Positions 1 through 64,000 of a stretch of DNA of 64,000 nucleotides are shown piece after piece (within the stretch, counting starts at the first letter, position 1; each line of letters opens with the position of its first letter). The translations under genes and the position numbers were made by a program. This DNA is from Sphagnum magellanicum (taxonomy: Eukaryota; Streptophyta; Sphagnopsida; Sphagnales; Sphagnaceae): the NCBI GenBank assembly GCA_021904315.1, contig CM038925.1:9550501-9614500 (forward strand), in the 5' to 3' direction. The notes below the pieces were generated by a model. The model worked only from the letters and a program-made list of their open reading frames with translations. It was not told the origin of the DNA and did no database searches.

Positions 1-1780
1 CTTTTACTTAATATAAGGAATAAATATAAAAACATCAACAAAAGATCGCCTTGGAAATGTTTTGTCATATCAAGTATGGCATTTGCTTAAGGGTGCTCCA
101 TTAAATGAAGTGTTTGCACTTGAAAATCTATATGGCTCATCCACAAATAATGGTGATGAATAACTTTGATGTTCAATCATACTTTCACCCATAGGGGCCC
201 ATGAAAACTAAGGGATATAATTTTCCCTACCAAATTAAATCAAATAACCATATTACCTTTTGAAATTGAACTTGGTTTAACCATGTGGTAATTTGTAGTT
301 GATCCAATGAATTTGATTTACAATTAAATAATCTCAATTTGAATTACGATTAGCAAATGCTTTTTTTTTGGTTTTGAAATTTCAATGTTTTTTCCTTCAA
401 CACAAAATATAAACACATATTTGCATGTTAACACCAATTTTGGACCATTTGAACAAAACAATGCATCATCCTTTTGTACTTAAAACTTTGGCACCCTAAA
501 TGCATATGAAGGTTGTAATTTGATCCAAAATTAATGAACATTCCCAAATGTTGACACTTGAACCCCAATTAAATAATCCTCAAAATAGTGAAATGAAAAT
601 TTGTGAAAATATGAAGTTAACATGTTGAAATTCATCATAATTATCATAGGTTACATTCTAAATAATTTCATTATTCATATCACAATATCATAGTTGATGA
701 TGGAAAAACATATAATTTCAAAATTAAAAAACCAATTTTTTTTTTTCAAAAAAAAAAGTTATTTGTTTTGTCGATGTGGAAACTGACCCTAGGCTATGAT
801 ATCAACCTTTTGTTCACACATACAACATTGTAGTTTTTTGCTTTGAGTTCCTTATCAATGTACATTAAATAAATTATATGGGATATGCTTAGTAAACATG
901 TTGGATTATATTATCATTGAAATCAATGTAAATTTTTCGTAGCTAATGTTTATTTTCATTGTTATTAGGTTATCAACTTTGGATGTTAATGACAATTTGA
1001 ATAGCTTTCTTTTCTTTTTTATTATGTCAATAGAATGGAAATCAAGAACATATTATGGTAATCGGGGGTTTTTTTTTTCAATTTTATTAAGTAGGCGGAC
1101 TTGTGGCTAATTAAAAGGTTAAGTAGTAAAGTAGATTTGTTTTTCAAATTCCTACCTAATCATGGCAACCAATTGGAACTCATTGTTAAAGTATGGTGAC
1201 ATGCAATTTTTTTCATCCAAAAAAACCCTTGTAAAATTTTCATTGGGTTTATTTTATTTATCAACATAATGCAAAAATTTCCCCCAAAAAACATTGACAG
1301 CAACTATACAACCTTATTTATTTCTTTTTTGAAATTAAAGTAATTTAAGATACATGAATAAATTATCAATATTTCCCCCAAAAAAAATGCACTTTTAAAA
1401 TACAATAAATATTATGATCACCTTGTCTATCTCACATAAAGATTAAACATATAATTATCATATATATATATATATACTTTGATATACATGCAAAATATTT
1501 GAAATTATCATTTCCAAAGTAGAACCCAATATTTTTATACCCATTGAATATAGGCTTACATAAATGTTATTTGATTCCTCATGAATCAACTTTAACAATT
1601 TCATAAAAAAAATTTAGTTTTAGTTGATGGATATTTTTAATCCAATTTATTTGGGTTTTAATTTATTTTTTTTAAAAAGGAATAATACCTACATTATCTA
1701 AACCTTTCAATTGAACATCATTTTGGACATTGAGTGTGGTTTTGGGAACAACTTGTGTACTAAAGGACTACATCATGATG

Positions 1781-1812
<32 letters not shown>

Positions 1813-2150
1813 GGTGGTGATGATGATGCAAACAATAAATAAACAATATAGTCTTGGGTAACATCATGTGTTTGTGAGTACAAGAAACTAACTACATAAT
1901 GAAAATTGTGGCAAATTGCATGCCTAATTTTAATGTTAATGTTAATGTTCCTTTTCCTTTAATGTTAATCTTAAAATATATAAAAATATATCAATTTAAT
2001 TGTTAAATCTGAATAAAAATTTAATTTAATAATTGTGGGTTATGTTTAAATCCTACAACACATAACCCACAATTATTAATTTTATTGTTTATCTTTATAA
2101 CATCAAATTTAAATTAATTTTATTATTGTGGGTTATGTGTAGAGTAATAA
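1..2150. other. AT-rich intergenic DNA with simple repeats
   Basis: No gene is recognisable here. The DNA is AT-rich with many A and T runs. It holds an (AT)n tract near 1460-1476 and a (GAT)n tract at about 1775-1830. Around 2032-2138 a 14-bp word, ATTGTGGGTTATGT, occurs three times: forward at 2032, inverted at 2060-2073 and forward again at 2125. The first two copies could form a hairpin. I see no coding frame with family resemblance. Confidence 0.6.
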
Positions 2151-2159
2151 TGCTCCTTT

Positions 2160-2433
2160 CCTTTAGGGTTTTAAGTTCCAGGTTTTAGGGTTTTAGGGTT
2201 GTTTTAGGGTTGTGGCGAGCGAGGACAGAGCATGGCGAGAGAGGACAGAGCATAGCGAGAGAGCTCTGAGACACAGAAGAAGACAGAGAAGAAGACAGAA
2301 AGAGTGCGTGATATTCATGGTCTCTCTCTCTCTCTCTTTTGCTGGAGATCTTTGTTTTATTTTATTTTCACAGGAGGAGTATTTTTTTTTATAATTATTT
2401 GCTTTGTCGATTTGTGTGGAGAGGAGTACTTAG
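2160..2433 (+). promoter_or_regulatory. OMA1 upstream region: telo-boxes and CT-rich leader
   Basis: The stretch 2163-2213 carries several copies of TTTAGGG, the reverse complement of the plant telo-box core AAACCCTA. In plants this element is common in promoters of housekeeping and translation-related genes (established knowledge). It is followed by an imperfect 20-bp duplication (GAGGACAGAGCATGGCGAGA type, about 2220-2262) and a CT microsatellite at 2321-2338, typical of plant 5' leaders. The transcription start is not visible. I infer that 2160-2433 holds the core promoter and leader of the OMA1 gene. Confidence 0.55.
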
Positions 2434-5029
2434 ATGGCGCAGAAGCTTGGAAGAGTTAGGCAGACTTTAGGACTTCTTTACAGTAGTGTTTGCAATCGTA
2501 AACCGACTTTCAATAAGTCCCGCAACCTGAATTCCATCGTCGAGAATTTCTCTCAGAAATTAGAGCCTGGACGAGGAGGAGGAGGAGGAGGAGGAGGATT
2601 GCACTCCTCCCTACAACAGTCTCCAGAATTTTCTTCTTCGAATACGTCTGCTAATCTTTTCTTCAACAGGATTTGTTTTTCTTCATCATCTGCGCGAAGC
2701 TTGTTATCTTCTTGTGGAAGAAGAACAAGTTCCAAGTCTGGCCTGAGACTACAATTTTCTTCTTCCTCTCGAGATTTGACGACGATATCATCTCCGAGCT
2801 GTTGCTGCTCACGATTGCTTGTAACTCAGCAGCTATGGAGGACCAAACTGAATCCATTGCAAGTGTACAGAAAAGGAGGTTTGAGGAGCCAGCAGAGTGG
2901 GGCCGGAGGCTCAAGATCATATTACGTGGATCAGCGAGGAGTAGAGCATTTCAGAAGGAGAGGTCCGACTGCTTGGTTGCAAGGACCGGATAGCGGCCAG
3001 ACTCAAAAGAGGCTCATAATTGCCGTTGTCATCTTTGCAACAGGATCTGTGTATGTATACTTCACACATCTGCAGACTGTTCCATACACTCACCGCAAGC
3101 ACTTCGTGTTGATTTCACCAGATATGGAGAAATCACTGGGGGAAGCAGAATTTGACAACGTGAGTTTCTTTTCTCTTTTTTCCCATGTATACCACAATGC
3201 TTTGGTATGTGTACTGTGCATCCAGATCCTAAGCTCATGAGTGTTCAAGAGATATTGATGTCTGACACATCCAAGATGCATGAGCAGATCAAGAAGCAAT
3301 TCCGAACAAAAATACTTCCTCCAATTCATCCAGAAACCATTCGTGTGCGGCGAATTGCAAAGGAAGTGATAGAAGCAGCAATGGCAGGTGCAAAGGCACA
3401 GAACTGGGGTCAGTTAGAGCACACACATGTACCACCCTCGATATCGGATTCTGGCGGCAGCAGCAGCAGCAGCTCATGGGGTGAAGATTTAACAACAGCA
3501 AAGAAAGACAATTTGGACAGCTTGACAGCACACAAGCAAATGTATGGAACCGAGACCCTAGACGATGATCATTGGGTGGAAAAAAGCAGGAAGAAAGGGC
3601 TGGAGGAAGGATCAGAAGGCTATACAGCTCATCTTGAGAGCCTGAAATGGGAAGTCTTGGTTGTGGATCAAGACATTATGAATGCTTTCTGCCTCCCAGG
3701 AGGCAAGATTGTTGTATTTACTGGCCTTCTCAAGCACTTTCGATCTGATTCAGAGATAGCGACTGTTCTTGCCCATGAGGTGAAGCTTTTGGGGTGGAGG
3801 ATTTGGCCATCCTCTTTTCTTTCTGGATGTTTCTTATCATGTTCATGATGTTTCTCCAAAATTGTGTCTTGGGGTCAGCCAATTTTTGTTCCACTTGTTT
3901 TCTTGAGTGCTAACTGACTTCATGACTGAGTCATCCTGTTGCCAAATGCAACAGAAACTCAGGACACAGATTCTTTTGTAAAAAAATTTTCCCAATGTGT
4001 TGGGCAGATATTGTTACATACTAATCTATCTACACCATCAGGAGCTGATGAAGTTAGATGGGAGTAATGGCAGCTAGTTGCCGCCATTCATGTTGAAGGT
4101 GATGGCCTGACATGTTCTGAGTTATGCTCTCAAGGTTATGATGACACTTATTCTTGTCATGTTTGTTTTGGTTTGGCTGCCACTTGCACAATGGCCTACC
4201 CTTGAAAGCGCTTTTTGTGGAGTTTCCTCTGCAATCTCATGGATATGTTATTTAACTAAAGAAGAGTGAAACGAGATTGTGAGAATGATTATACATATCT
4301 TGGAAATCAAAGCACTGCACTGTGCGGTTGTCATCTATAGTCATTTGAGCTGTGACGATGGTGCTTTTTGGAAGCTCTAAAGTGGGTATTCGTTGACTCT
4401 ACAGGTGGGACATGTTGTGGCACGACATGTGGCAGAGAAATTGACACAGGGAGTGTGGTTAGGCTTCTTGCAGCTCCTGGTGTTATCATTCTTCTACATG
4501 CCCAATCTTGTCAACAATACCTCCAACCTGCTCTTAACGCTTCCCTTCTCCAGAAGGTGAGAATTTTGTATGGACCCTGCAAGATAAGAAACTCTCTTTT
4601 GTTTGATAGTTAGGTAACACAGGACACCTGTTTTCCAATGACAGTAGACAGTCCTGTGAGTTTTGGCTAGAAGATTTTGATAACACATACTGTAACAAAG
4701 GTTGTTTTTGCAGGAACGTACTGTTATAGGGTTCTTTTGTTCTTGCTCGCTGATTTAATTCTATGCAAGCAATTTGCAGAATGGAAATGGAAGCAGACCA
4801 TATTGGACTGTTGTTGATGGCGGCAGCAGGTTATGATCCCCAGTTGGCACCTGCATTTTATGAGAAGATGGGGAAGCTTGAAAAGCAGCCTGAGTATTTG
4901 CAATATGTGTCCACACATCCATCAGGTAAGGCACGGGGAGAGATTCTCCGGCAAACCGGCACAATGCAAGAGGCTTTGAATATCTACCGGGAAAAGATGT
5001 CAGGCCTGGGCACTGAGGGCTTCTTTTAG
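2434..5029 (+). CDS. OMA1: Mitochondrial inner-membrane metalloendopeptidase OMA1 (M48 family), 4 exons
   Basis: Exons 2434-3163, 3226-3779, 4405-4556 and 4780-5029 join to 561 codons plus TAG. OMA1 is a zinc protease of the mitochondrial inner membrane that takes part in stress-linked protein quality control. Residues 1-120 are Ser/Arg-rich with a Gly run at 48-55, as expected of a transit peptide. One membrane segment lies near 194-210. The zinc site HEVGH (427-431) is split by intron 2, with the codons for HE in exon 2 and VGH in exon 3. The third ligand is in EADHIG (483-488). The end matches the plant OMA1 C terminus (STHPSGK, then EALNIYRE). Introns 2 and 3 have good GT/AG borders. At intron 1 the better donor (3160) breaks phase, so I used the GT at 3164. 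Family membership is very secure. The exact intron 1 donor is less so. Confidence 0.93.
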
Positions 5030-6930
5030 CATGTGCAAGGTGATCTTTGTATCCTGGGATCTTAAATCTCATCTCTGTCTTGATTGATGATAGAGATGAT
5101 GCCATTGAGCAACACATAAGTGGGCATGTGCATTTCCAGCAAATATGCCTTGTATTAAGCTAGATACTAACAACTGTTTTTCATCCATGTGAGTTTGCTG
5201 ACATTGGTTGATACTTGCAGAGAAGAGATCTAGAAACTAGAGATTATTGAGGCCAAAGTGCCCCTATTCTCTGAATTAATAACAGTGACCATCACAACTG
5301 GTAATCTTAGGAACCTAGGGTGATTGCTGGTTCATAGATACATGAATGCCTAGAGGTTGAACATTGTGAAGAGACACAATGCAACCAAAACTACCTGCAA
5401 ATATGCAAGAGCTTTTGGAGGAACAAAGTTGTCAAATCATACTGAGGGTGAACACCCTGAAAGATTATAATGTGTCCTGCTTGGGACTCATGAAGTTTCA
5501 GAAGCCTGTCAGCCACAAATGCCAGATCTCTCTTCATCATGGGAGCTTACATCTCACTTCAAACCTTCTCTGCTACCGGCTGCAAGGTACTATTTCAATC
5601 CTTTTTTCTGCTAGCTCTGTGCTGATACATGCTTAGATTATGTGATCACTTCAGATGCTGGAAAAGGGTATTAATTTTTTCCAGTCCCAGTGTAATACCA
5701 TGCCCCCTGACATTCCCATGTCAAAGTGTTGCAAGTTTTTTTGTTCATTTGTGTGATGTGTGATGCACTGGTAACTGTGGTTTTAGGTTTAATTTGACCA
5801 TTCCTTTTCTTTGTCCTTACTATGGGACCTTCTAATCAGGGGCTATTGTTTGATGTCATAGGCATGTTGAAGCATGGATATAACTGAGGAGATTTGCTGT
5901 GATAGGTTTTTTCTGGTTTCTTGATCAATATTTAGATGTTTGTAGCTAGATAGAACTACCACCAAAATGATGGGGCAAAATGGGTGTCTCTCTTTATGCT
6001 GTTAGACAGCATCCACTTTTGATCAGTATCTCTTGTTGGGAAACTTGATCTGTTCTTCTGTAAGTGTTGATGCAATCAGGCAGCCTGACTTAAAAGAAAC
6101 AAACCAATGGTCAATCTTTGGAATGCACAAATCTCCATCCAAATCCTTGTAGCATTCATTTTGGGAACATTTTGTAAAACTCGCCCTAGTTTGCATTCCT
6201 GCTTGACTTACGGAATTGGCAGAAAATCCATGATTTTAACAGTTTGAATTTGCCTACAATCAGGCATTCCTCAAGGTCTACACTTCTGTGGAAGTCAGGA
6301 TGCTAGAGGCGATGGTCATTGAGGTTTGTGGCACTAAAGCATCAAGAAGAGTAACCTCAATTTGGAATTTTGAAGTGGAATTGAGAGAAAGTAGGTATGT
6401 CACAAGACACAGAAGATGAAGATGACTCAGACCAGTGGAGGAGGAGGGGTGTGAAACAAAATAGTGGAGCACAACCTGATGTACATGATCTGCAGATTTC
6501 AGTTCGTTTGTTTTGCACATAGCCTGATGTTTTGCACTTATTCTCCTGTGGAAATCTGAGGAGCATGGTGATTGGGAATCCAGGGGAGTGTTTGTAAATG
6601 GACAGCCTTCAAACCTGGTCATGCGTTGTATGGCATTGAAAGCAACTGAAGAGCAGCAAACCATGACTTAATTCAACTTCTAATTTAATGTTAGATCACC
6701 ACCATGTACGTCATATGGCAAGATGCTACATTTGAATAGATACCATAAACTGGGAGGGTTGAGATGTTATACAAATACATGTTTTGTTCATGGCACTATT
6801 ACATTAGCATTAGCCTCCTTCAAAGCATGGTTACAAGATTCCTTTCAAGCATTTGCCACTTACAAGCCCTATAATATTTCCAATGAGTGCAAAAATGTAT
6901 AGTAATTGAAGCTTGTGTGTTGCAACCCCT
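5030..6930. other. Downstream region of OMA1, no gene recognised
   Basis: This holds the likely 3' untranslated region of OMA1 followed by non-coding DNA. Short open frames exist on both strands (up to about 128 codons on the - strand at 6278-6664), but none resembles a known family, and their composition is that of random frames in moderate-GC DNA. Confidence 0.5.
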
Positions 6931-9900
6931 TTCAATTGCTTAGTGATATGACAAACGTTTGGAGACTATGGACTTCTAGTACATTGTGGTGTTGAAATTT
7001 GACTTCCACCATCCACATCTTTGATTGAATTGGCAAGGAGAGGGGTTCAAAGCCTCTAAAACCTTGTGAGTTCAAGTGCCTTGTAAGAAGCTCCCCAAGG
7101 GCAAGTTGTCCTTGGCAATGTTGCTTGTGAAAGTTTTGACTTGTCTCCAAAATCGGGAGTTGTTAGAGCTTTCTTGGCTTTTGTTGAGATCTATATAATT
7201 GCATAATATCTCAAACATTCACTACCTCAAGACCATCAATATCATCTAGGTTAACATTTTGTCTTGTCATCTTGGCACAAGATGCATATGGACTCTCTTG
7301 AAACGAGGTTATTGTGCAACAAAGAAGCTTATTCAAATTCTCACATGTAGAAATATAAGGTGGCAAACCCAATGATGTAGCCTTCATGTAAATCCTTATT
7401 GCCAATAATTCATCATCATGTGGTTCTTTTTTGTTTTTTGAACTTCAGGTTCAACTCATAAAATAACTCATCAAATTCCCAATGCTTGTGAGGGTTTACA
7501 AGAGGAGTACTAATGTTTTCAATTTTTCTTTTTAAACAACTTGTATTATGTTGCATTTTGCATGGTAGGGTGCCCAAGGAGAAGGAGTTTTCCACCTCTT
7601 GCATCGGATTGGTCCATTGAGACATCCATGGATGTGGTGGTTGATAATACAAAACTTGTTTGTAAACAGTTGCTTTTAATAAACATAGACCAAATCATCA
7701 TTTCTAAAAAAATTCATCTTGTGCAAATTTTGTATCTTCCTTCATTTCTATGTAGACCATTTTGTTCATGGTATCAAACACCCATCCTCCTTGATTTTGA
7801 TTGACATAATAGTCGAATGCCATGTTTGGTTACTCCTTTCATTTAATGGCAAGTGTTATGGCAATTTTTTTCCATATTGATGTTAGTTAACAAGTGTAAA
7901 AAGACTACTACAACATTATACTCAACTTTGAATGATTATATAGGTTTATCATGCACTATCATATTCAATGACTATAGGTCTATCAATGTTCTTGATTGCT
8001 ACACCTTCTTGTTTTGTTTAGACATGTACAAGTGGCGTCAACTACCATTTTGTGAAAACGTTGCAACTTTCCTTATTAAACCATGCCAACCTTGTGTACT
8101 TGGTGCACATATTATCATCCTTTTCCCTTTGGAAATCTTGAATATTTTGCATTCAATCTCTATGAATATTGCCCCATGTTCCCATTCCAAAAGTTGGAAA
8201 ATTTGTCCAATGAGTCGAATAAATGGTGGTGGATCACTAATGATTACAATGGCACTTAATGTTGTTTGAGAAATTGATGACATAAAAGACGTGGGATCCA
8301 ATGGGTCCACATGAACCACAACATTTGAACCTTTGGTGGAGGGATGTATTAAATTATATTGGGAATTAGTGCTTGTTTGATTGGGATTTGGCATGGTCAC
8401 CTTTGATGTTGTTGCCCCTTCTTTGAAAGTTGTCATCATGAGCTCCATGTGTTGTGTTCAAACCTAGAGTTTTTCTTGAATTATAGTTCACTTCGACCAA
8501 CTTTCATAAGTTTCCAATGCCTCATCCTCCAAATATTGAGGTAGGAGCTTTGCTTACCAAGGGTTAAAAGTAAGGTTTTTTTTGCCTTTTTGCCCACATT
8601 CAAATGTTGAAGCACATATTCCATTCTTTGAGTGAAATGGTGTCCACATGTCTAAAAATTCAATTTCTAATAAACCCAAAGCCCCTCGTATCATCCTTCA
8701 TATCTTCAAAATGAACTAATAAACAAATGTGAAACCCATAGAAAAATTGTATGTGATCTCTTGGTCTAAGTTGTCTTCTTTAAAATCCTCAACACGTCCT
8801 TTTGGGGATGGTGACATGTAATATTGTTTTAAAGTTTGGATGCAATGTGCTTTTAAGCCCTAACCCTATTCCTAATATGGGTGACCAATTTTGCTGAACT
8901 TGTTGTGGATATAAGCTAAAACTAAACCTAAAAGGCACCTACATCCACCTACCAAACTTTACAAGGGCAAAGACACATGGTGCCCCATTGTGAACATAAC
9001 AAAAACAATCTATTGGTCATCATCACCCTGATCTCATTGCCACACAACAATCAACAAAACAATTTCAACGATCAAATCTAGGAAATGCTTATAATAGTGT
9101 CAACCCATGTTTACAACCTAAACCATGTTAAAATTTAATCAATTTGTGTGGGCAATTCAAAAATCAAATACGACTTACTTAATGGTAAAAAATAGTGGGT
9201 AATTTTGTCCCATGCCTGACCATTAATCACAATAGTTACAACCCCGATGTTCAAAATGGTAGTTAACATGTGTGAAAAGGCTTGTAACCTTTTGGCTTGG
9301 GTTTTCCATTGAATAATATGCATAAATTTTTGAAAGATCAACTCACAAGTGTGTGCTTGCTTTAGAGTGTTGACCAATGGCACACAACTTAACAAACCCC
9401 TCAACCTTTTAAAAATAAATAATAGCCCAACCAACATAATGATAGAAAATAAACACATAACCCAACAACATTAATGAAGGTATTTTCACAACAAACAAAA
9501 AGTTGACATGCATTATTTTCCCCATTTTGTAAGCCAACATTATTTGACCTATTACAACAAATTATTGTAAAAAATGAAAAATCAATGGTGTAACAATCCT
9601 TGATCACTGATGGCATGATACTCTATACTTGAAAAAATCAAGTACATGTGGTTTTTTCTAAATTAAAAAATTACCATGTGACAAGTTCGAATTGGTGTTA
9701 AATATGTCCCTTAGGTTCAAAAAATCATCCAAGGAAAAGAGGTTTAAATTGGAACCTCCCATTTTTCTTATCTCAAGTTTGGCCTATAACATGTGAACCT
9801 ACACTTGTTCATGCCTACGCTTGTGCATGAACTTAAAGAGGTTTGGAAGAAAGCTCCAAGCTCCCAAAGATGGTGGTTCAAGTTCACTCATCACCCCCTT

Positions 9901-10010
9901 TTTGCACCATTGTTGCTATTTGAAGATGGTAACAATGATGATGATGACCATGCGTAGATCCCAAGTTGCCCCACTTGGTTTTTGACACACCACAATAAGG
10001 ACATGAGCTC
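6931..10010. other. Unclassified, possibly element-derived DNA
   Basis: Several - strand frames occur in series (7211-7405, 7416-7652, 8038-8448, 9135-9458), interrupted by stops and frame changes. Their spacing could reflect an old element ORF, but I see no reverse transcriptase, integrase, protease or transposase motif. The longest frame (8038-8448, 137 codons) is not recognised. No terminal repeats were found. Confidence 0.25.
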
Positions 10011-11330
10011 TCTTTGCATTCCTCTTGTTGTCAATGAAAAGTCACCCACCCAATTTCGAACTAGGTTGGTTTATGTGGTGGCCTCTTGCCACTTGCTTGG
10101 TGCATTTGCATGTCAATAGAAAGATAGAAGGGAAGGCCATAAGAAAGGAAAAGAAAAAAAGGAAAAGAGGGGGGTTGGCTATAATGAAAATAGGGGTCCT
10201 CCTCTTGTGTGTGTGTTTTACATTTTAGCTTTAGGGTATCTAGACCTTATTTGAAGTTCAACTCATCAAAGGAATGATTAATGAAAAATATAAAAAAACA
10301 CCAAAATTACATGTAGAGCAAACCCATATTGGCATCTAGCTACAACTTTGCCCCCAATTGCAACAACTTATTTTCCAATGAAAAATGAAAACCAAGTTAG
10401 TTATAACACCATTAAACTTGATGATCTTTCAAGTTTCAAAAAAAATCACCTACAAACTACATGAATCCAAGTTCCAAAACATACAAAACACAAGCATGTT
10501 TATTTTGTGTGCTTTGAAATCTCAAAACATAAAAGATAAAACTATTGAGTTACATTATGTGAATTACACCGGCTCCCCCCCCCAAAAGTAGAACCTAGTT
10601 CAAATTAAACTGAATTTTAATCACAAATACAAAATTATAAGAAATTAATGTCCTACAACAAATATTCAACACTTCCAAAAATAAAATAAAAATTGATGTA
10701 ATTGTTCCTTGGTGTTTTGTGATGGTTTAGAAATGCAATTTGTTCATAAAATTTGTGGAAACTCTCAAGCATTTGGTGCATCAATCATAGACAACGTCAA
10801 ACATATTAATGGTTTTGTTTTTTCACATCACATGCAATTTTATTTTATTTTTGTGGCAAATTTTTGCAAACTGGTGAATTTTTTCATAAAATTTATATAA
10901 AAAAGTGTGATTTTAAAGGATTTTCACCATTTTTCGAAATAAATATAATTAACTTAACGTCATTCAAACCCTAAACTTTTACTTATCAATGATTTTATCT
11001 TGTCAAAATAAAATAAAATCATATAATGACAAATTATGTTATACATGTTATGTATATATTTACAACATCTACACACGTATATATAACATAAATATATACA
11101 TGTATTATGTATACACAATGTTGATGTATGTAAATTGTATGCATGGTTGTCAAATTAATTCCTTGTCTAAACTATAAGCATCATAGTTAAGAAAGAATTA
11201 AATTAACATATCCTTGTTACATGGCAACAATAGGAAAAAAAAAAGTTAAAATTAACTACTAGCTACAAAGATTATTCAATCTTTAACTAAAGAGTGGATT
11301 ACACAAGTTTGGAAGTTTGATTTGGAAGCC
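10011..11330. other. AT-rich intergenic DNA
   Basis: No gene seen. There is a purine-rich patch near 10140-10175, a nine-base C run at about 10576-10584 and alternating TATA/ACAT tracts at 11045-11120. Short frames here lack any family signal. Confidence 0.5.
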
Positions 11331-13516
11331 AACCTACATTTCATAATGCTTGGCCATTGATTCCACCCCCATACCATTTACAACCATGGGCATATGTAAT
11401 GTGCGGGGGGGAGCTCTCCATACATATCTTAGTGGTCTAAAAGTTTCTTTCCATTGGGCTACTATGATGATCATAACTACCTTATTCACAATAAGTTGGG
11501 GTAAGAGCAACCCAATTACTCTCTGCATGTAGTCCTCCTCTTCTATGTAGAAGAAAGAGGCTTGGTTCAGTGCACTGCTTTGTCCATTTTACATGCTTCA
11601 TGTTGTTGCCTAGACACAGCTTGATGTCAGCTTTGACAGGGCTGTCACCCCCACATTTTGGGTTGCCAGAAAGAGCTTCAAGGAACATAGAGAGGTGGAT
11701 TGTGAAGAGACCTTCAACTAATGTCTTTTTTTGTGTGTTGTCTTTTGTGTCAATTCTGTCGGGTTTCGTATCTGCAATCTGAACATAACTTATCAGTGAC
11801 CTTCTCCCCATGTTCTCACAATGCACATCTGAAGTTAGTTTCAAAGTTGTGATTCATGTTTGCTAGAAGCCCATCTTTTGCAAGTCCATGGATTGTGGCA
11901 TGACTAGTTTGAATGCTTTTCTGAGCTTTTCGCCGAAAACTGGAACCAAGTACAATGTAGTATCTGCTTTTAAAGGTGATTTGGAAGCATCTGGATCAAC
12001 AAAGTGTGCTTGTGTGCAGGGTCAAAGTCTTTGATAAATTTGAACAGATGCTGATCTGGTTGAAGTTGTGCAGTCTTTTTGAGGTCATTTGCTAGCTTGA
12101 TCTGATCCAATTTGATGCTGCAATGGTGTTCTGAGTGATGTGTCAATCAGTTGTGTTTTGAGGCTCACAGAATCAATGAAGGTCTAGACCATTTATGTGC
12201 TACATGAAATCATAAAGAGTAACACAAACAACTTCAAGTGTGCAGGGTATTATTGTTCAGAGTTTGAAAGTGGTCTACATTCTTATTCCATGTCTTTTTC
12301 AACCTCCAAGATGCATGAACATTCAGGTCATAGACATGTGTCTTAGTTATAGAACATGAGCATGAACATAGACACATGTCTCATGTTTCACATGGCATAT
12401 GATGACAATGTCATATGTCTCATGAACATAGAGCTCCTTGATATGGAGTAAGTGTGAAGTCACAAGATGGAAAAGATGTTTTGCGAGCATCTGTTAGTTG
12501 GGAAGAAATGCCATGATAGTGTTATTCCCCTGATGTGTGCAGAGAGAAATTGGGTAACATTGCATCACCCTAAAGGAGCTTACTGGTCGTGCAATCTTGG
12601 CCACCAGATTAAACTCTCACATTGATAAACCCCAATACACTACATTCACAAGGTGATCAGAATAACATTAGTTTTCAGTTGTGTGAAAGCCAAGCATAAT
12701 GTGGATGGTCCTTGCAAATGTAGAGTTGTAGAAAGACAGTAATTTACAAATAGGTTCTGAGTGCCATGTTCTATTAGGCTACTGCTATGGCTCCCACCAA
12801 ACTTCTCAAAACTCCAGTGTCCAGATGCATGCCAGGAGTGGTAATGTCTAATCTTATGCTTCAGAAAAAGGGTAAACCACAACTAATAAATTCTCAGAGA
12901 TAAAATTTTGAGAGTCACAAATCAGGAGATAGCATCAACCAAGAACTGGCAAGTCTTTGTCCCTCATGAAGGAAAGACCAAGCATGAACTCACATCTACC
13001 TGTTCAATTCAAAACAGCAGTAAGACAGTTGCTGGTATGCATTTTGTTCAATCCTCATCCCCAACATCTCTGCACAAATCTTCCACTTAAAACAATATGT
13101 GCAAAAGCTATTGTTCTTCTAGGTTGGGAATGCAATAACAACAGTAAAGCACTTCAAATATCAAGCTGCAGCACCCCTTGGAGAGTCTCCAATCAAGGAG
13201 AGGCTATGAAGGCAAAAGTTCCCCTTGTTCTCTTTTCACTCCTGCATCACCCATGCCCCAGGCACCAATCTCAAGTCATGTTTGAAAACAATGGAATCTC
13301 TCTCATGCATGTTGCAGTCAAATTTTACACACTTATCAGGGTCAATGCTAAGCATAAGCCAGTTCCTTGAGCATCAATGAAACAATTTCAATAGTGAATG
13401 TCTTCATAAGTACTCTAAGAATTTCTTGATACTTACAGTTGAAGTCAACAATCTCAACAATGAACTCTATACTTTCAGGATAGTACTGAAGCCAGTGCTA
13501 TCCTGAAAAGCCAGTA
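11331..13516. other. Downstream flank of the bZIP gene, possible 3' exons or UTR
   Basis: The base composition is less AT-rich than the surrounding spacer, and open frames occur on both strands (11482-11844 on -, 12957-13370 on +), none recognised. The bZIP gene reads leftward into this stretch and has a good donor site just before its apparent C terminus, so part of this DNA could be 3' untranslated sequence or a last exon of that gene. I cannot place such an exon. Confidence 0.35.
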
Positions 13517-14821
13517 CTATCCCACTGGCCTGCTCCAACTCATATCAACCAAGAAAAAATGGAGGAACAGTGGATCTGCAATGACATTCAAGGTGAAATC
13601 AAAGAGTGCACCTGCAGGTGTGTTGTCTGTTCTCTTTACATTCCCATTGCCCTGGGATTTGGATTCTGTTTCCTCATGCTTGTTGGCTGGGGCATCTTGC
13701 CCTACCACTGCTGATGCTTCTGGGGTTGCTGATGTGTCTGCAACATCTTTAGATGTGTTCCGCATTTGTTCAACCAAAGAAGCATTTGCAGCCTCCAACC
13801 TTTTACACTCTTCAGTAAACCAGGCCAGTTCATTGCGTAGAGCTAGATTTTCAACAGCAAGTGTATCAACACGTGCCCCCAGCTCTTCACATTCTGCTTG
13901 TTTCCGCAGCCTCGATCGCCTGGCAGATTCCCTGTTTGACTGTTTCCTCCGCTGCCGCTTCACCTCCCGTTCATCCTGCAGCCAAAGGTCTGCAGGTGGA
14001 GTGGCATTGACAGAAGGGCTTGCAGACATCTGCTTGCCTGTCTTGACTGGGGCATTGCCAGCATTCCAATGGTCCAAACTCATGTCCAAGCTTCCCCCAG
14101 CAGCAGGTGTGCCAGAAACTGATTGCACAGGATGGGCTCCATAGCTTTCCACTCCGGTAGCATCTGTTGCCACTTCTCCAAGGTTTACCTTCTGCCTGTT
14201 ATGTTGCTCATTTTTATTTTCCTCACTTCCCCCTGTTGAACCCTCACTCCCACTCTCATTCTCATTGTCGTCCCCATTGCTGCTATGCGACATCACCACA
14301 CCACCATTTCCTTTCTCCCCTTCACTTCCCTTGCCACCTATAATCATTGCAAGACTACCTTTGCTACCCTGGGAGCGTTTCAGTGGGCTCTGCTTCTGCG
14401 CCTGATTCTTTCCACTGTCTGTATCCTTCAACTCTGGCTTGGTTTCTGTCTGATCTGAATTCATCATCGTGTCTGACTGCAGTCCATACTGCCCATACAT
14501 AGCAGGGTGTGCATACATACCTGCCGGATGGTACATGGCACCATACTGAGGGTGAGGGGTTCCATAAGGTGGCATCATGGGCTGCCCTCCCCACATGTAA
14601 GGGTGGCCAGCAAAAGCAGCCCCTGGTGGTGGTTGTCCTCCTGCACTGTAGTAAGCTTGAAAGGCAGCTGCCCACTCTGCATAAGTCGATGGAGGTGCTG
14701 CGGTAACAGCAGCAGCAGCTCCTCCCTTACTAGCCTTACTCACTGCTGCTGTCGTCCCTGTCTCCCCTGCAGCCCCCATCACTGCCTCTTGTGCCACTCC
14801 ACCTCTTGTACCACTCTTCAC
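13517..14821 (-). CDS. GBF: G-box binding factor type bZIP transcription factor
   Basis: One open frame of 434 codons on the - strand. Residues about 42-115 are the proline-rich MFMR activation domain (TYAEWAAAFQAYYSAG, then PYMWGGQPMMPPYG, then MYHPAGMYAHP). A Ser/Gly/Glu-rich middle contains QSPLKRSQGSKGSLAMI. The basic region follows with the bZIP signature N296 to R304 (NRESARRSR), then a leucine zipper to about residue 352. This layout is that of plant group G bZIPs, nuclear factors that bind CACGTG promoter elements. In flowering plants these genes have many introns, but here MFMR, middle and bZIP sit in one exon. The last 30 residues look unlike the family. A donor (GCAG then GTGCAC at 13612/13611) just after residue 403 suggests the true end may lie in a downstream exon. 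The start at 14821 is the first ATG of the frame. Confidence 0.9.
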   Translation of the reverse strand: MKSGTRGGVAQEAVMGAAGETGTTAAVSKASKGGAAAAVTAAPPSTYAEWAAAFQAYYSAGGQPPPGAAFAGHPYMWGGQPMMPPYGTPHPQYGAMYHPAGMYAHPAMYGQYGLQSDTMMNSDQTETKPELKDTDSGKNQAQKQSPLKRSQGSKGSLAMIIGGKGSEGEKGNGGVVMSHSSNGDDNENESGSEGSTGGSEENKNEQHNRQKVNLGEVATDATGVESYGAHPVQSVSGTPAAGGSLDMSLDHWNAGNAPVKTGKQMSASPSVNATPPADLWLQDEREVKRQRRKQSNRESARRSRLRKQAECEELGARVDTLAVENLALRNELAWFTEECKRLEAANASLVEQMRNTSKDVADTSATPEASAVVGQDAPANKHEETESKSQGNGNVKRTDNTPAGALFDFTLNVIADPLFLHFFLVDMSWSRPVG

Positions 14822-15960
14822 CTCTTTCTTTTCAAAACCTTCAGCTTTTCTTTACAACAGCATCAGCAGCAGCAGCTCCACATCACCTGCCTCGTCTCTC
14901 TCACCTTGCCTGCATCATTCACACAACCAAAGTTGACAAAATTATATCAACTTCTGAGGAATCCGACAAAGCCTTAACACATCACCATCACCATCATCAT
15001 TATCGTCATCAAATCATCAATATAAGCAAATGGGAAGCTCACATCCTTAGGCTTGCTCTTTCTCCTCCTTCTTCTTCCCCTAAATTTGGAATTCCATCCA
15101 AATTGACATTACTGCCAAAACACCAACCAAGCTCAAGCCAGCAGCAGCGATTCATACTTCATAAAAGTCATTCTTCTTCTTCTACTACTACTACTACTGC
15201 CTAAGGGTATGTGTGTCTCAGCCTGAAACTTGCCACAAACTCTAGGGCATCCTTTTTCAGAGACACGAGGAACTAACTGGATTCCTTAACGATGAGATCC
15301 TCCACCCCAAAAAAAATTCAAGGAAAAAATTAGGTCAACGGCATTATCGAAAGGAAGTCCTTGATAGGAACCAAAGCACTTGATGAGTATGTATGTAGTA
15401 CTAAGAAGAAGAAGGAGAAGTTGGCGACCAATGCAACAGCAGGTAGGTACCCAAATGAAGTGAATCCGGTTTTGTATTTCGAGCGAGCGAGCGAGCGAGG
15501 AAAGACTTTGTTTTACAACAGCAGCAGCAGCAGCGTGCATGACTTAATTCGAAAGAGAAGTGAGGGGGGGAACGAAAAAAAAAAACAAAACAAAACAAAA
15601 CAAAAACAGTTGGGTGTTTGGGTCCCGGCAACGCGACGGCGACGCTGACGATGGAGAGAAATGAGATCGATCTCGTTTCCTTGCTGCGTGGATCCGATGT
15701 GGCCGCGGTGGTGGAAGCAAATTGTGCGTGCGTGGGTGTTGTGAGCGCGCGCGCGCGCGAGGGCGGGCGGGCCTCCCCTTCTCTTCCCTTCTTCGCGATT
15801 CCTTCCTGGCGCAAAGGGAGGCGCGGGAGCGACGGGCCGATACTGCTTAGTCACCTGCTTCGGCACCTGTCCAATGTCCCGTGAGTACGTACTACTCACG
15901 CCAGGGGCTGATTAACTGGACTGTCACCTCGTACGACACTGTGTCCAGGTCTCCTAATGA
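14822..15960 (-). promoter_or_regulatory. Leader and promoter region of the bZIP gene (GC-rich island)
   Basis: Immediately upstream of the bZIP start are microsatellites: CAC/CAT repeats near 14981-15005, TTC and TAC triplets at 15171-15199, GCGA repeats at 15482-15499 and CAG repeats at 15521-15534. From about 15630 to 15900 the DNA is strikingly GC- and CpG-rich for this window, with an alternating GC run near 15745-15757. An imperfect palindrome with 8-bp arms, CGTGAGTA and TACTCACG, lies at 15880-15900. I infer a long transcribed leader with a CpG-rich promoter, but the transcription start cannot be read directly. Confidence 0.5.
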
Positions 15961-17185
15961 CATTTGGGTTCTGGACTGACTCTGGACAACAATCCAGAGG
16001 ACAAAAAACACTCAACTTATTTTACCTACTTTAAACTTGCTTCACTTATTCAGTTGGTTTTCTTCCCTTGTTCCCAATGTGTTCCCACCAGGTTCCTCAA
16101 GACGTTCCCAATAACACCTCAGTTCTACCCCCATATTGGTTTGCCCAAAGTTCAACTCCCATGTATATCATCTGAGAAGGTGCGCCAAGGGGAGCACATT
16201 TGTCTCTATTTTGCAACTAAGGGTCCACCAAAGAGGTGCTTCTATTTGGTAGTGCCCAATGTTCCAAAAAAAATTAGTGATAGGCCAATCAATGTAGCTC
16301 TTTCCACCAAAAAAAACGGAAAAAAAAGGGTGTGAGCACGCCCAAGAACTAATTAATATGAATCACACTACCTATGCTCCATTAACAATCTTCTTCTGTT
16401 TGGAACCTTCTCTTTATTTCCTTCCCCATGACATCATGATGTTTTTTCAACTTCATGGACTTTGGTTCGGAGAGCATCCCCAGTGGTGCTCAGCATGTGA
16501 CCCCGCCTGCACATTACATTTTTGTCTGGATGAAGAAAAGTCAAAATATGCCTGCTTGGCTCAGCAAAATGATTTTGGCCCAACATTTTTGCAGTTTAAT
16601 AAAGCTGGTACAAGGGACAGGAAAGCTGTGCACCTGCTGCCAAAGAGAAAAGTGTAATAAGAAATGATCTGACTACTGCTTGCTCCCTGTTTCTAATTGG
16701 TCAATCATAATGATTGGTCCATGTGGTTTTTCTGTTAGTATTCTCCCACCTATTTGCAATCCCAGATTTAGTGTCATGGATGGGATTGCAAAAAATGCAA
16801 AAAATAACTACACTTGGATGTGAGAAATATTTTGGAACGGTCATTTAGAAATACAAGAGCATCATGGATGGACACAAATTTGTGAATGGAAAACAAATGA
16901 CCTATTTATTCAACTTGGTTGCTAATCTGCTACCAAGGGTGTCAGTCAGACACCAGCTCATAGCTGACATCAATGTTGACTACTTCATAAGGAACTTATA
17001 ACCACGCACTAAATGCCCAAGGTCTATGAATCAATTTTTAAAAATGACTGCCCTCTTCCTGGGAAACCTGGCCTTGTTTTCCTACAAAATTTTAAAATTT
17101 TAACTCTGCCCAGAGAGGGGCCAATCTTGGAAGAATTTCGCCTCGCAACATGACATGTACAAGAAATCAAGGTTTCTCCTCAACA
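15961..17185. other. Spacer with unrecognised frames
   Basis: Frames at 15964-16335 (123 codons) and 16358-16657 (99 codons) on the + strand are open but match no family I know. They sit just upstream of a reverse-transcriptase-like relic and could be an older part of the same element. This is a weak inference from position only. Confidence 0.3.
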
Positions 17186-17190
17186 CTAGG

Positions 17191-17312
17191 CACCAAATTG
17201 AGTCTCTCCCATCCTATGGCTCCTGGTCTTTCTCAATGCATATGAGTTGGTCACCAAATTGAGTTTATCTCATCTTAGGACTTGTGGTCTTTCTCAATGC
17301 ATATGCAACCAG
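17191..17312 (+). repeat. 61-bp tandem duplication
   Basis: A segment starting CACCAAATTGAGT at 17191 is repeated from 17252 with a period of 61 bp. Both copies end in CTTTCTCAATGCATATG. The two differ at several positions, so the duplication is not recent. The second copy runs into the reverse-transcriptase-like relic. Confidence 0.8.
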
Positions 17313-17760
17313 CACATAAATTTGATAGGGATACACTTATTTTGTTGTGCTCATGGGGAAGAGCACACTTCTACACATGATGTACTTCAAGATTTTTTCA
17401 TCTCCATTGCTAGGGATGTTGTGAGTTTTATGTTTTGTGTGAGCAAACACATTTGTTTTTGACACCATCTCTTTAGTCATTACAATAACCAATGGATATT
17501 GTGTTTACAACAAATGATATTTGCACTCTAGCGGACATAGTCATTGTTGATCTAACTTTTGGAAATCTTATTTTGTGAGCCATTTCTTATTCAATAGTTG
17601 TGACAATTGCAGCTTAGGCAAAGGTCGTGTCATATTATGATCAATTCCTTGAGAATGATTTCATTCCTCTTATAATAAAAATATTTGAATATTTGCATCA
17701 ACATGCAAATGACTTCCTTCATTGATGTGCCAACATGACATGGTTGACAAAAGGTTTTGA
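17300..17760 (+). pseudogene. C-terminal relic of a plant reverse-transcriptase-like repeat ORF
   Basis: The translation contains HLFCCAHGEEHTSTHDVL and then FFISIARDV. This matches the cysteine/histidine region (C..GGERT.THD, then a segment like SIARDAG) that I know from the ends of LINE-like reverse-transcriptase ORFs repeated in plant genomes. After a frameshift near 17462-17492, the frame from 17492 continues with the family's CTLADIVIVD and FEYLHQHANDFLH segments and CANMTW. Three stops interrupt it: TGA at 17576, TAG at 17615 and TGA at 17723. At least the last falls where the family has Arg, so CGA to TGA would explain it. This is a dead fragment with no catalytic reverse-transcriptase motif in the window. 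The family assignment is from memory. Confidence 0.5.
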
Positions 17761-20310
17761 AAATCATTAAATAACCCTCAAATTCATGAAATATTTTTTA
17801 ATGAAAATATGAAATTGACATATTAAAAATCATCATAATCATCACGGGCTACACTTTAAATAATTTCACTACTCATGTGACAATTTCAAATTTTTTTAAA
17901 AATTTAACTTTTTGAGAAAAAGATTTAACCGTTTTGTCAATTTGGAAACTGACCTTAGGTTACAATATTCCTTTATTCAATTGGAACAATAAATGTTGCC
18001 AATATTTATGCTAGAATAAACATAGGAAAAAACACAATAAATTTAAGTTTTAGAGTTCAATTTAGAAAATTTGGAGAATACAAAATTCAATACTCATACA
18101 AAGCCACATTTTCACGGGAAACAAAACTGGTCCACAAGGACATCAAAATTTTCCCTTCTCAACTAAAGCAAAACATAAAACTTCTTTAAAAAGATAACCG
18201 ATAGAGTTAATACCTCCAAAAAAAAATTAGAAAAAAAAAAATCTTTGTCCATCATAAAGATCTATGCTTCTGATCAAGATTTCTTTGTTCAATTTTTTGA
18301 AATCACATCAATTAAGAGCATCCCAAGAGGGATTATGAAAAATATGGCTACAAATTCTTAGAAACAATCTCAACATTTTAGAATTACACACAAAAAATTG
18401 CTACCAAGATAGAGGGGAAATGTGGCAAATGTTTTTCGATTCTCTTCAATATCTAGTGATTTTTCCCGCTTAAAAAATCTTCAAATTAATTTTCCTTTTT
18501 TCATTCTATTTTTTGGATTTATGTGAAAATTTCCCAAGAAAATATGATTACTTTTAATAGGAAGTATGTTAATATTCATCTTGTGTCTCCACATGTAGGA
18601 ATTGTTTTACATGGACATTGCCAATTTTTTCATCAAGGAGTGTGCTAAGTAATTATTATTATTATTTATTATTTTTGGGTGAAGGATGTACAAAGAAATT
18701 TGTAATTTCAAATGCACACTTTTTTTTGTACATAATATATGATATTGGTCTCTATAATTGTATAGATTTACAATCCAAGTTGAATTGTTTGCTTTAATAA
18801 TTCCCTGAAATGATGTCGCATGTATAATTAATTTAAAATGATAACTTTGAACACAAACTTGGATGATTTCATGCAATTTGAAATCGCACTTTGCACACAT
18901 GGCATTAGATTTTCCAATCATTGTGATCATGTGCTACCACATTGAGGTGCTTATATTTATCACTATCACAAACCATAAAAACATCATAATATTAAGGTAA
19001 AGAAAACACACACAATAGTTTGTTTTGCAATTTTTATGAAGTTTTTTTGTTTTCAAAATTTTCAATTTCATAATTTATTTTTATAAATTTGATGTGAGGT
19101 CTGGATTCTCCCAAGTGGAGTGTGTAAATTTTGACTTGAGAAAGATGAGTCTTTTGGACCACAACTTCAAATATTATCCCAAAGTTAAATTATCTCAAAC
19201 TTATTCACATTGTTTAATTTTATTTTTAAAAAAATGAACTATTTAAGAAATCCCCAAATAATCATGATGCCTACATGTCACTCTCTCATTGATTGACATA
19301 TAGAAACATGAGAAATACAAGGATAGTAATGCACACTATTATGGGCATGTTCTAAAGTCTCATATTTTGGTCTGCCCGTGAAATGCTTTGTTATTTTTTT
19401 AATGGGCAGACCATAAAAATTCTTATGGATTCAAAGAAAATTTTGAAAATTTGGGACAATCCTATACTACACTAGTCCCTAGACTCTAGACTCTAGACTC
19501 TAGACTGTAGAAACTAGACAGGTATAGGGGTGAGTGACATCATCCCTGCTCATAGCAGGTGTAGTCTGCTCAAATGAAGTCAATTGAACTTTGATTTTTT
19601 GGATGTGAAGGAGAGCTTCTGTAGTTGACCACTTTTGAACATAGACAATAGGCCAAGTCACATACCTAATTAGTGTTCATGTAACTTATAACTACACTTC
19701 CACAACACAATGCTAAGCTTGGTTCGGTCTTTGTCCAAGTATGGTTGGTCAAATTTTTGGGATTGGAAATTCATACTTGAATTGATCTCCAACATGATCA
19801 TCCTAAGTTTATTCATTTGGTCTTTGATTATTTCATATTCTTATCATTCATAAATTAGTACTCTTAAAATGTATCAATACATCGTCAAATTGAATATAGT
19901 AGTGGCATAAAATATTTTGGAGGAAAAAAAAAAGATGGTACAAACCAAAGGCTTTCCAATTTTTTACTTGAAATTAATCAATGCACAACAATGGCATGAA
20001 TTAATTGTTCAAAGAATTTTAGAATATCTTCACTAAAATGTAACTTGTAATACTTTTATAAAAAAGCAAAGTGATAATGTTAAGTACACAGTTAATGAAT
20101 TTTGCAAAAAAAATGTAAATTACTAGTAGAAATTTCTTATCCTATTTGGAGGGCACCTTATATCTGCAAATAAATAGCTCATAAAAAAGAAGAGACACAT
20201 TACATGTACAAGAGGCTTCTTACACCTTACTCTTACAGTGTAAAGCACTGACAGAAAATTTCAAGTGTATCTGGAGGACACATTAGGGTTATCATTTAAG
20301 TAATCCAGTC
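17761..20310. other. AT-rich intergenic DNA
   Basis: No gene recognised. At 19483-19520 there is a short tandem array of CTAGACT. The stretch contains many A and T runs and short ORFs without family signal. Confidence 0.5.
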
Positions 20311-20552
20311 TTCACCCTGTCTTTGGGCCTGCTTTCACCCACCATCCCCTCTTTCAGTGGCATCCACAAAGTAAGGAAATTTTATTAAATCTCAGTATGA
20401 AATGCTGAGTTTCAGCATTTAATGTACAAGGTTCAAGAGTAATTATAGTAGTTGTACAGGTAAGAACAGTGAAAATATAAGTAGGAGCAATGGAGACTCT
20501 TAGGAAAAAGGAAAGACAGTATGAAACTCAGTGTACCACCAAAATTGGTGGA
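20311..20552 (+). repeat. Dispersed repeat, copy 1, with internal stem-loop
   Basis: About 242 bp beginning TTCACCCTGTCTTTGGGCCT and ending near CAAAATTGGTGG. A diverged second copy in the same orientation lies at 30600-30856. The repeat contains a perfect stem-loop, AAATGCTGA, GTT, TCAGCATTT (20400-20420), and the shared words AGTAAGGAAATTTTA and GTACAGGTA. It has no coding frame common to both copies and no obvious terminal inverted repeats, so it is a short non-autonomous interspersed repeat of unknown class. Confidence 0.75.
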
Positions 20553-22909
20553 AAAACTAGTTTGGGTCCCAGTGATCTCCTTTTGTAAAATTTTCATTCC
20601 CAGTTACGCGTTTGATGCCCTATTATGCCAAAACTGGCTGTTCTCACCCCCTAATTATGTGACATTGCAGATAACTCTACTGTCAAGCGAAAATTTTCCT
20701 CACCAGAATGGGTGGGCATTCCATTCTTGAAACACCCCACCTTCTTTTTCCCTTCTTTTTCTGTGATGCCCACTGGAAAAATGGAAAAAACAATCTTTTG
20801 CCAGTGAATTATATCAGGTAACACCCCGCTCCCTGGGCATTACACTACTCTTACTGCATACCTGCAGTGAATGCAATGAGCACACCAGCTGCAACCACTG
20901 CTGTGATCTTCACTCTCATGCTGCAGGCCATGATATGAACAAATACAGGAGAATTTCAAACCTCATCTTGGAACAACTCTTTTACATGATGACAAACTGC
21001 TTCTCACTGTCTCTGTCAGATCAGAAAGTACTTCTTAATACAATATGAGCTGGAGACAAAACACCTCAAAACTAGTAATCCAATAAACAATAGCTACTAC
21101 AACCAGAGGAATTGACACCAAATTCTATCATGGTTGATCAATTGCAAATCCAGCTTCGTCTGCATGGAATTGCTTATGAAAAGATGGAGCAAGCAAAGAT
21201 TCACAACATGCAATTGCAACAAATTCAAAGAGAAAGTAGTACACCCAGTGCTGAGTGCAGGAAGTAAAAAGAGAGCGACTTGTGAAGAGGGGGGAAGTTG
21301 TGATTCTCTCTGTAGAGACCAGCCACACTTTACAATAACTTTCACTTCCTCGACTGTGGTCAGTGAGTCTGTACAAACACAACCCCACTTTCTGTTAGAA
21401 AACAGAAATGTAGCAGTCAAGAAAGCAGTGCACAATGTTACTGTAGATATCAAGACTAGAAATCTTGATTCTGTAATGCTTATTCATTGGTTTTTTGCAA
21501 AGGACTCCAAGGAGCACGTTGTTAGCTCTGCACACTCTGTTTGACCTCATTGCATCAAATCACATAATGGGCTTCCCACTGTTTGAGCATCCCTGTTTAC
21601 TCCTTCTTCCTCCCTAATGCTTTCGGATGGCCAAATCAAAAACCTACTAGGTGTACTCATGTGTTCACAGCATATCGGAAGCACCCAGATGGCAATGTCC
21701 ATAATTTCCCAGGAACAAGAATATCTGGTATCACCACCTGCACAGTAGCAGATACATGAGTTAATAACAAAGTGTCTGAAATTCTATTCAAGGTACAGAA
21801 GCCTGCAATCTATTTTGGTAAGTAACCTCCATATTGTGGTGCTGATCTCTCATTCAGTTCTTACTCATCACTTCCATGACTTCATCATTCACTCCATTCT
21901 TCAAGTCCTAAGATTCCTATGCTACCATCACTACTCTGAAGAAATGACAAACAGTGCAATCTGGTTTGTCCTAGAACTGTGCAATTTAATGATACCACAC
22001 TTGCGTCAAGAACATGCTTCTGTCGGTGACAGATTGTGAAATACAAAATTGTACTTCAGACATTATGTTTCAGATACATACTCATAAGCCACATGAATGG
22101 AGGCATGACGACAGAAGCATTACTAAATCTGCCACTGGCTGTCCACTCTCTGATGTTCGAAGGGAAACATCATGGAGCAACCAGAACTTCACTTATGACT
22201 TTTCCAATCCCATGTAAGTAGTTGCATGGATTCCAGATAACAGTCAGAGCTATGGACAATATCTACATGGTTTTTTGTGTCCATGACTGGCAAACCTCCA
22301 TTGTCAACTATCTGTGAACCAAGAAAGTCAACAGGCACTTCAACATTCTTCCATTTCCTTATTGAATGGTTTCCTGAATTAAATAAAGGTCATCCTTTTA
22401 TAAGACAGCCTAGATGCACATGCCATGGTCAACAGGTCTTTTTTCTGATCTATAGTCTTTTTGATTGCTTTGACATTTCAATGAAGCTTGTTGGTAATAG
22501 TACTTACAACACCAAGGATTTCTGTCACCATTTTTCCAAACCTGTCCATCTCTCAGCTCAAGGCTTCTGCATGAATCAAGAAGGAGGTTGCCATGTCCCT
22601 GGTTTGAATGTATCTCCCTTTCCCTTGGGCTCACTCAATCTGCCAATAACATCACTGGAAGAATCATGTTCTTTCCACCCTAATCAGGGTGCCCTTAGAT
22701 TCTTTAGCAAAATATTTGCCCAGGTGTGCATACTGCTGTGCCATGACCATGCAATGAGCTTAATCAAGGACTTTACAAGAGAATAAAAGGTCTTCCTGAT
22801 CTTGCATGCAGATTGCAGGGTTCTTATCTTTTGCACCAGATAATAACCAGACTTTCCTAGCAGTATTGCAGAAACTCACAGAAAAGAAAAGTCATGGCTG
22901 CAGGGAGAT
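20553..22909. other. Region downstream of NDUFAF2, no gene recognised
   Basis: The frames here (for example 22277-22786 on + and 21097-21453 on -) have no recognisable domain. The part next to 22910 is probably the 3' untranslated region of the complex I assembly factor gene. On the - strand at 20858-20934 a 26-codon frame with a hydrophobic stretch ends at a good donor site, but no continuation was found. Confidence 0.4.
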
Positions 22910-25900
22910 TTACCTAGTGGATTCAACACCTCCAGAAGAAGGGTTCCATGTCTCGGGTTGGAAATCAGGCTTGGCATCTTTATGCACTTCGTTACTTGTT
23001 ACTTGCTCAACTCCAACATCCTCTTTGACTGAACAAGATGCTCTTAAACACCTTACATTAGAAAGTTTCTTTCAAAACCCACAATGGTGGCCCCATGGGT
23101 GGAGATTGAGGTTGCCATGATCAATGCTTGACAATTATCAAGATTCAGTTGCACCATGGTAAACAATCAGGAGGCTTCAACCGATTTTTACTCAAGAAAC
23201 AAACTATAACTGCCCAAACCATAACTTGATGCACAAGGAGAAGATTAGCCAACTACAAGACATGCTCGTGCTTACAGGCAATGTACAAGGAATGTATACC
23301 TTGAGTAGGCACTTCCTCTCCACTGACTTGCTGCAGAAAGAGTGTCATGTTGCGAGGGCTCACATCATCTGCCATCCATACTTCATCTAGTAAATACCAA
23401 CAAGGTATTCAAAGATTAACTTGCCCTTTTTGCAGCTACATCAAACTTTCTTTGGTAACTGCCACCTTCTTAATTGCAATCCTTAAGCACAACCAAAAGA
23501 GTCTTCTCTACTGTATTCTGACCATTGGACATTCCTTGCTGCAGCACTTTTGCTCTAAACCGATTTTTTTCCTCCTCCTTTTCAAGCACTGCATCCAAAA
23601 CAACAAGGCAGGAAGCAGAAACAGAACTGATGGGTTTAGGTAGAACTAGAGCCAACATTGCACAGAAAAACCAAAAAAACCACAAGCACAATAATCCTAA
23701 TCATGATAAGTAAATCATGCTGATTGCAGTACCTTGTGCATTAGTCATATTCATGATCACAACTGAACTTGCATAGGCCATGAGTATTAGGTGATGAAAT
23801 ACAAAATTACAATACTGATTCCCATTCAAATATTGATGAACCAAACCCTGGGCACATAGGTCAAAGAAACATACAGGCAACCTTCACCTTGACAGCTTTA
23901 CGATGGGCTTCCAGCTCCATCATTTCCTGGACCATTCATGGGTAGCTTGGCATGTAAGAACCTGATAGGGACAAATTCAAGAGCTCTTTCCTCACTCACA
24001 CACTCACTCAAACCTGCAGAAAATGGCAGGAACTTTGAGAACTTGGACAGCAACTTTTCTAATGGTAGTAGCAAGGATTATTGGACTTCTGGGCTTCAGA
24101 TTGGAATCTGCTAGTGAGATTGAACTATGTGACAATGGACTGATGTGTAAACTGCATGAAAGCCAGCCCCGTATTGCCCCTGGCAATTGCACACACAGTG
24201 GTGGATAGACTCACATTGACAGACAAGAGACAATGATCTCTGTTGCTATTCTGGCACAGAACACAACAAGATAATACAGAGCAAGAATGCACCTTCACAC
24301 ACGTTTGGAGATTGTTGGAAAGGTAAATGCAGGAGAAAAGCATTGAGGGACTAAATATTCCAATAACAGGAACAGCAGTACCTCAAGAGTAGGGGCTCTT
24401 TCACGCCTTCCATTCAACCAGCTGTTCCACTCAACTGCATCACTCACACCAGAGGTACTAGTTTTGAGAGAGAGTATCATTGGTATTTTTACACTAGGCT
24501 TTCATAATCAGCACGATTATCACGAATTAAAACACCTGTTACACTCATGAGAAGCTGGATGAAAGAAAGAAATTGCTTCTTTCACCGCACATCAGGATAA
24601 TTGGATTCGCACCAATGGGAACCATAAATTTCATTTACCGTATAGGTAACTGAAATTTCTCGCAAAGTTTTTAGTGCCCACTTTGGTCACCCTACTAAGG
24701 AAGGATTTGCAACTAGCTTTAATATACCCTTGACTAGAAGAAAAAGATTGCAAAATAACTGATTTATATGTTGGTTAATGAGAGAGACTAGTGGTTGATC
24801 TACTTCCCTATCCTCAATCTACATACAGCTTTGGTTTCCAGCTGGGCTGGTTCTATGGCCCTGTATGAATTAGCCGTTTATGATCCGTTTGATCCTATAA
24901 AATTTCAAATTAGACTTCGCTTTTGTCTTGTTTGAGAGTTACGACCCCTAGCTCTGCGATTGGATCATGTCATTGTCCTAAGCAGAGCTCCTATACCTCT
25001 CCTTACTAAAAAAGTAAACAACTCTTGTCGTTGATTAGGAGGTAACACCCAAAATGAGAACTAATAGCTCAAATTCGGAGGAAATCCAAGCCTCAAGGTT
25101 ATGAGCCTTGCAAGCTACCAGGCTGTTCCTTATTTTGAATCATACTATTAGCTGCTCTAAGGTCAGGAGTGAGGCACTGCTCAATTAAACCTCGAATAAC
25201 AAATGCTTGAAAAAGCTCTATTGCCATTTCCCGAGGAAATCCTCTAGAATTTCTTTGATACTATGGCCAATTCCGAACGCATACTGCACAAATTTTTATT
25301 GGCATACTTAATGATCTTAATGATCTATATGAAATATCCAGTGTGGAAGTGGGTCAACATTTCTTCAACCCTCATGAATGGCTGACATCAATTTAACAAT
25401 GCAGAGATTGGTCCCATTCAGTTTATGGTGTTAAAAGAGGGTGAAAGAGAAAAACCAAGTAAATAAAATACAGACAGAATTTTTTTTCCCTGCGCCCCAT
25501 AACTTCAATTAATGATCACCGTGGGTAAGACTCCATCCATTAATTATGATAAAAAGAATGAAGCATCTCTCTTTCTCTCTCAAACTTATTGAAAACATAC
25601 CACAAGTCACAGTTTTGCAGCTAGCGTTTCACCTTACCAGGCACTGTTGTTGGATCTGGATTGCCCTTGAATTTGATCCATCGTTTTTCTGTAACTGTCA
25701 TTTGCTACCACACAAAAGCACAATGTCAATTTCATGTAAAATGCTGCCAATAAAAGATCAAACAAAGATTCAAACAGATTCCTCATATGTGCAGGAGCTG
25801 TCACATAGGATTGCAGATTCATAAAAAAAAATTTAGGGTTATACATTTGCACTCACAAGTTGATTCAGTGAAACCCACTTGATTCAATTGGTGTGCAAAC

Positions 25901-26791
25901 TTGACAATCACAGTACCTAAGATGATAGGCACCTAAACCCTAAACCTAAACCCTAAGAGCCCGCTTGATTTGCTTGTTGTGAATGCTTGATGATTGCAGT
26001 ATCTTAACATTAAGCAAAGAAATTCCTTGGACAACTCTCAAACTGTTGACAAGATTACAAGGATCAGAACCTCAAGATGCACATCCAGAGATGCATTTCT
26101 TGAATTCAATACTTTGAAGGTGCAGAGGTGTGGGATTTCTATACTCAGTTGAAGTGATGTAATGACTGAAAAGCCACAAGCCCACGTGAATAGAAACCAC
26201 CTCATGTGATTTAAGGATTCATGAAACCTGAACCTCTTCCTCAACTTCCAGAGCCCTGAAGCATCATCTCATCAAGAGCTGAAACACTAACTTTCATTCC
26301 ACACAAATTGTCCTCGTACTTAGGTAAATGGACAAACAAAACGAGCTCTTGGAAATTTTGTGATGGTGGTTATTGCAGCAGCTTTTCAGAAAACCCTAAC
26401 ACTTGCAACATGAAAGATAGCAATCTCTGTCGAGAAGAAGAAACTCAAGATGAGTGAATGAGTCCTCTTCTTCTGGACAGCATCTTGCTTGGGAGGAACA
26501 GTAACTGTTGATGACAGCAGCAGAACCATCTGTGGAGACAGACGGGTCCGGATCCATCCGCAACCATTTTTCCTGAAGCTTCCGATTGGTGACAGACACA
26601 ACGCAAAACAGTATTGTTGAAAAGATTGAAGAATGTGAAGAGCGAGCGCCGTGAGGTTCCGTGAGAGAAGAGACTACATTACCGGCGCCATCCACGGTTT
26701 GAGACTGACGGAAGTAGGCATTGCCGGCCTTGTCCGTGCCTGCCAATTGCTTGCCATTCCTGGTCAAGAAACCAACAATCTTCGCCAACAT
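22910..26791 (-). CDS. NDUFAF2: Complex I assembly factor NDUFAF2 (mimitin/B17.2-like), 7 exons
   Basis: On the - strand, exons at 26791-26678, 26572-26544, 24457-24382, 23926-23875, 23588-23512, 23330-23300 and 23028-22910 join in phase to 498 bases: 165 codons plus TAA. The human family member has 169 residues. NDUFAF2 is a paralogue of complex I subunit NDUFA12 and helps assemble mitochondrial NADH dehydrogenase. Recognisable blocks are [10 protein letters not shown] (18-27), DPTSG then [40 protein letters not shown], and the conserved end [14 protein letters not shown]. The gene is divergent to the RH17 helicase with 246 bp between start codons. Exons 2 and 6 are only 29 and 31 bp, intron 2 is about 2.1 kb, and the exon 5 donor (GTAGAG) is weak. 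The unbroken phase over six introns argues for a functional gene. The borders of exons 2 and 5 are the least certain. Confidence 0.85.
25933..25957 (+). repeat. Interstitial telomere-like repeats in NDUFAF2 intron 2
   Basis: CCTAAACCCTAAACC and then CTAAACCCTAAG show about three units of the plant telomere motif CCCTAAA, inside the long second intron of the - strand gene. It is too short to be a former telomere. It may be a spare telo-box or a repair scar. Confidence 0.7.
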
Positions 26792-27037
26792 CTCGAGAGC
26801 GATCTTCCCACCACCACCTCCGATTCACCGTTCCCAAGTAGTCGAGCTACTGAATCTTCTGCCTTCGCAAAGCAAAGATTTCGTCGTGCGAAAGCTTGCG
26901 CAGATTGTGCGAAGCTTTGCACATGCATGGATGCAGCAGCAGGCTAGCTAGCTTCACCTCTTCTTCAAACCCTAGAAGCTTGAAACCCTAACCCTAAATC
27001 CCGTGATGAGAGAGATTGTGGTCACCCCTCTTCCTCG
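26792..27037. promoter_or_regulatory. Shared promoter of NDUFAF2 (-) and RH17 (+) with telo-boxes
   Basis: Only 246 bp separate the two divergent start codons (342 bp if the helicase starts at 27134). At 26983-26998 lies AAACCCTAACCCTAAA, two overlapping telo-boxes, with another AAACCCTAG at 26968-26976. Telo-boxes are typical of plant ribosome-biogenesis and translation genes (established knowledge), which fits the helicase. Sharing with the complex I factor is inferred from geometry. Confidence 0.7.
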
Positions 27038-29038
27038 ATGCAAGATTTCCCAATTCTTGACAGCGATCTCGCGTCTCTGGTGGCATCGAATGCTTCTGCG
27101 GTTTTGAGCTGTCTGCCTGCGTCTCGCGGAGCAATGGGGTTCAAGCGGAAGAAGTTCGGAGTGTCGCAAAATAGCGGCCTGCTGAGAAAGCGGCAGCCGC
27201 AACAGAACTCAGAAGATGCAGTGGATGTGGATTCAGGGGACGGAGGCGAGGAGGAGGAGAAGACAGTGAAGGTACTGGAGACGAGGAAGAGAGAAAAGAA
27301 AGAAGACGACGAGCTGTTGTTTGCCGTAGGACGCTTCCATGACCTAGGTCTTGCAGATTGTCTAGCAGACCATATCCATGAGAAGATGGGGTTCAGTGCA
27401 CCAACCTCGATTCAGCAAGCAGCAATTCCTCTCATTTTATCAGGGCGAGATGTGCTTGTGAATGCGGGAACAGGAACAGGTAAGACTATGGTTTACTTGG
27501 CGCCGATCATTCATGCATTGCAGTCATACTCCTCACCTCGTGTTACGCGGAACGATGGCACATTGGCGCTGGTGTTGGTGCCTACAAGGGAGCTATGTGC
27601 ACAGGTGTGTGGAGTGGCAGAGCAGGTGCTGCATCGCTTCCACTGGCTAGTCCCTGGTTGTGTCATGGGCGGTGAGAAACGTTCCAAGGAGAAAGCTCGT
27701 CTTCGCAAAGGAGTCACCATCTTGGTGGCTACACCAGGTAGATTGCTTGATCACTTGAGCAATACAGCATCCTTTCGCCACGATCGCTTAAGCTGGCTCG
27801 TTTTCGATGAAGCTGACAGATTGCTGGACCTAGGGTTTGAGAAAGATATTGAGGCGATCTTGAAGATCCTAGGTGCCAGAAAAAGTGTGCCAGGAGAGAA
27901 AAGACAACACATTCTTCTCTCTGCCACTTTGAATGATCGTGTGCAGCAGCTAGCAGCACTCAGCCTTACTGAACCTGCTACTGTAGGGTTGAATGATCTG
28001 CACCATGATGCAGCAGTGGGGACTCCTGCAACAAGAGAGGGTCTCATGGCAGTGACAAATGCCAGTAGAGGATTTATGGATGTAGGTACTTCGGAAGTAT
28101 ATCTAGAGTATAAGATTCCAGTGCAGTTGATTCAAAACTTTTACAAAGTTCCTTGCAAGCTGCGGTTGGTTGCTCTCTTAGCTCTCTTGCAGCAGAAGTC
28201 AAGAGGTGATGGTTCATGCAAGCTGGTGGTTTTTTTCTCGACTTGTGATGCAGTAGACTTTCACTACAATGTTGTGAGTGGGTTTCGGTGGTCACCAACA
28301 CCATGGAAAGGAGGAGGTGAGAGGGATGAGAGGAAGCTTTTGGGCTGTGACACATTTCGGTTACATGGTAGCATGGCACAACAGGATCGCACAGAAGCAT
28401 TTCATCAATTTGGAAGGGCTTCCTCTGCAGTCTTGCTGTGCACAGATGTTGCAGCACGAGGATTGGATTTTCAAAGTGTGTCAGGAATCGTGCAATATGA
28501 TCCTCCTGGTGATGCGAAAGAATATGTTCATAGAGTTGGAAGAACAGCCCGACTGGGTCAAAAGGGAGAGGCAGTGCTTTTTCTGCAACCAAGCGAGTCT
28601 GACTATTTGAAGGAACTGAAAAAACATGGTGTCTCACCCAAGGAGCTTCCTCTGCCACAGCTCTTAGATGGCCTTCAGGCTCGAAGGGGCAAGAAAGAAG
28701 AGACATGGGCTTCTGTGGAGATGCATCCAGTTGCAGCCCTAATGCAGAATGGTCTGGAAGCCTTCGTTGCTGGAAAGGCAGATGCAAGACTTTTGGCAGT
28801 GGATGCCTTCCGGTCTTATGTGCGGGCATATGCTGCTCATCGTGGGGAGTTGAAGTCTGTATTCCAGGTTTGGAAACTGCATTTGGGGCATGTGGCTAAA
28901 AGCTTTGGCTTGCGGGATGCACCTTCAATGTTTGGCAAGTCAGTGAACAAGCAGTCACTGAAACGGGAGAAGGAACAAAGTGTTCAAAAGAGGGTCAAGA
29001 AAAAACGCCGTCTCATTCCTGCTGCCATGGTCGACTAG
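27038..29038 (+). CDS. RH17: DEAD-box ATP-dependent RNA helicase 17 (Dbp7/DDX31 type)
   Basis: A single open frame of 666 codons. ATP-dependent RNA helicase of the Dbp7/DDX31 group, which acts in nucleolar 60S ribosome assembly. Visible motifs: Q motif around GFSAPTSIQQAAIP (118-131), motif I AGTGTGKT (143-150), Ia PTREL (182-186), Ib TPGR (232-235), II DEAD (257-260), III SAT (295-297), V TDVAARGLD (469-477), VI HRVGRTAR (498-505). The DUF4217-type C-terminal region follows at about 560-625 (HPVAALMQNGLE, then SVFQVWKLHLGHVAKSFGL), then a Lys/Arg-rich tail. All key residues are intact. The start may be 27134 (residue 33, MGFKRKKFG), because the telo-boxes lie only 40-55 bases before 27038. 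No intron interrupts the gene. Confidence 0.95.
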   Translation: MQDFPILDSDLASLVASNASAVLSCLPASRGAMGFKRKKFGVSQNSGLLRKRQPQQNSEDAVDVDSGDGGEEEEKTVKVLETRKREKKEDDELLFAVGRFHDLGLADCLADHIHEKMGFSAPTSIQQAAIPLILSGRDVLVNAGTGTGKTMVYLAPIIHALQSYSSPRVTRNDGTLALVLVPTRELCAQVCGVAEQVLHRFHWLVPGCVMGGEKRSKEKARLRKGVTILVATPGRLLDHLSNTASFRHDRLSWLVFDEADRLLDLGFEKDIEAILKILGARKSVPGEKRQHILLSATLNDRVQQLAALSLTEPATVGLNDLHHDAAVGTPATREGLMAVTNASRGFMDVGTSEVYLEYKIPVQLIQNFYKVPCKLRLVALLALLQQKSRGDGSCKLVVFFSTCDAVDFHYNVVSGFRWSPTPWKGGGERDERKLLGCDTFRLHGSMAQQDRTEAFHQFGRASSAVLLCTDVAARGLDFQSVSGIVQYDPPGDAKEYVHRVGRTARLGQKGEAVLFLQPSESDYLKELKKHGVSPKELPLPQLLDGLQARRGKKEETWASVEMHPVAALMQNGLEAFVAGKADARLLAVDAFRSYVRAYAAHRGELKSVFQVWKLHLGHVAKSFGLRDAPSMFGKSVNKQSLKREKEQSVQKRVKKKRRLIPAAMVD

Positions 29039-30599
29039 GGTGTAGAAAGAGATTCATCTGCATGTGGGTTTCTCATACTTTGTCTATGACCATCTGCTGC
29101 AGTCACTTCATACTCAGGGATTCCACAATGGATTAGGCTACAAGTAGGCAATAGTAGGCCAGGTTTCAGTAATCACTTGATGTACAATGCAGTAGGTTGC
29201 ATGTCAGTGTCTGGAAGTGTTGTGTGGTGTTGACTGCCAAGCTGATTGGTGCCCTCAACAACTGTGAGAGCCTTTTGAACTTCCAGTCACAAGTGCACTG
29301 TGAACACTTTTAAGGATCAGATGCCTTGTCAGATACTTCTGAGATTTCAGGGAGCACTAACGCACAGGAATGTACAGGAGTTTTGAGAGACACTCAATGT
29401 GCACTGTTCAGTTAAGTATGTTCGTTCAGCCTTTTGTGGATTTAATCCTTGGCTGAGGAATCCAATGATTCCTTCTGTTTTCCTCAAACTCATTTCTGCT
29501 ACTTAACTAACTTATGGAGGAGTTCTTGGGCATTGTCCTTCTTGCTGGAATGAAAATCAGTAACCCAGGTTGATTTTGCAGGTACCGACTACCAATGTCT
29601 GTAACCATGATGAGGTATTGTCATCCTGTAATGTGCATTTGAAGATCACTCATCTGCCATGTTCTTTTTTTGGTATGTAGCATGAGACACCATTTTACTA
29701 AAAATCTGTTTTGAAATTCGAGTTCCCATCACATCCATGTTACAGGTCCTGTGGCAAAACCTAGTGCTTATGAGCATGAAGTCATTTGCATAGTTTGGCC
29801 TAGTCTACATTTTGTGTGGGCATCATACTAGTCATGCGCTAAATCCTCTACTGTGAATCACCTGTGGGGCTAACAGTCACTACATACCCTGGTGTGAAAT
29901 GGAATGAAAATCATATGATCCTGGACTGCAATTTCTCTTGTTCTAATCAAGGTGTTACCATTATGATCCTTTTGTTTCGTAAGGTCTGAATTCTGATGGT
30001 TTTGTTGTGTTGCAGAGACCAGGGGTGTGCTTAAGGGATACATTCAGGTGGCCCAAACTACTTGCCTCTATGTATGCTTCTCCATGCCTTAGATGCTTTC
30101 ATATGTGGGAGGCAAGCCAAAATGAAATAAAGCTTACTATCAGAATCATCTTTCAGCTTCAATGAGGATACCATTGATGTTCTTTTTATCATGACCAAGT
30201 TTGCCCATTGCTTCCAGAAATGTGATAGAAACATTTTTGTGCAGATCATTATATACCTTATCTGCACCCATAATTGGCAGCCAAAGCAGATAAAGTCAAT
30301 GGGTACTAACAGCAGCTAGTCACATCTTCATCTTCCACAAGTTACATGCTAAGAGATTGCCTTGAGCAAGCTCTAGGATTGTCCCACATTATCAGCAGAA
30401 ACAGAACATGATTGCCACAATGTTATTGTTTTTTTTCATTTTCTTTATTGGTCACATCTAGAAATTGAAGTGTTGATTCATTTTATTTACAATTGTATGT
30501 TGGACATACACATAGAGAGTAGTATTTAGACGAGTTTTGTATGCTTTGCTTATAGTTTCTGAAATGAAAAATGAATGACATATTAGAGATATCGGCGAA
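29039..30599. other. 3' flank of RH17, no gene recognised
   Basis: Probably the untranslated 3' end of the helicase transcript followed by spacer. The frames are short and unconvincing. Confidence 0.5.
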
Positions 30600-30856
30600 T
30601 TCACCCTGTCTTTGGGCCTCCCTTCACCCCCTCACCCCTCTTTTAGGGGTATCCGGAAAGTAAGGAAATTTTAAGAAATCTCAGTATGAAATGCTGAAAC
30701 TCAGTACGAAATGTTGAATTTCAGCATTTAATGCACAAAGTTCGAGAGGAATTACAGTAGCTGTACAGGTAGGACCAGTGAAAATCTATGTAGCAGCGGA
30801 GGCGCTCAAGAGAAAAGAAAGGCAGAGTGAAACCCAGGAATCGTCAAAATTGATGG
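30600..30856 (+). repeat. Dispersed repeat, copy 2
   Basis: A diverged copy of the repeat at 20311-20552, in the same orientation and about 10.3 kb downstream. It shares the start TTCACCCTGTCTTTGGGCC, the AGTAAGGAAATTTTA block, the TTTCAGCATTTAATG stem and the end CAAAATTGATGG. The AAATGCTGA stem portion is partly duplicated here. Differences and small indels are spread along the copy. Confidence 0.75.
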
Positions 30857-33800
30857 TTTTCTGAGTTTCACCCCCCCTTGAATGCTAAATGTACTCTTTT
30901 GCAGGTTTCTTTTGAATCTCACCTTGTGTATGACCAAACTCAGGATACTGGTGCTGGCTTTTCCTAACTTTATGGATATATCTATTGTCAGATTCTTTTG
31001 TGGGTTTTCTTTTGGAAGTACCCAATTCTCCTTCTTTTGGTCTAAAAGAGAATATTGGTTTAATGATGTCATATCTTTAGTTGATGTATCAATTATAAGT
31101 GAACTAGGAAATTTGTTTTGATGATGTCAAAAATATTTTTAAATTGGTCTCTTAGTCTTTTTAACTATCTATAAAGTTAGTAGGCAAATCAACCAACTTG
31201 GTAATCACATGAATTTTTTTAAATATTAAAAAATATGGATTTGTAACATGTAATTGAACAAGAATTGGTTAAAAAAAAGACATTGGCTCCTATTAACATG
31301 AGTGTTGAGCTTGAATATTTATACTCATGACACTTATAAACTAAAAGCTCTTAAATTTCACATATCATCAAGAATAAGATTTAGATGTTTTCAATTAATT
31401 TTTAAAAAAAAAATCTCAAACAAAGAAATAAACAATAAAAATCAATTGTTTTCACTCCATTCTACCAAATGATTTTATTTTTCTAACTTGAACATTTCAT
31501 TTTTTGAATTAAAAGCCAACATTGCAAAAGAATGTTACACATAACATGTTTCTTAATTACTTCACAAAAAGCCAATAAGCTTAATATTAAAAATAACAAC
31601 CATCTCCTTATTAACATTTTTTATGTTATTTTTTACATTTAGCACAAGTGCATAATAATTACAAATGTAAGTCCCAAGACATATTAAGAATTATGGTCAT
31701 GTGTCATATGCCCATGCATATTACGCACAAATTTCAGAATTGAAAATTTGCATGAGTAGTTGCAAAAGACATATAGTTGTATGATAAACCTTTGATCTCA
31801 ACAAACACAATTTTCATGATTTAAACTAGAAAAAACAAGGTTTATTATGAAACATCTACATGTACAAGATAATGCTTTGATAATATATTGCATACATTGT
31901 TTCAATTTTAATGTAGAACTACACTTAATTAATCATATAGTTTACAAGTGATGTGATATTTATTTTAGGTTGCAACAAAGTTAACAATAAACTATATCAC
32001 TAATGATTAACAATCTTACAATAGTTGAACAATAATCTTTATATAGTTTAAAACCTAATCACATAAAACAACATAGTGGATAACTAGTTCCAAAAAAAAT
32101 TGAATATGTTAACACAATGCTAATTCACGATTAACGTAGTGATAACGTATACATGTGGCATGACTTTACTTGTTGAGGTCATATATTAATTATAGGGTAA
32201 TTGCCTTTGACAAATCTTGTGCAACTTGCCCACAAAGTCAAAATATATTAATCACAATTGTATATATGAAATATATTCAAATTATATAAAGGTTCATTTT
32301 ATAACTAATATGCAATTGTTATAGAACTTTTGGATTTTTGACATGACATTTTATTTTTAAATGCCTCATATTTCCATAGAACAAATGCAATATAATTGCA
32401 TCAAACATTTAGTTGCAAAGCAATGAAGCTTTTGTAGACATGATTTATCATAATGGTAGCCTACAATATTGGCCCAAATGTGAACCCATTACCCAACACT
32501 CTTATTCACCAAAAGCTTTCCAATTGTGTTATAAATTACTTGAAAGAATTTTGAATATATTTGTTCCAAATGATGAAGATTGAAAATTTGGTATATGAAA
32601 TTTTTTGCATAACTTTTCAAATGGTCATCCCTAGACAATTCTAGGGATGATTTTGGTTGTATGGTTATCCTTGAATAGTTCTAAAAACATCATGGCCAAA
32701 ATTTGACAGTTGAAATAGTTCTAATGGTTTCATGAATAACTAGTTTTATGCCACTATAACAAAGGAGTGTGTCCCATGATAATTCATAATTTTGAGGAAT
32801 AAGGTATTATATTATTATTTTTGTTGTTGGTTTGTCATGGTAATGTTCATGGTATATTACAAAAGGAAGAAAGAAAAAACAACTAGCCAATTTGTTTTTA
32901 CAATTGGATTTTACAACATTGCATAAAACCTAGATGCATTTTTTTCTCATATCTCCATAAAAGAAGTTCAACCATATTTTATTTTCAACCATGTTGTTTC
33001 ATGAATTAAAAATAATGTTTTTTTCATTTTACAACCGTGATTTTGGTGTTGGCCTTAGACCAATCTACCTTCCTCAACCATTTTCTTATGGTGTGTGAGC
33101 TTTTATTTTCTTAGTTGTTCAAATTTTGTGTTTCCATCAATACTTCTGAATTTTGTACTAGAATTGTCAAAGTATTGAATGATTAGAGTTTTGAACTATC
33201 AACACATAGTAAAGACTTGACTTACTTATGCCATAGTCATGCATTCCATTTACATTTTTGTCAATCCAAATCATAGTGTGGTAAAAAAGAAACATTTTTG
33301 ATAAATTTTCATATGCAAGAAAACAATTTCATATCTTTGCTTAAAAATTTGTTGATTTGAACTATGTATTTTTTGATCTTATTCATGAGGAATGACAAGT
33401 TATGCATTTAGTCATTATATATTGGTGTTGAGATATTCTAAGATGCATTTATGCATACATAACAAATAAACAATTTCTATTCTTGTGAATTTGTGTTATA
33501 GATCAAAAGGTAAAATAATATATTAGGTTTGTCATTAGGTGTAAGGATCATGGGATTTATTATGTCAATAACCAAGGAAAGTTCAACTAGGATTTGACAA
33601 GAAATTTCATGATCATAGGATCTTAAATCTATTGTGCCAAAATATAAAAACCTAACAAGAAAAAAAGTAAAACATTACTTTTTGTATGTGATATTGACTG
33701 TGTGCAACGTGGTAAAAATTTTGTACAATTTTCTTTTTCTTTTTCAAGAATTCATACATGTGATGTATTCTTCTCTAATGCCCATTGTTATCACTAGTAC

Positions 33801-34260
33801 TAATTGTGTGAAAGGATCCCATTTAGCACCGTAAGAACAAAAATTGGGAAAAAATATAGATTGGTGGGGTAGCTTTTCATTAGCCCAATGCCCAAAACAT
33901 ACAATCTAAGTTATGGCACACTTAAAATATAAATTGTCTGCAAGTTCAATTCAAAAAACATTTTTATTTATAGAAGCTAAACTTCACACATCAAGTTTCA
34001 TTCATGGAAATATCAAAAAACATGATTTGAAAACAAGTTTGCAATATGAATAAGGATGAACATGAAGTTTTAAAAACCTATCAAATGTCCTTGCAAGATT
34101 TTGTTGTTCACATTCTAGAGATGGTAGCTTGCAAGTTTCTTGTAACTTTTCAACAAATTGTGATTTTCCAATCTCTCTTAATTTGGAACTAAGGTTTGTG
34201 TGTTCATTAAAAACTTTTGTAACATCATCCAACTCCACAAGAACATTTGGAAATATACTA
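30857..34260. other. AT-rich intergenic DNA
   Basis: Over 3 kb of AT-rich spacer without a convincing frame or structured repeat. I see nothing here beyond A/T runs and short random ORFs. Confidence 0.5.
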
Positions 34261-34263
34261 CCA

Positions 34264-34667
34264 ATCTTCATCATCATCTTATATTTGTAAAATATCGCAA
34301 CTTTCTTCATGATGTTATGTGTCAAATAAACTATATTATTTCAGAAACAAAATCCATACTTGAAATCCAATCCTACACACTAGCTACAAGTGACATTTTG
34401 AAAAACTCCCTCCTTTTTCCAAAGCACACAATCTTGACACACATTTGTCCTCTATGATTTTCAATAAGATCTTCATCATCATCTTATATTTGTAAAAGAT
34501 CGCAACTTTCTTCATGATGTTGTTATGTGTCAAATAAACTATATTATTTCAGAAACAAAATCCATACTTGAAATCCAATCCTACACACTAACTACAAGTG
34601 ACATTTTGAAAGACTCCCTCCTTTTTCCAAAGCACATAATCTTGACACACATTTGTCCTCTATGAAC
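34264..34667 (+). repeat. Recent 205-bp tandem duplication
   Basis: The unit beginning ATCTTCATCATCATCTTATA at 34264 recurs at 34469 with a period of 205 bp. The copies differ by only a handful of substitutions and one 3-base indel over nearly 200 bp, so the event is recent. On the - strand the first copy overlaps the start of a 107-codon frame (34002-34325) that is not recognised. Confidence 0.85.
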
Positions 34668-34887
34668 TTCTCCATAATAGCCAACATCTTTGTTGGAATG
34701 TTAGAACACCCCACATTAATTATGGTACTAACTTCCAAAAGTTTATGATTTTTCTTCAATTTTTTTTGCCTTTCTCTCTTGTAGAAACTTTAAGAGAACA
34801 CATGATTTTCAATAAGGTCTTTAACCATAAACAAGTAAAAATGAAAAGATAGGAAAACCCAAGCAACTAAAAAACCACCTATGCCCA

Positions 34888-34908
34888 CCCCCCCCCCCCC
34901 CCCCCCCC
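34888..34908 (+). repeat. C homopolymer, 21 bases
   Basis: Twenty-one consecutive C, preceded by ATGCCCA and followed by AAAGAAAGAAAAA. Runs of this kind are prone to length error in sequencing, so the true length is uncertain. Confidence 0.8.
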
Positions 34909-34999
34909 AAAGAAAGAAAAAACCAAGGCCCATCATGAATGCATGTTAAGCCTTCCCATAGGTTGCATAAAAAAATTATTTCCAAAACTATTGGTCACC

Positions 35000-35075
35000 A
35001 TTTTTGGCCTAGGCTAATGGCTAAGTTGGTGATTTGAGGAATAGCGGGATGAGTTCAAGTTCTAAAACTTTTCAA
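35000..35075 (+). mobile_element. Possible tRNA-derived SINE head (pol III boxes)
   Basis: TGGCTAAGTTGG at 35018-35029 fits the RNA polymerase III A-box consensus TRGYNNARNNGG exactly. About 23 bases further on, GAGTTCAAGTTCT at 35051-35063 resembles a B box. The spacing and order suit a tRNA-derived SINE. No clear tail or target-site duplication was found, and the bases between do not fold into an obvious tRNA, so this is a tentative call. Confidence 0.35.
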
Positions 35076-35499
35076 ACAATAAAAACATTGGTAAATTGTC
35101 TACCTTTGATTGATGATTATTAACCATATAATGAGCATATGAGAAATTAGTGTGAATAAGATGAAAGAAACAAGATAGCTTAGGGCAAACACTAAATATT
35201 AACTACAAGTTACATGCAGCATTAGGTTTGAAACAATTATAGTATAATATAGTATAGTGCCTAGTAGGAAAAAAGATTCAGATTTTTTTTACTATACCCA
35301 CACAATGATTAATGGTTAAATACTTATTCTTACATTATTTTCAAAGGAAAAAAACTAATGCAATGGTTTAAATTCCCTTTACAACCCAAAGATCTTGGGT
35401 TCGAACCTTTTCCTTAATTTTTTTTTCATCCACAAATGAAATGGATGAAAACAAATTGCATTTTGATAATAATTTTAAAAATAATTGCCCAAAAAAAAT

Positions 35500-36640
35500 T
35501 TTGCAAAAAGAACCATGTTCCCAAAGGAATAAAGGTTTAAATTGCCCCAAGGAACAATCATGTTCCAGAAGGCAAAAAAGGGCTTAAATTGCTCCTTGGG
35601 GAATAATCATGTTCCTAAGGGAACAAGGTTTAAGTTGCCCTAAGGAGCAACGATGTTTTTAAGGGAAAAATATTTTTTTCTACTTGGGAACATGATTGTT
35701 CCCTAGGGGGAAAAAAAAGGCTTAAGTTGCTCTTGGGGCAACTTAAACTCCTCCCTAGGAACATGATTGTTCCCTGCAAAAGAAAGGTTTAAATTGCTTT
35801 CCTAAAAAACAATGAATTTTTCGTAGGGAAAAGCCCAAGTTTGTTGGGTAAACAAATCTTCCAAATTGTTTAATAATCATAGTCATCTCATATTCATTTT
35901 TTTATATGCTTGCAACTTATTACTGAAAAGGTGTCAAGGAGATGTAGAACTTTGTAATTGGAAGCATTTCAAATAAAACTCATATGAAAAAGTTATGATT
36001 AAACAAAGTTTTGAACACATTTATTACCTGAGGAACATGGTTGTTCCTTAGGGCACATGGTTGGCCCTGAATAAAAACGGGCCTATGTTGCCCTTAGGAG
36101 CAACCATGTTCCCTTGGAAAACAAATGTGTTTCAAACTTTGTGTAATCATAACTTTTGCATATGAACTTTGATTGAAATGTTTCTAAATACAAAGTTGTA
36201 ACTTTCTTCAAGGCCTTTCCAATGATAGGTTGCAAGCCTATATAAAAAATAAATGAGGTGACTATGGTCGCAAAAAACAAATTCAAAACATTGTTGCATT
36301 TTTCCTTGGGGAACAATCATGTCCATGGGGAGAGAGAGTTTAAGTTGCCTTGGGGAACAACTTAAACCTTTTTTCCCTTAGGAAATAATCATGTCCCTAG
36401 GGAGAAGGAGCTTAAGTTGTCTCACGAGCAACCATGTGCCCAAGGGGAACAAGAGCTTAAATTGTTTGGGGGAATAACCATGTTTTTTGGGGAACAAATG
36501 TGTTTAAAATTTTGTTTGATTGTAACTTTTATGATTCTAACTACAAAGTTGTAACTCGCTTTGAGACCTTTTCAATGATAGGTCTATATAAAAACAAACA
36601 TGAAATAATAGTCATTGCAAAATGATTGGGAACATATGTT
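35500..36640. repeat. Degenerate minisatellite built on GGAACAATCATGTTCC, plus three copies of a 150-bp block
   Basis: At least a dozen variants of GGAACAATCATGTTCC or its reverse complement occur between about 35510 and 36500, separated by GTTTAAGTTGCCC-type spacers. The core is a near palindrome (GGAACA, four bases, TGTTCC). Embedded is a block of about 150 bp with TACAAAGTTGTAACT and CAATGATAGGT. It is present in direct orientation at about 36115-36280 and 36490-36620, and inverted at about 35870-36025. No protein-coding frame runs through it. Confidence 0.7.
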
Positions 36641-37320
36641 TTCTTAGGGAACTTGTGCCTTTCTCCAAAAAAAAAACATTTTCCTTTGGGAAGGTGCCCT
36701 TTTCATTAGGGAACTTGGATCCTTCACAAAGAAAAATTCAATATTTCTCGAACAAGTTTTTTTCATCAATAAAATTTTCTTATTCGATAGAGAATTTGCT
36801 TGGGATTGGCACTTAGTCTTCTTTCCACCGAGAAAGTTAATTCCTATGAGCAATTAATTTTTAAAAAACTATTTAAATGTTCTATGAATTTGTTTATTCA
36901 TTTGGTTTGTTTAAAAAAAACAATTGAGAGAAAAAGGATTGAACTTTGGACCTTCATGTTGAAAGGAGTATTCTAACCATTTACATTACCATTTAACCAT
37001 TTTTTTGTTTTGAAATTATTGTGTTAAAAAGATACTTAGAGCAATAATCATTGTGCAAGTAATGTAAAAAAAAAAATAATCTGATTTTTTTTCCATGTTA
37101 AACATTGAACCCAATGCCACATTTAACTTGTTGCTCCTATTTAGTTAGGGTTTGCCCTCTTGTTACATATATTCATTCCCCCATACACTCACATCTTAAC
37201 ACAAATCATATATATTAATTCACTTGGTTTGTCTGTGACAGTGACTACAGACGGACAGTGGCCATGGACAGTTGTTTGAAAAGAAATTAAAAAAAAAAAA
37301 AACCAAAAACATCAACCAAA
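36640..37320. other. AT-rich DNA upstream of a Helitron end
   Basis: Nothing recognisable except A-rich runs near 37066 and 37290. The left end of the Helitron whose 3' terminus is at 37368 should lie somewhere upstream, but I could not identify its 5' TC end. Confidence 0.4.
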
Positions 37321-37338
37321 CATTGTTGAAATAACACA

Positions 37339-37368
37339 CCTGTGCATTATGCACAGGGTTCACACTAG
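37339..37368 (+). mobile_element. Helitron 3' terminus
   Basis: A perfect 19-base hairpin at 37339-37357 (CCTGTGCAT, T, ATGCACAGG) is followed, after seven bases, by CTAG at 37365-37368 and then T. A short hairpin about ten bases before a terminal CTRR, inserted ahead of a host T, is the classic 3' end of plant Helitrons. A second end with the same geometry and nearly the same sequence is at 63859-63888, which supports one family. Confidence 0.75.
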
Positions 37369-37672
37369 TATAATGTGATCACATACCTAGTTCATCTCAC
37401 TAGTAGTGTGAAGGAAAGTGGAGCCCACAAGTTTAATTAGTGGCTAACTAGCATAAGATTTAGGGTATTACCATTCAATGGGAGGAGGTGGGGAAATGAA
37501 CTCCTTTTTAGGGTTTTCCATTTTTAGGGTTTGGTTTCTGGGTACATTTTTTTTCGCGATTCGCTTCTTTGTCGCGAGTTGTGTGTCTGGTTCCTCTTGG
37601 GGGTTTCGGCGTTTCCTCAGTGCGAGAAATCGTGAACAAGACGAGGGCGTAGGGGTGAAGAAGGTCAGGCTG

Positions 37673-40600
37673 ATGGAGGAGGAACAACGAGGAGGAGGGT
37701 TAAGATTCGAGTACGATGGACAGACCATGAGTAGGGGTTTAGATACTGTCAAGCTGTTTGTGGGACAGTTGCCTAAGCAGTTGACGGAGCAGCAGTTGGC
37801 TTCTGTGTTCTCTGAAGCTGGCACCGTTTATGAAATCAATATTATCAAGGACAAGCTTACCAAACAGTCTCGAGGTCAGAGAGTGACTCTCCTGCTCTGT
37901 CTGGCTGTTATTTCTTTTTTTGGTTTTTGGTTTGGTGTTTTTTCATGGAGGTTTTATTTTTGTTTTGTTTTATTTTTTCCAGTTTTTGTGTCTTTCCTTC
38001 TATTTTGATGTTGTGAACATTGATGTGTCGGAAAAAGAAGACGAAGAAAGCATGCTTGCGTCTTTTTTCGCGTAATTAGGGTGGTGGAGTTCCGACCCCT
38101 GACATTGTCGCTTGGGTTGCCTTCATGTGCTCTGGATGTATGTGCTAGACTAGGGTTTCTTATTCCGCTTTGGTTGAAGCACCTCCTAATGGCGTTGCAC
38201 AATTTGCACAGGACGAAGTTTTATGAGAATGTCCTAGTGACTCTGGGGGGCATGTTGGTCCTATGCTGTCAATGTGTGCCAGAAAATCCGTGTCTGCTGA
38301 AAATGTCGCCAAGTATATCCTTCTACCCTGATCTCTTCCTAATTTCTACTGTCTTTCTGCAGGGTGCTGCTTCTTGACATACACCACAAGGCAAGAAGCT
38401 GACAATGCAATTGAAATTTTCCACAACAAGCGCACTCTTCCTCCGGTAAACTGTAGCTCTCTTAAGAAGGGGTTTTTAACCTGTTATTGATCACTTTTGA
38501 GTGTGCAAATAACTTGAGGGCTTCTTGTGTGAAGAACATGTCTAATGCTGGTTGTCTCATGTCTGTCATTCTGCCAAAAAAGGTGCTCTAGTGTTTGCAC
38601 TTAGGATAGGTGTCAGGTATGGTTTTGCAATTGTGCACATAAAGGTGGGTTTTCTGCATTTTACATTTTGTCTGCGGAATGTATAGTCTTATTGTTGTTT
38701 GGCACTGCCTCTTTGCATCAAATAGGTGACAAGTCCTTTGCAAGTGAAATATGCTGATGGGGAGATGGAGCGATTAGGTGAGACATCTCCAACATGTATT
38801 ATAGCAAATTGGCTAATTTGGCAACCTGAGCTGTCAACAGCTTCCAGCTTCAATTTTTACATTGATTCAGGACAGCTACATTAGGTCCACATGTCCTCTG
38901 ACTATTTGTCCTTTTGCTGAGCTTTCAAGTGTGGGTGGCAGAGCACAAGCTCTTCATTGGTATGCTACCCAAGGGAGCAACAAAAGCAGATGTCATGGGA
39001 GTGTTTCTACCCTATGGAAACATCAAGGAGCTATCTGTGATCAAAGGCTCCCAGCCGACTAGTAAAGGTAGCCCAATGTTTATAAAACTTTCAATCTCAA
39101 TTAGTGATATGGTATTTGAGCTGCAAATTGTCCTGTTCAGCTTTGTGTTTGAACTTCTTTGTAGCATTCTCAGGATCACTGCAGTATCAGCAGTATCATG
39201 ACCTCAGTGTGTGATGCTGTAGCTAGAAACTTGGACATTTCTTGCCAGAAGCTTTTTTGTACGTACTAAGAGCATGGAGTCTTCAGTCTATTAATCCAGT
39301 ATGTGATGAGAAGTGATGAGTGGGGAGTGTCATGGAATTGTGCTCTCAAGTAAGGAATGATACTGAGTTTGGGACATGGTGTCACAGCTTGTGCTTTTCT
39401 CAAATATGAGACAAAAGACCAGGCAATCTGTGCCATTGAAGCCCTCAATGGAGTGTATAAGATGGAGGTATTTTATCTTTTCTCTGCTGCTTCCTGTTGT
39501 GCATGAGCATTTGGTGAATGGATGAGAATAATTTATCTGAGCATGGAACTTGCAGATTACTATGGAGGTTGATTTCCATGACAAAGAAGAGCTTGATCTA
39601 GATGTGCACTCTTAAACTGTGCAAGTCAGTAGGAATGTGATAGGTGGCTATATGGACTAGAAAGCATCATGCGTAGTGTTCTTCACATGGATGACCAAAA
39701 TTTGCAGGATTGTCAATGTAGGATTCTTGCAGTAGAGTGTTTCAAGTAGCCAAATATCATAATGGTGCACATTTTTCAAACAGTGTGTTTTAAAGCATGT
39801 AATTGTCATGATAGGTGACTGGCTCATGAATAACTGGTTCTTGGCAGGGTTCACCATCAGCTTTGGTGGTAAAATGGGCAGATACTGAGAAAGAAAGGCA
39901 AGCCCGTAAAGTGCAGAAAGACCAGAGTGTTTCAGCAGCCCCAGTTCCTGGACAGCAGCAGCCATCATTGTTTGGTGCATTACCGATGGGTTATGCACCT
40001 GCTCCTTCTTACAATGGTTATGCCTACCAGGTCCTTAACCACCTTTGAACTTCTTTTTTTTGTGCAAAGTCATGCCAGCAGTCTTTGAATGATGTCAGTG
40101 CTAAGTTGGACTGACTTTTGTTTTCACTTTTGTACTTCAGTGAATCCACCAGGATCCATTATTTGAGGGATTTCTTTTGGCTTCTGTTATTTGGTGTGGT
40201 CAGGGATCCTCAATCTGAAGCAGCTGAACAGAATGCCCGGTGGTCTGAAGCACTCTGCTGTACACTGACTCGATGCATACCAAAAATAAGCATCTAATAG
40301 GGTTGCCACTGATTGCTCACCATATAACTATCCTTGCTGATCAGATTTTAAACTTGGATATGTGTGTGGTTGTAACAGGCAATGAACAATTATGGAGGGA
40401 TCATCTCATACCCAGCACAACCAGGGTTAGTTGGTATATCTGCAACTCTTCCTGGGGCAGGGCCAGATCTTATGACCTATGCACCTATGCAGCCTACCAC
40501 CTATGCATTTGGGGGAGGGCAGTATGGTGGGATGGCCTATCCAGGTCCAATGATGAGCCCTCACCCCACACCCTACCCTACACCTGTCTCACCAGTTGTG

Positions 40601-41164
40601 GCTATGAATCCGGGTGCAGCAGCTGTCAGGACCAGTGTTGGTCCCCAGACAGAAGGTAGGCAACCTTTCTACATATGTTCTTTCAGTGTGTATTCCCTGG
40701 ATTTCTTACAGTCAGTGGCAATAATTTAGGTCAACTGAGCAGAATATTTTGTGTGGGTTCTATCTTTGGTATACTTTCAGGGCCAGCAGGAGCCAATCTC
40801 TTCATTTATCATATACCGCCTGAGTTTGGTGATCAGGAGTTGTCTGCTGCATTTTCACCATTTGGTAATGTCATCAGTGCCAAAGTGTTTGTAGACAAGA
40901 CCACGGGTGCTAGCAAATGCTTTGGTACTTACCTTACCTCCCTCATTAGTTTGCATGTTTCTTTCTGCCCTTGTTGTGTGGTGTGCTTTTTAGGTATCTG
41001 TATCTGTTGATGATCTTTAAGTACTAAATGGTGCAGGGTTTGTAAGTTATGACTCCCCAGAAGCAGCACAAGCTGCCATCAATGTTATGAACGGCTTTCA
41101 ACTGAGCGGTAAAAGGTTGAAGGTGCAGCTGAAGCGTGATACGAAGCAAAGCAAGCCCTATTGA
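37673..41164 (+). CDS. BRN1: Bruno/CELF-like RNA-binding protein with three RRMs (BRN1 type), 9 exons
   Basis: Exons 37673-37874, 38363-38445, 38726-38777, 38942-39067, 39388-39467, 39848-40030, 40379-40655, 40781-40924 and 41037-41164 join in phase to 424 codons plus TGA. All introns have GT/AG ends. The product is an RNA-binding protein. Arabidopsis BRN1 is reported to bind SOC1 3' UTR RNA and delay flowering, but the target here is unknown. RRM1 has LFVGQLP (28-34) and RGCCFLTY (67-74). RRM2 has KLFIGMLPK and ACAFLKYE. A linker rich in Gly, Pro, Ala and Tyr follows ([15 protein letters not shown] and onwards). RRM3 starts [16 protein letters not shown], and the protein ends [15 protein letters not shown] as plant family members do. 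I chose ATG 37673 (MEEEQRGGG) because the in-frame upstream extension from 37478 is hydrophobic and unlike the family. Confidence 0.93.
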
Positions 41165-44100
41165 GCCATAGTGGTTGGCTGCAGCATTCCAAGAAGGCCT
41201 GTTAGATTGTACACATGATGGTAGATGGGCAGGGACTCATAATTGAACTGCTGAGTTCATCGCCAGCACCAGACTTGTATGCAGGTGGGAAGGCAGCTGC
41301 TCTTGCTTTGCAGCAAGCTTGTTTGCTCTTATTGTACACTAGGGTGCTGTGTGACATCCTTTTGGATTTCAATTTTGAGTGTCTAGCATCCTCTTCTGCA
41401 GCTTCACCCAAAATATTTGGCTGTCCAGGCATTGTAGCTGTTTAGGATAGTGAATGTTGCAATCATGAAGTCTTAGTCAGAAGCTAAAGTCAACTTTGCT
41501 AATGGACTTGACTGGGCCCTCTGTAACAGAATGTCATGGCATTGCAGTTTTTGGCTTCTGATGGGTTTGATGTCTCCTAAGTATTTTTATTTCTTTTTTG
41601 GTGGGGTTGGGGAACAATGTATTTAGACCAAGAACCATTGTGCATTACTAGGGTACTTGAAAATGAGACAGATTTCTTGCCCTTGTGTTGTAACTCTGAA
41701 TTGTGCACAGAGTTTTTCCATAATGTGGTTCAAGTGAATGTTAGCCAGGTGGCATGGTCTTCTTGTCAGCATTGACTTTGGTGATTTGCAAAGTCTAAAT
41801 GATCATTTTCACAGTGTGGCTATCAATGGGTTGTGGTAGGCTTTACTTTACTAGAGGTGGTCTTCTGCCAACCTCATATGGAGGTGTGTGCTCCTGGCTG
41901 GCTGGCTGGTTGATGTGGGAAGGACTGTCCTGTTGTAGTGAAGGCCTTGTGATGTTTATGCTGCTATACCAGCAGAAATGTGACGGGTTTGTTCAGCTGT
42001 AATGATGATGTCACGTATCGTTCTGTTTGTCCCTCTGTTGAGGAGACTCTCATGTGTGGTGGCCATTCGGATGTTGCCATTTCTGCCAGGTACTGTGTGC
42101 TTTGTTCCTGCAGTGCAGTCTCTGTACCTGTCCCTTATATATGTTTTCATTCTGTGCTGTGCTGATTTCAATCATTTGTTTGCAAATATGTGAAGAGGTT
42201 GTCTGTTACTCTGCATGAACCTGTGTTGTTTGACCCTATGTCTTCCTAAATGAACCAATATCTCTGTTATGATTCTCATGAGAGTTATTACCTTTTCTTG
42301 TGCTCTGAGCCATAATCGAGTGAAGACATTTGCTGTAGTGCAGGTGGAGGAAGCTGGCATCTGTGCTTACAGGGATTTCTGTTGCTTTTGTTTGTAGGAG
42401 TGGGAAGGACAAGCGCCTTGCAATGACTTGGAACAATTACCTGCTTTGCACACTTTGTGTGCAAAAGTGGAAGTGTGCAGCAATGGAAGTTTTCTGGTTA
42501 TTGCCTTTGAACTCCACTCAGCAAAATGTTACAGGCAGTGTACTGTCCCATGTTTTATACAACATTGTATGTGGGTCAATGAATAGGGTCATTGAGGAGC
42601 TTATTGCCATGGGGGGTAATTCAGATCTGTCTTTTGACATAACACACCCTCAAAATGGGATGGCTTCTTTATTCCAGCACCTTACAATTTTGACATTATG
42701 CTGACAGCATGCCTGTGATGGGGGACAGAAAGGGCAACCAAAGTGGACATCTTGGGAATCCACACTGAGCATCTAATGTCTATTGAGAGATTGATTGGTG
42801 ATAAGGTCAGCAATGAACAAGGTGATGAAGATTTGGTAGGGTATGCCCTTCCAAAGTAATTTGAGGTATGAGGCATTTTTGCACATATTCCAGAGCCCAC
42901 AAAATTGTTCCACCAAGTTTCTAGGATGTTTGTGGAAGGCAGCTACAGCAGTGTTTGTAATGGCTGCACAAACTAGCATTTAGAAGTTTCCTTTCCTATC
43001 ACACTAATTTGACTGTTTCTCTGGATCTTTTTGGCAAGTGGGGTTATTTGCAGCTATACAAAGTGTTGTGGTTAGTCTTGGAGTCTGGTTCTTCTTTAGT
43101 GGAAATGATATATTTGGGTCCTGAATCCATACTCTTTGTTGGACAAAAATCCTATTCATCAGAATTTTGGGAATCCCACAGTCCTGATTTACTTATTTTT
43201 ATTTTGTTTAAAAGTAGTATTATTGAATGTCTGATATCTTGTGACTCATAGTGTGTGGGTCTGTAAATCCCAATCCTAGTCCTGCTCATCTAGTTTGCAA
43301 GCGCTGCCTCCTACAGGGAAAGATTGCTCTGCTCTTGTAAAGCATCTACACAAGATATGGTTAACAAGTTGTAGTGGCAATGATAACATGGCTCTGAAGT
43401 TGCCAAAAGGCAGATTCCTTTATAGTTCTGTGTTATGGTTCATGCATGTTGGTAGTTGTCTGTTGAGAAAATAGCTGGAACAGAGAACTGCACCCTTCAT
43501 CAGGGATTCACATGTGATGATTACACCAGAAATGGTTTTCATCTGACTATCTGATGGGTTTGGAAAAATGGTGGACCTGGTGGACCTTCAGGCCTTCAGG
43601 AAGTGGGGTGAAAACAATGACGCAAAACTGTCAGTACCCAATGGAGGTAAATGTTTTACATGCTCAAGAAAGAACACATTTGTGTTGGTGTTTTGGTGTT
43701 GAAATAAATTTCTGTAGTTTGACTCAGTATAGTTCCTTTCACGAGAGGTAAATGGATTGCAAAGTGATGTCACATTTTAGATTTTAGCTGCCTGAATGAC
43801 TGGACCATACCTTTGACTTTTCCCTTGACTTTAACTCTTTGTGGTCTCGTCTTTGGTTTGTGTATCTGAGAACTTGGTTTTGACTGCAAAAGGGCTGGCA
43901 CCGCTCCAGAAGAACCAAGGGAGTGTTAGCTAGCACTCCATGAGTGGTAACCAACGGGCCAACTCAATCTGAGGTAAAACTCAAAGTAAATGCTTTTAAA
44001 GCTTGAAGATGGATAGACTATGATGTTAGCATAATTTCATCAAGTCCTTTCACATGCAATTAGATGAGTTCATCCATGTGGGTGATGTAATCCAGTTTGG

Positions 44101-44690
44101 TCAATTTCATCATCCTTGAACTTGATCTAGATGTGTAAATTCCATCCATTAAGATTACAATGAATGAGTTTATTTTCGTGAATTATTTTGCTTGTCTTGT
44201 ATAAATATCATTTGTATTGGAAGTATTCATCGATTTTGTGATTAATTTCTCTTTATCAAACATTTCTTTCGATATTCATCCTCTCTATGTAGTAATCAAT
44301 TACATCCTTGTTATGCATTTGGCATGCAAACTACAATATATATGAATTGCATGAATTCAAGTGCCTACATTAGCACCTTTTGGAAGGCAGGTGCATCCTG
44401 CCCGAGTGAAAATGTGTGCATGTGAGTGAAAACAGGGTAATTGTTAGTAAAATTATTTCTTACAAAGCGATAAATATTTCAGGGAGTACTGGTGAAAAAA
44501 AATTCGTTTTGTTGTGTATTGAAATGGTAATGTATCAATGCATCATATTCCATCATGCAGTATGTCATCATGCATCATGCTATATCATCAACCTAAATCC
44601 TAGGGTACATATGTATTGTGTAAGGAAGCGTGGGGAAAATTTCAAAATGACTACATGCATAAAAAAACTTTATAGATGAACATCTAAATG
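41165..44690. other. Downstream of BRN1, no gene recognised
   Basis: The first several hundred bases probably hold the 3' untranslated region. The remainder has moderate GC and many short frames on both strands (for example 42363-42704 on +), none with a recognisable domain. A small CTGG repeat lies near 41897-41910. Confidence 0.45.
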
Positions 44691-44699
44691 TTTGTTTAC

Positions 44700-46320
44700 T
44701 ATACTAAAATTGTTAATGTATCAAAAAACATTATTACATTAAATTTTTAAAATACATGGATAAGATATTATCATATTTTCAAGTTTATGGGTAAGGTAAA
44801 GTAATTGTTAATTTAGTACCAAACCACCAATTCATTGTTGACACATGTGTGAATAATACATTGAATGTATTATTAATATTTCACACTTAAGAAATAAATG
44901 GTTACATATGAAAACTTGACACCTAGCATACATTTAACATCATTTTTTTATCATAACTAACTATAATTTACCATATGTTTTTGATACACCAAGGATTTAT
45001 TAATATATTAAGGATTTTTCAACCCATCTAAATAGAGAAAGAACAAGAAATTTTTCAAAATAGATGTACTAAAGGTGGCCACATTTCCAAGTTTATAGGT
45101 TAGGTAAAACAACTATTAATTTAATTTAAAAACCCATAATCTACTATCAAGATGTAATGTGAGCAGTACATTGAGTGTATCATGAACATATTTTCACACT
45201 TGACAAATAAACCTTACATATGAAAATTTGACACCTAATATACATTTACTCATTTTTCAATAATAACTAATTATTATTAACCATATGTCATTGATACACT
45301 AAAACTTTATTGATACATTAATAATGTGTTGATACATTAATGATCTTTTGATACACTAAGACTTTTTCGACCCTTCTAAACACAAAAAGAATGAGAATTT
45401 TTAAAAATAAATGGACAAAAGGTTGCCACATTTCCAAGTTTATAAGGTAAAACAACTATTAATTTTGTTAAAAACCATTAATCTACTATCAAGATGTGAT
45501 GTGAACAATATACTGAATGTATCATAAACATATTTTCACACTTAAAAAATGAACCTTCCATATGAAATTTTGATACCTAATATACATCTACAATCATTTT
45601 CTAATTATAATTAACTATTATTAACCATATATAACTAATACACTAAAGATTTATTAATACATTAATGATTTATTGATACATTAAAGACCTTCTAATACAC
45701 TAAAGATTTTCCAACTTTTCTAAACATAGAAAGAGCGAGAATTTTTTCAAAATAAATGCACAAGAGGTTGCCACATTTCAAAGTGTATGGGTAAAGTCAA
45801 AAATAATTAATTCGATTGAAATGCACCACTATGCTGCGAATTAGTAAGACGTGGTGTGAACAATACATTAAATGTATCATAAATGTATTTTCACACTTGA
45901 AAAATAAACTTTAAACATGAAAGTTTGACACTTAGTACACATTTACCATCAATTTTTATATTATAACTAACTATTATTAACCATGTGCTATTAATATACT
46001 AAAGATTTGTTGAAACTTAATGATTTATTGATACATTAAATACCTTTTAATACACTAAATTTTTTATAATCTATCTATATATAGAAAGAGCAAAAAAAAT
46101 TTCAAAACAAATGGACAAGAGGTTGTCACGTTTCAAAATGTAAGGGTAAAGTAAAAAATTTAATTAATTAAACCAAAATGCACCACTGTGCTACTAACAT
46201 GTGGTGTGAATAATACATTGAGTGTATTATTAGTATTTGACAATTGAGAAAGAATTATCTACATATGGGAAAATTTGACATGTGTTACACATTTCCCACC
46301 ACTTTTTGACTTTAAATAAT
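44700..46320 (+). repeat. Five-copy degenerate tandem array, about 345-bp unit
   Basis: Anchor sequence AAGTTTATGGGTAAGGTAAA or a variant recurs at about 44781, 45089, 45436, 45781 and 46136, giving spacings of 308, 347, 345 and 355. Each unit also carries the near-palindrome ATACATTGAATGTAT, a GACACCTAATATACATTTAC-like stretch and AACTATTATTAACCATATG, plus runs of GATACATTA/GATACACTA. The array ends just before the element-derived genes at 46.7 kb and may be a terminal or subterminal part of that element (inference). Confidence 0.75.
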
Positions 46321-46739
46321 TGATGCTGCTATTGAAAACCTACTACTTTTCATTGCCCATGGTCTTAGAAATCATTGCTTGTATAGCCATTGATGCATTC
46401 ACAGCAGCCCTTCAAGCTACAATTGGCCATTGGTATTGCATTGGGGTGGTATGAATAACTTCATTTTAATGTTTTATTACTTGTAATTTTATTTATATCA
46501 TACACTAGTATATTATATCAATGTATTACATTAAATGTTGATATTAATGTATCAGGTTACATGTATGTATCAATGTACCATGTTACATGTATATATTAAT
46601 GTATCAAGTTAGCTATATGTATCGGTGAATTAGGTTACATTTTATGTACTATTAAATGAATCCCACAATGTGTATCATGAATTGTGAAGTATTTTTTGAT
46701 TTATTTGTGTGTTTTCCTTGCAATGTGAATGTTGTGGGA

Positions 46740-48770
46740 TAGTTCCAAAAATTTTATGAAATTGTGCGTAACCTTATCAACAATGTTTTACACAACTTAA
46801 CTCGAGATCAACAAGATGCAACCCAATTTAACAAAGTCAAGATGTTGATGTCTTATGTTTCATATCGACATGCATTGATGACGTTCAAGGTTGAATTGTC
46901 TAAGTGGGAGATGGAGGTGGCTTTAATGCACATTGAACTTTGCATACCACAACAGTTCAATGGGAAAAAGAAAATGGTCAATGAATCGAGGAAGCATCTT
47001 GGAACTTGAATACAATATGGCAAATACTTGCATCTAATCAACACATCTTGAAGAAGATGCCAAAGCTCCCTTGGTGCCATGATTGTAAGTAAATTATTTA
47101 TGTTTGCATAAGTTTGATTAGATATCAATTCCATCCCCTAATACTAACCATGTTATTTTGTTTGTGTAGTTGCGAAGGCACAAATCGTACAACAATTACT
47201 AGTTGGGCTTCAAACTCCAAAGATCCCACCACCTATGCTTATGCAATTATTGAAGTTCTATTTTTTTTTTCATCATGGGAGGGGGAAAAATCTCCCTATT
47301 TTGCCCCTTCAGTGGTTTGAAGGAAGAGAATTTGCATAAATGGATGTAATTTCCACCCCATGCATGTAATTAAATCTTACATTTTTTACTATCAATGTAT
47401 CATTATGTCAATGTTTTAGTGTATCACAGTGTCAATGTATAAGTGTATTAGGTATAATTTATTTTTCAATCATATTCCTTTTTTAATGTTGTAGCCTTAG
47501 TGTATAAGATGATATGTTGAGTGAGTTAATGTATTCGATAATATTTATGAGGCATGTGAATGTGTCATCTTTAGTTATTATTAACTTTATTTTCCTTGGA
47601 AAAAACAAAGTACCGGAAATGATTCAATCCATCAAATACAATTTCTTCCTTCAAAACACATTCAATATTCTTTTTTTCATGTGCATTTGACCTTAATCAT
47701 GTGTATTAGTGTATCAACAATGGTCTTACATTTATATTCTATGTTTTGAATGTTTTTTGGAACTAGAGCAAAAATTCGAATGTTGTTTTTTTTGGAGGAC
47801 AACCACATTTTGAGTTGAACATTACAAATTCAAAATTTGCCAAGTTTCGGAACCCTCAAGCTTGGTTGGGGGGTTCCATGATGGATTTTTTGAAATTTAG
47901 CCACTAGTTCAATAGCCCTCCAAACATTCGAAAGGCAATATTTGTGGCAAGTGCTTTGGTCACTTCATATTTGAAGATTTTATGTTTTGGTACAAGGGGT
48001 GGTACTAGAGTTATAGAGTTGGAGGCCATTGTGGGATGGGCCAAGTTTCACCTATCATTGGGTGGAGGTGAAACTAGATATGACATTATGATAATACCTT
48101 ATCATGCTGCTACACATTGGAGTTTGCTTGTGTTGGAGCCTTCCCACACCTTTCATTTTGACTCCAAGATTAGGGTACATGACTATTGAACATGTGACAT
48201 TTTTATTCAATGGATTTGTGGGGCCTTGTTATTATGAAACGTCCAACTTGGTGATCCTACATTTAATGAATTGGTTGAAAAGCCAATGTTGAGAGTCCCC
48301 ATCTCTACACAGGTTGGGAGTTGGGAATGTGGATATGTTACTTCACATAACCTTTGCCAATACTTGGCTTACAGGGTAGGATTGAAGAATCAAACAATTT
48401 TCAACAACAATGTTATCTTTGTAATACATTCAAAACATAATAATTAGAATGTCAATATATAATAGTCAATGTAATGTGTTTCAAAAAAAATTAACATTGT
48501 ACCATTGGATGTGTAATTTATCACCTTATGTGTTGGTGTAGATCTTGAGCAAATCTTGGAATGCACAATTTGATCTTATGGAATTTCAAAAACATACCAT
48601 CATGAAGCTTGTGGAGGAGCTTGAAGTCAAGGACACAAGTCGTGGCTATTTGCCACCATATAGACCATTGGTTGTTGCACATACAAGCCCTAATAATGAT
48701 TATACTTTGTTGGATGCAACTATAGTTGTGCAAAATTCACAATTAAGGCCTTTGGAATGTAGGTGAGGTG
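46740..48770 (+). pseudogene. Ulp1-type (C48) cysteine protease relic of a mobile element
   Basis: The + strand frame 47830-48375 encodes a Ulp1-like peptidase domain with the full catalytic set: His in AATHWSLLVLEP (codon 48115), Asp in FHFDSK (48160) and Cys in SWECGYV (48328), with a Gln upstream (ISTQVGSW). All lie in one frame, broken by TAG at 47905 and TGA at 48187 and 48235. A donor follows at LAYR/GTAGGA, and a likely next exon starts at 48542 (SKSWNAQFDLMEF). Upstream coding-like pieces lie at 46764-47009 and 47168-47334. Transposons of the MULE superfamily, such as Kaonashi-type elements, are known to carry C48 peptidases. The transposase relic immediately to the right, on the - strand, supports this reading. 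The stops imply it is no longer functional. Confidence 0.65.
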
Positions 48771-49198
48771 GCTTTCAAATCACAAGAGGATTGGGCGTAT
48801 TGTAAATAAGTACTAGGGAAGTTGACTTTTATGCATGGGGGGAACCCAAATGGGGATATAGGATAAATTAAACAAGGAGTTTTTATGAACTAAAGAGTTT
48901 TATTAGACCCCATTTTGGTGCTCATGGTTGGGTGGTAACATGCATGTATATATGATTTTTGTGAATTATTAGTCCATTGTATTGTAATGTTATGAAGAAT
49001 GGTGTTTCACTTTGATCAAAATTTGTAATCATGAATTAGTTTTTCAATGTATTAGACCCCATTTTGGTGCTCATGGTTGGGTGATTCCCACTTGTTGCAT
49101 CCACCATATCCAATGCCATGCTTTGAAGCTATTCCTTTGAATTGACTTGTATTGGGGTGGTCAACTTATGAATTGATGTAGGTGGAGTTGTCACTATG

Positions 49199-49200
<2 letters not shown>

Positions 49201-49234
<34 letters not shown>
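49201..49234 (+). repeat. G homopolymer, 34 bases
   Basis: Thirty-four consecutive G between CTATGTT and TACCCAC, just beyond the 3' end of the MULE transposase relic. Such a run can form G-quadruplexes, and it can also be an assembly or base-calling artefact. Its exact length should not be trusted. Confidence 0.85.
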
Positions 49235-49235
<1 letters not shown>

Positions 49236-49269
49236 ACCCACTTGTGGATTAAGTAGGTTTTTCAACCCA

Positions 49270-51858
49270 CATTGAGAAGTCCCTTTCAATGATCCACAAA
49301 ACCGAGCAATTGTGCCCTCTACAAGGTTGGGATGAAAAAGCATTAAAACCTTGAGTCGATGCTTGTAAATGTTTCCACATTGTGCATTGACACAATTACA
49401 ACATGCCCATTCTGATGTTGGGTTTTGGATGGTGTATTACATATGGGTTTTTTTTTATGACATGACATGTGCTGGATCACCATCATAGGAAGGCAATGTC
49501 ACATTTGTGTCAAGAATTAGCCGTGCCCCCGATAAGGCCCCAACTACAAATAATTGTTGTTGGTGTTTGTCGTTCACGAACCCAAAGTTTTTACATAGAC
49601 TTTGATACCAATATTAAATGAGGACATCTCCAACTAATTCATGGATGCACCAATCCACACAATAGCCAACCAATCTACTTTTCCTTGACTTCAATTGGGC
49701 CTTTAATGTCCTATGGTAACTTTCAATTGTAGCATTGGTGTCTTGCCCAACATATGGTAGATTTCGAAATCCAACCACCCACATGTGAGTTTTATGTTGC
49801 CAATTTTCCTCCATGTATTTCCAAAAAACAATAGATGCAAGGTATTTGCTAGTGATATATTGTAGCATATGCATTGCCCACATTTCAACACGTGTTCTAG
49901 ATGGATCATCCTTGTCATACATGATGTTCCTTATTTATTGCAATACATTATTACGTAATGTTGGGTCTTTTATCTTGATACATGCTTGTTTTTGCCATGT
50001 TTTTTTCACATGCCACAAACATAAGAAATTGGCAATGTTTGGTTGTATAGTCCTGTAAAAAATAAAATGCATTATATATGAAACTTGGTGGATTTAATTA
50101 CAATCATTGTTGATGCATGTTACATCCATTGGGGCAAGTGACATGCATAGTAGATAGTTGGCAATTTGTTGGATAAAAAGGGGGGAGGGATAAGGATTTT
50201 ACTTGATGCAATTGATTTCCCCTTGGGCACAATCAACAATGAAAGCATTGGGATGCCATGATGGGTGAGTATTGTGAAAGTTTTCATTCAAAGCATGCAT
50301 CCATGGTGTCAAATCCTTTTGTCGACATCGTGATGTGATGCAATATGCTATAGGAATGCCATTGTGCCATTGGTCAAACACCATCATGGTATAAAGGGGG
50401 AACTGCCACAATTCACAATAGAGATATGTTAGTTAAACATTGACAAGAGATGTTATGAATGATCTATTAACAATTTCAAATTTCTACATGTATTTTTTTA
50501 TATTCGTTGATTTGTCCTATTAATGTTTCAATGACATCAGATTACATATATAATAGTATATTAAATCACCTATGCATCTATTATGTATCAAACATAATGT
50601 ATCACCTTTTTTTCATGTGTCACAAAGGTTGCATCAATTGCAACACCTCCTTGGTGCCCATGTTCAATCATCATCTCCCTTTGTCATGGTGTTTGGATAC
50701 TTAGAGTGAAAGGCATGCTTTGCCTAGTGAAACCACCATCCACTTCTACCTTAGTTTTTTAATAGTAAAACATTGAATTGGTGTATTGTTAAACCCACAT
50801 ACACACACTTTTCACATCATTCTTATGTAGATAGTATGTTTCTTGAGTCAATTTCCCAGACAACACCTTGACATCTTGCTCAATGAGAAACATGTTTCTA
50901 TTTAATTCACATGTCCCTAACATGATGTTCTTCACATGTTGCATATGTTTTGCCATAATTTGAGACACCATGAGCCCAAGCCTTAGTTGTTCCATCACAA
51001 AATCCTTAATCTATTTTGATAAATGGGCAACAAATGCAAATCTATCACCCATCTTTAAATACCCATGGACATGTAGACCATTTTAATTAATATGATTTTG
51101 TTGAATGAAACATAACTTTAATACATGTTTGAGCAAATATAATGTCTTAATGGTGAATTCAACTCTACATCATCTTTTTATAGAACCACCCCATTTTTTT
51201 TTTGGAATCTCGTGTACCCTTGTGGCCTGTCCTTGATGGGATTACTTTTCCATTGATGTCCAATTTTTTTGGAATTGCATTGTGCTTTTATGTAATGTCC
51301 TTCACAACACTTGTGAGATCATTGAGACCATATTGACATTGGTACCTACAAACAACTAGCCAACCAATTTTGTGATACCTATGAACATACATTGCATTAC
51401 AAAACATACAATTAATCACATATTCCATGTTGACACAATAGTAAAATGAATTCATTAGATGATGAACATCACATTTAAGCATGTATAATATGTATGCAAA
51501 TCTTGGTGCAAAATTATAATAGAGGTTAAAATTTGAACCTTGAAAACTTGAAAGCACTATCTATTAGCGGTTGTTGCAAATCATTATTAAGGTCGATGAT
51601 GTGTCTTTTGTAAAGAAAACAACATTGGCTACCATCTTTACCTTTTTCACCAACTATGAAATCAAGCACTCAAGTTGTGGGGATGAATGCAATCTTAACA
51701 AGGCAAGGGCCTTGTTGCATCCTAGTGTGTGGAATGATGACTTCCCATAACAAATCTTTATGATCAAAAGGCCCATTTGGTGGTGTTTGAATTACATTTT
51801 CTAATGCATGCAGTTCAACTTGATGGCCATGTTCATACAAGGGCAACTTCCCCTCCAT
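49270..51858 (-). pseudogene. MULE transposase with SWIM zinc finger, decayed
   Basis: On the - strand, blocks occur in the order expected for plant MULE/SWIM proteins. The N-terminal region is at 51858-51560 (GPFDHKDLLWEVI, IAFIPTT, VLDFIVGEKGKDG). The catalytic part includes QREMMIEHGHQGGVAIDATF (about 50680-50620). Across a clean GT/AG intron (50612 to 50411) it continues FPLYTMMVFDQWHNGIPIAY and then NAFIVDCAQGEI. A second intron leads to LCLWHVKKTWQ and to TNATIESYHRTLK (about 49730). The SWIM-like end is CNCVNAQCGNIYKHRLKV, with Tyr in place of the third Cys. In-frame stops include TGA at 51671 (Arg expected), TGA at 50686-50684 (Trp expected before QREMM) and TAA near 49932. Cut-and-paste transposase of the Mutator superfamily, now inactive. 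Confidence 0.8.
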
Positions 51859-52139
51859 GCCTGTAAAAAACCGTTACAAAAAATATTAGTTTTTATGCAC
51901 CTAACATTCAAATTGTGATAATCAACATATAATGAGTTAAAAAATGATAAATCTTTTATTTACATATAATGAGGTCAAAAAGACATGTGAAAAATTTGTA
52001 AAAATGTCAAAAGTGTTCTCCAAAACACCCTTGGAATAACACAAGAAGATCATGTGAAGAGGAAGTTCATGTCAAGTTTGATATGCAAAAGCTTGAAAGA
52101 TGTGACCCTGAGCCCTAATTCTGCAAAATAATCCTCATT

Positions 52140-52870
52140 CCAAAACCAGAGACCTAATAATTCTTTGTCATGTCAACTCTCCTCCTCTCCTTGTACAAAA
52201 TTGGCTTACACAAGACACAAAAGAAATCCCAAAACTCAAAATCTTGAGACAATGACTGAAATCTAGAGAGAGAGACAAGAAGAATCAAAATCTAGAGAAT
52301 TTAATTGAATGGCAAAGAAGGCAGGTTGAGAAGACAAGAAGATCAAAAAAATCAAGACTCAAATCTAGAGACTTTGAATGAATGGAAAAGAATGGGGGTT
52401 CAGAAGCCAGAAATTCAAGTCTGGAGATTTTGATTGAACGTGAAGAAAGAAGCTAGGGTTGAGAAGGCATAAAAAATCTCAAGACTAAAATCTTCTACAG
52501 ACTTTGATTGAAAGGAAAAAGAATGGGATTGAGAAGACAAAAAAAATCAAAGTCTGGAGAAAGACGAAGCAAGGGTTGAAAAGACAAAAAACATCTCTCA
52601 AGACTCAAATCTAGAGACTTTGATTGATTAGAAAAGAATGAATGGGTTGAGAAGACAGAAATCCCAAGTCTGCAGATTTTGATTGAATGCGAAAAAAGAA
52701 GATACTAAGGTTTGAGAAGGGGAAAAAAAAATCTTAGGACTCAAATCTAGAGACCTTGAATTGAATGCCATGCATGGGGTTTCTTGAGACTTTAGACAGA
52801 AATCTGAATTGAATGCGGGGGAAGAAGGTAGGGTTGAGAAGAGGAGGAACAGGGAAGGGTTTAGGGGTTG
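52140..52870 (-). repeat. Degenerate tandem repeats in P450 intron 1 (expanded copy)
   Basis: Repeated words such as CAAATCTAGAGACTTTGATT, GGGTTGAGAAGACA and AAGTCTGGAGA recur between about 52240 and 52790. The same words, fewer in number, occur on the other strand in intron 1 of the intact P450 gene (about 54900-55110: CTCTAGATTT, TCTTCTCAACCC, CAATCAAAGAGTCTAGA). The array is therefore ancestral intron sequence that has grown in this copy. Shared sequence (AAGAATTATTAGGTCTCT) continues to about 52150 and then similarity stops. Confidence 0.7.
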
Positions 52871-52873
52871 AAC

Positions 52874-53194
52874 TTGTCCATATTTGGCCACACGAGGATT
52901 GAGAAATTCCGCAGATCTGTTGGCTTGGGTCAGACGTAGGAACTCCAAAGTCTCTCCCAAAAGAGGAAGCCCCAAGCTCCCCAGAGGTAGAGGTGCCTTC
53001 TTGTTGGAAGATGTTCTTGCCTTTGATTCCTTCAACAAAACATAGTGCCACCACCACCCACAGACAATTGCCACTACTACTGTAATAATCCCCACTGCCA
53101 AACCCACTTTGCTTGACACCAGCATGGAACCACCAGCAAACATGTTATTGCTGTTTTTACTGTAATCCCAGTGCACCCCATCATCATCATCCAT
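52874..53194 (-). pseudogene. Orphan first exon of a duplicated CYP85-clan P450
   Basis: A 107-codon exon on the - strand (53194 to 52874) ending at donor GTTCAA. It is a clear paralogue of exon 1 of the neighbouring + strand P450: both share VSSKVGLAVGI, a Trp-rich membrane anchor, GLPLLGETLE, SAEF and RVAKYGQ, with the same splice position. The hinge reads PLPLGSLGLP instead of PLPPGSFGLP. No exon 2 to 6 follows on the - strand before the MULE relic begins at 51858. The copy therefore appears truncated within intron 1, unless its remaining exons lie outside this window. The exon itself has no stop. Confidence 0.8.
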
Positions 53195-53429
53195 TTGCAG
53201 TTTCCTTGGACAAAACCCTGGTCTACTACCAAGCAGAAATACGAGGCCTAATGAGTTTTATACTTCTGGAGTTGGATTCTCATGTAAGGCAAGAGCAGTA
53301 TGATGAGGCAAGTACCTTCGAGTTTTGGATCAAATGTGGGTGATGGGATAGACTTTCTGTCATCATTCCACCAATCAGCTGAAAATTTGATTTGTGTTGC
53401 AGTAAAAGAAAGTATTTTCAATGTTCAGC

Positions 53430-53705
53430 AGAATAGGGTTGTGTGTAGGCCTGAAGATTTTTTTTCCCCAGGCCAATGAGATTGCTGGATTTGGTGGTCT
53501 GAATTTGTGTTCTTGGTTATGTTGAGAGTAAACTACTTAACAGTTCAATGTGTACCTAATATTCTCAAGCTTCCTCTGTTCAGCCTGGGAATTTAGTTCA
53601 CTCAAGATAACTAAGAAACAAAGTTCAGACCACCAAATCCAGCAATTTCATTGGACATGACATTTTTTCTTCACACCTACACACAAGCCTGTTCAACACC
53701 CTCTA
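53430..53705. repeat. Imperfect inverted repeat between the P450 copies
   Basis: Arms of about 100 bp at 53435-53535 and 53590-53695 are reverse complements with mismatches. The core is a perfect 23-bp match at 53481-53503 and 53624-53646 (starting ATTGCTGGATTTGG), flanked by shared CCAATGA and GTGTGTAGG. The centre near 53564 lies between the head-to-head P450 start codons and marks the likely fold-back point of an inverted duplication. The single strand could form a large hairpin. Confidence 0.85.
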
Positions 53706-53842
53706 TATATGTAGTCATTATAGTATGGTACACTTATACTATTACCCTCTCTGTATGTATACAGACAGGGCTTAAAAACAAGAGCTGCTAGGAAAAGAAG
53801 AAACAAAAAAGAAGTGATTGAAATATTTAAAATGTGACAAAA

Positions 53843-53955
53843 AAGGCTGGAATCGTGAGATGGGTTCCACATATATTATGTCATGATGATGTGATCTTGA
53901 AGGCTGGAATCATCAGATGGATTCCAAATACTTATGTCATGGTGGTGTGATCTTT
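53843..53955 (+). repeat. 57-bp tandem duplication upstream of the P450
   Basis: AAGGCTGGAATC begins units at 53843 and 53900. Both contain TTATGTCATG and end GTGTGATCTT. Another partial duplication upstream of the gene pairs GATCATAGCAGCCTAACGG (54173) with a longer variant near 54410. Confidence 0.7.
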
Positions 53956-54492
53956 GTTTGTTAGTTGGTCTCATCATCATGTCACCTATCCTGTACAAAG
54001 ATGCCAAGTCCTTGGGCTTCCCCAGCTGCCATGACAAGAGCAGCGGAAGCTCCAATCACAAGATCAGCTTCCCCTACCATTAGGTTCTCTTCCCATCATT
54101 TTGGCTGCTGTGATCACAGGTACACATCACACAGGTACATTGTGTGTGTCACAAAGGTACACAGTGTACCTGAGATCATAGCAGCCTAACGGGAAGCCGC
54201 CTTTGACATAGCGCCTTGTTTCTTGTTGTGTGGACAAGCATTTATGGATTTGAGAGTTGCAACTCCGGAGAAAATATGTAGATAGTCAATGTTAGGAATT
54301 CTGGGAATGTCACTTTGTGTTGAGAGTCACAGATTGACTAAGAGCTCTCATAGTTCCTAGTGCAGTAGCTCTCAATGCTTGACCTGTAAAGTTGTAAGGT
54401 GACTGTGATCACAGCAGCAGCCTAACGGAAAGCGTACAAGAGCTTCTTCTTCTTCTTTTTGTGAAAGGAGAAGATTTGTAAGGAAGCTGGAA

Positions 54493-57400
54493 ATGGGTGA
54501 TTATGGGGTGCACTGCGATTACAGCAACAGCAGTAGTAAGAATATTTTTGCTACTGGTTTAATGCAGGTGTCAAGCAAAGTGGGCTTGGCAGTAGGAATT
54601 GCACTAGGGCTCGCATCTGTCTGTGGGTGGTGGTATGCTGCTTTGTTGAGGAGATCAGAGGCAAAAAATTCCAACAAGAAGTCACCTCTACCTCCCGGTA
54701 GCTTTGGGCTTCCTCTTTTGGGAGAGACTTTGGAATACCAACGACTTATACAAACCAACAAATCTGCAGAATTTTTCACTTCCCGTGTGGCCAAATATGG
54801 ACAGGTTGGAGCCCAAAACCCCTTCCCTCCTTGTTCCTCCTCCTCCTCCTCCTCTTTTTTTCATGAACCCCAGCTTCTTCTCAACCTCTGCATTTATTCC
54901 TTACATTCAATTCAACGTCTCTAGATTTGGGTCCTGAATTTTTGTGTCTTCTCAACCCATCTTTATATTACACTCAATCAAAGAGTCTAGATTTTGAATC
55001 TTGATATTTCTGTGTCTTTCCAACTCCTGCTTCTTCTTTCCCATTCAATCAGAGGCTCTAGAGTTATTGAGTCATGTCTCTTCAATTGAGTCTTGGATTT
55101 TCTGTCTTGTTGTGCAAGCAATTTTCTATAACGAGGAGAATTATTAATTCACACAACAAAGAATTATTAGGTCTCTAGTTTTGTTATTGTGTTTCTGTTG
55201 GGAATTAGCAATTTTCATACCATGGCCCCACTGTCAAGCATCCCAATAGTTCAAATTCTGCGGAGGTTTCAGTCACAGCTGGTCAGTAGTACTGCATCTG
55301 CATCTGGATGCATGTAATTTCAACAGAGATTCTTAAGTTTTTCAAACCTTTTTAGTTTCCTTGAGACAATTTTGTTCTCACAAGATGTGAATTGGTTTTG
55401 GAATTTATGCAAATTCAGTATGTATGTACTAAGTATAGTCTCCACATCATCATTATAATGACATATCTACTTGATTTTTTTAAGATTGTATGCAAGTGTG
55501 TGTGTGTGAAACTATATGAGATTGGCAAAATTCCGTAATGCAATAATAGTTCGTGACCACAATCATATTAGTTTTGTGATGAATTTTTGTGGCAAACTTG
55601 GTCCAGGTATTCAAGACCCATCTTCTCTTTTCTCCAGCAGTGTCTGTGGGTGCACCAGATGGAAACAAGTTTTTGTTTGCAAATGAGAACAAGCTCGTGC
55701 AAAACTCATTGCCATCACCTACAAAAAAGCTATTTGGCCCAAATAGCCTTCTAAACAAAACAGGCATAGAACATAGGTAACCCACCCTTCTTCCCATATC
55801 CTAACAATTTCATTCCTCTATGTATGGTTGTAGGAGTGATGTTGTAAGCTCTTGACTTGATAAACATTGAGAAGTAGACTAACACATTATTCATCTCTTT
55901 TTCAAAGTTTCTTTTCAAAATTGAACTTTAAATGCTGACACATCAATATCCAGGAGAGTTATGATCGATTGAGATTATGAATTGATAAGGTTAATTTAAG
56001 GATATGTTTGGTTTTTGGATGTACCTAGGCACGCCCGTCGTCTTTTCACATCCTTCTTTGGTCCAGATGGCCTACAACACTTTGTGCCTAGGATGGACAA
56101 AATGGTGAGATCCCATTTTGTCCAATTCTGGGAAGGGAAGGACGAAATTATGGCCTTCACAACAGTGAAACAATTTACATTTGCTTTGGCAGCTGATCTT
56201 TTTTTCAGTCTCATAGATGGCCCTCAATTCCAGTCTTTGCGACATGATATTGAGACATTTGCGAAAGGGATTGTACACCTACCAATTAATTTTCCTGGCA
56301 CTGTCTACTACAATGCCAAGCTGTCTCGGGATCGAGTTCTTCATATTCTTGACACAATTATATGTCAAAGGCGCAAGGTAAATGAGATGAACTCTTGCAA
56401 AAAAAAATCCTTGTTTGATGATCAAAGTTATTTGAAGGTGTTTTCTAGGCTTCTTTTGTGCATTTAGTTATCTTGACATTCTAGGTCTTATGATGAATTT
56501 CATAGATGCTCATATAGTTGCCTTTGCAATTGTGTGTGCCTTGGGTTATGAATCCTCTATCTTGGTGTAGGGTATTAAATTGGAATTTGTGTACATTTAT
56601 CATCATGTGTGGTAGGACATGCAAGAAGGGAAGGTTTCTTCAAACCATGATCTTTTATCAGTAATGCTCAGCACACATGATGATCAAGACCAGTTGGCCA
56701 CAAATGAAGACATCAATGATAATATTTTGTTGTTTTTGTTTGCTGGCCATGACACGAGTGGTGGCACTCTTGCTGGTGTACTTAAGTACCTATTTCTTAA
56801 TCCACAATGCTTACAACAAGTCATCAAAGGTAGATTGATGTTGTTACATTATTCAAGTGACATTAGTGTAGATTTGGTAATGCAACTCTACACTCCCATT
56901 GACAATGGACTCCAATTTTATATATTCATTCCTCTCTCTTTTTATAATCACAAATGAGTGTTTGATTTTTTTTGAAGGCTTACAATCTTCTTGCATAATT
57001 TACAGAGCAAAAGGAGATAGCAATTGCGAAGGCTCCTGGGTCATCACTAAATTGGGATGACACACGGAAAATGAAGTACACATGGCAAGTGATCCAAGAG
57101 TGTTTACGCCTACAACCTGGAGTGCCAGTGGGGTATCGACAAAGTATTACAGAATTTGAATACAAAGGATTCACAATTCCAAAAGGCTGGAGGGTAAGTT
57201 GATGAGGCTTCAACAAGCTACTACTTGTTTATGTTTAAAACCATTCAATCCTTACAAATTTTTGGTGTGATAAAAACCATGACATTTGTAGATACTTACA
57301 CTAGGCAAATTTTCTCAATGTCTTGGAAGTCATTTTTAGGCAGTTGACATTTCCTTAACATGACTAAAGTTGTTGTGATATCTTTTGTGCTGAAAACATG

Positions 57401-57750
57401 CATCCCTCCTTTTTTTCGTTTTTTTGGGTGTTGCATAGGTACTTTGGCACGTTGCGCGCTCACATTTCTCACCACAATTTTTTCCAAATCCAGAGAGATT
57501 TGATCCAGATCGGTTTGAAGGACTAGGGCCACCACCGTTCACTTACATACCGTTTGGAGGTGGTCCACGGATATGTCTTGGCATGGAGTTTGCACGCACT
57601 GAAATGGTTGTGTTCTTGCACTACTTGGTGCTCAATTATGAATGGTCAATGGTTGACCCCAATGAGACACTCATTCGGAATCCACTTCCTAGGTTCCAGA
57701 AAGGGCTTCAACTCAAAATTCATAAGAAAGAGCCTTTGGAATTTCTGTAG
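54493..57750 (+). CDS. Cytochrome P450 of the CYP85 clan (CYP716-like), 6 exons
   Basis: Exons 54493-54804, 55607-55776, 56029-56377, 56616-56829, 57006-57193 and 57439-57750 join in phase to 514 codons plus TAG. This is a haem-thiolate monooxygenase anchored in the ER. The N-terminal membrane helix spans about 27-52, followed by the hinge PLPPGSFGLPLLGETLE. The I-helix AGHDTS is at 320-325, the K-helix E380-C-L-R383 (ExxR), PERF at 429-432, and the haem loop FGGGPRICLG at 450-459 with Cys457. All catalytic features are intact. The PPGSxGLPLLGET hinge and FGGGPRxCxGxEFAR loop place it in the CYP85 clan, whose members hydroxylate triterpenes, steroids, diterpenes or related lipids. The subfamily and substrate cannot be told from sequence alone. 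A second copy lies head-to-head upstream. Confidence 0.94.
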
Positions 57751-58085
57751 CAGTACTACTGGACCACAGTAGCAGACTATGAGTCAAGAATGGAAAATTT
57801 AGGTCATGTTGAGTTGAATGCAAATAACCACACTTTAGGTATGTGTGGCAAAATGAATATGCTACTAGACTTTATGAAGACAACTATATATGTTGTGTGC
57901 TTGTTCAGCCTCAGAATGTGGCAGAGTTTGAATTGAAGTGTAGAATGTTGCAACCTGAACATGCCCATGATCAGATTGAATTTTGTTTTTGGGTGTTGTG
58001 GACTTCTAGTGAAAACTACATCTTCTACAAATGTGACAAATTTCTTTTGCACTCCAATCACAATTGGAGGTGGGGGAGGTGGAAT
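57751..58085 (+). other. P450 3' flank
   Basis: Probable 3' untranslated region and start of spacer. One open frame (57843-58145) is not recognised. Confidence 0.4.
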
Positions 58086-58250
58086 AGGTTTGAAGGTGCA
58101 GAAGGATGTGGAATAAGATCTAAAGATGGAAGAGAGGTGGAATAAAATCAGCTGAAGATGGAAGAGGTAAAATACGATTAGTTGAAGATGTAAAAGGAGG
58201 TGGAATAGGAGTTGAAGATGGAGGAGGTGGAATAGAAGCTGAAGGGTGTT
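58086..58250 (+). repeat. GAAGATGGAGGAGGTGGAATA minisatellite, block 1
   Basis: Four to six degenerate units of GAAGATGGAGGAGGTGGAAT occur between 58086 and 58250. A second block of the same unit is at 58872-58985. The purine-rich strand is the + strand in both blocks. Confidence 0.75.
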
Positions 58251-58865
58251 TGCACACTACAATGACCTTATATGGACATCACAATGACAATTTTCCCTAT
58301 ATTCCTTAGGTACAAGAAAATAAATAAAATAAAATCCATTGAAATAATAAAAAAAGGATTCACTTATCTAACACTATCATAACCTTTCAAAACTGAAAAA
58401 AATCAAATCAAAATCAAAATCATGGATAGCTAATAAGTAATGGACTTTTGAATTTTGCTCACAATTTTTGTCACACCTGCAAAATTCATGGATATGGACA
58501 TTTATTTTTAAATGTGTTAATCTTATGTGTTTTGAAACTTTGGGACATTGGATGAATTATGTTTAAGAAACTAAAGATCCATTGAATGAATGGAATGTGA
58601 TTTTAATTTATTATATTATGGATTTTTTTAAATTCCAAAAAAATGTAATTATTTAAAAAGATTTTTTAAGCATTTAAAAATATTTATTTAAAAATAATTT
58701 ATTTTGAGATTTTTTTATATGTCTTATAACATCATGATTTGAAATTGGAAATGGAAAAAAAATGTTATTTTCAATATCATCTAAATATTCATATTTTAAG
58801 CTAATTTTCAACTACACTAGAAAAAGATTTTAATCTGCCAAAATTGTGACACTCTAATGGGCTTT
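58251..58865. other. AT-rich spacer between two minisatellite blocks
   Basis: Very AT-rich DNA with A and T runs near 58620-58700. I see no gene or structured repeat. Confidence 0.5.
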
Positions 58866-58990
58866 TGCCCTGAAGATGGAGGAGGTGGAATAGGAGTTGA
58901 AGACAGAGGAGGAAATGCATATGAGGGAGGAGGTGGGGAAGAAAGAGGTGAAGATGGAGGGGAAAGAGGACATGAAGATGAGATGGTCCA
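58866..58990 (+). repeat. GAAGATGGAGGAGGTGGAATA minisatellite, block 2
   Basis: Degenerate units as in block 1 (GAAGATGGAGGAGGTGGAAT at 58873, then variants ending GAAGATGAGATGG). A 60-codon Gly/Glu-rich frame runs through it but is only the translation of the repeat. Confidence 0.7.
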
Positions 58991-60780
58991 AATGACCTTT
59001 CCCTTGGGGACATATGTGAAGACACAAGGGGCATCATAGGGGTATGTTTCATACCCTTGGGCTTTTTAGTTGAAACATTAAATTTGGCACCTTACACAAT
59101 GTAAAAAAAATTGAATTGTTATTAATTATCAATAAAAAGGTGTTTCCATGGTAGGGTGTAGACAAAAAGGAGTCACAATTTGACATTTTCATTACAATAC
59201 ATTTTTAATGTGCCTTTATAAATATTCTCCAAATATTTTCTTTATGGAAATGTGCAATTAAAGGGGATAGCATCCTAAATTGTCATAATGTTGTGAAATT
59301 GGTGCACATTTCAACTATCAATTGGAGTGCCTTTTAAATTTGCAACAATGTGTCACAAACATTACAATGTAAAAGTAAGATTAAGAAATATTAGTTTGAA
59401 TGGGAATTTGTCCATGAAACTTTGCACATACAAAGAAACCACCACAATGAATAATCTTCCACATTAAATATTTCAATTTGTCATATAAAGTCAAAAAGTG
59501 TATATTAAATGATATGGAAATATTTGTCAATACATTATGTTATTATAATGTTGATGATTATGATTTTTTAAGTTGTAAAATGCTTCCATTAAAGATGTAG
59601 TTGAATTGACTATTGTCTTTATTATTCTAAAAAAATAAAGCGAAAATTTAAAATTAATAAAAAAGGTATTCTGATGTTAAATAGGGTGTTTTAAATAAAA
59701 TTTATAAAATTATTGGTGTAAGTTTACATAAAGACACAATTATGAATCAATTTCATATTCATGGTTTATATTCATGGTTTTATTTTTAAAGCCCAAATCC
59801 ATTTAATGCAATTTCTAGAATAATTCAAAGTGAATGAAATTTTATGTGTTGCTACTTTTGATATTATATGTACTTCTAGTTTTGACACAAAGTGTTTACA
59901 CCATACCATGGAAACATTCAAAAGAATGGTTTGATAATACATTTTGTTTAATACACTAATATATAGATTCTAATACATTGATACATTAATATATTCATAC
60001 ATTCATATGTAATTTTATGCAATTAAAACAATATAATGACTATGTAGTGAACATTTCGCACCTTTGAAATTTTTTGAGATTTTGTGTCTTTTTTTTTGTA
60101 GACTTCACCTTATTGTCATCCAAGTCTATCTCTTCTTTAGTTGATGGTTCCTGTATTGATACATACAATTTGATGCATAGTTACAAATAAATTGATGTGT
60201 ATCACCTAATGCATAAAATTGTATACATTAATATACATAGTCTATTACATTGATACATATGTAGATTATAATCTCTAAAACTATGGTAAAAATTCCATGG
60301 CTAAATCTCAAATTTTTGGTCATTAAATGATAATGTTTTGCCAAAAATCAATAACAATGATGCCAATTTTTTAATATTAAATATATAAAAATGATTACAT
60401 TAAAATCAAGAGTGTGTTTTTATCATTTTCAATAACCATAATTCAATCAAAATTTAAGACCATTTCCAAAGTTTTTGTACATGGTTCAAGCATGTAGTTT
60501 AAAAATTTTATTTTTAATTTGTAAATCTACTTTTATATTTAGCTTGTAGTCAAATTTGACTAATTTTTCTATGTATCATTATGTATCATCACAAATTACA
60601 AAATTAAACATCAACATGATCATGGTCACATCAACACCATCACCCTATGCCATGTGAATTAGTATATGTTGTAAGATTTAATGCCAATGTCATGCCCTCA
60701 TGTATCAATGTAATCCATAACACATATAGTCCTCACCTTTAAAAGTTATCCCTTGAACCATCAAAGTAAAAAATTATTCA
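58991..60780. other. AT-rich DNA with TACATTGATACATTAATA words
   Basis: No gene recognised. Between about 59940 and 60290 words such as GATACATTAATA and CATTGATACAT recur. They resemble the vocabulary of the 44.7-46.7 kb array and of spacers in the Ulp1 relic, so related element DNA may be present. On the - strand an acceptor-like site near 60155 is followed by a Lys-rich open stretch (EPSTKEEIDLDDNKVKS), possibly an exon relic. Confidence 0.3.
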
Positions 60781-60989
60781 TCTCGATTGAAGAGGGCGAG
60801 AGAGGTTAGGGGGGGCTGGGTTTACTAAGTCAGAAGGAAGAGGGGAGGATAATAGTTTGGGTCCAAGATAGTAGGTGCTTGTCCCCAAACTCATGAGTTC
60901 AGGAGGTCGGGTGTGAGTGTGTTAGTGCGAGGTAGGTACGCACCACTAAAGCCTCCTACATAACATCACCAATTGTACTTACCTCCTCT

Positions 60990-61135
60990 TTCTTCTCCTA
61001 ATGTTTGTTGTTTGTAAGTTCTTGTATTGTTAGATCAATCCACAAGCGCATAGGAATCTCTTTATTCTCCTGATGTTTGTTGTCTGTAAGTTCCTTTATT
61101 GTTGCATCAATCCACGAGTGCACACACTCCTATTG
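60990..61135 (+). repeat. Tandem duplication of about 73 bp
   Basis: CTCCTAATGTTTGTTG near 60996 and CTCCTGATGTTTGTTG near 61069 begin two diverged copies. Both continue with GTAAGTTC, then ATCAATCCAC and a GTGCA/GCGCA end. Confidence 0.7.
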
Positions 61136-61334
61136 AGTATCTACACCCCCAACAAAAGAACATTTAATTACAAGAAACCTAAAGCATCCAGATAGAAGAA
61201 ATAATGCCACCATCCACCATCCAACCTATGCGTTGCTTGTATTCAGTGTCAGATCATATCCTACAGAACATCACGTAATTGTCCTAGAACTAATGGGATA
61301 GTTATACTGTACCAGCTGCAATATTTGCACCTTC

Positions 61335-62165
61335 CATGGTAACTCACCCTTTGGGTTTGATCAATTCACCATCCCTTCCACTGTCTTGGTTGTTTTGAAA
61401 ATCCTCTAATTGGGACACAACTTGTAACTTTGCAGTAGACTCTTGAGTTTCTTGCACTTCTGTATTTTGGCTTGAGTTCCAATTAGAACCATCCCTACCT
61501 TGCCTAATATCTGTTTCATGGGAGTCCTTCACCTCAGCACCAGCACTGCCATTTGCAGTGGTAGGTGATTGATTTTCTTAAGGACTTTTATCACCTTTCT
61601 CCTCACCTTTCAGTTCTTCTGATGTACTCTCCTCCTTCTCCTCCTTTGTCCCTTAAAAGGCCTGAGTACCTCCATCCTTTGAACTTAGTTGTGAATCAGC
61701 ATCAATATTGCCTATTTCATCATTTTCTTTTGAGAAACCGTGAATAAGTTTCTCTGTCTCCATCTATTGTCTTATGAAACTCATCACGCTTGTCTTCCCC
61801 CTCTTTGCTGGCTTGAACATTCTCTGAATTAAGAGATTATGCTTGTTGCTGGGACTCAACAATCTCATTATTGTCCTTTGTTCCTTCTTTATGCCCATCA
61901 CTCATCCGGTACTCCTCCTTTCTTCCCTGAGAACCATCCCCTACATTCTTAGTTTCAATTTCCTTCTTGGGTTCATGATTCCCTTGCTCTTGAAAGTTAT
62001 CCTCACATGTTCTCAATTCAGTCATCTCCTGGGAATGATTCTCCCCTGGCAAAATCACATCTTTTGAGATTTGGTCATTTACTTTTATCAGAATCTTGAC
62101 CCAACTTCTCTTCCACCTGCATCCCTTCAGACTCCAAATTCATGTTGTATGTTTCTGGTTATTTA
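61335..62165 (-). pseudogene. Broken frame for an acidic, low-complexity protein
   Basis: On the - strand, long stretches read as hydrophilic sequence rich in Glu, Gln, Asn, Asp, Lys and Ser (for example EGTKDNNEIVESQQQA and VQETQESTAKLQVVSQLE). The frame changes several times and is cut by stops near 61850, 61655 and 61580. Codon composition and absence of hydrophobic residues suggest a former disordered region of a nuclear-type protein. No domain was seen, and I cannot name the family. Confidence 0.4.
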
Positions 62166-62269
62166 CCCAACTCAAATTACCTCAGAGGTGGGCATGGACA
62201 TCATCTGCACAGTTTGAAGCTTTGAGTTGGTTCCTGAGCTACCATAGTTACCAGATCAATGATCAAAGG

Positions 62270-62705
62270 TAAACCCTGCAAGCCGCTGGGCTACCTAAGG
62301 GCTACCAAGCCCTGAACTACTTGAGCCCCTAATCTACCTTAAGCCCTGAACTACTTGAGCCCCTAATCTACCTTAAGCCCTAAACTACATGAGCTACCCT
62401 AAGCCCTGTGCCCCTAAGCCCTGCTACCCTAAACCTGAGCTACCCAGTCCTTGAAACCTTGAGTTGTTGAGCCCTTAAACCTTGAGCCCTTGAGCCCTTA
62501 AGCCCCTGAGCTACCTTAAGCCCTTGAGCCCTGCTACCTTAAACCTGAGCTACCCAGCCCCTGAACCCCTGAGCCCTTGAGCCCCTGAGCCTTACTATCT
62601 TAAACTTGAACTACCCAGCCTTTGAGCCCTTGAGCTACCCTGAGCCCTATTACCTTAAACCTGAGTTACCCAGCCCCTGAGCCCCGCCTTGAGCCCTATG
62701 ATCCT
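62270..62705 (+). repeat. GAGCCCTTGAGCCCCTGAGCTACC minisatellite with higher-order structure
   Basis: Over 430 bp of short words TGAGCCCT, CTACCTTAAGCCC and ACCTGAGCTACCCAG. A 34-bp unit is duplicated perfectly at 62307-62340 and 62341-62374. A longer unit marked by CTACCTTAAACCTGAGCTAC variants recurs four times between about 62410 and 62665, giving a higher-order array. Confidence 0.85.
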
Positions 62706-63858
62706 ATTTCTTTTTCACTCTGCCTCACTATTGTCTTCTTATGCTTTCTTGATCAACGTTTTAATATTAGACTAGGGTATGATAGTGTTACTGGAATGTG
62801 AAATTTGTTGACAATGAGGACATTGGCAAAAGTTACCAGTCAAATGGCTAGCGTTTCTGTGGATAGTATCTGCTCCATAGTCAAGAGAATGAAGGATTTG
62901 TTTTGTAGAGTGAGTGCTGCATCACATGTGACACCATCAAACCGCTTCCCAAAAGGATTTTATATTGAGACTTCCTATTGCATTTGTAAGAGGACCCTTT
63001 GCAACACAAACTTGCACATTGAAGGATCAGTAGCACCCATACAGATGTAAGTTCAATTTCATCGACTTGGAACATGAATATGTTGTTTCCATACATGTTT
63101 TCCTTTCCTTTCTTGAGATGGAAAAACAACAAGAAGAAGTAGTAGTATGTGGAATAACTTATGTTTAACAACATACAAATGTACAATATGGAAGTTTATA
63201 TATATATTGTAAAGGACGTTGGGATGAAAAATGAAGCTTCCCCTGAATCCGTCCGGTCGTCCATCCCGTCATCCCTCTGTCCATCCGTTCCGTCATGGTC
63301 TGTTTAGTCCGACAGGGCGGAGAAAACAGTGATGTACAGACGCGACGGATGCTCAAACCAGATTTAGACAGTGAGTCCGTGTAGTTTGCCTAGATTTAGG
63401 CAGGATTGCAAAAAAAACTCTACTGTCTGCTTAGGACAATCGTCATTTAATGTAAATTAAAGCTGGGGATCCTTGCCATTGCACCTACCTAAGGAATTTG
63501 AAAAAAAAATTCCCTATTATACAAGGTTTGCTTTCTTTCAATTTTTGTGATTAGTTATCCCACAAAGAGGATTTAGCCAAATTAGGCTATAGACCATATT
63601 AATGACAGTGAATAAAACATTTAAAAATATTTATGCTTTATATGTATTTGGCGAATTAATTTTTTTATAATAAATTTGACGATTAGGGCCATTCCTTTTC
63701 ACAAAAAATGTTAGAATGTGTAGAAAAAATAAATTTCAAGTTAAAACAATGAAAATAAATTCCCCCAAAAAGAACCTAGCAATGTGATATATAGAGAGGT
63801 TTTGGAAATGTAGTTTGTAGTTGTAATTTTGTAATATGTACCGTCAAATACACACACA
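62706..63858. other. Spacer upstream of the second Helitron end
   Basis: No gene recognised. A GTCC-rich stretch lies at 63248-63285 (CCGTCCGGTCGTCCATCCCG). The Helitron 5' end was not found. Short frames show no family signal. Confidence 0.4.
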
Positions 63859-63888
63859 CCTGTGCATTAGGCACGGGGTTCAAACTAG
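63859..63888 (+). mobile_element. Helitron 3' terminus, second copy
   Basis: Hairpin at 63859-63877 (CCTGTGC, ATTAG, GCACGGG; one G-T pair) and terminal CTAG at 63885-63888 followed by T. Position and sequence match the end at 37339-37368, with a few substitutions, including one that weakens the hairpin. The region before it is AT-rich and non-coding, so the element is probably non-autonomous. Confidence 0.7.
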
Positions 63889-64000
63889 TATATCTTATGT
63901 GACAATATGTTATTACATGTCCTACTTCAAAGGTTTTCATTGTCATGGTCAACTCGGAAATGGATGACAACCGGCGTAGCACGATTGAACCCATTCCAGA

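Follow-up and report, generated by a model that had tools for sequence, protein, structure and literature searches.

The minus strand of the analysed window, a 64,000-nucleotide stretch of the Sphagnum magellanicum genome (C19:9550501-9614500), carries a split gene that we read from its sequence, with a probability of about 0.9, as an ordinary plant NDUFAF2, a mitochondrial complex I assembly factor, encoded in eight exons. The family is known and the gene is an ordinary member of it; what is new is a corrected and extended gene model. The preferred exons measure 109, 57, 53, 52, 66, 87, 115 and 64 bp, are separated by seven GT..AG introns of 136-1203 nt and together give 603 nt encoding 200 aa between 26791 and 22576 (-). 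A preliminary description had proposed a complete gene of 165 codons in seven exons, two of them only 29 and 31 bp long. The central proposal, that small exons make up an NDUFAF2 gene, is supported by matches to the NDUFA12/NDUFAF2 family and to the PDB. Completeness in seven exons is not supported: the proposed stop lies inside a splice donor, and an eighth exon follows.

Identity of the joined protein

The gene is invisible in any single open frame, as had been described: none of the 14 frames of at least 150 aa in the window spans it. The family signal emerges when exons are joined. The 165-aa protein extended by exon 8 (185 aa) matches PF05071, which we take to cover both paralogs, NDUFA12 and NDUFAF2, with E = 2.2e-11 and 44.9 bits against a Pfam cut-off of 23. 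The matched part, residues 16-90, is identical across all models. In the PDB (23 sequences at E up to 1) the top match of this protein is the NDUFAF2 chain 8ca5_t (1.9e-8, 37.8 bits), presumably the mouse protein NDUFAF2, also called B17.2L or mimitin. The same chain is the top match of the 165-aa model (5e-9, 39.8 bits). A search of NCBIfam returned three families, every one of them under its cut-off, the best being bacterial NDUFA12 with 50.6 bits against 135.

The gene might instead encode the plant NDUFA12 subunit itself. PF05071 would, as we understand it, capture either paralog, and with the 200-aa model the NDUFA12 chain 9f5x_N (34.5 bits) draws level with NDUFAF2 8ca5_t, which lies 0.2 bits behind at 34.3. 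Yet plant NDUFA12 is not the nearest sequence: Brassica NDUFA12 (7a23_U) scores far lower than NDUFAF2 with every model (22.8 bits for 185 aa, 23.2 for 165 aa and only 22.5 for 200 aa). Moreover, NDUFAF2 aligns with the charged stretch that follows the domain and with the TF-x-PG-x-W end, and a clear NDUFA12 gene (RHRWVEYADYKNYNASSVPPEWHGWLHY) sits elsewhere on the same contig and fits that subunit. An NDUFA12 identity is thus extremely improbable, and NDUFAF2 is retained in what follows.

Exon borders in the first half of the gene

Splice sites were scored with matrices built from generic consensus frequencies and ranked against the 6834 GT and 7171 AG sites of the window, both strands included. 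Exons 1 to 4 (-) connect in phase at GT..AG borders, so that the described preservation of phase stands for this part of the gene. Exon 1 (26791-26683, 109 bp) begins with the ATG at 26791 and ends at the donor CCG/GTAATG; it was also matched in the search of the plant's own genome. Exon 2 (25694-25638, 57 bp) has the strongest donor of the gene, CTG/GTAAGG. It is followed by exon 3 (24434-24382, 53 bp), with a middling acceptor, and by exon 4 (23926-23875, 52 bp), in which the charged stretch after the domain begins; by eye, residues 72-105 look charged and helix-like. Three acceptors are not strong, namely those of exon 2 (43.5% of AG sites score as high), exon 3 (22.6%) and exon 7 (17.1%).

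The middle of the gene

The length of 165 codons is reproduced by exons of 109+57+53+52+77+31+119 nt, the last one run to the TAA, and none of these measures 29 bp. This arrangement ends exon 5 at 23512 with the donor ACA/GTAGAG, which is equalled or exceeded by 62.8% of GT sites. Eleven bases upstream lies ATG/GTCAGA, in the top 3.8% of GT sites, and the preferred exon 5 (23588-23523, 66 bp) ends there. With this donor, the best open chains lengthen exon 6 upstream to 23386, in frame, and yield the preferred 87-bp form (23386-23300, -). For the 31-bp exon (23330-23300) the acceptor is good, within the top 3.9% of AG sites, and the donor fair, within the top 6.4% of GT sites; the exon is probably the 3' part of the 87-bp exon, an artefact of an internal AG. 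The 54-nt extension (23384-23331) is strongly codon-like: of 1316 open 54-mers, taken as overlapping windows from the gene's own introns, just 0.9% reach its level under a codon table made from the DEAD-box and bZIP open reading frames of the window and exons 1-5. Angiosperm NDUFAF2 linkers carry a stretch resembling P-D-L-x-S-F-V-R-Q, to which NMTLFLQQ in the extended exon 6 would bear some likeness; this was not used in any score.

All chains between exons 5 and 7 with introns of at least 60 nt and at most two middle exons were enumerated, which gave 2971 open chains (1, 187 and 2783 with none, one and two middle exons, respectively). A 29-bp exon occurs in 115 of them, the best of which reaches -8.7 where the preferred chain has +4.3, so that no credible exon of this size was found between exons 5 and 7. 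The use of some form of extended exon 6 is rather probable. Its exact shape is less firm, and it is possible, at clearly lower odds, that exon 6 is skipped or bounded differently, with a start at 23368 or an end at 23276. Chains with such borders and the chain that skips the exon all stay open, with 171-208 aa and the same ends, and by splice sites the form 23386-23276 scores slightly above the preferred 23386-23300 (4.7 vs 4.3), followed by 23368-23300 (3.0) and the skip, to whose score the 23523 donor alone contributes (2.2). Against these variants, the additional segment 23299-23276 encodes GIHSLYIA, by eye unlike the polar linker, and 23384-23331 is, as noted, strongly codon-like.

Comparison with known proteins pulls in two directions. 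The score against 8ca5_t favours the shorter linker of the 165-aa model over that of the 200-aa model, and the longer model aligns better with the Yarrowia NDUFAF2 (E = 0.00096 vs 0.006). The unresolved linker is reported to have about 35 residues in mouse NDUFAF2 (PMC10897435) and about 100 in Yarrowia (PMC8161149, PMC10910544, PMC8762328), and because linker length varies in this way among known NDUFAF2 proteins, neither comparison settles exon 6. The view that the seven-exon form is right as described, with 165 aa, an end at 22910, a 77-bp exon 5 and a true 31-bp exon 6, draws on its having the highest 8ca5_t score of the models, on a TQV-x-G match to that chain within its linker and on the quality of the borders of the 31-bp exon. 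It is nevertheless very unlikely, since it requires the poor donor ACA/GTAGAG, stops on a TAA within a good splice donor and omits an in-frame exon that holds the closest match to the family C-terminus.

The smallest exon accordingly measures 52 bp in the preferred model, as opposed to 31 bp in the earlier one. In the accessible text of the sources, the wider bound for a microexon is given as up to 51 nt (MEPDB), and exons of at most 15 nt form the class reported to be often missed (PMC8831610). An exon of 31 bp would fall within the former bound and above the latter; the preferred exons of 52-115 bp fall within neither.

The C-terminal end

Exon 7 (23028-22914, -, 115 bp) carries a first C-terminal motif. 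The TAA at 22912-22910, at which the seven-exon model stops, belongs to the sequence ..CACTAG/GTAAATC, whose donor GTAAAT ranks in the top 3.3% of the 6834 GT sites. Exon 8 (22639-22576, -, 64 bp), outside the span originally reported, has an acceptor at 22639 in the top 3.6% of the 7171 AG sites. It is in frame, completes the split codon and ends in ..GDTFKPGTWQPPS before the stop TGA. If it is spliced in, the protein finishes with the family-like TFKPGTWQPPS-stop and hence with the TF-x-PG-x-W block. The family's C-terminal block had been described as present within the seven exons; a degenerate copy is indeed there, and the closer one, TFKPGTWQPP, lies in exon 8. The pattern F-x-PG-[TSR]-W, picked after exon 8 had been seen, occurs once in the six-frame translation of the window, in exon 8; 100 Markov simulations gave 0.04 occurrences on average.

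Known NDUFAF2 proteins provide a partial comparison for this end. The tail of 8ca5_t reads GKTFQPGSWTPEDGK, and the exon 8 block of the 200-aa model aligns with its FQPGSW, which by itself contributes only 4.6 bits. In the phmmer search with the 185-aa model, the 8ca5_t tail was paired with the exon 7 block and not with exon 8. The alignment of the 200-aa model with the Yarrowia NDUFAF2 (6rfq_k) runs from end to end (13-198 to 36-229, E = 0.00096); with the 165-aa model the alignment stops at residue 95 (E = 0.006) and leaves the C-terminus unaligned. When the tails of exon 8 and 8ca5_t were combined into a profile, it retrieved 8ca5_t at 3.8e-14, a value that is not independent because this chain is part of the profile, followed by an unrelated protein (0.49). 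No PDB match at E up to 10 was obtained for the last 74 aa of the 185-aa model alone. Since C-terminal queries with exon 8 score weakly, the exon is supported by its borders, frame and motif and not by database score. On these grounds it probably carries the C-terminus of the NDUFAF2-like protein.

Both ends could also be in use, with exon 8 in the normal mRNA and retention of intron 7 leading to a shorter one-hook isoform ending in ..GVESTR-stop. Translation would then stop after 180 aa with the first motif kept, and only one codon would be added, the fewest for any of the seven introns (4 to 95 for the others). However, a transcript that retains intron 7 is hypothetical, and intron retention is in general common and mostly functionless. 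The use of both ends is unlikely, and the eight-exon form with the single end in exon 8 is preferred.

A doubled C-terminal motif

The gene has a single unusual feature: in the eight-exon model the C-terminal hook motif, F-x-P-x-TW-x-P, is found twice. The degenerate exon 7 copy spans residues 164-173 (22963-22934, -) and contains FQPETW; the exon 8 copy, FKPGTWQPPS, spans residues 191-200 (22608-22579, -) and is the closer family match. The two share 24 of 30 coding bases. When both peptides were back-translated at random with the codon usage of this window, the mean was 18.7 identities, and 0.24% of 20,000 trials reached 24. The best 33-base match between exon 7 and exon 8 has 26 identities, compared with at most 21 in 300 shuffles. 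These figures suggest that a short DNA duplication produced the pair; the ends of the blocks were chosen by eye, so that the duplication is suggested rather than proven. A bolder proposal, for which we see little likelihood, is that this duplication created two tandem hooks that both grasp NDUFS1, and that retaining or removing intron 7 decides whether a one-hook or a two-hook factor is made.

Genomic context

Further copies and relatives were sought in the 439-Mb assembly (31 contigs). Two protein queries, the N-terminal 107 aa at a limit of E = 0.001 and the C-terminal 88 aa at a limit of E = 10, each matched three places, all of them exons of the NDUFAF2 gene, and no other copy. A search with PF05071 returned one place, C19:2124356-2124499, whose reading frames look like those of a typical NDUFA12 subunit. 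This search missed the NDUFAF2 gene with its short exons, and other split copies could thus escape it as well. As judged from these matches, the plant appears to have both paralogs, NDUFA12 and NDUFAF2. The NDUFA12 gene (C19:2122856-2125999) shares the contig with NDUFAF2 at a distance of about 7.4 Mb, and its family match contains one in-frame TGA, perhaps within an intron. One scan of viral contigs with the N-terminal 107 aa produced 19 pattern matches and no relative.

A DEAD-box helicase gene stands head to head with NDUFAF2. Its long single open reading frame (26984-29038, +) encodes an RNA helicase with an SPB4-type C-terminal extension, and its earliest possible in-frame start codons, ATG at 27038 and at 27134 (+), are about 250-340 bp away. 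The gap at 26792-27037 is a candidate shared promoter. Intron 1 of NDUFAF2 contains a short interstitial TTTAGGG-like run of the plant telomere type at about 25930-25960.

Several other genes were recognised in the window. A G-box-binding bZIP protein with an MFMR domain is encoded at 13517-14851 (-); MFMR being a domain of plants, this points to a land plant. Two open reading frames at 3156-5029 (+) match M48 metallopeptidase and are possibly exons of one gene, which we take to be OMA1-like. Three more at 37457-41010 (+) match RRM, one of them just under the Pfam cut-off; they perhaps form one gene, presumably CELF/BRUNO-like. Cytochrome P450 matches were obtained for two plus-strand frames, 56616 and 57439, in the region 54409-57750. 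The frames at 54409 (+) and 52628 (52628-53257, -) look alike by eye and have no Pfam match; each may be the first exon of one member of a divergent pair. Neither the Rfam nor the tRNA scan of the window gave a hit.

Comparison with known NDUFAF2 proteins and possible function

The moss protein resembles 8ca5 chain t in its NDUFA12-like domain, an EKR block, the P-x-EW-x-x-W motif, a PT-x-EE stretch and the TF-x-PG-x-W-x-P C-terminus. It differs by lacking two short inserts of that chain and by having, in the preferred model, a longer linker; in addition, a further hook-like block precedes its C-terminus. With N7BML of Yarrowia lipolytica (6rfq chain k) it shares the domain order over the full length; the similarity is low, and the Yarrowia tail is KPAEWTP, without the TF-x-PG start. 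N7BML is described as having a long unresolved linker followed by a short C-terminal coil (PMC8762328). The likeness to NDUFA12 (B17.2, PF05071) is confined to the N-terminal domain, where matches stop at about residue 92, and NDUFA12 has a separate gene in the same genome.

In reported mouse and Yarrowia structures, NDUFAF2 occupies the future NDUFA12 position, with a helix overlapping the NDUFS6 site and the C-terminal end on NDUFS1, a part of the N module, and a role as a lasso or guide has been proposed (PMC10897435, PMC10910544, PMC8161149). Another report prefers a checkpoint role, in which the N module is not recruited by NDUFAF2 alone (PMC8762328). We infer the function and mitochondrial location of the moss protein by analogy. 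Going by its homologues, the NDUFA12-like domain at the N-terminus would occupy the spot on the Q module that NDUFA12 takes later, and the helix following the domain would fill the NDUFS6 site. The flexible linker would bear the C-terminal TF-x-PG-x-W-x-P hook, gripping NDUFS1 while the N module docks, and NDUFA12 would then replace NDUFAF2.

For plants, possible NDUFAF2 genes have been identified (PMC8762328), and NDUFS6 may bind or assemble regardless of NDUFAF2 (PMC7447434). In the literature searched, no paper on the Arabidopsis locus At4g26965 was found. The outcome of the present analysis is a checkable eight-exon model of a plant NDUFAF2, otherwise a routine annotation correction. In the accessible parts of the plant complex I reports, NDUFAF2 is not observed on the complex (PMC7447434, PMC8762328), which makes it important to have the C-terminus right in tagging or complementation tests. 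A 165-aa product would miss the end matching the part that is bound to NDUFS1 in the reported Yarrowia and mouse structures (PMC10897435, PMC10910544).
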